Shown: piece after piece, positions 1 through 64,000 of the stretch | How the letters are laid out: each line of letters starts with the position of its first letter | How positions within the stretch are numbered: the first letter of the stretch is position 1 | Origin: Platanthera guangdongensis | Taxonomy: Eukaryota; Streptophyta; Magnoliopsida; Asparagales; Orchidaceae | DNA: 64,000 bases | Direction: 5' to 3' | Assembly: GCA_039583875.1 (NCBI GenBank) | Contig: CM077166.1 | Span: 80,350,564 to 80,414,563, forward strand | Notes under the pieces: model-generated | What the model was told of the DNA's origin: nothing | Databases searched by the model: none | The model's input: the letters and a program-made list of their open reading frames with translations, nothing else | Program-made: the position numbers and the translations under genes

Positions 1-2601
1 AACCTGGCCATTCTAGCAGTTGTCTTTGTCTCTGGATCCACAAAGGGAATGGGAGGAGACTCTGGCTTCTTAGGACTGTCATATTTTACTGGTTCAGGAA
101 CTTGTTGTTGCTGATAACGTTATTGTTGCTGATGTTGATGCCTGCTTGAAGAGTACCTCTGTTGGCTGCTTCCATGATGAGAAGAGAATCTACCTTGTTG
201 TTTATGATATATTTGAGTGTATGAGGTAGACCTCTGAGAGATGTTGCCTGAAGCACCAGCAGCAGGTGGAGGAGGAGGAGGTCATTTCCAATGTCTCTGA
301 GGAGGAGGAGAATAACTTCTGCTTTTCTTTCTTTCCTTTTATTGATTCTTGGACAGCCACATCCAGGCTGGCATCTCAGGGTAAGGAGTAATTTTCTGAA
401 GGATATAGTAAGGAGTATCATGAGTTGGATTTGGCTTAGGAGCAGCAATTGGAGGAGACTTCCTTTTCTTTGAAACTTTCTTTTTAGCAGTAGGGCTATC
501 ATCAGAATCATCAATATCATCATCTTCTTTTTCAGAGGAGGATCCCTGAGTATTATCATATAAATCATCCAGAGCTTTCAGAAGATCTTTGTCAATTAGC
601 TTGTCAGCTTGAGGCTGTGTTGGAGATTCAGAGAGAGCTGGAGCTGGAGGTTCTGGAATAACTGTGTCAGCAGTGCTTTCAATAACTATTTTATTTTCCT
701 CCTCAATATCTGCCATAATTATTTCAACTAGATTTGGCAGTGGGTTGTCATCTATTTTGTAGGTGGGAGGTGAAATGGCTTTAGGAGAAGAAATGTTCTT
801 GGGAGCTGATAATATAAGAGGCTCTGCAACTGCAAGACCAGCCTTAAGTTACTTGGCTGCTATGGGGCTAATTGGTGCAGTGTATGGTACGATGGCCAAA
901 GAATGTTTATAAGAATAGGGGGTAAATTATTTCTATAAATAAGATTGAATAAATCCAATAAAGAATTCAGATTAACTGTGGGATTTAGAATATAATCACC
1001 AACAGTTTCAATTTCAGCCATAACAGGCTCATCCATATCTATATATGAATCATTTAAATCTATTATATCAGAAGGAGTGGCTGCTTCTTCTGAAGAGTGA
1101 CATTAAAGAATCTGTTTCTGCTTTTGCTGCTGCTGCTGCCACTGGAACTTCTTCATCATGTAGCATCTCCCCCTGATTGGCTGCAGGGACTCCTGGAGCC
1201 AGTCCCCCAGAAGAAGGGACAGGGGATAGAGCAGCAATTTTGGCAGAGAGAGTATGGATGGAAGCAGTGAGGGGAGCTAGAGCATCATCTATGAGTTTCT
1301 GTATAGTGGGAGAGATGAAGGCTAACAGATCCTTAGCAATATCAGAGAAGTTAAGATATAGGGTTTCTGGAGAAGAAGTGGAATATGGATTGTTATGACC
1401 GCAATTAGAGGAGATAGAGTAGGCATTTGGGAAATCTGTATGAGTATACTCCATGTAGGGACAAACAGTTGGGATGGTTGGAGGGATAAGAATAGATGGA
1501 GTAGCAGTAGTAGAAATTGGAACTGTTATTGTGGGGGAGGAGATGGGTTCCTGTATGGGAAAGTAGTGTGGTGATTGGTGTGGAGATTGATGTGGGGATG
1601 GTTGTGGTGATTAATGTGGTGAGGACAGGAGTTGGAATGTTGGTTCCTGAATGGGGAAGGATGGTATTTCAGAGATATTTACTTGGGGAGAAGGTGGAGG
1701 TGGAGATGGTGGTGGTGTAGAATGTTCAGGAGATGGAACTGGAGTAGGAATATGAATTGGTTGTTGTTGTTGTGGTTGAGGTTGTGGATAAGAAGGAATG
1801 GTGGAGGTGGAAGGAACTTCTTCTGGGGGTGGAGGAGCGGCTATGATAGCCCTTGTACTCTCAGAAGTCCTAGAGGAGGATGAAGCATGGGATGGCTTTG
1901 TAATTATCCTCTCCATCTGCCAAACAAGGCAGAGGTGAGCCTTTTGGAGGCATTGATGAACACGGTCGTGGAGACCAGATGTTCATGTGCCTTGTCAAGA
2001 AGAAAAATCCGCAGAATTCTTCCAAAGCAGACCACTTTCTTATTGTTCTTCTTTTTGATTAACTCAAACAGCAGCTTGCCCCAATTTGCTGCTTTCTTTT
2101 CGACCAGAGCACTCATCACCATGAACTGGTGCCTGATATGCAGTCGTGGGCAGTGTGTTTGCCCAGCAGCACTTTTCTGACAACGTATGCTAAGAACTTA
2201 TATTCGATAGATAAGTTTTTCTTCAGCAGCTTGTTAGGGTTATATCCAGAATGACCCATCTTGGTCAGCATATTTTCATATTCTTCAGTATCCATTTCGA
2301 TTTCTTCTTCGTCATTCAGTAAACCAAGAAATTTGGTTAGTATATTGGGGGAAAGAGAAACTAAGTTACTAGAGATTATTCCTGTCATGGTATCTTTTGT
2401 TGTAGTAGAGGTAAAGACCCATTCTTTCATCTCTGTCATGGTAATCTTTATTCTGTGGGTCATGAACCGTTTCAGATGTTAATCTTCAAATAGCTTCAGA
2501 ATGTCTATAAAGATTGGGTAAGAAAACTGGAAGGAGTCAAAATCAATGTCGAAACCCATATCGAATTTCATGGTGGAAAGAGTGCTCGCTGGAATCTCCA
2601 T
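1..2601 (-). pseudogene. ORF3 of B1, broken, C-terminus outside window
   Basis: The start is an ATG at 2601-2599 opening MEIPASTLSTMKFD, matching the start of ORF3 in B2 (43668). The product is an element-encoded protein of unknown function. The N-terminal about 250 residues form a conserved globular region. A proline/serine-rich linker follows (about 1900-1450), then an acidic segment, a basic cluster KKKVSKKRK (near 460-490) that looks like a nuclear-localisation signal, and a proline/glutamine-rich tail. Breaks include an in-frame TAA near 2479 where B2 has a sense codon, a frameshift at the GRW motif near 1905-1915, and several more from 1600 to 720. No signal peptide or hydrophobic membrane segment is visible, so I do not call it an envelope gene. 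Confidence 0.75.
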
Positions 2602-2678
2602 GGATGCACCTACAAGAGAGAAAAAAAGATCAACTGCAAAGGAACTGAAAGCTCAGGACGGAGCTCGAAGAAAAACTA

Positions 2679-2686
2679 GATATAAG
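2679..2686 (-). promoter_or_regulatory. TATA-like box ahead of B1 ORF3
   Basis: The minus strand reads CCTTATATCTAG about 80 bp before the ORF3 ATG and just after the repeat array. The sequence is weak, but B2 has the counterpart at 43754-43762 and family A has a full TATAAATA in the same place. Confidence 0.35.
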
Positions 2687-2694
2687 GTTTTTAG

Positions 2695-2992
2695 AATATG
2701 AACCGGCAGACTTCGTTCGATGAAAAATAAAAATTCTTCGATCTGAGGTCGGCGAAATATTTTATAGTCAAAAGAATTCGTCGATCTCAGTCAGAAGATG
2801 TGAAAACATTTCGTCAAGCTCCGTTCGACGAAAGTTTTCTGAAGCAAATTCGTCGATCTCCGGTCGACGAAAATAACTTCACTCACAGAGAATTCGTCGA
2901 TCTACGTTCGACGAATTTCTATAGAACTTTTCTCTGTTCGTCGATCTCTGTTCGATGAACTTTGAAAAATTCGTCGACCATAGAGAGAAATC
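2695..2992. repeat. Family-B palindromic array in pol-ORF3 spacer (B1)
   Basis: Irregularly spaced copies of TTCGTCGATCT / GTTCGACGAA, often paired as an inverted repeat with about 7 bases between the arms. Some copies have decayed at CpG (for example TTCGATGAA). The same motif occurs in family-B LTRs and inside gag. Confidence 0.85.
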
Positions 2993-2999
2993 AAATTAA

Positions 3000-4601
3000 A
3001 GCTTCTTCATTTATCATACCAAGCTAATTTATGAAGAACAGATGGTTCCTCTCATCCAAAGGTTTGGTGAAGATATCTGCTCTTTGTAAATCAGTGTAGA
3101 TATAGATAAGATTAATTTTATTTTTGTTTACACACACTCTAATGAAATGGTGCCTAATGTTTATATGCTTAGTCCTACTGTGATGGACTGGATTTTGTGT
3201 TATGGATATAGCACTTGTGTTGTCACATAGTAGAGTTGACTTATTTAAGCTGAACTCATAGTCTAGTAGTTGGTTCTGAATCCACAGCATCTGGGAACAA
3301 CAACTTCCAGCTGCTATGTATTCTACTTCAACAGTTGATATAGACACAGATGACTGCTTCTTGCAAAACCAGGAGACTAATCTAGCACCAAAGAACTGGC
3401 ATGTTACAGAGGTACTTTTCTTATCTACTCTACATCCAGCAAAGTCAGCATCTGAGTATCCGGTTAACTTAAACTCTAACTAAGTAGGATACCAAAGTCT
3501 TAGACTAGGACAACTCTTTATATATCTTAAAATCCTTTTTAAGAAAATTAGGTGAGATTATTTAGGGTTCACCTGGAACCTAGCACAAAGAAATATAACA
3601 AACATTATGTCAGGTCTGCATGCTGTAAGGTATAGTAGGGACCCAACAATGCCCCTATATAATTTTTGATCAATAGGTTTCCCATGCTCATCAGAATCTA
3701 TTACAGCATTTGTAGTCATGGGTGTTTTCTTTGTGGAGGCATCAGCCACCCCAAACTTTTTGATAAGCTCCTTAGAATACTTAGCCTGGGATATAAAGAT
3801 GTCATCAGGTAGCTGCTTCACTTGGAGACCAAGGATGTAGGAGAGCTCACCCATGCTACACATTTCAAACTTTGAATGCATGAGGTCAGAAAACCTCTTG
3901 CATAGTTTGGAATCAGTAGACCCAAATATAATATCATTTATATAAATTTATATTAATAATATTTGATCCTTATGGTGTCTAGTGAATAATTTCCTATATA
4001 CAATGCCTCTAGAAAATTTATGCTATATCAAGAAGCTAGCTAAGGTCTCATACCAAGCTCTTGGAGCTTGCTTTAAGCCATAGAGAGCTTTATGCAATCT
4101 AAAGACATATGAGGAATGTGTTGGAGAGATGAAACCTGGAGGTTGTTCAACATAAACTTCTTCTTTGAGTTCTCCATTCAGAAAGGCACTTTTGACATCC
4201 ATTTGAAAAACTTTGAATTTCTTGTAGGTAGCATAAGCAAGGAAAATCCTGATTGCTTCCAGCCTTACAATAGGTGCAAAAGTTTGGTCATAATCAATCC
4301 CTTCTTCTTGCCTATAACCTTGAGCAACATGCCTTGCTTTATTCCTTATGATGACACCTTGGGCATCCAGCTTGTTTCTATATACCTACTTAGTTCCAAT
4401 GACTGGGTAGTCTTTGGGTCTTGGAACTAAGTCACAAACTCTACATCTCTCAAATTGATTGAGCTCCTCTTGCATTGCAATAATCCAGTGTGGATCTTGC
4501 TCTGCATCTTTGATGGATTGGGGCTCAATTTGAGATATGAAGCAGACATACATCAAATCTTGGTTGAGTTGATGCCTTGTCTGCACACCAACTAACATGT
4601 C
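3000..4601 (-). pseudogene. pol: B1 pol, reverse transcriptase and RNase H part
   Basis: This is the 3' half of the B1 polyprotein. The RT N-terminus ([26 protein letters not shown]) is at 4386-4598. RT palm and connection lie at 3558-4380. RNase H (VEYIAAGSCCSQMLWIQNQLLDY, then SRTKHINIRHHFI) is at 3024-3347. The catalytic YVDD box reads YIND near 3930-3944, so the first catalytic Asp is lost. A TGA replaces the Gly codon of the expected VIGDISVD motif at about 4602, and several frameshifts follow. It is clearly dead. The left edge of the 16.75-kb tandem duplication falls inside it at 4546. Confidence 0.85.
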
Positions 4602-5522
4602 TCATATCACTTGAGATATGGTGTGATCTCTAAGTGTGACAAATTCAGTGTGTGGAGTTGGTTGTTCAACAGCTTGGGGAATAAATTCCTCTTGTGGAAT
4701 TAGGTTTGCTGTTGTTGGTTCATCACTGATTACAGTGTCTTCTTCTTCACTCTCTTCAGCACCTTGTGGAGAAGGATGGCTAACTGCCTCATTGGTGAGG
4801 GTTAGTTCATCAAGCTTCTTACACAAATTAAGTTCCTGCAAAGATTCATTGGTAGAAGAAGTCTTCTCCTTGAAAAACATGTTAGTCTCATCAAAAGAAA
4901 CATGGATAGATTCTTCAATTTGTAAGGTAGATTTGTTATACACCCTAAAAGCCTTGCTTACTTGGGAATATCCAAGAAAAATTCTCATATCAGCCTTGGC
5001 TTCAAACTTTCTAATGTGTTTCTTATTGTTGTTATGTATATAACATAAACATCCAAAAATTTTAAAGTAGTCTACTTTAGATTTCTTCCCTTTTAGTAGC
5101 TCATAAGGAGTCTTATTATTAAGCTTGTGTATAAGACTTCTATTCAGTACATAATTTGTTGTGCTTACAGCCTCTGCCCAAAAGGATAGGGGAAAATAAG
5201 CATCTACAAGTAATGTGCCTGCAGATTCAATTAGGATTCTATTCTTCCTTTCAGCAACCCCATTTTGTTGAGGTGTTCTAGGAACTGAGAAGCAACGTCT
5301 GATACCTTCCTTCCTACAGAACTCTTGCATAAGAAGAGACTCAAACTCTGTACCATGATCACTTCTGATCAATGCAACTGGAGTAGAGTACTCAATCTGT
5401 ATGTTCTTGAGAAAATATGTAAGAACTTTGAAGTTATCAGACTTAGATCTCAGAAAGAAAACAAAAGTGAATCTAGAGAAGTCATCTACAATCACTAAAG
5501 TATAAGATTTCCCCCCATACAC
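4602..5522 (-). pseudogene. pol: B1 integrase, copy 1
   Basis: An open stretch of about 306 codons carries the Ty1/copia integrase core: VDDFSRF (first Asp), IRSDHGTEF (second Asp) and QQNGVAERKNR (Glu), giving a D,D-35-E triad, followed by FGCLCYI and FLGYSQVSKAFRVY of the C-terminal region. It would insert element cDNA into host DNA. The left end stops at TGA before the RT. On the right, a frameshift just before VYGGKSYT separates it from the zinc-binding pre-integrase region. The core residues look intact, but the protein cannot be made as part of a full polyprotein. Confidence 0.85.
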
Positions 5523-6177
5523 TTTGTACTGTTATAGGGCCAAAAAGGTCCATATGTAGTAAGTACAATATCCTAGGTGAGTCACTTTTGTTTAATGATT
5601 TAAAACTACTTTTAGTTTGCTTGCCAAATTAACAAGCCCTGCAAAGGATTTCATTCTTGTAGGGGCAAGAAGGCAATCCTCTACCAAGGTTGTCCCTAGA
5701 AAGTTTGGCAATATTTTTCAAGTTAACATGACCAAATCTACTATGTCAAAGGTCATTATTATTACTAGTTGAATTGAACAGACAAATTTCAGATTTAGCT
5801 GACTGGAAGTTAACTACATAAATGTTTCCTAATCTAATGTCAGTCAATACTACAAGATTATCTAAAGAAGTAATAATACATGAGGTTTTAGTAAATGATA
5901 CCTGATACCTTTCATCACATAATTGACTTATGGAGATTAGGTTATGCTTCAGTCTACTTACATATACAATATTCCTGAAGGTGACAGCTCCAATTCTGAC
6001 TTGTCCATAGCCTTAAGTCTGACCATAATTGGAGTCACCAAATATTACTTTTTGTCATAGATTTGCCTTGTAATGTGTTAAGTTGTCCTTATTTCAAGTC
6101 ATGTGCTTAGAATAGCCACTGTCCAGATACCACTGTTGCTCTGTGGTTGAATAGTCTTTTATCTGCAAAGAAACATA
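5523..6177 (-). pseudogene. pol: B1 protease and pre-integrase region, copy 1
   Basis: The retroviral-type aspartic protease signature is readable (WYLDSGYSKHMT, near 6100-6145), followed by [13 protein letters not shown] near 5925-5960, the usual copia spacer before the pre-integrase zinc region. In-frame stops (TGA, TGA, TAA) interrupt the region between 6000 and 6110, and more follow to 5523. It is a relic. Copy 2 is at 22280-22934. Confidence 0.75.
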
Positions 6178-6180
6178 TTA
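6163..6180 (-). other. B1 gag stop and acceptor-like tract, copy 1
   Basis: Gag ends in TAA (6180-6178) and the sequence runs TATGTTTCTTTGCAG in the same frame straight into the protease. The pyrimidine-rich tract ending in CAG resembles a plant 3' splice site. Similar tracts follow the gag stop in A (15747-15736) and B2 (55397-55379). Confidence 0.5.
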
Positions 6181-6866
6181 GCCATTCCTGACCCAGGTTA
6201 CCTTGGGTCCTTCTTTCTTTACATAACTACAACTGGAAATAAACGAATATTCAGGTTGGCTTTTATATCCTAAAGGGTGATATTTCCTAGGTGGAATTAT
6301 CCATTGATTAAATTGATTATCAAATGTTTTTTGTTGGTTATAAGTTTTAGAGAAATTAAAATTTTTGTTAAACTGATCTGCATTCGACAAATTTTGGTGA
6401 GTTCGTCGATCTGAGTTCGACGAATTGGGATGAGTTCATCGAACTCCACTCAGAGAATGATAGAAGTCATTTTCTGAGCCCCAAAATCATCGATCTCTGG
6501 TCGACAAACCACACTAGTTTCGTCGATCGTAGTTCAACGAATAATTATTATATAAATCTGCGTTCGGAGTTCGTCGAATGGAGTTCGACGAACTGTACAT
6601 ATTTCGTCGATCGGAGTTCGACAAAATCTGTTGAACATTGTTTTTATTTAGATTTTTCTTATTTTGTTTTCTTTTCTTATTCTTTCGTTTAGATTCAATT
6701 TGTTTATGATTATTATTATCCAACTTTTCCTTTCCCTTTTCTGTTACAAATTTTATGGGTGTATTTAATATATTTTTTTGAATAAGTGGGGGTTGGCTTG
6801 ATGATGCACCTAAGCCCAGCTTGTCATTAAGTCTGGCATTGACTATGCTTGTGATCTCCATCAACT
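6178..6866 (-). pseudogene. gag: B1 gag C-terminal part, copy 1
   Basis: This is the 3' end of gag, cut from its 5' part by A1. Readable segments are MEITSIVNARLNDKLGLGASS (6800-6864), a lysine/asparagine-rich stretch, several units of the type SSNSDRR and the terminal WIIPPRKYHPLGYKS. The SSNxDRR units are the translation of the family-B palindromic DNA repeat (6400-6620). A stop lies near 6514. The 5' continuation of the same gene is at 20008-21299 on the other side of A1. Confidence 0.8.
6395..6622 (-). repeat. Family-B palindromic array inside gag coding sequence (copy 1)
   Basis: Five or so units of TTCGTCGATC / GTTCGACGAA, the repeat seen in family-B U3 and spacer regions, lie here in the Gag reading frame. 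Each encodes Ser-Ser-Asn-x-Asp-Arg-Arg. Copy 2 is at 23152-23384 and the B2 equivalent at 55598-55850. Confidence 0.8.
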
Positions 6867-6870
6867 TGAT
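6866..6870. repeat. Target-site duplication of A1, left (TTGAT)
   Basis: TTGAT directly precedes the TG of the A1 left LTR and recurs at 20003-20007. Removing A1 and one TTGAT rejoins B1 gag in the coiled region. Confidence 0.95.
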
Positions 6871-7749
6871 TGAAAGATATGGTACCTAAACACCTAGAGG
6901 GGGGGGGGGGTGAATAGGTGACCTAAACTTTTTTCAAACTTTGTTGGCAGCACAACAGTTATTCCACAGAATTCTACAGCTAACAGCAATTACAGTTAAT
7001 TCACAGCACAGCACAGCACAGCAGACACACTAATTTATAGTGGTTCCCCAATCTTTGGGTACATCCACTTTCCCCCTTCGCCTATCTAGCAGTGTACTAG
7101 ATTCGGCCAACCTTCTCCACTATCTCAGAACCCAACTAGGTTCCTACACCTCAGGCCCAAAGCCTTACACTCAGCCACAAAGGCCTACACTCAGCCACCC
7201 AGGCCTACACTCAGCCAATTAAGGCCTACACTCAGAGTTCTTCAACTCCTACACTCAGGCAACCAAGCCCTACCCTCAGCCTTTATAATATAGGCTTACA
7301 ATTCTCTCAGATCCAATGGATCCTACAAGTTAAAATAGAAATACAATAGCTATCTCTACAACTCAGAAAATAAGAGAGGAGTTGAGAGTTTCTTGAAGAG
7401 TTCTTGGAAGAACTCAGCTAGATCCAAACTGACTTAGCTTCCTTCAAAGCTTCTTGAGTTAGAACTGAATTAGTCTGAATCTTCTGCAGTTGATCCTTGA
7501 CCTCTGCTTCTTGAGATCCAGATGATTCTGAATCCTTCTTCTCAGCCTTAGTTCCAAAGACTGAATTCTTGATTGGAGCTCTCTCTCTCCAACTTCTTAG
7601 ATCTGCAGTTGGACTGCCAGATCTTCTTATGTTGATCCTCTGTGTATCACTTTCCTGATTACTTGAAGAATCTAATCAACCACTTTAAGTATTCTTGACA
7701 ACTACTTGTAACAACAACAATCAATCAGATTCTGTAAACTATGGGTGCC

Positions 7750-7757
7750 TATTTATA
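7750..7757 (-). promoter_or_regulatory. TATA box of A1 3' LTR
   Basis: The minus strand reads GCCTATAAATAGGC, a near-perfect plant TATA box, about 135 bp downstream of the palindromic array. It divides U3 from R. Equivalent boxes are at 18781-18788, 24502-24509 and 35549-35556. Confidence 0.8.
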
Positions 7758-7890
7758 GGCTTCCTTCATGGTAACCGGCTGGTCCGGTTCATAACAGACT
7801 TCTGATTTCTCTGACAGTTGCTGTAGACCGGCTGGATCGGCAGCTGTCATGTCAACCAGTCACTTCTTGAAATTCTCTAACTGTCAGATA

Positions 7891-8826
7891 GTGTCGAGAC
7901 TTTCTGTTCTTAAGTGTCGACACTTATAGACTAAGTGTCGACACATGTTGTGTAAGTGTCGACACAAGTCTACAAGGTGTCGACACAATTCCCTGTATGT
8001 CTCGACACAAATTCTTCTGCATGTGTCAACACTGAAATTGAGTGTCGACACAAGTACTTGTTCTTCATTCTTTAACTGTATTATTCTGAGTGTCGACACA
8101 TGTTCTTTGTGTCGACACATCTACATGTGTTGAAACTGTCAAGTGTCGACACTGCTTCTTGGTGTCGACACAAGTCTTCAATCTTGTTTCTTCAGCTGAG
8201 TGTCGACACATTCCCTTAGTGTCGACACTTGTACTTAGAATATTTTGTAAACTTTTCTGTTCTTTGCTAAGTGTCGACACAGCTCCTTGTGTCGACACTT
8301 TCTTCAAGTGTAGAGTCTTCAACTAAGTGTCGACACATTGTGCTGGGTGTTGACACTTTCGTCAAGTGTTGACTCTTCTGGTTGTGTGTCGACACATTGT
8401 GCTGAGTGTCGACACATACTTCAAGTGTTGACTCCTTTGTGTGTGTGTCGACACATTGTGTTGAGTGTCGACACATTCTTCATATGTTGACTCTGCTGTT
8501 TGAGTGTCGACACATTGTGTTGAGTGTCGACACTTGTCCTCAGTCTCTGCAGAATTTTGCTGAGTGTCGACACAACTCCAAGTGTCGACACTTTCTGGTG
8601 TAGACACAGCTCTTCTGCGTGTCGACACTTCTGCTAAGTGTCGACACAGCTTTTCTGCATTCTTCTTCACTGAGTGTCGACACTGCTCCTTGTGTCGACA
8701 CTTTCTGTCTGGTGTCGACTCTTCTTCCCAGGTGTCGACACAATTACTCCAAGTGTCGACACTGCTTGTCTGGGTGTCGACACAAGCTTTCTCAAGTGTC
8801 GACACTTTCCCTCTGGGTGTCGACAC
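7891..8826. repeat. GTGTCGACAC palindrome array in U3 (A1 3' LTR)
   Basis: About 30 exact copies of the 10-bp palindrome GTGTCGACAC by hand count, plus variants such as GTGTTGACAC, GTGTCAACAC and GTGTAGACAC. Spacing is irregular, about 15-40 bp. Part of the array (8331-8520) has a 59-bp higher-order period. Apparent ORFs here are only translations of the repeat. Confidence 0.95.
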
Positions 8827-8971
8827 ATGGACTTAGAAACTTTTATCTTCAGTCCAGTGTATACCTAACCTGCACAAGTAACTCAAACAAACATCAAATA
8901 CATTATGATGTATATCATTGAGTTAGGTGAGGCTTCTTCAAATCAGGTACATTTGACCAATGTACCCAACA

Positions 8972-8986
8972 ATCTCCCCCTATTTG
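8972..8986 (-). other. A1 polypurine tract
   Basis: The minus strand reads AATAGGGGGAGAT directly before the LTR TGTTGGG. This is the standard plus-strand primer position of an LTR retrotransposon. Confidence 0.9.
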
Positions 8987-9276
8987 GAGAAGTCATAACC
9001 CTTAGTCAATGATATACACCACTCATAATTAAAAATTAGAGAATGATGTAAAGCAGGTATATATCAACAGAGTAAACTTAAACATGTAATAAAGCACACA
9101 TGTATACTCATTCAGCATTTCATAACAAACAAGAATTAGACACATTCTACTGAACAACCATGAAATATATTTATCAAAAACTGTTCAAACATTGTGTTTA
9201 ATACATTGTCAATGATTTACAAAAATGTTTGGATGTAACAGTTTACAACATTCTTCAGTCTAATCTTAGTCTAATT
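8987..9276 (-). other. A1 3' untranslated region
   Basis: AT-rich sequence between the ORF3 stop and the polypurine tract. I see no ORF or repeat in it. Confidence 0.6.
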
Positions 9277-12072
9277 CTAATCAGGTTCTTTTATGACTAT
9301 GCCTTTCCCAGCTTGTACTTTGGCCTTTACAGCAGCAGCAGCAGCAGGCTCAGCATCAGCAGTCTTCTTCCCTTTGGAGTCCTTCTTCTTAAGTTCTTCA
9401 GCCTTGATTTTCTGCCTTTCAAAATAATGATAGGGCTTAGGAAAGTACTTGCTAGGCTCCACAGCTGTAGGAGGTAGCTTTCCTAACTTAGCCTTCCTTC
9501 TATGCTGGACAATGGCTTCCTGCCTAATCTCATGCTTCCTCCATTCTGCTTCTGAGAACCATTTGTTCCTCTCATGTGCATTGTCCTTGGCTGCTTTCCA
9601 GGCTGTGAGAATGATGTTCCTAGAAGTAGGGCTCCACTGTTCAAAGTCTGGTTTTTGCTCAGCCAGTTCCCTGAACTTCTTCTTTGACAGCCTTGTCTCT
9701 TCTTCTTTGTCCATAGCCTCTTGCATAGCTACTGTAATAGGTTGAACAACCTTTTCCAGAACAACATTGGACTTTCCAGCAGTTGGGCTATACATTGTGC
9801 TGACTTCTGCATGAACCATGTCAAAATCTGGAGGTGGATAGATCACCTGAGCTACTTCCTATTGCTCACCTCCAAGATATGCACTTTGAATACCAGATTC
9901 AGCTACATTATCATCATCACACAGGGGAGGATAGCCCAGTGTAGCTCTGATGGAGTTAGATATCCATTTGGCATGGTCAGAGCTAGCTTTGACTAACACC
10001 CTCTCCCCCTTTATGACTTCTTGTTCTACATGATCTCTTACATCATCCTTTTGGAATCTAATCTGACTGTCCAAGTACCTGATTCCTTCCTTAAAATAAG
10101 GTCTAAGCTTAGTAAGCTGTTCAGAAATGACCTTCTGTGAATCTTTAATGGCAGTCTTGACAGCAGCAATTTCTTCCTGAAATACTTTATCAAATTCAGC
10201 TTTGGCAGCAGCAGATGATGTTGAAGGTTCAGCAGACTTACTCTTCAGTTCAGTGACTATTGCATTGTGGGATGCAGTCAAATTATCATTCATTCTTAGT
10301 TGATTCTCCAGCACATAGCCTTGCTTTAGTGCTATATCATCTACTTGAGTCTTAATTTGTTCTTGATGTTTAGCCAGGAATACCACTGCATTTCCACCTT
10401 TGTGGAAGCATTCATTCATTTCTTTCTTATTCAGATTCATCTCAAACCTGATTGACTTGATGTCTTGAGCTAAGTCAAATTGTAAAGATTTTTGGCCCTC
10501 ATCAATATATTTTTCTATGGCCCTCCTGTGCTCATCCAGCTTAACTTGCATTGCTACCATTAATCCACTATAATCAGTTGATGGAGCTTGTTGGACTAGA
10601 GAGTGTTGAGCAACAGTTTGTAGAGCCTTCTTGTAGCTCTGACTCCTTCTTTTGAATACAAAGAATTTCTTCTTTTTAGCTTGTTCAGTCTCATCATCCT
10701 GAGACTCTGAAGTAGTTGCTATATTCACCCTATCCTTAGGGCTTGAGGGTTTGTCATCTTGCACATCAAGTTCTTTCTCACTTTCCTGCCTAATAGGTTC
10801 TTCCTGAACTTCCAAGATCTCCCCCTCAACAGCAGCACTCTGCTCTTCATCAGCAGCAGTCTTGTCCATGTCAAAATCCTCTTGATCTAGATTCAGAAAG
10901 AGGTCTTCCATTGTGTATTCAGGAGGTGACTGAGCAGGAGATGTACTGGGTTCATCAACTACTTTATCAGGAACTGTTTGCACACCAGCAGATGTGTCTG
11001 GGAGAACAACATCTGATTCTTGAGTTGCTTGCTGAGTTTGCTGATGGACATCAGACAAATCAGAATCTATTATAGAAAAATCTAAAGTATTGAGGTCAGA
11101 AAGTACCTCTTGGATGATTATTGTAGCTTGCTCACTCTCCAGTGTAGAGGGTTGTTCTACAGCTGGAGGCTCCCCCTGGATTTCAGCTGGCTCTTGAGGA
11201 GCAGGAGACTTCTCTGCATCCACATCTATTGGACTATCAGGAGTGAAAACAACATGTTCTTCACTACCTGAGCTGCTGGAGGACTCCTGAGTCACAGCAG
11301 CTATCTTCCTCTTCTTCTTTGGAGGGGAATCCTTCTTAGAGACTTGCTTCTCTGGAGTAGGAACTTCCTGAGATAGTACTCTTTCCCACCTGGAAAATAT
11401 CCTTTGGTCCATCCTTCTCATGTGATTGATTTTAGTAGCAGCAGCATTACTCATTACCTCTGGTATTGTACCAGCCAGGTAGAGACTAAGTATTCTGCCC
11501 AGATTGGGCTTCTTCAGACTCTCCTTAATTTTGTCAAACACAACCATTGACCAGTCTGTTTTTAGGTTGAAGATGATTCTGGTCATAACACTGAACATGG
11601 AGGCTGACACCCTGTCATGCCCTCCAGTCTTACTGAGTATTACTTTACCCACAATTTCTGACAAGAATTTTCCTTGAGTATTCATTCCTCTCCTGTTGAA
11701 TACTGATCCTATCTTTAGCTTAGGATCTAGTCCACACCAGGTAAGTGCTTCCCTGGTCTTAGATGTTGTCACTTCCTCTTCTTCCTGAACTTTAGGTAGC
11801 TGAAGTACCTTTCTCAGAGATTTGGGTGAAATCTTGACCTTGGTGCCATGCACCCTTGATTTGATTCTGTAGCCTGAGTCATCTACAGACGCTCCCGTTA
11901 GGAATTCAAGAACTTCCTTCTTCCATATTTTAGTTGGTTCAGAAACCAAGTACTTCAATCCTGAATCGGTGACTAGGGTTACCACCGATTTTATTTCTTG
12001 ATCGCCATCGTCGAATGCGCCACGAACCAGTTCATAGCCTTCATTGACGTTCTCTTCGAGCTTGGGAGCCAT
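9277..12072 (-). pseudogene. ORF3 of A1, one nonsense codon
   Basis: The start MAPKLEENVNEG at 12072 is the same as in A2, where the frame is open for 933 codons. In A1 a C-to-T change makes CAG into TAG near 9857, after residue 737, so the last about 195 residues (9277-9846) are cut off. The last residues also differ (KEPD stop versus KERDQN). The N-terminal about 235 residues are globular and end in WERVL. PKKKRK at 251-256 is a nuclear-localisation motif. An acidic, Ser/Pro-rich stretch follows, then a second basic block AKKKKFFVFKRR, a helical coiled region (about 500-700) and a basic tail. It sits behind its own repeat array and TATA box. I see no membrane segment. Confidence 0.85.
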
Positions 12073-12107
12073 TAGGGTTTGGAGAATTAGTCTTTAGAAG
12101 AGAGAAA

Positions 12108-12552
12108 TGTCGACACAGTAGTTTGGTCACGAAACTCTGAAAGCGTGTCGACACACAAAGACAGAATCCTATTTATACCTTTCTGGTTTGAAGACAAACA
12201 GGCGGGATGGATTAATCAAGATGTGTCGACACTGGCAATAAGTGTCGACACTGACTTATAATGTCTTGACACTCATGTGTCGACACAAGTTTAGTCAACA
12301 GATTTTATGTGTCGACACTTGGTTAAGTGTCGACACCACACTACTCGACATGTAGTCGAGACTTTACTTAGAAAATTCTGAGTAAAACTTAAGTGTCGAC
12401 ACCTTATTGAATGTGTCGACACCAACTCGACATGTGTCGACACTAACATTCTGAAGTGTCGACACCAACTTCCTAGATGTGTCGACACCATTTTCCTGAA
12501 GTGTCGACACTTACTATTCTGTGTCGACATAGACTTGTCTATGTGTCGACAC
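12108..12552. repeat. GTGTCGACAC array in pol-ORF3 spacer (A1)
   Basis: About a dozen exact copies of GTGTCGACAC plus variants (ATGTCGACAC, GTGTCGACAT, TGTCTTGACAC) between the RNase H end and the ORF3 start. All but two lie upstream of the TATA box at 12170-12177. The motif is the one that fills the U3 of the same element. Confidence 0.93.
12170..12177 (-). promoter_or_regulatory. Internal TATA box before ORF3 (A1)
   Basis: The minus strand reads GGTATAAATAGG, close to the LTR TATA box, 98 bp before the ORF3 ATG. With the palindromes upstream this copies the U3 layout and suggests a separate ORF3 transcript. Confidence 0.6.
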
Positions 12553-12585
12553 CTTTTTACTTAGCCAATTTTTGGTTCTGTAAAC

Positions 12586-15500
12586 TTAGTCTAAGTTTAT
12601 CATACCTAGTTCAATTTTGAACCTATTGAACTTAGCTTCTTCTAAGGGCTTAGTAAACATATCAGCTATCTGATTATCAGTTTTAACATATTCAAGTGCA
12701 ATATCATTTCTTTCTACATGCTCCCTAAGAAAGTGATATTTAATCTCAATATGTTTAGTTCTACTATGTGATACAGGATTGTTTAGCACTTGTAGAATCA
12801 CAGTAAAGTGGAGTTCTACTTACCTGAAATCTATAGTCTTCTAGCTGATGTTGAATCCACAGAAGTTGAGCACAGCAACTTCCTGCAGCTACATATTCTG
12901 ACTCAGCTGTGGAAATAGCCACACTGGTTTGCTTCTTACTGCTCCATGAAATAAGTCTTCCACCTAGGAATTGACAGGATCCAGTAGTGCTCTTTCTATC
13001 TTCTTTGCATCCTGCAAAGTCTGCATCTGAATAGCCTGTTAGATCAAAATCTCCATTCCTAGGGTACCAGAGGCCTAGATAGGGAATGCCCTTTAGATAT
13101 CTCAAGATTCTCTTGACTGCAGTCAAGTGAGACTCTTTAGGGCAAGCTTGATACCTGGCACAAACACATGTAGCATACATAATGTCAGGCCTACTTGCAG
13201 TCAAGTATAGTAGGGAGCCAACTATCCCTCTATACAAGGTTTCATCTACAGGTTTCCCTGCATCATCCTTGCTCAGAGACATACTTGACCCATAGGAGTC
13301 TTCATGGTACTGGATGAATCCATACCATACTTCCTTATGAGTTCTAGGGTGAACTTGGACTGACATATGGATAGACCACTTCCAGTCTGTTTAACTTGGA
13401 GACCCAAGAAAAACTTCAGTTCTCCCATACTACTCATCTCAAATTGACTTTGCATAAGCTTTGCAAACTTTTTGCAAAGGCTACTTTCAGTAGACCCAAA
13501 TATAATGTCATCTACATATATTTGGACAAGTATGACTTTGCCTCTAGATTCCCTAAGGAATAGAGTCTTATCTATTTTCCCCCTTGTGAACTTGTTCTCA
13601 ATGAGGAAACTAGATAGGGTTTCATACCAAGCTCTAGGTGCTTGTTTTAACCCATATAATGCTTTCCTAAGTCTATAGACATAATGAGGTAGAGTTGGAT
13701 CAACAAAACCTGCAGGCTGCTCCACATAGACTTCTTCTTTCAAATTACCATTTAGGAATGCTGACTTCACATCCATTTGGTATACCTTGAATCCTTGATA
13801 GGTTGCATAGGCCAAGAACATCCTTATGGCTTCCAGTCTGGCTACTGGAGCAAAGGTTTGATCAAAATCAATACCTTCTTCTTGCATATATCCTTTTGCA
13901 ACCAGTCTTGCTTTATTCTTAATGATGACTCCTTGTTCATCTAACTTATTCCTATAGATCCACTTTGTTCCTATCACATTGTGATCTTTAGGTTTAGGAA
14001 CCAAGTCCCAAACCTTGCACCTTTTGAACTGATTAAGTTCTTCCTGCATTGCTTCAGTCCACTGTGGATCTTGTATAGCTTCTTCAAATTTCTTTGGTTC
14101 TATTTGAGACAGAAAACTTGAATATACTACAGCATTCTGATTTCTGCTCCTTGTCTGAACACCTTGTCTTGGATCTCCAATAATCAGCTCTACTGGATGA
14201 TCTCTTAGATTCCTGTTGGCTGGAGGCATCCTTACTTCTGGTTGAACTTCTTCAGCATCTTCATCAACCTGAGTTCCTTGTACTTCTTCAGCTCCTTGTA
14301 CATGTAGTTCTCCCCCTGGACATAAGCCATCTCCTTCTACTTGCTGTCTTGCAGCAGGTACATCTTCTATGGTTAGCTTGTCCATCTTCTTAGTAAGACC
14401 TGTGGGACTGCATACATTGCTAGACAACTCATTGTTAATTAGTTGTGTCTCATCAAAAACTACATGCACAGACTCCTCTACAACTTGTGTAGTCAAGTTG
14501 TAGACTCTATAAGCCTTACTATTATTACTGTACCCAACAAACACTCCCTCTTGGGACTTGGCAGCAAACTTAGTTAGGTAAGACTTTCCATTGTTAAGTA
14601 TGAAGCATTTGCAACCAAAAATCCTGAAATAGGATAGATTTGGTTTCCTGCCTTTCACAACTTCATAGGGGGTCTTGTTTAACCTTTTAGTGATGGTAGC
14701 CCTATTTATCACATGGCATGCAGTGTTAACTACTTCAGCCCAGAAATACTCTGGCAGTGATGAATCACTTAATAGGGTTCTACCAGCCTCTATCAAGGTC
14801 CTATTTTTCCTTTCAGCAATGCCATTTTGCTGAGGTGTTCTAGGTGAAGAGAATTCTTGAAATATCCCATAGTCTTCACACAGTTTTGTCATGCTTTCAG
14901 ACTGAAACTCAGTACCATGGTCACTTCTAATTTTGACCACTGTACAATTCAATTCATTCTGAATTTGCTTAACAAAGCTATGGAAGATACTATGTGTTTC
15001 AGATTTCTGCTTTAAGAAGAACACCCAGGAAAACCTTGAGTAGTCATCAACAACTACAAAGGTATAGACCTTCCTACCTAAGCTGTGAACTGGCATTGGA
15101 CCAAATAGATCCATATGCAAGAGGTATAAACACCTCACAGCATCTTTGTTGTCTAAGCTTCTAAAGGTGGATTTAGTCTGCTTGCCCTTTTGACAAGCTG
15201 AGCAAATGCCATCTTTGACACACTTAACTTGAGGACCATTCCTCACTAACTCTTTGCTAAAGAGTTTGTTAATAGTCTTATAGTTAAGATGAGCTAGCCT
15301 CTTGTGCCACTTGACACAATGAGAGACTGTCTCATCAGCTACAAGACAAACAAGAGAACCATTGTTCTCAATCATAATGTCTAAGCAGTAGACATTCCTC
15401 TTTCTATATCCTGTCAAAATGATCTCTTGATCACTTGACCTCTTGATATGACAACCATTTTTAACAAATGAGATGTCATACCCTACATCACTTAACTGAC

Positions 15501-15747
15501 TTATACTAATGAGGTTGTGTTTCAACCCTTTAACATAAGCCACTTGAGTAATGGTAACAAGGTTTGAAGAGATGTTACCAAACCCTTTGATGATTCCTTT
15601 TTCAGAACCACCAAAGGTCACTTTAGGACCATTTTTGATTGGAATGTAATCCTTCAGTAGTCCCCTTGTTCCAGTCATATGTCTGGAACATCCACTATCC
15701 AAGTACCATGTTGGGGTATGGCCACTTGGATTCACCTGCAAAACAAA
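12586..15747 (-). pseudogene. pol: Pol of A1: protease, integrase, RT, RNase H
   Basis: Domains in order: aspartic protease ([13 protein letters not shown] near the start), zinc-binding pre-integrase (HKRLAHLNY...CSACQKGKQ), integrase triad ([26 protein letters not shown]), reverse transcriptase ([14 protein letters not shown], then [10 protein letters not shown] with intact YVDD) and RNase H (DADFAGCKEDRKS, AESEYVAAGSCCAQ). It follows gag in the same frame after a single TAA. Two breaks exist. One missing base near 13290, after MKTPMG, is shared with A2 and so older than the duplication. A deletion of about 11-12 bp near 12784 removes the ISIANN part of RNase H and is private to A1. The family is SIRE/Maximus-like copia. 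Confidence 0.93.
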
Positions 15748-15750
15748 TTA
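15736..15750 (-). other. A1 gag-pol junction: stop plus acceptor-like tract
   Basis: TAA at 15750-15748 ends gag. TTTGTTTTGCAG follows in frame and leads into pol. Pol could be made by stop-codon readthrough, as proposed for SIRE-type elements, or by splicing to the CAG. A2 has the same sequence. Confidence 0.5.
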
Positions 15751-17787
15751 ATGAACCTTAGAACCCAAAGTAAACTTGGGTCCTTGGTGATTGTTAGTTT
15801 GCAACTTAACAAAGCTACCTGTTGGCTTTCCACCAGGTAACTTGCTACTCAACTTGGCACTGGCATTGTGCCAACAATCCAAGGCAAAGTGGCCAACCTT
15901 GCCACAACACCAGCATTCAAACTTGTTGTACCTTTGCTTAGGTACAGACTTGGCTGTCTTGACTACAGCAGGCTTATTGAATGTTGGGGCTTTGCCCTTG
16001 GACTTGGACTGATCCTGAGCAGTCCTAGCTGGTTTAATAAAACCCAATCCAGCCTTTCCTTTATGATGAACAAATTCATCAATCAAGGGTAGCACTGATT
16101 TAGGTTTTGAAAACCTAGCAACTAGCTCTCTTTCCTTCTGAAGATTGATCTCCAGTCTCTTAATTTTATCATTTTTATAAGTGATAGTTCCCATCTGAAT
16201 CACAGTAATGTGTTTCAGCCTGGCTACCTCATTGAGCTTTTGATCAAATTTCTTCTCAAAATCTGTTGCAGCAGCCTTGAGATCAGCAATCTCCTTAGCC
16301 TGACTTTTGACTAGGGTCTTGCTTTTATTATAGGCTTGCAACAGTATTTTGTATTCATCTAAGAGCTGATGAATATCTCCCTCAGATTCAGAAACACTTC
16401 CATCACTTGATGAAGATGAATCTGACTCTGAACTAGAACTAGAATCTGAACTTTGAGTTGGACTTTGTACCTGACTAGGTCCTGGCTGCTCCAGGATTTT
16501 GGTACTTTCAGTCAATGCCATCAGTCCTTGGCACTGACACTCTTCTTGTTCATAGATTGATTCCATGATCTGCATAAACTCTTCTTCTTCTTCAGCAAAT
16601 AGCCCTATGTAGGCTTCAGCATCTGTCTCAGTATCTGAAGAAGAAATGTCTGAAAGAGTCTTCTCATTCTTTGCAACAAAAGACTTCTCCTTCTTTCCTT
16701 TGAAGTGAGTCTTCTTTTTGTCACTGGATTCTTTTCTTCTCTCAGGACAATCTGCAATAACATGACCCTGTCTATTGCAGCAGTAACACACTATCTTAGA
16801 CCCAGTTGCCTTGCTAGTCTTTGTCTTTTTCTTGTCCTTCTTTGAAGGCTTCTTCTCCTGATACTGGACTTCTTTCCCTTTGGAAAATGAAGGTCTGGAC
16901 CTCCACTGTTTCTTCTTCAGGAATTTCTGAAAGTGTCTGGTGAATGCAGCAAAGTCTTCATCACTTTCACTGCTTGTAGACTTTGTGCTAATAGACTCAT
17001 CTGATTCTGATTCAACTACCTCTGGAGGAGGGGTTGATGACTTAGTCCTGCCCTTTCTAGGTACTTCTGACTTGAAGGCAACAGTCCTTTCCCTGTGCTC
17101 AGTCCTTGTTGATTTTTCTTCCTCTTTTCTCACTGACAGCTGCATCTCATATGACAACAACTTCCCAAACAGTGTGGGAGGAGGAATTTCTCCCAACTTT
17201 GCCATTTCTCTGATGGCACAGATCTTAGTGTCCCAATCTTTGGTTAGGGACCTCAAGAACTTATCATTCAATTCATAGTTAGTGAACTCTCTTCCATAGG
17301 ACATGAGTTCATTAACAATTCTATAGAACTTCTTGTAGCATTCAGTGATGCTATCTCCTCTTCCTTGCCTAAAGCTCTCATACTCTTGATTAAGCAAGGA
17401 CTTTCTATCTTGCCTAACTTCTTCAGAACCTTCCATATAGACAATGAGGGTATCCCACATTTCTTTTGCTGTTTTACAGTGAATTAGGTTCTGAAAAGTT
17501 GCATCATCAATGGCACTTACTATAATGTTTTGTGCCCTTTTGTCCATAGTGGCTAGGACAATTTCATCCTTGGTCATCTCAGAGAAATCCTTTGGAGTCC
17601 TCTGATTTGCATCCAGTACTGAAATCTTCATTGGCACATAAGGCCCTTCCTTAACTGTGATGTAGATTCTTGGGTCTGAGGCCTCCATAAATAGCCTAAC
17701 CCTTTCTTTCCAGATTCCAAAAATCTCCTTCCTGCATATGGGTAACTTCATGGAACCCAACTCTTTGTGATTCTCATAAGAACCCAT
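15748..17787 (-). CDS. gag: Gag of A1, intact (679 aa)
   Basis: This is the structural capsid/nucleocapsid protein that packages element RNA in cytoplasmic particles. It starts at MGSYENHKELGSMKLP (17787). The first about 220 residues match the copia Gag fold (FEIWKERVRLFMEAS-type start, KEMWDTLIVYMEGSEEVRQDRKSLL, YGREFTNYELNDKFLRSL). Two CCHC zinc knuckles follow: CYCCNRQGHVIADC and CWCCGKVGHFALDC. Between them lies a Ser-rich acidic stretch and a heptad-like helical segment. Two knuckles and great length fit SIRE-type Gag. The frame is fully open, unlike A2, and stops at TAA next to pol. Confidence 0.95.
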   Translation of the reverse strand: MGSYENHKELGSMKLPICRKEIFGIWKERVRLFMEASDPRIYITVKEGPYVPMKISVLDANQRTPKDFSEMTKDEIVLATMDKRAQNIIVSAIDDATFQNLIHCKTAKEMWDTLIVYMEGSEEVRQDRKSLLNQEYESFRQGRGDSITECYKKFYRIVNELMSYGREFTNYELNDKFLRSLTKDWDTKICAIREMAKLGEIPPPTLFGKLLSYEMQLSVRKEEEKSTRTEHRERTVAFKSEVPRKGRTKSSTPPPEVVESESDESISTKSTSSESDEDFAAFTRHFQKFLKKKQWRSRPSFSKGKEVQYQEKKPSKKDKKKTKTSKATGSKIVCYCCNRQGHVIADCPERRKESSDKKKTHFKGKKEKSFVAKNEKTLSDISSSDTETDAEAYIGLFAEEEEEFMQIMESIYEQEECQCQGLMALTESTKILEQPGPSQVQSPTQSSDSSSSSESDSSSSSDGSVSESEGDIHQLLDEYKILLQAYNKSKTLVKSQAKEIADLKAAATDFEKKFDQKLNEVARLKHITVIQMGTITYKNDKIKRLEINLQKERELVARFSKPKSVLPLIDEFVHHKGKAGLGFIKPARTAQDQSKSKGKAPTFNKPAVVKTAKSVPKQRYNKFECWCCGKVGHFALDCWHNASAKLSSKLPGGKPTGSFVKLQTNNHQGPKFTLGSKVH

Positions 17788-17890
17788 GTTTCTTGAAGTT
17801 CTTGAATTTCTTGAATCTGTTTTCTGACTTAGACTGTTTCTGCCAAACAGGATCTCCTTAGACTGTTAGTCCTTGTTTTGAGGAACCTCC

Positions 17891-17901
17891 CTCTGATACC
17901 A
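17891..17901 (-). other. A1 primer-binding site (initiator tRNA-Met)
   Basis: The minus strand reads TGGTATCAGAG two bases after the LTR end, the classic complement to the 3' end of plant initiator tRNA-Met. Confidence 0.92.
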
Positions 17902-17903
17902 CT

Positions 17904-20002
17904 TGAAAGATATGGTACCTAAACACCTAGAGGGGGGGGGGTGAATAGGTGACCTAAACCTTTTTCAAACTTTGTTGGCAGCACAACAGTTATTCCACAG
18001 AATTCTACAGCTAACAGCAATTACAGTTAATTCACAGCACAGCACAGCACAGCAGACACACTAATTTATAGTGGTTCCCCAATCTTTGGGTACATCCACT
18101 TTCCCCCTTGGCCTATCTAGCAGTGTACTAGATTCGGCCAACCTTCTCCACTATCTCAGAACCCAACTAGGTTCCTACACCTCAGGCCCAAAGCCTTACA
18201 CTCAGCCACAAAGGCCTACACTCAGCCACCCAGGCCTACACTCAGCCAATTAAGGACTACACTCAGAGTTCTTCAACTCCTACACTCAGGCAACCAAGCC
18301 CTACCCTCAGCCTTTATAATATAGGCTTACAATTCTCTCAGATCCAATGGATCCTACAAGTTAAAATAGAAATACAATAGCTATCTCTACAACTCAGAAA
18401 ATAAGAGAGGAGTTGAGAGTTTCTTGAAGAGTTCTTGGAAGAACTCAGCTAGATCCAAACTGACTTAGCTTCCTTCAAAGCTTCTTGAGTTAGAACTGAA
18501 TTAGTCTGAATCTTCTGCAGTTGATCCTTGACCTCTGCTTCTTGAGATCCAGATGATTCTGAATCCTTCTTCTCAGCCTTAGTTCCAAAGACTGAATTCT
18601 TGATTGGAGTTCTCTCTCTCCAACTTCTTAGATCTGCAGTTGGACTGCCAGATCTTCTTGTGTTGATCCTCTGTGTATCACTTTCCTGATTACTTGAAGA
18701 ATCTGATCAACCACTTTAAGTATTCTTGACAACTACTTGTAACAACAACAATCAATCAGATTCTGTAAACTATGGGTGCCTATTTATAGGCTTCCTTCAT
18801 GGTAACCGGCTGGTCCGGTTCATAACAGACTTCTGATTTCTCTGACAGTTGCTGTAGACCGGCTGGATCGGCAGCTGTCATGTCAACCAGTCACTTCTTG
18901 AAATTCTCTAACTGTCAGATAGTGTCGAGACTTTCTGTTCTTAAGTGTCGACACTTATAGACTAAGTGTCGACACATGTTGTGTAAGTGTCGACACAAGT
19001 CTACAAGGTGTCGACACAATTCCCTGTATGTCTCGACACAAATTCTTCTGCATGTGTCGACACTGAAATTGAGTGTCGACACAAGTACTTGTTCTTCATT
19101 CTTTAACTGTATTCTTCTAAGTGTCGACACATGTTCTTTGTGTCGACACATCTACATGTGTTGAAACTGTCAAGTGTCGACACTGCTTCTTGGTGTCGAC
19201 ACAAGTCTTCAATCTTGTTTCTTCAGCTGAGTGTCGACACATTCCCTTAGTGTCGACACTTGTACTTAGAATATTTTGTAAACTTTTATGTTCTTTGCTA
19301 AGTGTCGACACAGCTCCTTGTGTCGACACTTTCTTCAAGTGTAGAGTCTTCAACTAAGTGTCGACACATTGTGCTGGGTGTCGACACTTTCTTCAAGTGT
19401 TGACTCTTCTGGTTGTGTGTCGACACATTGTGCTGAGTGTCGACACATACTTCAAGTGTTGACTCCTTTGTGTGTGTGTCGACACATTGTGTTGAGTGTC
19501 GACACATTCTTCATATGTTGACTCTGATGTTTGAGTGTCGACACATTGTGTTGAGTGTCGACACTTGTCCTCAGTCTCTGCAGAATTTTGCTGAGTGTCG
19601 ACACAACTCCAAGTGTCGACACTTTCTGGTGTAGACACAGCTCTTCTGAGTGACGACACTTCTGCTAAGTGTCGACACATCTTTTCTGCATTCTTCTTCA
19701 CTGAGTGTCGACACTGCTCCTTGTGTCGACACTTTCTGTCTGGTGTCGACTCTTCTTCCCAGGTGTCGACACAATTACTCCAAGTGTCGACACTGCTTGT
19801 CTGGGTGTCGACACAAGCTTTCTCAAGTGTCGACACTTTCCCTCTGGGTGTCGACCCATGGACTTAGAAACTTTTAGCTTCAGTCCAGTGTATACCTAAC
19901 CTGCACAAGTAACTCAAACAAACATCAAATACATTATGATGTATATCATTGAGTTAGGTGAGGCTTCTTTAAATCAGGTACATTTGACCAATGTACCCAA
20001 CA
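17904..20002 (-). repeat. A1 5' LTR
   Basis: 2099 bp, same ends as the left LTR, G-run of 10. TATA box at 18781-18788. It carries right-LTR-specific bases (ACATCTTTTCTG where left LTRs have ACAGCTTTTCTG) that recur in the A2 right LTR. Confidence 0.97.
18922..19857. repeat. GTGTCGACAC palindrome array in U3 (A1 5' LTR)
   Basis: Same array as 7891-8826. Private variants include GTGACGACAC near 19651 and GTGTCGACCC at the end. Confidence 0.95.
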
Positions 20003-20007
20003 TTGAT
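20003..20007. repeat. Target-site duplication of A1, right (TTGAT)
   Basis: TTGAT follows the CA end of the LTR and pairs with 6866-6870. Confidence 0.95.
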
Positions 20008-21299
20008 ACTTCTCCAATTTAGGGATTCTTCAAGTTTCTTATCCTCAGCTAATTTAGATTTTAGTGAAATTATTTGCTCTTGAGCTAATGTCAGTTCATC
20101 TTTAAGTTTAATATTTTTAGAAATCAAATTTTCTTGATTACACAATCTTTCACTAAGCATTTTGATTTCTTTTTCAGAGTTAATTAAATCTATATATATG
20201 GTTTTGAATTCAGTTTTAAAATTATCAGAACTATAATCAAATGATGATAGTACCTGATCAGCTTCTGATTCTGAAGCTTCTTCATTATCAAATTCTTCTT
20301 GAGCATCTGATGGGCTGCAAGATGCATTGATAGCCGTGAGGTAGACTTACCTTGCCTTTGCCTCTTCTTCCTCTTCACTAGAACTGGAAGATATGTATTC
20401 ATCTTCTGTGTCACTCCAGGTTTCAGCAACAAAGCTCTTCTCCTTCTTTTTGTACTTGTTGGAGGAAGGTCTGCTGTATTGCTTGCTTCTGGAGTCTTTT
20501 TCTCTTCTCCTCTCCTTCTTCTGATTCTTAGGACATTCAGAGATGAAGTGTCCTGGTTTCCTGCATCCAAAACATATTATTTCTTTAGTAGCAGTTTTAC
20601 CATACCTGGGCTTGTCATCATTCCTGGATGACTTTCTCCTGAAATCCTTTCTTGCCATTTGTAGAATCTCTTGGCAAAGAGACTCATCAGTTCTTCATTG
20701 ACTATTGAAGCTTCAGTCTCTTCAGTAGCTTTGAATGCTATATTCTGCTCCTTTCTTGCTGGTGGATGAGTCCTTTGTTCTGCAGCTTTCCTGAATTTGA
20801 TCAGATGCTCATAAGATTTGAGGTTTCCTAGGAGAGATTCAGTGGAAATCTCATTCAAGCTTTTGGCATCCTTGATTGTCCAGATCCTGGAATCCCATGA
20901 GCTTGGGAAGCACATTAGGATCTTATCATTAACCTCTGTGAGAGAGATTTCTTTGTCTAAGGTCTTCAACTTACTGATAATGGAGCTTAATCTATTGTAC
21001 ATGTCACCAACAGATTCAACATCATCTTTCTTAAAGTTCTCATACTGTGAGATGAGAGTTGATCTTCTATCTTTTCCCTCATCTGCTGAGCCAGCAACCA
21101 TCTTGTTGAGAGAATCCCAGATTGCTTTTTTAGAGGTGCACTCAGCCACCTTTTGGAAGATGTCATCTGACATGGTCTGGGCCAGAATATTCATATCTTT
21201 TGCATCAACTATTTTAGCTTTCTTCTGAACATCAATCCAGTCAGGTGATGGAACAGCATGAGTGTTTGAAGTTGATGTGGATGTAGAAGCTGTAGTTTG
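20008..21299 (-). pseudogene. gag: B1 gag 5' part, copy 1, missing its N-terminus
   Basis: Contains the helical Gag core (MNILAQTMSDDIFQKVAEC, AIWDSLNKMVAGSADEGKDR, MCFPSSWDSRIWTIKDAKS), the zinc knuckle CFGCRKPGHFISEC, an acidic Ser/Glu stretch and a coiled segment ending at SLNWRSI where A1 entered. One missing T near 20658 breaks the frame before ARKDFRRKS, and another break follows SSSSEEEEEAKA. The first about 45 residues are absent because the duplication junction lies at 21300. The open frame runs 22 codons beyond the junction into out-of-frame pol sequence, making a chimeric reading frame (20577-21362). Confidence 0.82.
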
Positions 21300-21302
21300 C
21301 AT
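21300..21302. other. Tandem duplication junction
   Basis: On the left, gag sequence ends ...GCTGTAGTTTG. On the right, RT sequence begins ACATACATCAAATC. Three bases (CAT) match neither side. There is no long homology at the ends, which points to end-joining or template switching rather than LTR-LTR recombination. Confidence 0.85.
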
Positions 21303-22279
21303 ACATACATCAAATCTTGGTTGAGTTGATGTCTTGTCTGCACACCAACTAACATGTCTCATATCACTTGAGATATGGTGTGATCTCTAAGTGTGACAAA
21401 TTCAGTGTGTGGAGTTGGTTGTTCAACAGCTTGGGGAATAAATTCCTCTTGTGGAATTAGGTTTGCTGTTGTTGGTTCATCACTGATTACAGTGTCTTCT
21501 TCTTCACTCTCTTCAGCACCTTGTGGAGAAGGATGGCTAACTGCCTCATTGGTGAGGGTTAGTTCATCAAGCTTCTTATACAAATTAAGTTCCTGCAAAG
21601 ATTCATTGGTAGAAGAAGTCTTCTCCTTGAAAAACATGTTAGTCTCATCAAAAGAAACATGGATAGATTCTTCAATTTGTAAGGTAGATTTGTTATACAC
21701 CCTAAAAGCCTTGCTTACTTGGGAATATCCAAGAAAAATTCTCATATCAGCCTTGGCTTCAAACTTTCTAATGTGTTTCTTATTGTTGTTATGTATATAA
21801 CATAAACATCCAAAAATTTTAAAGTAGTCTACTTTAGATTTCTTCCCTTTTAGTAGCTCATAAGGAGTCTTATTATTAAGCTTGTGTATAAGACTTCTAT
21901 TCAGTACATAATTTGCTGTGCTTACAGCCTCTGCCCAAAAGGATAGGGGAAAATAAGCATCTACAAGTAATGTGCCTGCAGATTCAATTAGGATTCTATT
22001 CTTCCTTTCAGCAACCCCATTTTGTTGAGGTGTTCTAGGAACTGAGAAGCAACGTCTGATACCTTCCTTCCTACAGAACTCTTGCATAAGAAGAGACTCA
22101 AACTCTGTACCATGATCACTTCTGATCAATGCAACTGGAGTAGAGTACTCAATCTGTATGTTCTTGAGAAAATATGTAAGAACTTTGAAGTTATCAGACT
22201 TAGATCTCAGAAAGAAAACAAAAGTGAATCTAGAGAAGTCATCTACAATCACTAAAGTATAAGATTTCCCCTCATACAC
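21303..22279 (-). pseudogene. pol: B1 integrase, copy 2
   Basis: An almost identical copy of 4602-5522 with the same D,D,E triad ([25 protein letters not shown]). Differences include VYEGKSY for VYGGKSY, LYKKLDE for LCKKLDE and STANYV for STTNYV. At its 3' end it runs only 56 bases past the TGA before hitting the duplication junction, so no RT follows it. Confidence 0.85.
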
Positions 22280-22934
22280 TTTGTACTGTTATAGGGCCAA
22301 AAAGGTCCATATGTAGTAAGTACAATATCCTAGGTGAGTCACTTTTGTTTAATGATTTAAAACTACTTTTAGTTTGCTTGCCAAATTAACAAGCCCTGCA
22401 AAGGATTTCATTCTTGTAGGGGCAAGAAGGCAATCCTCTACCAAGGTTGTCCCTAGAAAGTTTGGCAATATTTTTCAAGTTAACATGACCAAATCTACTA
22501 TGTCAAAGGTCATTATTATTACTAGTTGAATTGAACAGACAAATTTCAGATTTAGCTGACTGGAAGTTAACTACATAAATGTTTCCTAATCTAATGTCAG
22601 TCAATACTATAAGATTATCTAAAGAAGTAATAATACATGAGGTTTTAGTAAATGATACCTGATACCTTTCATCACATAATTGACTTATGGAGATTAGGTT
22701 ATGCTTCAGTCTACTTACATATACAACATTCCTGAAGGTGACAGCTCCAATTCTGACTTGTCCATAGCCTTAAGTCTGACCATAATTGGAGTCACCAAAT
22801 ATTACTTTTTGTCATAGATTTGCCTTGTAATGTGTTAAGTTGTCCTTATTTCAAGTCATGTGCTTAGAATAGCCACTGTCCAGATACCACTGTTGCTCTG
22901 TGGTTGAATAGTCTTTTTTCTGCAATGAAACATA
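22280..22934 (-). pseudogene. pol: B1 protease and pre-integrase region, copy 2
   Basis: Copy of 5523-6177 with the WYLDSG protease signature and the same in-frame stops. The stops are shared by both copies and so predate the duplication. Confidence 0.75.
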
Positions 22935-23622
22935 TTAGCCATTCCTGACCCAGGTTACCTTGGGTCCTTCTTTCTTTACATAACTACAACTGGAAATAAA
23001 CGAATATTCAGGTTGGCTTTTATATCCTATAGGGTGATATTTCCTAGGTGGAATTATCCATTGATTAAATTGATTATCAAATGTTTTTTGTTGGTTATAA
23101 GTTTTAGAGAAATTAAAATTTTTGTTAAACTGATCTGCATTCGACAAATTTTGGTGAGTTCGTCGATCTGAGTTCGACGAATTGGGATGAGTTCATCGAA
23201 CTCCACTCAGAGAATGATAGAAGTCATTTTCTGAGCCCCAAAATCATCGATCTCTGGTCGACAAACCACACTAGTTTCGTCGATCGTAGTTCAACGAATA
23301 ATTATTATATAAATCTGCGTTCGGAGTTCGTCGAATGGAGTTCGACGAACTGTACATATTTCGTCGATCGGAGTTCGACAAAATCTGTTGAACATTATTT
23401 TTATTTAGATTTTTCTTATTTTGTTTTCTTTTCTTATTCTTTCGTTTAGATTCAATTTGTTTATGATTATTATTATCCAACTTTTCCTTTCCCTTTTCTG
23501 TTACAAATTTTATGGGTGTATTTAATATATTTTTTTGAATAAGTGGGGGTTGGCTTGATGATGCACCTAAGCCCAGCTTGTCATTAAGTCTGACATTGAC
23601 TATGCTTGTGATCTCCATCAAC
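22935..23622 (-). pseudogene. gag: B1 gag C-terminal part, copy 2
   Basis: Copy of 6178-6866, including the in-frame SSNxDRR units encoded by the family-B palindrome (23152-23384). One visible difference is YHPIGYKS for YHPLGYKS. It is joined to its 5' part (36775-38207) across A2. Confidence 0.8.
23152..23384 (-). repeat. Family-B palindromic array inside gag coding sequence (copy 2)
   Basis: The duplicated copy of the array at 6395-6622, with the same order of units. Confidence 0.8.
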
Positions 23623-23627
23623 TTGAT
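23623..23627. repeat. Target-site duplication of A2, left (TTGAT)
   Basis: Identical to the A1 site. It pairs with 36770-36774. Confidence 0.95.
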
Positions 23628-25723
23628 TGAAAGATATGGTACCTAAACACCTAGAGGGGGGGTGAATAGGTGACCTAAACCTTTTTCAAACTTTGTTGGC
23701 ACCACAACAGTTATTCCACAGAATTCTACAGCTAACAGCAATTACAGTTAATTCACAGCACAGCACAGCACAGCAGACACACTAATTTATAGTGGTTCCC
23801 CAATCTTTGGGTACATCCACTTTCCCCCTTCGCCTATCTAGCAGTGTACTAGATTCGGCCAACCTTCTCCACTATCTCAGAACCCAACTAGGTTCCTACA
23901 CCTCAGGCCCAAAGCCTTACACTCAGCCACAAAGGCCTACACTCAGCCACCCAGGCCTACACTCAGCCAATTAAGGCCTACACTCAGAGTTCTTCAACTC
24001 CTACACTCAGGCAACCAAGCCCTACCCTCAGCCTTTATAATATAGGCTTACAATTCTCTCAGATCCAATGGATCCTACAAGTTAAAATAGAAATACAATA
24101 GCTATCTCTACAACTCAGAAAATAAGAGAGGAGTTGAGAGTTTCTTGAAGAGTTCTTGGAAGAACTCAGCTAGATCCAAACTGACTTAGCTTCCTTCAAA
24201 GCTTCTTGAGTTAGAACTGAATTAGTCTGAATCTTCTGCAATTGATCCTTGACCTCTGCTTCTTGAGATCCAGATGATTCTGAATCCTTCTTCTCAGCCT
24301 TAGTTCCAAAGACTGAATTCTTGATTGGAGCTCTCTCTCTCCAACTTCTTAGATCTGCAGTTGGACTGCCAGATCTTCTTGTGTTGATCCTCTGTGTATC
24401 ACTTTCCTGATTACTTGAAGAATCTGATCAACCACTTTAAGTATTCTTGACAACTACTTGTAACAACAACAATCAATCAGATTCTGTAAACTATGGGTGC
24501 CTATTTATAGGCTTCCTTCATGGTAACCGGCTGGTCCGGTTCATAACAGACTTCTGATTTCTCTGACAGTTGCTGTAGACCGGCTGGATCGGCAGCTGTC
24601 ATGTCAACCAGTCACTTCTTGAAATTCTCTAACTGTCAGATAGTGTCGAGACTTTCTGTTCTTAAGTGTCGACACTTATAGACTAAGTGTCGACACATGT
24701 TGTGTAAGTGTCGACACAAGTCTACAAGGTGTCGACACAATTCCCTGTATGTCTCGACACAAATTCTTCTGCATGTGTCGACACTGAAATTGAGTGTCGA
24801 CACAAGTACTTGTTCTTCATTCTTTAACTGTATTCTTCTGAGTGTCGACACATGTTCTTTGTGTCGACACATCTACATGTGTTGAAACTGTCAAGTGTCG
24901 ACACTGCTTCTTGGTGTCGACACAAGTCTTCAATCTTGTTTCTTCAGCTGAGTGTCGACACATTCCCTTAGTGTCGACACTTGTACTTAGAATATTTTGT
25001 AAACTTTTCTGTTCTTTGCTAAGTGTCGACACAGCTCCTTGTGTCGACACTTTCTTCAAGTGTAGAGTCTTCAACTAAGTGTCGACACATTGTGCTGGGT
25101 GTTGACACTTTCTTCAAGTGTTGACTCTTCTGGTTGTGTGTCGACACATTGTGCTGAGTGTCGACACATACTTCAAGTGTTGACTCCTTTGTGTGTGTGT
25201 CGACACATTGTGTTGAGTGTCGACACATTCTTCATATGTTGACTCTGCTGTTTGAGTGTCGACACATTGTGTTGAGTGTCGACACTTGTCCTCAGTCTCT
25301 GCAGAATTTTGCTGAGTGTCGACACAACTCCAAGTGTCGACACTTTCTGGTGTAGACACAGCTCTTCTGAGTGTCGACACTTCTGCTAAGTGTCGACACA
25401 GCTTTTCTGCATTCTTCTTCACTGAGTGTCGACACTGCTCCTTGTGTCGACACTTTCTGTCTGGTGTCGACTCTTCTTCCCAGGTGTCGACACAATTACT
25501 CCAAGTGTCGACACTGCTTGTCTGGGTGTCGACACAAGCTTTCTCAAGTGTCGACACTTTCCCTCTGGGTGTCGACACATGGACTTAGAAACTTTTAGCT
25601 TCAGTCCAGTGTATACCTAACCTGCACAAGTAACTCAAACAAACATCAAATACATTATGATGTATATCATTGAGTTAGGTGAGGCTTCTTCAAATCAGGT
25701 ACATTTGACCAATGTACCCAACA
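23628..25723 (-). repeat. A2 3' LTR
   Basis: 2096 bp with TG...CA ends, a G-run of only 7, and TATA box at 24502-24509. Confidence 0.97.
24643..25578. repeat. GTGTCGACAC palindrome array in U3 (A2 3' LTR)
   Basis: Same array as in the other three A LTRs, about 30 exact palindromes. Confidence 0.95.
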
Positions 25724-25738
25724 ATCTCCCCCTATTTG
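25724..25738 (-). other. A2 polypurine tract
   Basis: AATAGGGGGAGAT on the minus strand before the 3' LTR. The 285 bases between it and the ORF3 stop (25739-26023) are AT-rich and hold nothing I recognise. Confidence 0.9.
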
Positions 25739-26023
25739 GGAGAAGTCATAACCCTTAGTCAATGATATACACCACTCATAATTAAAAATTAGAGAATGAT
25801 GTAAAGCAGGTATATATCAACAGAGTAAACTTAAACATGTAATAAAGCACACATGTATACTCATTCAGCATTTCATAACAAACAAGAATTAGACACATTC
25901 TACTGAACAACCATGAAATATATTTATCAAAAACTGTTCAAACATTGTGTTTAATACATTGTCAATGATTTACAAAAATGTTTGGATGTAACAGTTTACA
26001 ACATTCTTCAGTCTAATCTTAGT

Positions 26024-28825
26024 CTAATTCTGATCACGTTCTTTTATGACTATGCCTTTCCCAGCTTGTACTTTGGCCTTTACAGCAGCAGCAGCAGCAG
26101 GCTCAGCATCAGCAGTCTTCTTCCCTTTGGAGTCCTTCTTCTTAAGTTCTTCAGCCTTGATTTTCTGCCTTTCAAAATAATGATAGGGCTTAGGAAAGTA
26201 CTTGCTAGGCTCCACAGCTGTAGGAGGTAGCTTTCCTAACTTAGCCTTCCTTCTATGCTGGACAATGGCTTCCTGCCTAATCTCATGCTTCCTCCATTCT
26301 GCTTCTGAGAACCATTTGTTCCTCTCATGTGCATTGTCCTTGGCTGCTTTCCAGGCTGTGAGAATGATGTTCCTAGAAGTAGGGCTCCACTGTTCAAAGT
26401 CTGGTTTTTGCTCAGCCAGTTCCCTGAACTTCTTCTTTGACAGCCTTGTCTCTTCTTCTTTGTCCATAGCCTCTTGCATAGCTGCTGTAATAGGTTGAAC
26501 AACCTTTTCCAGAACAACATTGGACTTTCTAGCAGTTGGGCTATACATTGTGCTGACTTCTGCATGAACCATGTCAAAATCTGGAGGTGGATAGATCACC
26601 TGAGCTACTTCCTGTTGCTCACCTCCAAGATATGCACTTTGAATACCAGATTCAGCTACATTATCATCATCACACAGGGGAGGATAGCCCAGTGTAGCTC
26701 TGATGGAGTTAGATATCCATTTGGCATGGTCAGAGCTAGCTTTGACTAACACCCTCTCCCCCTTTATGACTTCTTGTTCTACATGATCTCTTACATCATC
26801 CTTTTGGAATCTAATCTGACTGTCCAAGTACCTGATTCCTTCCTTAAAATAAGGTCTAAGCTTAGTAAGCTGTTCAGAAATGACCTTCTGTGAATCTTTA
26901 ATGGCAGTCTTGACAGCAGCAATTTCTTCCTGAAATACTTTATCAAATTCAGCTTTGGCAGCAGCAGATGATGTTGAAGGTTCAGCAGACTTACTCTTCA
27001 GTTCAGTGACTATTGCATTGTGGGATGCAGTCAAATTATCATTCATTCTTAGTTGATTCTCCAGCACATAGCCTTGCTTTAGTGCTATATCATCTACTTG
27101 AGTCTTAATTTGTTCTTGATGTTTAGCCAGGAATACCACTGCATTTCCACCTTTGTGGAAGCATTCATTCATTTCTTTCTTATTCAGATTCATCTCAAAC
27201 CTGATTGACTTGATGTCTTGAGCTAAGTCAAATTGTAAAGATTTTTGGCCCTCATCAATATATTTTTCTATGGCCCTCCTGTGCTCATCCAGCTTAACTT
27301 GCATTGCTACCATTAATCCACTATAATCAGTTGATGGAGCTTGTTGGACTAGAGAGTGTTGAGCAACAGTTTGTAGAGCCTTCTTGTAGCTCTGACTCCT
27401 TCTTTTGAATACAAAGAATTTCTTCTTTTTAGCTTGTTCAGTCTCATCATCCTCAGACTCTGAAGTAGTTGCTATATTCACCCTATCCTTAGGGCTTGAG
27501 GGTTTGTCATCTTGCACATCAAGTGCTTTCTCACTTTCCTGCCTAATAGGTTCTTCCTGAACTTCCAAGATCTCCCCCTCAACAGCAGCACTCTGCTCTT
27601 CATCAGCAGCAGTCTTGTCCATGTCAAAATCCTCTTGATCTAGATTCAGAAAGAGGTCTTCCATTGTGTATTCAGGAGGTGACTGAGCAGGAGATGTACT
27701 GGGTTCATCAACTACTTTATCAGGAACTGTTTGCACACCAGCAGATGTGTCTGGGAGAACAACATCTGATTCTTGAGTTGCTTGCTGAGTTTGCTGATGG
27801 ACATCAGACAAATCAGAATCTATTATAGAAAAATCTAAAGTATTGAGGTCAGAAAGTACCTCTTGGATGATTATTGTAGCTTGCTCACTCTCCAGTGTAG
27901 AGGGTTGTTCTACATCTGGAGGCTCCCCCTGGATTTCAGCTGGCTCTTGAGGAGCAGGAGACTTCTCTGCATCCACATCTATTGGACTATCAGGAGTGAA
28001 AACAACATGTTCTTCACTACCTGAGCTGCTGGAGGACTCCTGAGTCACAGCAGCTATCTTCCTCTTCTTCTTTGGAGGGGAATCCTTCTTAGAGACTTGC
28101 TTCTCTAGAGTAGGAACTTCCTGAGATAGTACTCTTTCCCACCTGGAAAATATCCTTTGGTCCATCCTTCTCATGTGATTGATTTTAGTAGCAGCAGCAT
28201 TACTCATTACCTCTGGTATTGTACCAGCCAGGTAGAGACTAAGTATTCTGCCCAGATTGGGCTTCTTCAGACTCTCCTTAATTTTGTCAAACACAACCAT
28301 TGACCAGTCTGTTTTTAGGTTGAAGATGATTCTGGTCATAACACTGAACATGGAGGCTGACACCCTGTCATGCCCTCCAGTCTTACTGAGTATTACTTTA
28401 CCCACAATTTCTGACAAGAATTTTCCTTGAGTATTCATTCCTCTCCTGTTGAATACTGATCCTATCTTTAGCTTAGGATCTAGTCCACACCAGGTAAGTG
28501 CTTCCCTGGTCTTAGATGTTGTCACTTCCTCTTCTTCCTGAACTTTAGGTAGCTGAAGTACCTTTCTCAGAGATTTGGGTGAAATCTTGACCTTGGTGCC
28601 ATGCACCCTTGATTTGATTCTGTAGCCTGAGTCATCTACAGACGCTCCCGTTAGGAATTCAAGAACTTCCTTCTTCCATATTTTAGTTGGTTCAGAAACC
28701 AAGTACTTCAATCCTGAATCGGTGACTAGGGTTACCACCGATTTTATTTCTTGATCGCCATCGTCGAATGCGCCACGAACCAGTTCATAGCCTTCATTGA
28801 CGTTCTCTTCGAGCTTGGGAGCCAT
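26024..28825 (-). CDS. ORF3 of A2, intact 933-aa putative nuclear protein
   Basis: The ATG at 28825 opens MAPKLEENVNEG. Residues 1 to about 235 form a globular region; its part at about 135-205 (IVGKVILSK...TDWSMVVFDKIK...GRILSLYLAG) aligns by eye with family-B ORF3. SPPKKKRKIAA (PKKKRK at 251-256) is a textbook monopartite nuclear-localisation motif. Residues about 265-480 are acidic and Ser/Pro/Gln-rich. AKKKKFFVFKRRSQ is a second basic block. About 500-700 is a long helical, probably coiled-coil region. The C-terminus is rich in Lys/Glu and ends VIKERDQN. No signal peptide or membrane helix is seen, so the usual SIRE 'envelope-like' label does not fit. It lies behind a GTGTCGACAC array and TATA box. 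Function unknown; a DNA-binding or anti-silencing regulator is my inference. Confidence 0.9.
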   Translation of the reverse strand: MAPKLEENVNEGYELVRGAFDDGDQEIKSVVTLVTDSGLKYLVSEPTKIWKKEVLEFLTGASVDDSGYRIKSRVHGTKVKISPKSLRKVLQLPKVQEEEEVTTSKTREALTWCGLDPKLKIGSVFNRRGMNTQGKFLSEIVGKVILSKTGGHDRVSASMFSVMTRIIFNLKTDWSMVVFDKIKESLKKPNLGRILSLYLAGTIPEVMSNAAATKINHMRRMDQRIFSRWERVLSQEVPTLEKQVSKKDSPPKKKRKIAAVTQESSSSSGSEEHVVFTPDSPIDVDAEKSPAPQEPAEIQGEPPDVEQPSTLESEQATIIIQEVLSDLNTLDFSIIDSDLSDVHQQTQQATQESDVVLPDTSAGVQTVPDKVVDEPSTSPAQSPPEYTMEDLFLNLDQEDFDMDKTAADEEQSAAVEGEILEVQEEPIRQESEKALDVQDDKPSSPKDRVNIATTSESEDDETEQAKKKKFFVFKRRSQSYKKALQTVAQHSLVQQAPSTDYSGLMVAMQVKLDEHRRAIEKYIDEGQKSLQFDLAQDIKSIRFEMNLNKKEMNECFHKGGNAVVFLAKHQEQIKTQVDDIALKQGYVLENQLRMNDNLTASHNAIVTELKSKSAEPSTSSAAAKAEFDKVFQEEIAAVKTAIKDSQKVISEQLTKLRPYFKEGIRYLDSQIRFQKDDVRDHVEQEVIKGERVLVKASSDHAKWISNSIRATLGYPPLCDDDNVAESGIQSAYLGGEQQEVAQVIYPPPDFDMVHAEVSTMYSPTARKSNVVLEKVVQPITAAMQEAMDKEEETRLSKKKFRELAEQKPDFEQWSPTSRNIILTAWKAAKDNAHERNKWFSEAEWRKHEIRQEAIVQHRRKAKLGKLPPTAVEPSKYFPKPYHYFERQKIKAEELKKKDSKGKKTADAEPAAAAAVKAKVQAGKGIVIKERDQN

Positions 28826-28859
28826 TAGGGTTTGGAGAATTAGTCTTTAGAAGAGAGAA

Positions 28860-29307
28860 ATGTCGACACAGTAGTTTGGTCTCGAAACTCTGAAAGCGTG
28901 TCGACACACAAAGACAGAATCCTATTTATACCTTTCTGGTTTGAAGACGAACAGGCGGGATGGATTACTCAAGATGTGTCGACACTGGCAATAAGTGTCG
29001 ACACTGACTTATAATGTCTTGACACTCATGTGTCGACACAAGTTTAGTCAACAGATTTTATGTGTCGACACTTGGTTAAGTGTCGACACCACACTACTCG
29101 ACATGTAGTCGAGACTTTACTTAGAAAATTCTGAGTAAAACTTAAGTGTCGACACCTTATTGAATGTGTCGACACCAACTCGACATGTGTCGACACTAAC
29201 ATTCTGAAGTGTCGACACCAACTTCCTAGATGTGTCGACACCATTTTCCTGAAGTGTCGACACTTACTATTCTGTGTCGACATAGACTTGTCTATGTGTC
29301 GACACCT
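28860..29307. repeat. GTGTCGACAC array in pol-ORF3 spacer (A2)
   Basis: The duplicated copy of 12108-12552, with about a dozen exact palindromes. Confidence 0.93.
28923..28930 (-). promoter_or_regulatory. Internal TATA box before ORF3 (A2)
   Basis: TATAAATA on the minus strand, 98 bp before the intact ORF3 start, with palindromes upstream. Confidence 0.6.
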
Positions 29308-29338
29308 TTTTACTTAGCCAATTTTTGGTTCTGTAAAC

Positions 29339-32300
29339 TTAGTCTAAGTTTATCATACCTAGTTCAATTTTGAACCTATTGAACTTAGCTTCTTCTAAGG
29401 GCTTAGTAAACATATCAGCTATCTGATTATCAGTTTTAACATATTCAAGTGCAATATCATTTCTTTCTACATGCTCCCTAAGAAAGTGATATTTAATCTC
29501 AATATGTTTAGTTCTACTATGTGATACAGGATTGTTAGCTATTGAAATAGCACTTGTAGAATCACAGTAAAGTGGAGTTCTACTTACCTGAAATCCATAG
29601 TCTTCTAGCTGATGTTGAATCCACAGAAGTTGAGCACAGCAACTTCCTGCAGCTACATATTCTGACTCAGCTGTGGAAATAGCCACACTGGTTTGCTTCT
29701 TACTGCTCCATGAAATAAGTCTTCCACCTAGGAATTGACAGGATCCAGTAGTGCTCTTTCTATCTTCTTTGCATCCTGCAAAGTCTGCATCTGAATAGCC
29801 TGTTAGATCAAAATCTCCATTCCTAGGGTACCAGAGGCCTAGATAGGGAGTGCCCTTTAGATATCTCAAGATTCTCTTGACTGCAGTCAAGTGAGACTCT
29901 TTAGGGCAAGCTTGATACCTGGCACAAACACATGTAGCATACATAATGTCAGGCCTACTTGCAGTCAAGTATAGTAGGGAGCCAACTATCCCTCTATACA
30001 AGGTTTCATCTACAGGTTTCCCTGCATCATCCTTGCTCAGAGACATACTTGACCCATAGGAGTCTTCATGGTACTGGATGAATCCATACCATACTTCCTT
30101 ATGAGTTCTAGGGTGAACTTGGACTGACATATGGATAGACCACTTCCAGTCTGTTTAACTTGGAGACCCAAGAAAAACTTCAGTTCTCCCATACTACTCA
30201 TCTCAAATTGACTTTGCATAAGCTTTGCAAACTTTTTGCAAAGGCTACTTTCAGTAGACCCAAATATAATGTCATCTACATATATTTGGACAAGTATGAC
30301 TTTGCCTCTAGATTCCCTAAGGAATAGAGTCTTATCTATTTTCCCCCTTGTGAACTTGTTCTCAATGAGGAAACTAGATAGGGTTTCATACCAAGCTCTA
30401 GGTGCTTGTTTTAACCCATATAATGCTTTCCTAAGTCTATAGACATAATGAGGTAGAGTTGGATCAACAAAACCTGCAGGCTGCTCCACATAGACTTCTT
30501 CTTTCAAATTACCATTTAGGAATGCTGACTTCACATCCATTTGGTATACCTTGAATCCTTGATAGGTTGCATAGGCCAAGAACATCCTTATGGCTTCCAG
30601 TCTGGCTACTGGAGCAAAGGTTTGATCAAAATCAATACCTTCTTCTTGCCTATATCCTTTTGCAACCAGTCTTGCTTTATTCTTAATGATGACTCCTTGT
30701 TCATCTAACTTATTCCTATAGATCCACTTTGTTCCTATCACATTGTGATCTTTAGGTTTAGGAACCAAGTCCCAAACCTTGCACCTTTTGAACTGATTAA
30801 GTTCTTCCTGCATTGCTTCAGTCCACTGTGGATCTTGTATAGCTTCTTCAAATTTCTTTGGTTCTATTTGAGACAGAAAACTTGAATATACTACAGCATT
30901 CTGATTTCTGCTCCTTGTCTGAACACCTTGTCTTGGATCTCCAATAATCAGCTCTACTGGATGATCTCTTAGATGCCTGTTGGCTGGAGGCATCCTTACT
31001 TCTGGTTGAACTTCTTCAGCATCTTCATCAACCTGAGTTCCTTGTACTTCTTCAGCTCCTTGTACATGTAGTTCTCCCCCTGGACATAAGCCATCTCCTT
31101 CTACTTGCTGTCTTGCAGCAGGTACATCTTCTATGGTTAGCTTGTCCATCTTCTTAGTAAGACCTGTGGGACTGCATACATTGCTAGACAACTCATTGTT
31201 AATTAGTTGTGTCTCATCAAAAACTACATGCACAGACTCCTCTACAACTTGTGTAGTCAAGTTGTAGACTCTATAAGCCTTACTATTATTGCTGTACCCA
31301 ACAAACACTCCCTCTTGGGACTTGGCAGCAAACTTAGTTAGGTAAGACTTTCCATTGTTAAGTATGAAGCATTTGCAACCAAAAATCCTGAAATAGGATA
31401 GATTTGGTTTCCTGCCTTTCACAACCTCATAGGGGGTCTTGTTTAACCTTTTAGTGATGGTAGCCCTATTTATCACATGGCATGCAGTGTTAACTGCTTC
31501 AGCCCAGAAATACTCTGGCAGTGATGAATCACTTAATAGGGTTCTACCAGCCTCTATCAAGGTCCTATTTTTCCTTTCAGCAATGCCATTTTGCTGAGGT
31601 GTTCTAGGTGAAGAGAATTCTTGAAATATCCCATAGTCTTCACACAGTTTTGTCATGCTTTCAGACTGAAACTCAGTACCATGGTCACTTCTAATTTTGA
31701 CCACTGTACAGTTCAATTCATTCTGAATTTGCTTAACAAAGCTATGGAAGATACTATGTGTTTCAGATTTCTGCTTTAAGAAGAACACCCAGGAAAACCT
31801 TGAGTAGTCATCAACAACTACAAAGGTATAGACCTTCCTACCTAAGCTGTGAACTGGCATTGGACCAAATAGATCCATATGCAAGAGGTATAAACACCTC
31901 ACAGCATCTTTGTTGTCTAAGCTTCTAAAGGTGGATTTAGTCTGCTTGCCCTTTTGACAAGCTGAGCAAATGCCATCTTTGACACACTTAACTTGAGGAC
32001 CATTCCTCACTAACTCTTTGCTAAAGAGTTTGCTAATAGTCTTGTAGTTAAGATGAGCTAGCCTCTTGTGCCACTTGACACAATGAGAGACTGTCTCATC
32101 AGCTACAAGACAAACAGGAGAACCATTGTTCTCAATCATAATGTCTAAGCAGTAGACATTCCTCTTTCTATATCCTGTCAAAATGATCTCTTGATCACTT
32201 GACCTCTTGATATGACAACCATTTTTAACAAATGAGATGTCATACCCTACATCACTTAACTGACTTATATTAATGAGGTTGTGTTTCAACCCTTTAACAT

Positions 32301-32511
32301 AAGCCACTTGAGTAATGGTAACAAGGTTTGAAGAGATGTTACCAAACCCTTTGATGATTCCTTTTTCAGAACCACCAAAGGTCACTTTAGGACCATTTTT
32401 GATTGGAATGTAATCCTTCAGTAGTCCCCTTGTTCCAGTCATATGTCTGGAACATCCACTATCCAAGTACCATGTTGGGGTATGGCCACTTGGATTCACC
32501 TGCAAAACAAA
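29339..32511 (-). pseudogene. pol: Pol of A2, one shared frameshift
   Basis: Same domain order as A1: WYLDSG protease, HKRLAHLNY pre-integrase zinc region, D,D,E integrase, RT with [10 protein letters not shown], and RNase H through SRTKHIEIKYHFLREH to the end LEEAKFNRFKIELGMINLD. The first frame covers 32505-30037 and the second 30130-29339. The only break I see is the one-base loss after MKTPMG near 30050, also present in A1. RNase H keeps ISIANN, which A1 has lost. Confidence 0.93.
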
Positions 32512-34552
32512 TTAATGAACCTTAGAACCCAAAGTAAACTTGGGTCCTTGGTGATTGTTAGTTTGCAACTTAACAAAGCTACCTGTTGGCTTTCCACCAG
32601 GTAACTTGCTACTCAACTTGGCACTGGCATTGTGCCAACAATCCAAGGCAAAGTGGCCAACCTTGCCACAACACCAGCATTCAAACTTGTTGTACCTTTG
32701 CTTAGGTACAGACTTGGCTGTCTTGACTACAGCAGGCTTATTGAATGTTGGGGCTTTGCCCTTGGACTTGGACTGATCCTGAGCAGTCTTAGCTGGTTTA
32801 ATAAAACCCAATCCAGCCTTTCCTTTATGATGAACAAATTCATCAATCAAGGGTAGCACTGATTTAGGTTTTGAAAACCTAGCAACTAGCTCTCTTTCCT
32901 TCTGAAGATTGATCTCCAGTCTCTTAATTTGATCATTTTTATAAGTGATAGTTCCCATCTGAATCACAGTAATGTGTTTCAGCCTGGCTACCTCATTGAG
33001 CTTTTGATCAAATTTCTTCTCAAAATCTGTTGCAGCTGCCTTGAGATCAGCAATCTCCTTTAGCCTGACTTTTGGACTAGGGTCTTGCTTTTCTTATAGG
33101 CTTGCAACAGTATTTTGTATTCATCTAAGAGCTGATGAATATCTCCCTCAGATTCAGAAACACTTCCATCACTTGATGAAGATGAATCTGACTCTGAACT
33201 AGAACTAGAATCTGAACTTTGAGTTGGACTTTGTACCTGACTAGGTCCTGGCTGCTCCAGGATTTTGGTACTTTCAGTCAATGCCATCAGTCCTTGGCAC
33301 TGACACTCTTCTTGTTCATAGATTGATTCCATGATCTGCATAAACTCTTCTTCTTCTTCAGCAAATAGCCCTATGTAGGCTTCAGCATCTGTCTCAGTAT
33401 CTGAAGAAGAAATGTCTGAAAGAGTCTTCTCATTCTTTGCAACAAAAGACTTCTCCTTCTTTCCTTTGAAGTGAGTCTTCTTTTTGTCACTGGATTCTTT
33501 TCTTCTCTCAGGACAATCTGCAATAACATGACCCTGTCTATTGCAGCAGTAACACACTATCTTAGACCCAGTTGCCTTGCTAGTCTTTGTCTTTTTCTTG
33601 TCCTTCTTTGAAGGCTTCTTCTCCTGATACTGGACTTCTTTCCCTTTGGAAAATGAAGGTCTGGACCTCCACTGTTTCTTCTTCAGGAATTTCTGAAAGT
33701 GTCTGGTGAATGCAGCAAAGTCTTCATCACTTTCACTGCTTGTAGACTTTGTGCTAATAGACTCATCTGATTCTGATTCAACTACCTCTGGAGGAGGGGT
33801 TGATGACTTAGTCCTGCCCTTTCTAGGTACTTCTGACTTGAAGGCAACAGTCCTTTCCCTGTGCTCAGTCCTTGTTGATTTTTCTTCCTCTTTTCTCACT
33901 GACAGCTGCATCTCATAAGACAACAACTTCCAAACAGTGTGGGAGGAGGAATTTCTCCCAACTTTGCCATTTCTCTGATGGCACAGATCTTAGTGTCCCA
34001 ATCTTTGGTTAGGGACCTCAAGAACTTATCATTCAATTCATAGTTAGTGAACTCTCTTCCATAGGACATGAGTTCATTAACAATTCTATAGAACTTCTTG
34101 TAGCATTCAGTGATGCTATCTCCTCTTCCTTGCCTAAAGCTCTCATACTCTTGATTAAGCAAGGACTTTCTATCTTGCCTAACTTCTTCAGAACCTTCCA
34201 TATAGACAATGAGGGTATCCCACATTTCTTTTGCTGTTTTACAGTGAATTAGGTTCTGAAAAGTTGCATCATCAATGGCACTTACTATAATGTTTTGTGC
34301 CCTTTTGTCCATAGTGGCTAGGACAATTTCATCCTTGGTCATCTCAGAGAAATCCTTTGGAGTCCTCTGATTTGCATCCAGTACTGAAATCTTCATTGGC
34401 ACATAAGGCCCTTCCTTAACTGTGATGTAGATTCTTGGGTCTGAGGCCTCCATAAATAGCCTAACCCTTTCTTTCCAGATTCCAAAAATCTCCTTCCTGC
34501 ATATGGGTAACTTCATGGAACCCAACTCTTTGTGATTCTCATAAGAACCCAT
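32512..34552 (-). pseudogene. gag: Gag of A2, broken by two indels
   Basis: Same protein as the intact A1 Gag, with both zinc knuckles readable. Loss of one C near 33930 shifts the frame after PPTLFGK, and extra bases near 33060-33075 shift it again in the helical segment. Both changes are absent from A1, so they arose after the duplication. Confidence 0.92.
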
Positions 34553-34655
34553 GTTTCTTGAAGTTCTTGAATTTCTTGAATCTGTTTTCTGACTTAGACT
34601 GTTTCTGCCAAACAGGATCTCCTTAGACTGTTAGTCCTTGTTTTGAGGAACCTCC

Positions 34656-34666
34656 CTCTGATACCA
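34656..34666 (-). other. A2 primer-binding site (initiator tRNA-Met)
   Basis: TGGTATCAGAG on the minus strand, two bases from the LTR end. Confidence 0.92.
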
Positions 34667-34668
34667 CT

Positions 34669-36769
34669 TGAAAGATATGGTACCTAAACACCTAGAGGGG
34701 GGGGGGGGGGTGAATAGGTGACCTAAACCTTTTTCAAACTTTGTTGGCAGCACAACAGTTATTCCACAGAATTCTACAACTAACAGCAATTACAGTTAAT
34801 TCACAGCACAGCACAGCACAGCAGACACACTAATTTATAGTGGTTCCCCAATCTTTGGGTACATCCACTTTCCCCCTTCGCCTATCTAGCAGTGTACTAG
34901 ATTCGGCCAACCTTCTCCACTATCTCAGAACCCAACTAGGTTCCTACACCTCAGGCCCAAAGCCTTACACTCAGCCACAAAGGCCTACACTCAGCCACCC
35001 AGGCCTACACTCAGCCAATTAAGGCCTACACTCAGAGTTCTTCAACTCCTACACTCAGGCAACCAAGCCCTACCCTCAGCCTTTATAATATAGGCTTACA
35101 ATTCTCTCAGATCCAATGGATCCTACAAGTTAAAATAGAAATACAATAGCTATCTCTACAACTCAGAAAATAAGAGAGGAGTTGAGAGTTTCTTGAAGAG
35201 TTCTTGGAAGAACTCAGCTAGATCCAAACTGACTTAGCTTCCTTCAAAGCTTCTTGAGTTAGAACTGAATTAGTCTGAATCTTCTGCAGTTGATCCTTGA
35301 CCTTGCTTCTTGAGATCCAGATGATTCTGAATCCTTCTTCTCAGCCTTAGTTCCAAAGACTGAATTCTTGATTGGAGCTCTCTCTCTCCAACTTCTTAGA
35401 TCTGCAGTTGGACTGCCAGATCTTCTTGTGTTGATCCTCTGTGTATCACTTTCCTGATTACTTGAAGAATCTGATCAACCACTTTAAGTATTCTTGACAA
35501 CTACTTGTAACAACAACAATCAATCAGATTCTGTAAACTATGGGTGCCTATTTATAGGCTTCCTTCATGGTAACCGGCTGGTCCGGTTCATAACAGACTT
35601 CTGATTTCTCTGACAGTTGCTGTAGACCGGCTGGATCGGCAGCTGTCATGTCAACCAGTCACTTCTTGAAATTCTCTAACTGTCAGATAGTGTCGAGACT
35701 TTCTGTTCTTAAGTGTCGACACTTATAGACTAAGTGTCGACACATGTTGTGTAAGTGTCGACACAAGTCTACAAGGTGTCGACACAATTCCTGTATGTCT
35801 CGACACAAATTCTTCTGCATGTGTCGACACTGAAATTTAGTGTCGACACAAGTACTTGTTCTTCATTCTTTAACTGTATTCTTCTAAGTGTCGACACATG
35901 TTCTTTGTGTCGACACATCTACATGTGTTGAAACTGTCAAGTGTCGACACTGCTTCTTGGTGTCGACACAAGTCTTCAATCTTGTTTCTTCAGCTGAGTG
36001 TCGACACATTCCCTTAGTGTCGACACTTGTACTTAGAATATTTTGTAAACTTTTCTGTTCTTTGCTAAGTGTCGACACAGCTCCTTGTGTCGACACTTTC
36101 TTCAAGTGTAGAGTCTTCAACTAAGTGTCGACACATTGTGCTGGGTGTCGACACTTTCTTCAAGTGTTGACTCTTCTGGTTGTGTGTCGACACATTGTGC
36201 TGAGTGTCGACACATACTTCAAGTGTTGACTCCTTTGTGTGTGTGTCGACACATTGTGTTGAGTGTCGACACATTCTTCATATGTTGACTCTGCTGTTTG
36301 AGTGTCGACACATTGTGTTGAGTGTCGACACTTGTCCTCAGTCTCTGCAGAATTTTGCTGAGTGTCGACACAACTCCAAGTGTCGACACTTTCTGGTGTA
36401 GACACAGCTCTTCTGAGTGTCGACACTTCTGCTAAGTGTCGACACATCTTTTCTGCATTCTTCTTCACTGAGTGTCGACACTGCTCCTTGTGTCGACACT
36501 TTCTGTCTGGTGTCGACTCTTCTTCCCAGGTGTCGACACAATTACTCCAAGTGTCGACACTGCTTGTCTGGGTGTCGACACAAGCTTTCTCAAGTGTCGA
36601 CACTTTCCCTCTGGGTGTCGACACATGGACTTAGAAACTTTTAGCTTCAGTCCAGTGTATACCTAACCTGCACAAGTAACTCAAACAAACATCAAATACA
36701 TTATGATGTATATCATTGAGTTAGGTGAGGCTTCTTCAAATCAGGTACATTTGACCAATGTACCCAACA
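34669..36769 (-). repeat. A2 5' LTR
   Basis: 2101 bp, G-run of 14, TATA box at 35549-35556. Confidence 0.97.
35690..36624. repeat. GTGTCGACAC palindrome array in U3 (A2 5' LTR)
   Basis: Same array. It shares the right-LTR marker ACATCTTTTCTG with A1. Confidence 0.95.
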
Positions 36770-36774
36770 TTGAT
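36770..36774. repeat. Target-site duplication of A2, right (TTGAT)
   Basis: Pairs with 23623-23627. Confidence 0.95.
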
Positions 36775-38207
36775 ACTTCTCCAATTTAGGGATTCTTCAA
36801 GTTTCTTATCCTCAGCTAATTTAGATTTTAGTGAAATTATTTGCTCTTGAGCTAATGTCAGTTCATCTTTAAGTTTAATATTTTTAGAAATCAAATTTTC
36901 ATGATTACACAATCTTTCACTAAGCATTTTGATTTCTTTTTCAGAGTTAATTAAATCTATATATATGGTTTTGAATTCAGTTTTAAAATTATCAGAACTA
37001 TAATCAAATGATGATAGTACCTGATCAGCTTCTGATTCTGAAGCTTCTTCATTATCAAATTCTTCTTGAGCATCTGATGGGCTGCAAGATGCATTGATAG
37101 CCGTGAGGTAGACTTACCTTGCCTTTGCCTCTTCTTCCTCTTCACTAGAACTGGAAGATATGTATTCATCTTCTGTGTCACTCCAGGTTTCAGCAACAAA
37201 GCTCTTCTCCTTCTTTTTGTACTTGTTGGAGGAAGGTCTGCTGTATTGCTTGCTTCTGGAGTCTTTTTCTCTTCTCCTCTCCTTCTTCTGATTCTTAGGA
37301 CATTCAGAGATGAAGTGTCCTGGTTTCCTGCATCCAAAACATATTATTTCTTTAGTAGCAGTTTTACCATACCTGGGCTTGTCATCATTCCTGGATGACT
37401 TTCTCCTGAAATCCTTTCTTGCCATTTGTAGAATCTCTTGGCAAAGAGACTCATCAGTTCTTCATTGACTATTGAAGCTTCAGTCTCTTCAGTAGCTTTG
37501 AATGCTATATTCTGCTCCTTTCTTGCTGGTGGATGAGTCCTTTGTTCTGCAGCTTTCCTGAATTTGATCAGATGCTCATAAGATTTGAGCTTTCCTAGGA
37601 GAGATTCAGTGGAAATCTCATTCAAGCTTTTGGCATCCTTGATTGTCCAGATACTGGAATCCCATGAGCTTGGGAAGCATATTAGGATCTTATCATTAAC
37701 CTCTGTGAGAGAGATTTCTTTGTCTAAGGTCTTCAACTTACTGATAATGGAGCTTAATCTATTGTATATGTCACCAACAGATTCAACATCATCTTTCTTA
37801 AAGTTCTCATACTGTGAGATGAGAGTTGATCTTCTATCTTTTCCCTCATCTGCTGAGCCAGCAACCATCTTGTTGAGAGAATCCCAGATTGCTTTTTTAG
37901 AGGTGCACTCAGCCACCTTTTGGAAGATGTCATCTGACATGGTCTGGGCCAGAATATTCATATCTTTTGCATCAACTATTTTAGCTTTCTTCTGAACATC
38001 AATCCAGTCAGGTGATGGAACAGCATGAGTGTTTGAAGTTGATGTGGATGTAGAAGCTGTAGTTTGAGGAGGACCTATCAATATGGAACTGTAGATGTCC
38101 TCATCAATGGAATTCATATACAACCTAATTCTTGCCTTTCAGATAGAAAATTTATTTAAATTGTAGACTGGAGGTCTGGTGCTTGCATAATCCTTATTCT
38201 GTGCCAT
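36775..38207 (-). pseudogene. gag: B1 gag 5' part, copy 2, with true N-terminus
   Basis: The start is MAQNKDYASTRPPVYNLNKF at 38207, matching MTQKKDYTSIRPPVCNLNKF in B2. A TGA replaces the conserved Trp of the NLNKFxIWKARIRLYMNS motif near 38140. Then come the helical Gag core (37344-38123), a one-base loss near 37425 shared with copy 1, the zinc knuckle CFGCRKPGHFISEC and the acidic and coiled regions down to the A2 insertion point. Unlike copy 1 it keeps the N-terminal residues. Confidence 0.85.
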
Positions 38208-38299
38208 ATTGTGAACTAACTAAACATAAGAGAAATAAAGATCAGATCTAACAGAGGATCTTTTGGTTCAAGGGTTAACTTGTACAACCAAAGGAAACC

Positions 38300-38311
38300 G
38301 CTTTGATACCA
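38300..38311 (-). other. B1 primer-binding site
   Basis: The minus strand reads TGGTATCAAAGC two to three bases from the LTR start, close to the initiator tRNA-Met complement with one change. B2 has the same sequence at 57663-57674. Confidence 0.8.
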
Positions 38312-38313
38312 AT

Positions 38314-39012
38314 TAAAAGAGAGGGTTAGACCTGATTTACTCTAGAGGGGGCGGGTGAATAGAGTAAGTCGAAAACTTTTTGTTGTTTATAAAATAATAT
38401 CAGAGTAATGAAATAAGAGATACCAAGATTTACAGAAAGCAAAAGCAACCTAAGTTAATCTAATCTAACACAGCACAGATAATCTAATCTATCACAACCA
38501 CAACAAGAACAAAAAGAAAAGAGCAACCAGATAACACAAGAACTTTTATAGAGGTTCCCCAACCTGGGTACATCCACTCTTCTACCACAATGGTAGGAAT
38601 CCACTGGCAGATTTTGATCAAGTGACTGCCACCAATGAGCTTTTGATTGGGTGCTCAAAAACCAAAATAAACTTTTGAAGGGAGTTAATAAACCCTTTAT
38701 ACAGAAGGGGGAGAGAGATTGATGGTGTCTTCTCTTTCTCTTTTCAACAGAGAAGACTAGTGGATTTTTGTAGTTGTCAAGAACTCCTCTCAATAACACT
38801 TGGAGTCTTGCACAGGGTGTAGGTCTTCGGTCTTCAGCCTTGACTTGAAAATGAGATCCAGGAACTTTTGACTGATATGGATGTGTTGTCCTTGAAAGCT
38901 CCTGGAATGAAGGTTAAAGAAGACTCTTGATTTGTAATGATTGTTTCTCTTCTTCTTCAACAATGAAAAGGAGAAAATAATTTGTTTTTGTATAGAGAAG
39001 GTTCAGAGTATT
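38314..39012 (-). repeat. B1 5' LTR, left fragment
   Basis: Starts TAAAAGAGAGGG, with TG decayed to TA, beside the primer site. It contains the R-U5 signature CTCTAGAGGGGGCGGGTGAATAG and the block TATAGAGGTTCCCCAACC. It is cut at GTATT by B2 and continues at 59375. Confidence 0.88.
39008..39012. repeat. Target-site duplication of B2, left (GTATT)
   Basis: GTATT precedes the B2 left LTR and recurs at 59370-59374. Confidence 0.93.
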
Positions 39013-40710
39013 TTAAAGTTCAGGAGGTATGCTTGATACCACCTAAAGGTGTTAGTTAGATCAGATATACTCTAGAGGGGGGGTGAATAGAGTATGTTGG
39101 TGATTTTAAAACTTTTACAACTGTTGTTGTATTTTAGGTGTGTGTGTAGGGAAGCAAATACAATAAACCAAGATGCAGCAACTATCTAATCACAGCACAT
39201 TCACAGAGCAAGGCCAGAAAACAAAAAGAAAAGAAAGCAACCAGACGACACAAGAATTTTATAGTGGTTCCCCAAATCTGGGTAGTCCACTCTTCTACCA
39301 CCCTGGTAGGAATCCACTGCAGGAAGGGGTTGATCAGGTGTCCTGGCACCAATGGGGTTTTGATCAGGTTCCCAAAAACCAAACCCTCAAGTCTTTTAGA
39401 GGGAGACTTGCAACCAGAATAATTTTGAAGGGAATTAAAACCCTGTACAGAGGTGGAGTGAGAGGGTGATGAGGTCTTCTCTTTCTCAAGTCAAATGAGA
39501 AGACTTGTGGATTGTTGTTTAGCAGCTTTGCTCCCCCTGAGATGTAGAATGAATCAGGAAGAATGCTGGAGCACTGCTTCAGGGTGATAGGTCTTCAAAG
39601 ACCTAGATTTCCTGGTCCAGAGAAAGTCACCCGGAACTTCTTGTGACTGATATGAATGTATTGTCTTTGAAGTTATCCTGAGTAAAAGCAGATGAAGAAG
39701 ACTCTTGATATTGATGTAGTGTTCTTCTTCTTCTTCTTCTTTATCAGTTTCTCTCTAGGCCAAGAATGAATTCCTTTTTCTGTGTTGTCTGAATCACTGT
39801 CTGTCTTTTTGTTGTATATCACTGTATTACTGACTCTTTCTGTATATCTCAAATATCTCATAAGAAACATTCGAATTTTGAATATAGAGCAGTAATGCAG
39901 ACGGCCTGCAAAGGAAGCAGCAATTAATTATTTCCCCAACTGTTTCCATGGGAAAATGGCATGTAATAATCCAGGATTAACTTCGCATTCTAACGGTAGT
40001 ATTCTGGGAAGAACTGCCATTAAATGTTCAGGAATCAGCGCCATGGAATGAGACGGGAATGGACGAAGACCTAGTCTGGAATAGTCGACCGAAGAACATA
40101 ATTCATCGAACTGAATTTTGAGTTTGTCGAGCTGAGCCTGAGTTCGTCGAGCTAAGCAGAGTTCGTCGAGCTGAGCTGAGTTCGTCGAGCTGACAGTCTT
40201 CATTCGTTGAACAGACAATCTTCAATATCAGACAATCTTTATTCGTTGAGCAGAGAACTAAATTCGTCGAGCTGAGAACTGAAGTCGTCGACCTGAGAAT
40301 CTGAGAACTTGAGGTCCAAGTTCGTCGAGCTCAGAAAGTAATTCGTCGACCAAAGCTTGAAGTTGGACTTAGAGAAATTCTGAAGTAGTCCTGATAATGC
40401 TTGAAGTAGAATCCCGGTGTTCGTCGAACAAAGAACATAGTTCGTCGAGTTCAGCACTACGAATTGTCTCACGATCGTCGAGCGTAGAACTCCCTTCGTC
40501 GAGCTGAGTTCGACGAACGTCGAACTCATTTCATTTAGTCTGAAAAACTGATAGATCTGGAGTTTCTGATGGTCTTGAGGAAGGTTGGTCCATCTGAAGT
40601 TGAGATAGAGGACTGTCCTAGACTCTAAGACATAAACTTGACCCAGACTATACATGATGGGTCATATCCTAAGTCAGTGGACCTAGCACAAATCAACTAG
40701 GGATCCAACA
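39013..40710 (-). repeat. B2 3' LTR
   Basis: 1698 bp, end CCAACA, first base pair TT where the right LTR has TG. It carries CTCTAGAGGGGGGGTGAATAG near the left end and the family-B array at 40085-40522. A TTC microsatellite lies at 39723-39743. Confidence 0.94.
40085..40522. repeat. Family-B array in U3 (B2 3' LTR)
   Basis: Repeated TTCGTCGAGCTGAG-type units and inverted copies, with CpG-decayed versions such as TTCGTTGA. The U3 form (GAGCTGAG tails) differs from the spacer form (GATCTCCG tails). Confidence 0.88.
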
Positions 40711-40726
40711 ATCTCCCCCTATTTGG
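40711..40726 (-). other. B2 polypurine tract
   Basis: The minus strand reads AAATAGGGGGAGAT next to the LTR end, as in family A. The stretch to the ORF3 stop (40727-40889) is AT-rich with no feature seen. Confidence 0.88.
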
Positions 40727-40889
40727 GTGAGGTCACTAACAGAGACTCCAAGCAAAGAACAAAGCAAAATTAAGAAATATATCTGGCAGAGAATTTACAA
40801 CACATGCATCAGATATATATATACATACAGGCTTTGTTTTAGTACAAGATATAGTCTGAAATAGAAGCAGAAATGAAATAACCACAAAA

Positions 40890-43668
40890 TTACTTCTCTG
40901 TTTTCTTCTGTTTTAGCTTATCTCCTGGTGATTTATCTCCTGAATTTTTGAAAATGATTTCCCTATTGGGATCTGAAGCTTGAGCCCTGGTCATAGTCAT
41001 GTCAGCTGCCCCTATGATGTTCAGTGAAGTGGCTCTGGGGACAACTGCTTCTGGGTGAAGATGCATGTACTCATCAACATTGAGTAGCTTGTTTCCTTTC
41101 CCAAATCTCTTTAGCTCATCTCTCATGTACTGAGACATAATAGTTAAGCCTGTTGTGTCCTTGCCTTCAGCTTTAGCTTTGTTGATTAGAGATAAGCCAA
41201 TGAGCTCTTGGAACCTTGTCATTTTGGCTGTGTTGGCTGTTTCTGGATCTTCAGGAAGAGAATAGGGCCTTTTCAGCTTCATGTTCCTTATATTCCTAGT
41301 GCTGCTGCTGCTGTTGTTGTTGATGGTGTTGTCTGCCTGAAGATGGTGGCCTTGGCTGACTACCACTAGAAGATCTCCCTGTTTGTCTCTGATAAGTTTG
41401 AATATGGGCAGATCTCTGAGAGCCAGAGCCAGAGGCACTTGCTGTTGGAGGAGGAGGAGGAGGAGGATCCTTTCTGTATCTATGAACTGGGGGAGGAGAG
41501 TATCTCCTACTCCTCTTCTTCTCTCTTTGCTGGTTCTTTGATAGCCACATCTATGCAGGCATCCCTTTGTAAGGAGCATCATTGTGCAGAATATAGTATG
41601 GAGTGTCTGCAATGGGATTAGGCTTGGGAGCAGGAGGAGGAGGAGGAGCCTTCCTTTTCTTAGAAAGCAACTTCTTTTTCTTTTTAGCAGCCTCCTCATC
41701 TGATTCATCATCATCATCATCATCAGAACCTGAACTCTAAGGATTGTCATACAGAGCATTCAACTTCCTCAGAGTTTCATCAGAAATGATAAGAGGTTTT
41801 TATTGAGGGGGGATAGAAGGTTCAGAGGGTGAGGGTTCAACAGCAGTAGAGACAGAGCTTTCAGCTGCTGCCTTGTTCTCTTCTTCAATGTCTGCCAGAA
41901 TGAGCTCATCCAGATCAGGCATGGGATAATCATCCATGATAAAATCTGGGACAGAGCAGATTTTTGGAATAGACATAGGAATTGGAACAACAGTAGGAGT
42001 AGCAAAGGTGTCACAGAGTTTCTTGGCAACTGCTGGACTAGCTGGAGAGGTATACTGGACAATAGCCAAATATGGCTTAGCAACCTCTGCTGAAGGAAGC
42101 TTCATATATACAGAATCAAAGGTATGAAGTATCTTAGATAAATTAACTGTGGGATTTATAAGGAAATCACCAGCAGTTGTTATTGTATCTACTGACTCAT
42201 CAAAGCTAATGTCAGTGTCCATAAATTGAATAAAATCAATTGCTGTATCTGTAACTGCAATTGCATTATCAAGCACTGTATCAACTGTATCTGTATTATC
42301 AAAAATTGTATCTGCAGTATCAACTGTATCTGTATCAACTATATTGTCAAAAACTTTATCAACCTCTGTAGCTGCTGCACCAGCTTCATCATGGAGCATC
42401 TCCCCCTGCCTGGGTTCAGGAGAACCTGGAGCCAGCCCCCTGAATGAAGAGGGGGTAGCAGAAAGGGCTGTGATTTGTGCAGATAAAGAATTAATGGAAT
42501 TCACCAGAGGTGTAATGGCCTCTATGATGAGTGATTGAATGAGAGGAGTTAGAAGAGAGATGATGGAGGGAATGGTGGAAGAGTCCAGAAGTGGAGAAAG
42601 AATGGTGGAGGGGATAGAAGCAGAGGAGGGAGGAAGAATATGTGGAGGGGATAATGGAGGGAGAACAGGTTGTGTTTCAGTGGGTATGGTGTAGGATGGA
42701 ATAGTGGATAAGTGTGGGGGAAGAGGGGATTGAGGAGGTGAGGGAATATGGGTTTCAGTGGGGGAAACTGGAGGTGTAGGGATATGTGCAAGATCAAGCT
42801 GTGGAGATTGATGTTGAGGTGGAGTCAATTGAGGTGCAGGAGGAGTGGGAAGAGATTGGGTAGGTGGAATGGCCTTTTCAGTGTCAGGGTGGGGAGTGAC
42901 CTTGACGGTCCTTGTGCTCTCAGAAGCGTTAATAGAGGAGGAGGGACCCTTGGAGGGTTTGGTGATTGTCCTCTCCCATCTGCCAAACAAGGCGCAGGTG
43001 AGGCGCTTGCTGGCATTGATGAATGTGGTCGGGGAGACCAAACATTCACTGGCCTTTTCCTGGAGGAAAATCCCCAGGATTCTGCCGTAGCAGACTTCCT
43101 TCTTGCTTGTTTTCTTCTTGATTAGGTCAAAGAAGACCATGCCCCAGTCGACCTGTCGTTTGTTGAGCACTGCGCACATAATCAGGAATTGATGGCGAGT
43201 GATATAGTCATGTGTCGAGTGCTTGCCCATCAGAATTTTTCCTACAATGTCGACCAAAAATTGATAGGCGGCAGACAGTTGCTTCTTCAGAAGCTTATTA
43301 GGGTGGCTGCCGGAGAAACCCATTACCTTCAACATATCAGAATATTCTTCAGCGTCCATTTCCAAGTTGTCTTCACCATTGATCAGTCCAAAAATTTCAG
43401 AAAGTACTGCTGGAGACAGGGAAACGGCAGTGTTTCCAATATGTCCTGTCAGATCTCCGTCTTCAGAAACGGTTGCAGTGTACACCCATTCTCTTATCTC
43501 GGTTGAGTTTAGCTTGATGCTGCGAGTCATGAAATCCTTGAGATGCAATTCTTCAAGTAATTCCAGGATATAAAGAAAGATTGGATCTGAATGTTGGAAA
43601 GACTCAAAATCCATGGAGAATGATGCATCAAACTTCATCGCCGCAAGTACTGCTGGAGGAATCTCCAT
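40890..43668 (-). pseudogene. ORF3 of B2, nearly full length but broken near its 3' end
   Basis: The ATG at 43668 opens MEIPPAVLAAMKFDASFSMD. The frame is open to 41800 (about 620 codons): a globular N-terminus with IVGKILMGKHSTHDYI, VDWGMVFFDLIKKK and CYGRILGIFLQE, ending at GRWERTITKPSK; then a long Pro/Ser/Thr-rich linker and an acidic region full of Asp/Thr. A stop at about 41800, another near 41738 and a frameshift near 41550 separate the C-terminal part, which has a Lys-rich nuclear-localisation-like cluster (KKKKKLLSKKRK), REKKRSRR and the conserved end KRPYSLPEDPETANTAKM...RFGKGNKLLNVDEYMHLHP. The similarity to family-A ORF3 around IVGK and GRIL suggests a common origin. No membrane segment is visible. 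Confidence 0.85.
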
Positions 43669-43744
43669 TGATGACCTGCAAAGAAAATCACAGAGAAAAC
43701 GACGATCAAGAGCAAAGGAACTGAAAGCGTGGGACGGAGGTCGA

Positions 43745-44058
43745 AGAAAACCTGGATATAAGATTTTCGGAATATGAATCGACAAGCTCCGTTCCATAAA
43801 AAGAGACAGTTCTTCGAACTGAGGTCGACGAAATAAGTTAGAGGTGAGTAGTTCGTCGAACTCATTTAGAAGAATTGAAAACAGTTCGTCGAACTTCGTT
43901 CGATGAAATGGTTTCTGAAGAAAGGTTCGTCGATCTCCGGTCGATGAAAATTGTTTCCACACAGAGAATTTGTCGATCTCCGTTCGTCGAGAATCTCTCA
44001 AACTTTCCCTAAGTCGTCGAACTCCGTTCGATGAACTCTGGAAAATTCGTCGAATGCA
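43745..44058. repeat. Family-B palindromic array in pol-ORF3 spacer (B2)
   Basis: TTCGTCGATCTCCG / TTCGACGAA units, several decayed at CpG. A TATA-like CTTATATCC lies at 43754-43762, 86 bp before the ORF3 ATG. The layout matches B1 and family A. Confidence 0.85.
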
Positions 44059-44066
44059 GACAGAAA

Positions 44067-44898
44067 TTAATTTAACTCTTCTCCATTAATCATTCCCAGT
44101 TGATTTTTAAAGAACAGATGGGTTTTCTCATCTAAAGGTTTGGTGAAAATATCTGCTCTCTGTAAATCAGTAGGAATATGAATCAAGTTAATCTTCTTTT
44201 TGTCTACATTATCTCTAATGAAATGATGTCTTATGTCAATATGTTTAGTCCTAGAATGATGAACTGGATTCTGAGCTATAGCAATAGCACTTGTATTACA
44301 CAAAATAAGGTTGAATTATTTAAGTTGATACCATAATCTAGGAGCTGGTTTTTTATCCATAGCATCTGTGAACAGCAGCTGCCAGCAGCCATATACTCTG
44401 CCTCAGCAGTTGATGTAGACACAGATGTCTGCTTTTTGCAAAACCAAGAGACAAGTCTCATACCCAGGAACTGGCAAGTTCCAGAGGTACTTTTCCTGTC
44501 CACTCTACATCCAGCATAGTCAGCATCTGAGTATCCAGTTAACTCAAATTCTGACTCTGCAGGATACCAAAGTCCTAAAATAGGACAACTCTAATATATC
44601 TCAAAATACTTTTTAGAAAAATAAGATGAGATTCCTTAGGATTCACTTGGAATCTAGCACAAAGGCATGTGGCAAACATTATGTCAGGCCTGCTAGCTGT
44701 TAGGTATAATAGGGATCCAACAATTGCCCTATAATATTTCTGATCTACAGGTTTCCCTGCTGTATCAGAATTCACAACAGCATTGGTAGCCATACGTGTT
44801 TTCATTCCTGAAGCATCACCCATCCCAAACTTTTTAATAAGCTCTTTAGCATACTTAGATTGGGAGAGGAAGATACCATCAGGGAGCTGCTTCACTTG
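44067..44898 (-). pseudogene. pol: B2 pol 3' part: RT end and RNase H
   Basis: RT connection (QLPDGIFLSQSKYAKELIKKFG, then DIMFATCLCARFQVNPK) lies at 44575-44895. RNase H (DRKSTSGTCQFLGMRLVSW, AEAEYMAAGSCCSQMLW) is at 44276-44503, ending SRTKHIDIRHHFIRD...NQLGMINGEELN at 44067. Two frameshifts separate these pieces. C entered at the LGLQV motif, and the gene continues at 54104. Confidence 0.85.
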
Positions 44899-44903
44899 GA
44901 GAC
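44899..44903. repeat. Target-site duplication of C, left (GAGAC)
   Basis: Pairs with 54099-54103. Removing C restores the RT sequence. Confidence 0.93.
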
Positions 44904-47148
44904 TGATTGATCTTTTCTCGCATCAAGTCCGAAAACTTAATGCGGGTTAAAACTCCAAAAAGATTTACGAAGCACGGCGCCCCGGGTGATTTTGTTTAAG
45001 TAGAAAAGCGGATTTGATTTTATTTAAGAAAACGGGGCGCGCGTATTTATTTATTTGGATATAAAACTGGTTAAATCGAGTTTTAACGAAAGGAGGCAAG
45101 TGCACCTATCGTGAGTAGTACAGGATATTCCGGGTGGAATATCGAGGTCGTATTGTTCTCGAGGTCGGTTCGTTTATTTCTACTCTTCCCTGGAGGGGAC
45201 TATTATTTTACCGATAATTTTATCTTGTCGGGATATTATTTTATATAAAGAAAAGACAGAAAATAAAAGCATAATAAAGGTGGAGCCGATGAAGAGCTCA
45301 GCTCGAGGGCACCGAAAAGACATTGAACTAAAATAAACGTTAAATAAAAAGAGCTCCTAAGTTTCTAATTAATTAGGGCGGAGACTTGGCCGTGGAGGCT
45401 CCACTAAAATGAACTCACCTATCTCTAGGACTATCGCTCACCTGAACATTAAGACTATTCGATCGGGCTCTCGTCCGACGAAGGATTCCTCTTAATGCCT
45501 GCATTACGCTAAGAACCCCGCTATTGGGTGGGGAACCCAATCCGGTAGAGTTGGCGCGCCTCCTCTCTCGAGGGTTAGTGCGGAACTCCATTTACCAAGG
45601 GGTGATCGGTCCATATGCACGGCCTCTCGGCTAGCTAGCATATGGACTACGAAAATAGGGCCCACACATCGATTATGTGGTCCTACGCGTCGTAAACCCC
45701 GGGCAAACCTTAAGTGATTTTTAATTAACTAGAAAAATAAGACCTTTAATTATTTAAAGGAATTTTTTTCTGTCCCAATGCTCTTCGATACTGAGGGCTA
45801 AGAACGTTAGCCACTCATCAGAATGGGGACGGCAGCGATTGAAAATGCAGAAAATTAAAACAGTAAAATAAAGCAGGAAAATGAAAGCAGTAAATGAAAA
45901 GCAGTAAATTGCAAGTCCTACTCAAATGAGTAGGACTGAAATGAAAGCATGTAAATTGCAAGTCCCGGCGCAAATGCGTGGGGGAGGAAAAAGAAAGCAA
46001 GTCCTACTCAAACGAGTAGGAGAAAATAAATGCATTTACAAGTCCATTCCAATTATTACAATAAAGACCGGCCATTTAACTCAAGTGAGTAGGCGGTAAA
46101 TAAAAGCTAAAACTCACGCACTCGACATAAAATTAAAACACACCCACTCTATAAAAAGTAAACACACTCTACTAAAATAAAATCCAGCCATTTAACTCAA
46201 GTGAGTAGGCGGAAAAATAAAAATACACACACTTGCTTGAATAAAATCCAGCCAATTAACTCAAGTGAGTAGGCGGAAAAATAAAAACAACACACGCACA
46301 CACTCTACAGGAATTAAAATAAAGCTATAAAAACTACTCATACACGCACCCACACGTACAAAATTAAGAAAAACTAAGTGACTGAAAAATTAAAACTACT
46401 ACATTTCTACCGCTAGAATGCGGTAGAAATGAATAAAAAGTGAAAATAAAATTAAAAGGAGCAAAAGTTTTTGCAAAATAAACGAAAATTGCAAGTGCTC
46501 GAAAAATTGAAATGAATACATTTCTACCGATAGAACGCGGTAGAAATGCATAAAATGAAGACATAAAATTTAAACGGGCAAAATGTTTTGAAAATAAAAG
46601 TGAAAATGAGAATGCTCGGAAAATTAAAATGATTACGTTTTCATTCTTATAATTTTATAGAAATGCATAAAAAGCGGTAATAAAACTAAAAAAGAACGAA
46701 AAGTTTTACAACCCTAAAGAGCCTAAGTTAAAGAATTTGAAAACCAGCTTTTCAAACATTTTTATAAACTCAAAGGAATGAAAACAAAGTAAAAAGAATA
46801 AACTAAACCTAAACAAGTTTAGTGCATGAAAATAAAATTGCGATTACAACGGCTAGAAAATTGATAAATTCCTAAGTTAAACTAGTTACAAAGCTAATAA
46901 AAAGCACAAAAAAAAGGGAACGAAAAATTACTTAAGGTAGGGCGCTGTGGCGGATTTTCATACAACATAGAGGAGAAAATAAACATTTCTATTAAGGAAA
47001 AAGTGGTTACAATGAAGCAAAAACAAATACAAAAAAGAGGGGGGGGGGAGAAAGTTCCCTTACAATGCATAAACAGCCCCCAAGAACAGCCCTAACCTAA
47101 GCAAAGTGGTTCAAAAAGTGGAACCCGGAATTCAGACAGGAAATCTGA

Positions 47149-47155
47149 ATTTATA
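47149..47155 (-). promoter_or_regulatory. TATA box of C 3' LTR
   Basis: The minus strand reads TTTATAAATTCAG within about 15 bp of the GGGCGTG array. The right LTR counterpart at 53261-53267 reads CTATAAATTCAG. Confidence 0.6.
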
Positions 47156-47165
47156 AAAAAAAATT

Positions 47166-47805
47166 CACGGGACACGCCCTCGGACACGGGCGTGTCCGGG
47201 GGCGTGTCTACACTATTCACATGGCGGCCTTTCGATTTGACTGGAGATTTGACTATGGCCGCTGAAAATCAGTGGTCACGCCCCCGGTTACGGGCGTGAC
47301 CGTGGGCGTGTTGACACTATTGAGCAGCTGATTTTGGTGACTTGACGGCGATTTGACGTTGCGGCGGAAATCGCGGCGGTCACGCCCCAGGTCACGGGCG
47401 TGACGGTGGGCGTGTCGTGCGGCGATTAATGGCGTTGTTGACTTCGGGAGGTTGCCGACGGCAGTTTGTCGGGCCAGGGAGGAGTCACGCCCGTGTGGCA
47501 TCTTGACACGGGCGTGGTGGTTGGCTCGACTATCGTTGAGCGCGATTTCGTCGAAAGGAGTGCTCACGGCTTGGGTCACGCCCCGTGTCAGGTGACACGG
47601 GCGTGTCGACGGGCGTGTCAGCTGGGTCGACGATCGTTGAGCGCGATTTCGTCGATCTGGATGGTCACGGGCATGGGTCACGGGCGTGACGCGGGTGACA
47701 CGGGCGTGACACTAGCGTGTCACGCTATGTCTTCAAAAAGATGTCATTTCTCGGGAATTTGACGTATCACGCCCAGGTCACGGGCGTGACCAACAGGATA
47801 CGGGC
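47166..47805. repeat. CACGCCC / GGGCGTG inverted-repeat array (C 3' LTR)
   Basis: Many copies of TCACGCCC and CACGGGCGTGAC, often as inverted pairs. Two copies of CGTTGAGCGCGATTTCGTCG resemble the family-B motif. It lies in U3 directly upstream of the TATA box. Confidence 0.88.
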
Positions 47806-47986
47806 GTGTACTTTGAGTTTTTGGCAATTTTACCTGAAAAATTCAGAAAATAAAAAAATAACTCTAAGTTAGAAAATATTTACAAAAAGGAAGCAATTTA
47901 TTAAGGAAAAACAACTAAAAATTACAAAAAGAAACGAATACATCTTATTTAATATATATAAAAACACGTATATTTACAACTCATCA

Positions 47987-50228
47987 AATACCCCCATACT
48001 TAAGCTTTTGATATTCTAGAGCAAAAGTTGGAGATGAACTTATAATGAATTAAAGAAATCCTAAGTTTATCTACCGCTTGACTTAATTGAAAGAAGGATC
48101 GAAATGAATATCCGGGGTATACGAGGTAAATCCTAAATTATGCCAAAAATTTAAATAAAGGAAGAGTTTCAGCAAAAGACTTCTCGTTATAAGCAAATAG
48201 ATAGCAAAAATTTTATTTGTGAGGCTAACAAAAATAGTTTGGATTTATGAAACTGTAGCTTGGAAAAAATTAAAGGAAATAATTTAATTTACAAATTATG
48301 CTCTCAAAAAGATTTTAAAAATAAATCTAGAATTTTTTTGAATTTGGCGGAGGGAGATATCGTGGGATATGAAGAAGGCTTAGAATTTTTAGAGGCGAGG
48401 GTATATTTTTTCGCTCGAACCTCTAATGATTTTTTTTTTTCGAATAAGGATGTTAGGAAAACGAAATCTTATTTTCCATAACATAATTTTTTAACATCTT
48501 CATAATCCAATGTATATGTGTAGGAGTAATGAATTTTATCCTCTTACTCGATAACATATAATCTGTTCAAATATTGGATGTCTATGTTTACGGAACGAAA
48601 TCTTATTCCCATTGACATAGGATCTTTTAAGGATCGAAATCATGTCAAGTATGACATGAAAAAAAGTGATAGAGTTTTTTCAAAAATAAAACTAGGTTTA
48701 ATAAAAAACTTTTGAGAGCAACCTTTATAAATGAAACATTCCTAAATTTCAAAAAAAAGCTTGGAGTTATCATAAATTGAAATCTAAGATTGTTATTTTT
48801 AACAAAATAAATATGCAACTATTTAGATAGATTAGAAGTGTGCTGAAAACAGGTACCTTATTTAAAATAAAAAGCATACGAAATTTTTTAAAAATTAACC
48901 CCAGATATCTAAATCTATCGTTCTCTAATTAATAAACGAATAGTAAGCAAAGAATTAAAATAATTCGCTTATAAATTAACTCGCAACTAGATTGTTGGAG
49001 AGCGAAAAAGGGTTAAGAATTGAGATATTCGATTTATTTGTTACATAATTAACAATACATTTTTTTTTGATTTTTATGGTTTTTCTCTCTTTTTTTTGGA
49101 TTTTTAGTCATAGGCCCGCGAACAGACTCTTTGGGTGGTTGGTTCGATGAGTCGAACGCCGCGGGCATGCTAAAAAGTGAGGTTTAAAAATAAGAAGAGG
49201 CGGGGAAGAAAGAGATTTATTTTTACAAAACATATTTACAAAGGAAAAGAAAAATAGTTGTTTTTTTTTTTGGAGTTTTTGTTTTATAAATTTTTTAGTG
49301 TTTTTTTTTTGTTGTTTTATAAATTTTTTTAGTTTTTGTTTTATAAATTTTTTTGGTTTATGTTTTAAACTTTTTTTTTTTTTTTTTTTGAAATTTTAGA
49401 TTATAAAAACAAGAAAGAAAATTTTTTTTTTTGGGGCGGCAGAAAATAAAGATGCAAAAAATAGGAAGCTAAGAGAACACCCTCATACTTAAACACAACA
49501 TTGTCCCCAATGTTGCAATCTAAGTATGCGGAACGATTAATATACAAAATAATATGGGCAAAATAAAGGGGAGGGGGTCGGAACTACCCTTACACGAGTT
49601 CGGGGAGGCCCGGGTGGAAACCCTGCATTATTTGAGAAGGAGTAGCAAAAACATAACAAAAAAAAATAAAATGAAAAAGATAAACTCGGCCTAAAGGGTG
49701 CAGACGGTAGGGGGCAAATGTGTAAGTGACGCGTAAGCGAACGTCGTAGCTGTTGAGTGAGACAGATAAGCCAGCCCCTAGCGCGCACAAGAGTGCGACG
49801 TGCCGAAGCGACAAAAAAAAGTTTTGATTATTTTTAGGTATTTTAAAAAAAACATATTGTTGCGAAAAAAGTTTTTTTTTTTTTGGTCTTTTAGGAGATT
49901 TTTTAATGTTTTTGGTTTTGTGGTTTTTTTTTTTGTTTATATGAAAGCAAAGTTTTTGTTTTTTTTTTTTGTTAAGTTTTTAAATTTTTTTTTCTTTTTG
50001 TGTTTTATTTTTTTGTTTTATAGTTTTTTCAAATTTTTATTTTTTAAGATTTTTCAAATTTTTTAGTTTTATAAGTTTGTCAAATTTTTTTTGTTTTATA
50101 ATTTTGTAATAATATTATGATTATTATTATTATTATTTTTGGTGGCCATTTTTTTTATTTTGTTGAAATAGAGATAATAGGTAAAATTAATAGTATTCCA
50201 GAGTTCGAAATAGCGACTCGAAAGATCT
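47987..50228 (-). other. C interior, non-coding
   Basis: Starts with the polypurine tract (minus AGTATGGGGGTATT). I find no gag or pol motif. 49000-50160 is dominated by T-runs and low complexity, and the reading frames there are only poly-Phe/Leu translations. A second CCCTCATACTTAAACAC at 49480-49500 resembles the polypurine region. Confidence 0.75.
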
Positions 50229-50243
50229 CCGGCAACGGCGCCA
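50229..50243 (-). other. C primer-binding site (tRNA-Asp)
   Basis: The plus strand reads CCGGCAACGGCGCCA, the 3' end of plant tRNA-Asp including CCA, six bases from the LTR fragment start. Confidence 0.88.
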
Positions 50244-50249
50244 AAAACT

Positions 50250-50971
50250 TGATTGATCTTTTCTCGCATCAAGTCCGAAAACTTAATGCGGGTTAAAACT
50301 CCAAAAAGATTTACGAAGCACGGCGCCCCGGGTGATTTTGTTTAAGTAGAAAAGCGGATTTGATTTTATTTAAGAAAACGGGGCGCGCGTATTTATTTAT
50401 TTGGATATAAAACTGGTTAAATCGAGTTTTAACGAAAGGAGGCAAGTGCACCTATCGTGAGTAGTACAGGATATTCCGGGTGGAATATCGAGGTCGTATT
50501 GTTCTCGAGGTCGGTTCGTTTATTTCTACTCTTCCCTGGAGGGGACTATTATTTTACCGATAATTTTATCTTGTCGGGATATTATTTTATATAAAGAAAA
50601 GACAGAAAATAAAAGCATAATAAAGGTGGAGCCGATGAAGAGCTCAGCTCGAGGGCACCGAAAAGACATTGAACTAAAATAAACGTTAAATAAAAAGAGC
50701 TCCTAAGTTTCTAATTAATTAGGGCGGAGACTTGGCCGTGGAGGCTCCACTAAAATGAACTCACCTATCTCTAGGACTATCGCTCACCTGAACATTAAGA
50801 CTATTCGATCGGGCTCTCATCCGACGAAGGATTCCTCTTAATGCCCGCATTACGCTAAGAACCCCGCTATTGGGTGGGGAACCCAATCCGATAGAGTTGG
50901 CGTGCCTCCTCTCTCGAGGGTTAGTGCGGAACTCCATTTACCAAGGGGTGATCGGTCCATATGCACGGCCT
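50250..50971 (-). repeat. Truncated extra LTR fragment in C
   Basis: 722 bp equal to the U5 end of the C LTR (44904-45625). It stops at GCCT, where tRNA sequence begins. It is a partial duplication, not a third insertion, because no target duplication flanks it. Confidence 0.9.
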
Positions 50972-51013
50972 GTCACGCGGGTGACCCGGGTTCGTTCCCC
51001 GGCAACGGCACCA
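50968..51013 (+). other. tRNA-Asp-derived 46-nt segment inside C
   Basis: Begins GCCTGTCACGCGGG (3' side of the anticodon arm, with the GTC anticodon loop), runs through the variable and T arms, and ends GGCAACGGCACCA including the non-encoded CCA. Compared with the plant tRNA-Asp I know, it differs at position 58 (TTCGTTCC for TTCGATCC) and in the acceptor (CACC for CGCC). It is not a tRNA gene because the 5' half is absent. The primer-adjacent AAAACT and a full LTR follow. Confidence 0.88.
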
Positions 51014-51019
51014 AAAACT

Positions 51020-54000
51020 TGATTGATCTTTTCTCGCATCAAGTCCGAAAACTTAATGCGGGTTAAAACTCCAAAAAGATTTACGAAGCACGGCGCCCCG
51101 GGTGATTTTGTTTAAGTAGAAAAGCGGATTTGATTTTATTTAAGAAAACGGGGCGCGCGTATTTATTTATTTGGATATAAAACTGGTTAAATCGAGTTTT
51201 AACGAAAGGAGGCAAGTGCACCTATCGTGAGTAGTACAGGATATTCCGGGTGGAATATCGAGGTCGTATTGTTCTCGAGGTCGGTTCGTTTATTTCTACT
51301 CTTCCCTGGAGGGGACTATTATTTTACCGATAATTTTATCTTGTCGGGATATTATTTTATATAAAGAAAAGACAGAAAATAAAAGCATAATAAAGGTGGA
51401 GCCGATGAAGAGCTCAGCTCGAGGGCACCGAAAAGACATTGAACTAAAATAAACGTTAAATAAAAAGAGCTCCTAAGTTTCTAATTAATTAGGGCGGAGA
51501 CTTGGCCGTGGAGGCTCCACTAAAATGAACTCACCTATCTCTAGGACTATCGCTCACCTGAACATTAAGACTATTCGATCGGGCTCTCGTCCGACGAAGG
51601 ATTCCTCTTAATGCCCGCATTACGCTAAGAACCCCGCTATTGGGTGGGGAACCCAATCCGGTAGAGTTGGCGCGCCTCCTCTCTTGAGGGTTAGTGCGGA
51701 ACTCCATTTACCAAGGGGTGATCGATCCATATGCACGGCCTCTCAGCTAGCTAGCATATGGACTACGGAAATAGGGCCCACACATCGATTATGTGGTCCT
51801 ACGCGTCGTAAACCCCGGGCAAACCTTAAGTGATTTTTAATTAACTAGAAAAATAAGACCTTTAATTATTTAAAGGAATTTTTTTCTGTCCCAATGCTCT
51901 TCGATACTGAGGGCTAAGAACGTTAGCCACTCATCGGAATGGGGACGGCAGCGATTGAAAAAGCAGAAAATTAAAGCAGTAAAATAAAGCAGGAAAATGA
52001 AAGCAGTAAATGAAAAGCAGTAAATTGCAAGTCCTACTCAAATGAGTAGAACTGAAATGAAAGCAGGTAAATTGCAAGTCCCGGCGCAAATGCGTGGGGG
52101 AGGAAAAAGAAAGCAAGTCCTACTCAAATGAGTAGGAGAAAATAAATGCATTTACAAGTCCATTCCAATTATTACAATAAAGACCGGCCATTTAACTCAA
52201 GTGAGTAGGCGGTAAATAAAAGCTGAAACTCACGCACTCGACATAAAATTAAAACACACCCACTCTATAAAAAGTAAACACACTCTACTGAAATAAAATC
52301 CAGCCATTTAACTCAAGTGAGTAGGCGGAAAAATAAAAATACACACACTTGCTTGAATAAAATCCAGCCAATTAACTCAAGTGAGTAGGCGGAAAAATAA
52401 AAACAACACACGCACACACTCTACAGGAATTGAAATAAAGCTATAAAAACTACTCATACACGCACCCACACGTACAAAATTAAGAAAAACTAAGTGACTG
52501 AAAAATTAAAACTACTACATTTCTACCGCTAGAATGCGGTAGAAATGAATAAAAAGTGAAAATAAAATTAAAAGGAGCAAAAGTTTTTGCAAAATAAACG
52601 AAAATTGCAAGTGCTCGAAAAATTGAAATGAATACATTTCTACCCATAGAACGCGGTAGAAATGCATAAAATGAAGACATAAAATTTAAACGGGCAAAAT
52701 GTTTTGAAAATAAAAGTGAAAATGAGAATGCTCGGAAAATTAAAATGATTACGTTTTCATTCTTATAATTTTATAGAAATGCATAAAAAGCGGTAATAAA
52801 ACTAAAAAAGAACGAAAAGTTTTACAACCCTAAAGAGCCTAAGTTAAAGAATTTGAAAACCAGCTTTTCAAACATTTTTATAAACTCAAAGGAATGAAAA
52901 CAAAGTAAAAAGAATAAACTAAACCTAAACAAGTTTAGTGCATGAAAATAAAATTGCGATTACAACGGCTAGAAAATTGATAAATTCCTAAGTTAAACTA
53001 GTTACAAAGCTAATAAAAAGCACAAAAAAAGGGAACGAAAAATTACTTAAGGTAGGGCGCTGTGGCGGATTTTCATACAACATAGAGGAGAAAATAAACA
53101 TTTCTATTAATGAAAAAGTGGTTACAATGAAGCAAAAACAAATACAAAAAAGAGGGGGGGAGAAAGTTCCCTTACAATGCATAAACAGCCCCCAAGAACA
53201 GCCCTAACCTAAGCAAAGTGGTTCAAAAAGTGGAACCCGGAATTCAGACAGGAAATCTGAATTTATAGAAAAAATTTCACGGGACACGCCCTCGGACACG
53301 GGCGTGTCCGGGGGCGTGTCTACACTATTCACATGGCGGCCTTTCGATTTGACTGGAGATTTGACTATGGCCGCTGAAAATCGGTGGTCACGCCCCCGGT
53401 CACGGGCGTGACCGTGGGCGTGTTGACACTATTGAGCAGCTGATTTTGGTGACTTGACGGCGATTTGATGTTGCGGCGGAAATCGCGGCGGTCACGCCCC
53501 AGGTCACGGACGTGACGGTGGGCGTGTCGTGCGGCGATTAATGGCGTTGTTGACTTCGGGAGGTTGCCGACGGCAGTTTGTCGGGCCAGGGAGGAGTCAC
53601 GCCCGTGTGGCATCTTGACACGGGCGTGTTGGTTGGCTCGACTATCGTTGAGCGCGATTTTGTCGAAAGGAGTGCTCACGGCTTGGGTCACGCCCCGTGT
53701 TAGGTGACACGGGCGTGTCGACGGGCGTGTCAGCTGGGTCGACGATCGTTGAGCGCGATTTCGTCGATCTGGATGGTCACGGGCATGGGTCACGGGCGTG
53801 ACGCGGGTGACACGGGCGTGACACTGGCGTGTCACGCTATGTCTTCAAAAAGATGTCATTTCTCAGGAATTTGACGTATCACGCCCAGGTCACGGGCGTG
53901 ACCAACAGGACACGGGCGTGTACTTTGAGTTTTTGGCAATTTTTCCTGAAAAATTCAGAAAATAAAAAAATAACTCTAAGTTAGAAAATATTTACAAAAA

Positions 54001-54098
54001 GGAAGCAATTTATTAAGGAAAAACAACTAAAAATTACAAAAAGAAACGAATACATCTTATTTAATATATATAAAAACACGTATATTTACAAGTCATCA
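51020..54098 (-). repeat. C 5' LTR
   Basis: 3079 bp, close to the left LTR with scattered differences (for example AGTAGAACTG for AGTAGGACTG in the hairpin). TATA box at 53261-53267, GGGCGTG array at 53278-53918. Confidence 0.94.
53278..53918. repeat. CACGCCC / GGGCGTG inverted-repeat array (C 5' LTR)
   Basis: Same array as 47166-47805, in U3 about 10 bp upstream of the TATA box on the minus strand. Confidence 0.88.
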
Positions 54099-54103
54099 GA
54101 GAC
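54099..54103. repeat. Target-site duplication of C, right (GAGAC)
   Basis: Pairs with 44899-44903. Confidence 0.93.
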
Positions 54104-55384
54104 CAAGGAAGTAGGAAAGCTCACCCATTCTACTCATCTCAAATTTGGAATGTATGAGGCCAGCAAACCTCTTGCACAATTTGGGATCAGTAGATCCAAA
54201 AATAATGTCATCCACATATATTTGTACCAATAAGATTTGGTCCTTATGATGTCTAGTGAAAAGGGTTCTATCAATGTTTCCTCTAGTAAATTTATGCTCT
54301 AAGAGAAAGCTAGCTAGGGTCTCATACCAAGCTCTTGGAGCTTGCTTTAAACCATAGAGAGCTTTATGCAATTTGTAAACATAAGAGGGTTGAGTTAGAG
54401 AGATAAAACCTGGAGGTTGTTCTATATAAACCTATTCTTGAAGTACACCATTCAGAAAGGCACTCTTAACATCCATCTGGAATACTTTGAACTTTTTGTA
54501 GGCTGCATAGGCTAGGAATATTCTAATGGCCTCCAACCTTGCAACAGGGGCAAAGGTTTCGTCATAGTCTATTCCTTCCTCTTGCCTATAGCCTTGAGTA
54601 ACAAGTCTAGCCTTATTTCTTACTATGTTCCCTTGCGCATCCAATTTGTTCATATAGACCCATTTGGTTCCAATAACTGGGTAGTTATGGGGTCTTGGAA
54701 CCAAATCCCAAACTCTACATCTCTCAAATTGATTTAGTTCCTCTTGCATTGCAAGAATCCAATGGGGATCTTGCTCAGCTTCATGGATGGTGAGAGGTTC
54801 AATTTGAGAGAGAAAATAGGCATGCATCAAGTCTTGATTGAGCTGATGTCTTGTCTGTACATCAACTGAAATGTCTCCAATCACTTGAGATCTGGGGTGA
54901 TCTCTAAGTATGACAAGATCAGTTTGTGGAGTTGGTTGAGCAACAGCTTCTGTAAATAATTCCTCTTGAGGAATGGTACTGGTTGTTGATGGAAGTTCAG
55001 TTACTTCCTCTTGGACTTCTTCTTCACTATCTTCAGCAGCTTGTGGAGTGGGATGAGTTGGAACCTCTTGGGTAAGGTTTAGTCCATCCATAGACTCACA
55101 CAATGGTGAAACCTGATAACCTTCATCACATAATTGACTTATGGATATAAGGTTATGTTTAAGTCCTCTTACATATGTCACTTTTTGAAGGTCACTGCTC
55201 TAATGCTTACTCTTCCATATCCTTCTGACTGACCACTCTTTGAGTCTCGAAATATCACATTTGGTCCTAGCTTGGACTTATAGCTGGAGAGATTTGCTTT
55301 GCTGCCAGTCATGTGCTTGGAGCAACCACTGTCTAGGTACCATGTCTGACTTAACCTTGGACAGCTCTTCACCTGTACCTGCAT
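54104..55384 (-). pseudogene. pol: B2 pol 5' part: protease and RT, integrase deleted
   Basis: Protease signature [13 protein letters not shown] is near 55340. [17 protein letters not shown] is near 55100-55155. The sequence then passes straight to [14 protein letters not shown], which in B1 lies after the integrase, so about 1.0 kb coding for the pre-integrase zinc region and the entire integrase core is missing. The frame stays open across the deletion into the RT ([47 protein letters not shown] intact at 54180-54225). Other breaks are a one-base loss near 55185 and a TAG near 54432. Confidence 0.88.
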
Positions 55385-55400
55385 TAAAAAATAAAGCTCA
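55379..55400 (-). other. B2 gag stop and acceptor-like tract
   Basis: TGA (55400-55398) is followed by GCTTTATTTTTTAATGCAG and then GTACAGG of pol. Gag and pol are in different frames here. The pyrimidine tract with CAG recurs in A and B1. Confidence 0.45.
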
Positions 55401-57486
55401 ATTGTTCTTGACCCAGGTTACCTTGGGTCCTTGGTTTGGCTGAAAAGTAAAACTAGAAATGACTGATAAGGCAAGTTGAGACTTATACCCTAGAGGGTGA
55501 TATCTCCTAGGTGGGATTATCCAATCAGCTACTGGATTAAATGTCTTGTTAGCTGCTTTAAAATTTCTATAGGAGAAATGATTTCTATTTGGTCGTTCTG
55601 GAATCGACGATTTATTGTGAGTTCGTCGACCAGAGTTCGACGAATGGGGATGAGATCGTCGACCTCCACTCAGAGAATGACCATGGTCATTTTCTGCGTC
55701 CCACGTTCGTCGACCTCTGCTCGACGAACCATACACAGTTCATCGATCGCAGTTGGACGAATAATTATTTCTGAAGTTTGCGTTCAGCATTCGTCGATCG
55801 GGGTTCGACGAACTTGCAGGATTTTGTCGATCTGAGTTCGACGAATTCTGCTGAACTTGGTTTTTAACAGCTTTCTTCTGTTTTCTGTTTCTATTATCTA
55901 GGGGATTTGACTTGTTTTCTGACATGGGTTTTTCAATTAGTTTCTCTTTACCCTTAGCAGGGATAAACTTTATGGTAGTAGAAAGTATATTCTTCTTTAT
56001 TATGGGGGGTAAACTTGATGAAGCACCCAAGCCCAGCCTGCCATTTAATCTGGCATTTACTGTGCTTGTGATATCCATCAGTTTGAGGCTTCTCCCATTG
56101 AGAGATTGCTCAAGTTGTTTTTCCTCACATAATTCAGATTTTAACTTGATTATCTGTTCATTAGCTAGTGTCAATTTATCAGTTAGTTTTCTATTTTTTG
56201 TGATGACAGATTCAATGTTTTTTAGTCTAGTCTTCAAGGTTTTTGTTTCTTTCTCTGAGTTTATTAGATCCATGCACATAGTTTTAAATTCTACTTTAAA
56301 TAAGTCAGAATTGAAATCAAAACTAGAAATCACCTGATCAGCCTCTGAGTCTGAGGCACCTTCATCTTCAGAATCCTCTTCTGATCCACAGTTACTTCTG
56401 GAGCCATCTATTGCCATTAGGCACACCTCCTTGGATCTGGCTTCTTCCTCTTCTTCACTGGAGCTGGAGGAGGATGTTTCCTCTTCTGTGTCACTCCAGG
56501 ACTCAGCAACAAATCCTTTGTCTTTCCTTTTATATTTGTTGGAGGAGGGTCTGCTGCTTTGTTTTTTTCTGGAATCCTTGTCCCTGCCCTTGTCCTTTTT
56601 CTGATTCTCTGGGCATTCTGAAATATAGTGCCCAGGCTTTCTGCATCCAAAACACACAACCTCCTTAGTTGGTGTCTTGTCATATTTGGGTTTATCATCC
56701 TGCCTGGATGATTTTCTTCTAAAGTCCTTTCTTGCCATTTTGTAGAATCTTTTGGCAAAAAGACTCATTAACTCTTCCTTGGATGTAGATGTTTCATTGT
56801 CTTCAGAAGCTTTGAAGGCCAAGCTGCGCTCCTTCCTAACTGGGGTAGTTGCCTTCTATTCTACTGCCTCTCTTGATTTGACAAGCTGCTCATATGACTT
56901 CAACTTGCCTAAAAGAGATTCTGTTGAAATCTCATTGAGGCTTCTGGCTTCTTTGATTGGCCAGATTCTGGAATCCCATGAACTGGGGAAACACATCAGT
57001 ATCTTGTCATTCACCTCAGTTAAGGTGATGTCCTTGTCAAGAGTCTTGAGTTCACTGATGATTGAACTTAATCTATTATACATCTCAGCCACAGATTCTG
57101 TCTCATCCTTTTTGAAATTCTCATAGAGAGAAATGAGACTGGATCTCCTATCCTTTCTTTCATCAGCTGAGCCGGCTACCATTTGGTTGAGAGAGTCCCA
57201 AATGGCCTTGGATGAGGTGCACTCAGCCACCTTCTGAAATATGTCATCTGACATTGTTTGGGCCAGAATATTCATAGTCTTTGCATCAGCCATCTTGGCT
57301 TTCTTATAGGCTTCAGTATTGTCTGGCAAACGTTGCAGGAGCTGGAGGAACACCTGTTGAAATGACAGAAAAAATATCCTCATCAATGGAGTTCATATAT
57401 AATCTAATTCTTGCCTTCCAGATGGCAAACTTATTAAGATTGCACACTGGAGGTCTGATGCTTGTATAATCCTTTTTTTGGGTCAT
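55398..57486 (-). pseudogene. gag: B2 gag, broken
   Basis: The start is MTQKKDYTSIRPPVCNLNKFAIWKARIRLYMN at 57486, then the helical core (57386-56856, with CFPSSWDSRIWPIKEARS). A TAG ends REAVE near 56856. A longer open frame (56822-55740) holds KMARKDFRRKSS, the zinc knuckle CFGCRKPGHYISEC, an acidic region, a coiled segment (TDKLTLANEQIIKLKSEL) and SLNGRSLKLMDITSTVNARLNG. It ends in SSNxDRR units encoded by the palindromic DNA repeat, then WIIPPRRYHPLGYKS. A CGA-to-TGA change at about 55740 lies in one repeat unit. A frameshift near 57330 breaks the N-terminal part. Confidence 0.87.
55598..55850 (-). repeat. Family-B palindromic array inside B2 gag
   Basis: TTCGTCGACC / TTCGACGAA pairs, read in the Gag frame as SSNSDR, SSSNPDRR, SSNCDR and SSNSGRR. 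Confidence 0.82.
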
Positions 57487-57662
57487 GTATGTGAGAAGGA
57501 TAAGTTCAATAATAGAATAAAAACAAACAGATCTAACTAAGGGATCTTTGGGTTCAGGTGTTAGCCTATACAACCAATCAGGTATGGTATGTTAACCAAC
57601 CTGGAGCACTGAATTAGTTGAATAGCAACCAACCTGTAAGGTCTGGTAATTTAACCAACCTC

Positions 57663-57674
57663 GCTTTGATACCA
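57663..57674 (-). other. B2 primer-binding site
   Basis: TGGTATCAAAGC on the minus strand, two bases from the LTR start. The leader between it and gag (57487-57662) holds nothing else I recognise. Confidence 0.8.
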
Positions 57675-57676
57675 AT

Positions 57677-59369
57677 TGAAAGTTCAGGAGGTATGCTTGA
57701 TACCACCTGAAGGTGTTAGTTAGATCAGATATACTCTAGAGGGGGGGTGAATAGAGTATGTTGGTGATTTTAAAACTTTTACAACTGTTGTTGTATTTTA
57801 GGTGTGTGTGCAGGGAAGTAAATACAATAAACCAAGATGCACCAACTATCTAATCACAGCACATTCACAGAGCAAGGCCAGAAAACAAAAAGAAAAGAAA
57901 GCAACCAGACGACACAAGAATTTTATAGTGGTTCCCCAAATCTGTGTAGTCCACTCTTCTACCACCCTGGTAGGAATCCACTACAGGAAAGGTTTGATCA
58001 GGTGTCCTGGCACCAATGGGATTTTGATCAGGTTCCCAAAAACCAAACCCTCAAGTCTTTTGGAGGGAGACTTGCAACCAGAATAATTTTGAAGGGAATT
58101 AAAACCCTGTACAGAGGTGGAGTGAGAGGATGATGAGGTCTTCTCTTTCTCAAGTCAAATGAGAAGACTTGTGGATTGTTGTTTAGCAGCTTTGCTCCCC
58201 CTGAGATGTAGAATGAATCAGGAAGAATGCTAGAGCACTGCTTCAGGGTGATAGGTCTTCAAAGACCTAGATTTCCTGGTCGAGAGAAAGTCTCCAGGAA
58301 CTTCTTGTGACTGATATGAATGTATTGTCTTTGAAGTTATCCTGAGTAAAAGTAGATGAAGAAGACTCTTGATATTGATGTAGTGTTCTTCTTCTTCTTT
58401 ATCAGTTTATCTCTAGGCTAAGAATGAATTCCTTTTTCTGTGTTGTCTGAATCACTGTCTGTCTTTTTGTTGTATATCACTGTATTACTGACTCTTTCTG
58501 TATATCTCAAATATCTCATAAGAAACATTCGAATTTTGAATATAGAGCAGTAATGGCAGACGGCCTGGAAAGGAAGCAGCAATTAATTATTTCCCCAACT
58601 GTTTCCATGGGAAAATGGCATGTAATAATCCAGGATTAACTTCGCATTCTAACGGTAGTATTCTGGGAAGAACTGCCATTAAATGTTCAGGAATCAGTGC
58701 CATAGAATGAGATGGGAACGGACGAAGACCTAGTCTGGAATCGTCGACCGAAGAACATAATTCGTCGAACTGATTTTTGAGTTCGTCGAGCTGAGCCTGA
58801 GTTCGTCGAGCTACGCTGAGTTCGTCGAGCTGAGCTGAGTTCGTCGAGCTGACAGTCTTCATTCATTGAACAGACAATCTTCAATATCAGACAATCTTTA
58901 TTCGTTGAGCAGAGAACTAAATTCATCGAGCTGAGAACTGAAGTCATTGACCTGAGAATCTGAGAACTTGAGGTCCAAGTTCGTCGAGCTCAGAAAGTAA
59001 TTCGTCGACCAAAGCTTGAAGTTGGACTTAGAGAAATTCTGAAGTAGTCCTGATAATGCTTGAAGTAGAATCCCGGTGTTCGTCGAACAAAGAACATAGT
59101 TCGTCGAGCTCAGCACTACGAATTATCTCACGATCGTCGAGCACAGAACTCCCTTCGTCGAGCTGAGTTCGACGAACGTCGAACTCATTTCACTTATTCT
59201 GAAAAACTGATAGATATGGAGTTCCTGATGGTCTTGAGGAAGGCTGGTCCATCTGAAGTTGTGATAGAGGACTGTCCTAGACTCTAAGATATAAACTTGA
59301 CCCAGACTATACATGATGAGTCACATCCTAAGTCAGTGGACCTAGCCCAAATCAACTAGGGATCCAACA
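57677..59369 (-). repeat. B2 5' LTR
   Basis: 1693 bp with TG...CA ends, nearly identical to 39013-40710. The family-B array is at 58740-59180. Confidence 0.94.
58740..59180. repeat. Family-B array in U3 (B2 5' LTR)
   Basis: TTCGTCGAGCTGAG-type units. Several positions differ from the left LTR by CpG transitions (for example TTCATCGAGC versus TTCGTCGAGC). Confidence 0.88.
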
Positions 59370-59374
59370 GTATT
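59370..59374. repeat. Target-site duplication of B2, right (GTATT)
   Basis: Pairs with 39008-39012. Confidence 0.93.
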
Positions 59375-59467
59375 GTTGTTGTTGATCTCTTTTCTGTGTA
59401 TCTGTCTTCCTGTATTTTATTAGTTCTCTGTATATTCTATATCTCTTCTTCTGGAAAAGAAAAAACT

Positions 59468-59475
59468 CTTTTATA
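59468..59475 (-). promoter_or_regulatory. TATA box of B1 5' LTR
   Basis: The minus strand reads AGATATAAAAGAG, about 270 bp downstream of the array. B3 has the same sequence context at 63759-63766. Confidence 0.65.
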
Positions 59476-59744
59476 TCTTCAGTCGAATTCTCCTTTTCAA
59501 TTTCATGCCATTAATTGTTGACGCCCTGGAGAATGAAAATCGGATGGAGAGAATATTGCATTAATGGATTTCCCCAACTATCCCATTAAAAACGGCAAGT
59601 AATATTCCTGATGAAGACCATAATCAATGTTGCGACTAACGGCTATATTCAGAGAATATAAGCATTAATTACTCATGAATTACTACTATAGAATAAGGAC
59701 AAAATGAGGGAAAATTCCAAGTCTGGAACTGCACAGCAATCATC

Positions 59745-60108
59745 GACCAGAGAATAGATTTCATCGACCTAAGATCAAAGTTCGTCGACAAGAGAAATCA
59801 TATCCGTCGATCTGGGAATTCTTGTTCGTCGACCTGAGAATCAAGTTCGTCGACCTGAGTTCAGCTAACTGCTTTCTGTGGAAAACTTCCCATTTCTGTG
59901 CTCCATGTTCGTCGAGCTGATAAAATAACTTCGTCGACCTAAGTTCAGAGAAAGTATTCTGGACTTAATGTGTTGAATTTGAACTTCCACAATTCGTTGA
60001 CCTGAGCTCAAATATCGTCAAGCACAACTCAGAGAATTGACTCTGATTTCGTCGAGCTAAGCACGCCTTTCGTCGAGCTGAGTTCGACGAACGTCGAACT
60101 CACTTTTC
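59745..60108. repeat. Family-B array in U3 (B1 5' LTR)
   Basis: TTCGTCGACCTGAG and TTCGTCGAGCTGAG units with CpG-decayed members (ATCATCGACC, TTCGTTGACC). Confidence 0.88.
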
Positions 60109-61109
60109 TGAACTTGATTTCCTTCTAAGTCTTTGAGTCTTCTGCTGTCTTCTGTTGGCTGGTCCAAGTGTGGCTGATTGTAAGAACTTAGCCAAAACTC
60201 TAGGACATAATATCATGACCCTGACTATACATGGTGGGTCAATTATCCTAGTTAGTAAACCTAGCCTAAATCAACTAGGGATCCAACAGACAATCAATGG
60301 CAATCAAGTGTAACATTGTCTCTTCTATCATCTCATGACTGTAATAGTCGAATACTCTATGGTACTCTCAATTTGTGCTTTCGTGGGGCCCACAATTTCG
60401 CTGATCTTTTCTGGCGAGCAATGTTATAGACTACTTGGCGCACCTGTCCTAACTGATCAGCGTAGTTTGTAGCGCGAGGCATGAGAGTAGTGTATTTATC
60501 GTTCCTTCTCAGGATTTTGTGCATTTTTCTCTTTTGTTCCCTTCTAAGGGAACGTGGTTAGTACGCTCTATGTAGGACTACACTCTTGATGTCCTTTCAT
60601 TGGCAGGCGATGCTTAAGGCCCCCGGGGAACACCTGTGGCGCATCCGGCCTTTTTTGGTCATCTTCGGGTGTAAACCTCCTTTTTCATTCTGCCTTCTTA
60701 TAGGTTAATAGGTTAAATCTAACGTATCAAAAGGATTTGCAACATCTTTTTTCCTTATGCTCATCTTATATACTCGGCTTGCATGAAGCTCTATCAGATG
60801 ATGATTAACAATGTCTACTCTTATTGTATGTTTCTAGCGCTAATTAATAGTCAGAGAATCTGGTTCTCTTTATTGACAAACTATTCGGCAGAGGTTAGGT
60901 CAGTTCTTTCATCTTACTGATTGGGATTTAATATTGGAGATATAATATCTAACCACGCAAGAAGATTATTTTCATGGCTTGATCTCTACTTGATTTTGCT
61001 AATTCAGTCAATAGCAGGGTGGATGGATATTCCATTTACAGTTTAATCATATCTATCTTATCGCAATAACGTTTAGCAGAAGATTTATCCAAAAACTCCG
61101 CAGATACTT

Positions 61110-62290
61110 GACTTGATTTTCTTTCATATCTGCTGCTCACTCTTCCTTTTGCAGAGATTGGCATATATTTGCAAGTTCCTTTCAGGTACTTTCAACTTAG
61201 TTTTCTTTCATATCTACTGCTCACTCTTCCTTTTGCAGAGATTGATAGATATTTGCAAGTTCCCTTAAGGTACTTGCAACTTAGTTTTCTTTCATATCTG
61301 CTGCATACTCTTTTCTTGCAAAGATTGGCAGATATTTGCAAGTTTCCTTCAGGTACTTGCAACTTAGTTATCTTTCATATCTGCTGCTTACTATTTTCTT
61401 GCAGAGATTAGTGAATATTTGTAAGTTCCCTTCAGGTACTAGCAACTTAGTTTTCTTTCATATCTGTCGCTTACTCTTTTCTTGCTGAGATTAGCAGATA
61501 CTTGCAAGTTCCCTTCAGCTACTTGCAACTTACTTTTCTTTTATATCTGCCGCTTACTCTTTTCTTGCAGAGATTAGGAGATATTTGCAAGTTACCTTTA
61601 GGTACTTGCAACTTAGTATTCTTACATATCTGCTGCTCACACTTTTCTTGCAGAGATTAGTAGATATTTACAAGTTCACTTCAGGTACTTGCGACTTACT
61701 TTTCTTTCCTATCTGCTGCTCACTCTTCCTCTTGTAGAGATTAACAGATATTTGCAAGCTCCCTTCAGGTACTTGCAACTTAGTTTTATTTCATATCTGC
61801 TGCTTACTCTTTTCTTCCAAAGATTAGCAGATATTTGCAAATTCCCTTTAGGTACTTGCAACTTACTTTTCTTTCATATCTGCTGCTTACTCTTTTCTTG
61901 CAGAGATTAGCAGATATTTGCAAGTTCCCTTCAGGTACTTGCGACTTACTTTTATTTCATATCTGCTACTCACTCTTCCTCTTGTAGAGATTAGCAAATA
62001 TTTTCAAGTACCCTTCAGGTACTTGCAACTTAGTTTTCTTTCATATCTGTCGCTTACGCTTTTCTTGCAGAGATTAGCAGATATTTGCAAGTTCCCCTCA
62101 GGTACTTGGAACTTACTTTTCTTTCATATCTATCACTTACTATTTTCTTACAGAGATTAGCAGATATTTGCAAGTTCCCTTCAAGTACTTGCAACTTACT
62201 TTTCTTTCACATATGATGCTTACTCTTCCTTTTGCAGAGGTTAACAGGTGCTCGCAAGTTTCCTTCAGGTACTTACAAGTCATTTTCCTT
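61110..62290 (+). repeat. 83-bp minisatellite, about 14 units
   Basis: Anchor GCAAGTTCCCTTCAGG recurs at 61171, 61255, 61338, 61421, 61504, 61587, 61670, 61754, 61837, 61920, 62003, 62087, 62170 and 62253. Each unit has a pyrimidine tract ending TTGCAG and, 31 bases on, CAG followed by GTACTTGC, which resemble splice acceptor and donor sites. Confidence 0.93.
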
Positions 62291-62553
62291 TTTTATTTCC
62301 TCTCACCTTTGTTTTGCAGAGACTCAATGGAAGACATTCAAGTCTTCTTCATTTTGCAAAAGCAATTCAGGTACACACAAGATGTGGCTCTTTTCTCCTG
62401 CATTAACTTTTCCTTTACAGGAAAAGGATAAGCATTGGCAAACATTTTTTTGAGGAGAGACTTCAGGTTCTATCTCTCCCTGCATCTTATCGTTTCGAGG
62501 GGAGGATCATGATTTTCGTGGGTCTCCTACTTTTTCGAAGTTCCCTTCGGGAC

Positions 62554-62572
62554 TTAAAAAGTGTGGGGATTA
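62554..62572 (+). other. Putative polypurine tract of D
   Basis: TTAAAAAGTGTGGGGATTA just before TGTTAACCC. A small inverted repeat (AAGTTCCC...GGGACTT) precedes it. Confidence 0.45.
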
Positions 62573-62955
62573 TGTTAACCCAGAAATCAGTGATCCCTTC
62601 CAAGGTAGCCAGCTTGCAAGTCATGGCCTACTCTAGGTTCCCCCTGGAAGTCGCGGCCTGCCTGTCATCCCTTTTTGGGACTGGCGGATAGATTATTCTC
62701 TATGCGCTCAGACCGTGCAGCTAGGGCGGTTTCCCCGGTCTGACCGCCCAGGTCGCACAGCAGCCGTTCATTCTGCAGGGGCCGCAGACTGCTCCCACAA
62801 TCTGACCATACAGGCCTTGCGGTTAGGTCGGGTAACTGCGCAATAGTTTTTTCTATTCAAATAGGTGTGGACTACCCAACTAGGTGGCAAACTCACATTA
62901 CTAACCGCCCAGACCGCTTGGTAACCACATGCTTAGCAGGAGGCGCTGTCTGCTC
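62573..62955 (+). repeat. Putative 3' LTR start of D
   Basis: GC-richer 383-bp segment starting TGTTAACCC and cut by B3. No second copy is in the window, so LTR status cannot be confirmed. Confidence 0.35.
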
Positions 62956-63144
62956 TGTTAGATCCCTAATTGGATTTGGGCTAGGTTCACTAATTAGGAT
63001 GTTTGACCAACAATGTATAGCCAGGGTCATGTCTTTGAGTACTAGAGTTTAGGCTAAGTCATTAGGTTTAACCTTACATGGACCAGCCAGCAGAAGACCT
63101 CAGATTGACTCAAGACTTAGAAGAAATCAAGTTAAGTATATAAG

Positions 63145-63488
63145 TTCGACGTTCATTGAACTCAGCTCGACGATAGTCGTGCTATACTCAATGAACTCAG
63201 AGTTAATTCTCTGAGTTGAGCTCGACGATATTCGAGCTCAGGTCGACGAAGTCTAGAGTTCAGCCTCAACATATTCTTCCATGATTACTTTCGTTGAACT
63301 CAGCTCGACGAAGACAGATTATCATATCGACGAACTTGGAGCGCAGAATAGGCAAGTTATCTCCAGAATGCAGTTCGCTGAGCTCAGGTCGACGAACATG
63401 ATTTCTCAGGTCGATGAACAGGATCACTCAGCTCGACGAACTTTGAGCTCCGGTCGACGAAATCTGTTCAGAGGTCGACGAATTCTGT
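63145..63488. repeat. Family-B array in U3 (B3 LTR)
   Basis: CTCAGCTCGACGAA-type units (reverse of TTCGTCGAGCTGAG), more decayed than in B2. Confidence 0.85.
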
Positions 63489-63758
63489 CCAGCCAGACTT
63501 AGAGTTTTTCCCTCATTTCTGTCCTTATTCCATATTATTTAGCAGTAATTTCCTGAATTAACTAATGCTCATATTCTCTTAATATAGCTGTTATTGGCAG
63601 CATTGATTATGGTTTTCATCAGGTTAATTACTTGCTTAATTTATTGGGACAGTTGGGAAAACTCATAAAGACATTATTCTCCAGCCGATTTTCATTCTCC
63701 AGGCAATCAGCATTCAATGCAGAGAATTCAAAATTCAAATGAGAATTTCGACAAAGAA

Positions 63759-63766
63759 TATAAAAG
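63759..63766 (+). promoter_or_regulatory. TATA box of B3 LTR
   Basis: GAATATAAAAGAGA, about 270 bp downstream of the array, as in B1. Confidence 0.65.
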
Positions 63767-64000
63767 AGATTTTTCTCTTTTCAATCATATAGGTAGTAAT
63801 AGAGATAAACAGATATACAGAAACAGTCTCAGATATTCTCTATGCAGAAAACATCTTGTTTTCACCTTGATCTTTCAGAAGAAGAAGAACAACAAACACA
63901 AAATCAGTCAGAAGTTCTTGGATTACTTCAAGTCAAGGCAGAAGACCTACACCCTGAGCAAGTCTTCAAGTGATTTCTGAAGGAGCCTTGACAACAGCAA

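Follow-up and report, generated by a model that had tools for sequence, protein, structure and literature searches.

Family-matched motif arrays and a candidate VANC-like protein in Sirevirus-type retrotransposons of Platanthera guangdongensis

Results

Family A elements in the window

The window, which is the whole 64-kb stretch of P. guangdongensis DNA analysed here, contains a Sirevirus-type copia element (A2), delimited on the basis of self-comparison, target-site duplication (TSD) and LTR identities, the PPT/LTR junction, and copia gag and pol domains. A Pfam-type domain scan of A2 returned Retrotran_gag_2, gag_pre-integrs, rve, SH3_retrovirus and RVT_2, and Retrotran_gag_2, rve and SH3_retrovirus were also found in the element around A. 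The family A elements were placed as follows:

23628..36769, minus strand: A2, Sirevirus-type copia element
about 23628-25723 (3' LTR) and 34669-36769 (5' LTR), minus strand: LTRs of A2, with the TSD TTGAT
6871..20002, minus strand: A1, second copy of the A2 insertion via tandem duplication (self-comparison, TSD)

A1 and A2 were rejected as two independent elements and represent one insertion, because they lie inside a 16.8-kb tandem duplication (99.45% identity between copies by self-comparison) and have the TSD TTGAT and the flanks in common. The open reading frame of ORF3 in A1 is broken into two frames of 744 and 193 residues.

The Sirevirus features present were the copia gag and pol domains and the conserved PPT/3' LTR junction CCAAATAGGGGGAGATTGTTGG, located at 25739, 8987 and 40726 of the window. 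In the whole P. guangdongensis genome the TAGGGGGAGATTGTTGG junction occurred 63,077 times, and its reversed control 0 times. Downstream of pol and ahead of the 3' LTR, A, B, C and D each carried an additional ORF, with motif arrays in U3 and upstream of this ORF.

Motif arrays of family A

The family A motif GTGTCGACAC is a 10-bp palindrome repeated in steps of roughly 18-22 bp or about double. It occurred 153 times in the 64-kb window against 0.02 expected, and within the window it was confined to the family A LTRs (33, 32, 31 and 31 copies in four U3s) and the stretch just before ORF3 (13 copies before each of two ORF3 copies):

24666..25578, minus strand: A2 3' LTR U3 array, 32 exact GTGTCGACAC, spacing mostly 18-22 or about 40 bp
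35713..36624, minus strand: A2 5' LTR U3 array, 33 exact GTGTCGACAC
28898..29305, minus strand: A2 linker array, between pol and ORF3, 13 exact GTGTCGACAC
28921..28930, minus strand: putative ORF3 promoter TATAAATAGG of A2, 105 bp upstream of the ATG
7914..8826, minus strand: A1 3' LTR U3 array, 31 exact GTGTCGACAC
18945..19836, minus strand: A1 5' LTR U3 array, 31 exact GTGTCGACAC
12145..12552, minus strand: A1 linker array, 13 exact GTGTCGACAC

The distance from the array end to TATAAA was 166 bp in each family A LTR. Before ORF3, TATA was present at -105 to -108 in 6/6 A elements read, and one exact GTGTCGACAC copy sits between TATAAATAGG and the ORF3 ATG in A2. The first-pass annotation had described the palindrome as filling U3 upstream of TATA and recurring only before ORF3, again with a TATA box, and the counts and distances within the window agree with it.

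Elements B, C and D

The motif TTCGTCGA occurred 72 times in the window, against 0.67 expected, at sites that include LTR U3s and the stretches before ORF3 of B and C. A single "family B", repeating the layout of A with another motif and a diverged ORF3, had been proposed at first and was rejected, as the window holds at least two elements, B and C, with 54% identity between their ORF3 starts over 157 residues:

40143..40517, minus strand: element C 3' LTR U3 array, TTCGTCGA/TCGACGAA x10
58761..59176, minus strand: element C 5' LTR U3 array, x11
43825..44053, minus strand: element C linker array, six exact half-sites ahead of ORF3
42889..43668, minus strand: element C ORF3 N-terminal domain, ATG at 43668, 23% identical to A, remaining ORF3 frame-broken
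55622..55845, minus strand: element C third array, within the gag coding region
2777..2977, minus strand: element B linker array before ORF3, TTCGTCGA x8, ORF3 ATG at 2601, frame broken
6402..6610, minus strand: element B third array, gag coding region, with a duplicate copy at 23159-23367
59781..60091, minus strand: probable element B 5' LTR U3 array, x8, the LTR being split by the C insertion

The arrays in U3 and before ORF3 and the divergence of ORF3 were recovered. However, the two-site description is incomplete for B and C because a third array lies in the gag coding region, with TTCGTCGA in C and B and ATCGTCGA in D. TATA before ORF3 was clear in B (1/1) and in D (3/3, at position -120/-121), whereas TATA[AT]A before ORF3 in three C-type elements was absent or more than 430 bp away. 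In the C/B and D linkers, inverted cores stood at one fixed offset 19 times, and every other offset up to 60 bp occurred at most three times. Serine codons of the gag array were TCG in 11/16 cases in D and 11/19 in C, and in 0/67 and 0/48 upstream, respectively.

The ORF3 protein

Three features of ORF3 were assigned in A2:

26024..28825, minus strand: ORF3 of A2, 933 codons with no stop
28061..28825, minus strand: ORF3 N-terminal domain of A2, with a weak Pfam PF20167 match, an AF2 model and a VANC21-like predicted fold
28055..28078, minus strand: PPKKKRKI, a nuclear-localisation-like basic motif in ORF3 A, which we take to resemble the SV40 nuclear signal

In a fold search of the N-terminal domain against a PDB library, run blind, VANC21 with its target DNA ranked first, well ahead of the other aligned rows, at a weak Foldseek E-value; the ORF3 tail was modelled, poorly, as long helices. 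The PF20167 sequence match falls below the Pfam cut-off, DUF1985 and DUF287 gave no match in four proteins, and Pfam at E up to 10 gave PF20167 and chance rows only. The earlier parallel with VANC coincides with the top fold match, against which stands its weak E-value. A tblastn search of IMG/VR returned no relative, and in four contigs neither ORF3 nor pol had a tblastn match.

Both ORF3 proteins had been described as nuclear-type without a membrane segment. This holds for A, where PPKKKRKI is present and a hydropathy scan alone showed no strongly hydrophobic segment (highest 19-residue value 1.11), but is at most tentative for C, with its broken ORF3 frame, weak basic motifs and hydropathy maxima of 1.66 and 1.84 that fall partly within an uncertain frame.

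Concordance of arrays and ORF3 types

In the P. guangdongensis genome, 14 elements with four ORF3 types were read for both arrays, of which 13 belong to the main comparison and one is L043/L044/L057 (six D-type and one C-type in U3, three D-type in the linker part). The commonest motif, of three, was the same in the U3 and pre-ORF3 arrays in 14/14 elements, and was GTGTCGACAC with ORF3 type A, TTCGTCGA with B/C and ATCGTCGA with D. The C and D motifs differ by one base, and this difference is present in U3, linker and gag alike; four C/B linkers held 32 C-type half-sites and 0 D-type, and three D linkers held 28 D-type and 0 C-type. Co-variation of ORF3 type with array motif, which the first-pass annotation had asked about, was seen between A, B/C and D, but not between B and C, which share a motif at 54% ORF3 identity. 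Family E has kept the U3 array and has no ORF3.

The motif GTGTCGACAC is not strictly private, because a repeat beside a Ty3-type pol has it too. Left out of the comparison were L014 (GTGTCGACAC U3, but without a recognisable ORF3 and with a second array that belongs to the repeat beside the Ty3-type pol), L029 (linker outside the sequence read), L047/L048/L055 (a rearranged copy in which a gag-type piece precedes the junction and U3 contains a different sequence), and L031 and L035 (array present, no ORF3 in the stretch). The same ORF3 with unrelated or absent arrays had been named as evidence against the pairing, and six published Sireviruses come close to it, having an envelope-like gene and no motif boxes (PMC2829016); the 14 elements read here were all concordant.

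Conservation of the motif and the ORF3 domain

When copies of A were compared, identity reached 97-100% at motif bases and 70-90% at the remaining bases in 9/9 comparisons (five linkers, four U3s); for D the values were 97-100% and 87-89% in 2/2 comparisons. For both families, the choice of motif columns at intact reference copies somewhat favours motif identity. For the ORF3 domain, pN/pS was 0.06/0.53, 0.12/0.74 and 0.13/0.76 in A, and 0.09/0.66 and 0.06/0.62 in D; raw values are quoted because JC-corrected dN/dS is near saturation, and the tail of A2 against L013 was left out as out of frame. Judged from these substitution counts, the domain is constrained in A and D.

Discussion

We lean towards reading ORF3 as a VANC-like factor that acts in the nucleus and recognises the array of its own family, activating the element and/or removing its silencing. 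In this model ORF3, which in Sireviruses goes by the name of envelope-like gene, would be transcribed from its own promoter adjoining pol, and its protein would move into the nucleus and probably pair via the long helical tail. The VANC21-like domain would then read the symmetrical motif in the LTR promoter and ORF3 promoter of its own family (for B, C and D, also in gag), leading to more transcription and/or loss of silencing. Since an array lies at ORF3's own promoter, such a switch would reinforce itself, and an orchid retrotransposon may encode a private key for its own reactivation. The first-pass interpretation is only partly supported, because we infer DNA binding by ORF3 (as well as dimerisation, specificity, and activation or anti-silencing), B and C share a motif, an ORF3-less family has an array, the six published Sireviruses are boxless, and GTGTCGACAC is shared with another repeat.

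VANC21 and VANC6 are anti-silencing proteins of the Arabidopsis VANDAL (Mu-like) DNA transposons (PMC5735166). The likeness comprises an element-encoded protein, short motifs that are densely arrayed at several places, among them the introns of the protein's own gene (VANC21), and the use of different motifs by related families (PMC5735166). As in VANC elements, a private short motif formed dense arrays in noncoding parts of the orchid elements (14/14 concordant elements), and the exception to privacy, the repeat beside the Ty3-type pol, can be compared with VANC6 motifs, which also occur in the unrelated element AT9TSD1 (PMC5735166). VANC21 was also the best solved fold match for the ORF3 N-terminal domain, albeit weak in E-value. 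In contrast, VANC belongs to Mu-like DNA transposons and ORF3 to copia LTR retrotransposons, ORF3 is without a DUF1985 or DUF287 sequence match, and one array set of the orchid elements lies in gag coding sequence. In addition, VANC21 motifs are reported in one orientation (PMC5735166), whereas those of the orchid elements form palindromes or dyads whose half-site contains TCGAC.

Repeated motif arrays of Sireviruses were already described in 2010 (Bousios, 2010; PMC2829016), with a palindromic motif that lies upstream of TATA in the LTRs and reappears immediately ahead of the ENV-like gene, a private consensus per element and a proposed internal promoter. Among 13 motif-bearing Sireviruses, linker copies were listed in 9/9 with ENV and were absent in 4/4 without ENV (PMC2829016, Table 3). 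The core is CGG-CCG there and TCGA here, and CGG-CCG was not found in GTGTCGACAC of A, TTCGTCGA of C or ATCGTCGA of D; this core is not strictly defining, because the published Tnd-1 motif also lacks it (PMC2829016). The orchid elements further differ in a clear TATA before ORF3 in A and D, in the third array in gag, and in that ORF3 is read here as a VANC-like nuclear protein, not an envelope. The eORF-3'F of the SIRE lineage has the same element position as ORF3 and occurs in 74% of SIRE elements; its proteins fall into 19 groups that show hardly any similarity or none, and their function is left open in the portion of that study cited here (Neumann, 2019; PMC6317226). In sunflower, Athila LTR elements carry an additional ORF with a PF20167-type domain and a nuclear signal (PMC11728184), and VANC has been named as a parallel for LTR-element ORFs in a report on additional ORFs of Athila/Tekay (PMC12844716). 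Those are Ty3 elements, and the portions of the two papers cited here report no motif-array pairing and no VANC fold match.

It is unlikely, though the likeliest of the alternatives, that the arrays are host transcription-factor sites, one factor per family, and that ORF3 uses the promoter and does another job (movement, particle, envelope-like), which is near the view of Bousios (2010). Such factors would accommodate the arrays without ORF3 in family E and those without an envelope-like gene in OPIE-2, PREM-2, Osr8 and Tnd-1 (PMC2829016, Table 3), the published envelope-like genes without boxes (PMC2829016), and GTGTCGACAC beside the Ty3-type pol. However, the one-base C/D difference shifts jointly in U3, linker and gag, and thus requires a factor that has evolved together with the element; by its predicted fold the ORF3 domain resembles a protein that reads transposon arrays, and ORF3 A carries a nuclear-type signal and no clear membrane segment.

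We consider it improbable that ORF3 and VANC have an old domain of plant transposons in common which ORF3 puts to another use (packaging, RNA binding, chromatin contact at integration), with the arrays read by something else. PF20167-like domains in further elements, such as sunflower Athila (PMC11728184), the sub-threshold PF20167 match and the poorly modelled tail are consistent with such a use, but the domain alone leaves the co-variation of array and ORF3 type, and the array at the ORF3 promoter, unexplained. Very improbable is a role of the arrays, without any private protein, as nucleic-acid structure or as chromatin elements dense in CpG (CpG island, recombination, RNA hairpins). In its favour, the motifs are self-complementary and contain CpG, the gag arrays of B, C and D sit in coding sequence, and CpG islands over arrays were noted by Bousios (PMC2829016). 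Against it, any CpG-rich or hairpin sequence would suffice, but A and D preserve the exact motif between drifting spacers, half-site spacing is fixed, and in A the TATA box follows downstream of the U3 arrays.

Extending the VANC-like reading of ORF3, we tentatively suggest, as a possibility somewhat short of probable, that Sirevirus envelope-like genes as a class are VANC-like self-recognition factors, each family having a private lock, formed by the arrays in the promoter, at the ORF3 promoter and in some cases within gag, for which ORF3 is the private key, so that one DNA-reading module would serve both plant DNA transposons and LTR retrotransposons in escaping silencing. Sireviruses are highly abundant in plants, as the junction count in P. 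guangdongensis alone illustrates, and the work of 2010 left open, in the part cited here, both the role of the envelope-like gene and the factor reading the repeated motifs (Bousios, 2010; PMC2829016). If ORF3 is a VANC-like factor, both questions would have a single answer, sequence-specific anti-silencing would reach beyond DNA transposons to LTR retrotransposons, and the matched protein-motif pairs of A, C and D would be available for a direct binding test.

Array placement in Sireviruses and the proposal for ORF3

The motif arrays are a known Sirevirus trait. Palindromic motifs, with one consensus per element, have been described 5' of the TATA box in Sirevirus LTRs and again before the envelope-like gene (ENV); linker motifs, between pol and ENV, were reported in 9/9 ENV elements and in 0/4 without ENV, among 13 motif-bearing elements (Bousios 2010, PMC2829016). 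The available text of that paper suggests regulatory roles and nuclear factors and names no binding protein, and that of Neumann 2019 (PMC6317226) leaves the function of the Sirevirus extra ORF open. In Arabidopsis VANDAL transposons, the anti-silencing proteins VANC21 and VANC6 bind the arrays of their own families (Hosaka 2017, PMC5735166), and VANDAL/VANC anti-silencing is brought up, in the context of ORFs of other LTR elements, in passages of two sunflower papers (PMC11728184, PMC12844716). The literature searched, whose coverage is incomplete, yielded no paper connecting the Sirevirus ORF with VANC or with the arrays of its own element. The reading of ORF3, the envelope-like ORF, as a VANC-like reader of the arrays is new as far as we have seen.

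Arrays in the window and the genome

The family A finding centres on one element:

about 23628-36769, minus strand, A2, Sirevirus-type copia retrotransposon with a Sirevirus PPT/LTR junction and copia gag and pol domains

Its LTRs are 2.1 kb long, and downstream of pol, before the 3' LTR, it has an ORF3 that is open over 933 codons; in the A1 copy ORF3 is broken into two frames. The window holds 153 copies of GTGTCGACAC (0.02 expected). These form six clusters and none lies elsewhere: each of the four A LTR U3s has 31-33, and the region 5' of each of the two ORF3s has 13, where the first-pass annotation had placed the family A motif. A1 (6871-20002) is not an independent insertion, as it lies within a 16.8-kb tandem duplication (4542-38066, 99.45% identity) and shares with A2 both the flanks and the target-site duplication, TTGAT. 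The breakpoints lie within the pol region of element B, and the duplication could be genuine or an assembly artefact.

Across the 4.25-Gb assembly, GTGTCGACAC occurs 2,076,908 times and its reversed sequence, the control, 2,228 times. A blind sample of 20 stretches of 10 kb contained 119 copies, of which 109 lay in an A LTR or linker and 10 in a repeat of about 103 bp that adjoins a Ty3-type pol in L014; the motif, claimed as private to its family, is therefore mostly but not wholly so. This repeat (L014 6545-6885; L015 4260-4600, with GTGTCGACAC mostly paired, 19 bp apart) may have a host factor in common with A, or an unrelated element may have borrowed the A array.

The second array proposed earlier is real, with 72 copies of TTCGTCGA/TCGACGAA (0.67 expected), but most are found in B and C, two additional Sireviruses, rather than in one family with a private motif and a diverged ORF3. 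The ORF3 starts of B and C are 54% identical over 157 residues. The motif occupies the U3, the pre-ORF3 linker and the gag coding region, the last at:

55622-55845, third array, in gag coding region
6402-6610, third array, in gag coding region (duplicate copy 23159-23367)

In the gag array of C, 11/19 Ser codons are TCG and 11/13 Arg codons are CGA, versus 0/48 and 0/23 upstream, and in family D, first found in this analysis, the counts are 11/16 and 10/12, versus 0/67 and 0/31, codons of a tandem array being non-independent. Given this codon bias, the DNA motif itself looks kept in gag, beyond the peptide.

Co-variation of motif and ORF3

ORF3 type, U3 and linker were all read in 14 elements, comprising six A (the window's single insertion counted once), one B, three C or C-like and four D, with L043/L044/L057 as the fourteenth beside 13 others. 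In this survey of ORF3 type against array motif, an idea of the first-pass annotation, the commonest of three motifs agreed between U3 and linker in 14/14 elements. With ancestry shared among family members, the independent evidence in this count is the few motif changes. The D and C ORF3s are 51-54% identical, and the D motif, ATCGTCGA, differs from that of C by one base; L030, a D element, carries it in linker, gag and 5' U3 alike. Half-sites were 32 C-type and 0 D-type in C/B linkers and 28 D-type and 0 C-type in D linkers, and were less clean in U3s (38 C and 8 D in C/B; 37 D and 4 C in D). Since each motif change recurs in two or three separate arrays that are laid out differently (linkers have dyads, whereas the sites of the C U3 are mostly direct), a factor whose preference changed together with the element would explain the parallel changes best.

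Constraint on motifs and the ORF3 domain

Motif bases were 97-100% identical between A copies, versus 70-90% for the remaining linker and U3 (9/9 comparisons), and 97-100% versus 87-89% elsewhere in D (2/2), although motif columns were chosen where the reference copy was intact, which somewhat favours motif conservation. An excess was found in 2/3 C/B linker comparisons (L046, B) and was absent from the linkers of a recent pair, the window's C element and L050. Raw pN/pS values of about 0.10-0.17 in five pairs show purifying selection on the N-terminal domain of ORF3 in families A and D; pN/pS gave no such sign in the recent C pair.

When domain and pol were compared within the same pairs of elements, pS was roughly three- to fourfold higher in the domain (0.53 vs 0.16, 0.74 vs 0.28 and 0.66 vs 0.17; domains compared were window 28061-28825 with L013 5656-6420 and L016 4939-5673, and L030 345-1112 with L038 1401-2105), and its synonymous divergence also exceeded the divergence of the adjoining noncoding linker. 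Either ORF3 was swapped between subfamilies or its codons diversified, for example in escape from homology-dependent silencing.

The most likely working of ORF3

A TATA box precedes ORF3 at -105 to -108 in A (6/6), -120/-121 in D (3/3) and -165 in B; no close TATA was found before ORF3 in three C-type elements. In our model, ORF3 would be expressed from its own promoter, and the protein would enter the nucleus and read its own family's symmetrical sites in the LTR and ORF3 promoters, so that both would be activated or de-silenced; binding, dimer formation and a methylation effect are steps that we infer. Splice-acceptor-like TTTGCAG/TTGTAG was also seen by eye shortly 5' of the ORF3 ATG in D, C and B, and not in A:

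L030 1113-1130, splice-acceptor-like site before ORF3
window 43669-43685, splice-acceptor-like site before ORF3
window 2602-2620, splice-acceptor-like site before ORF3

Because the ATG closely trails these sites, a spliced message is a possible alternative route to the ORF3 of B, C and D.

The activator or anti-silencer suggested by the first-pass annotation gains structural and co-variation support for ORF3 as a VANC-like reader, but several observations argue the other way. In family E a U3 array persists with neither ORF3 nor linker copy, as it does in OPIE-2, PREM-2, Osr8 and Tnd-1 (PMC2829016). Elements of this kind would depend on a factor from the host or on an ORF3 supplied by a different element. 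Six envelope-containing Sireviruses are described without boxes (Bousios, PMC2829016), and the pairing of array and ORF3 is therefore not universal. B and C have one motif in common despite well-diverged ORF3s, and the C domain is not basic overall.

Other repeats

A nested element at 44904-54104 has 3.1-kb LTRs (98.8% identical) with only about 3 kb between them, and its own CACGGGCGTG-type repeats, to which a ACACGGGCGTGT array inside a Sirevirus U3 in L047 is similar. At 61117-62278, an 83-bp unit is repeated in tandem in about 14 copies.
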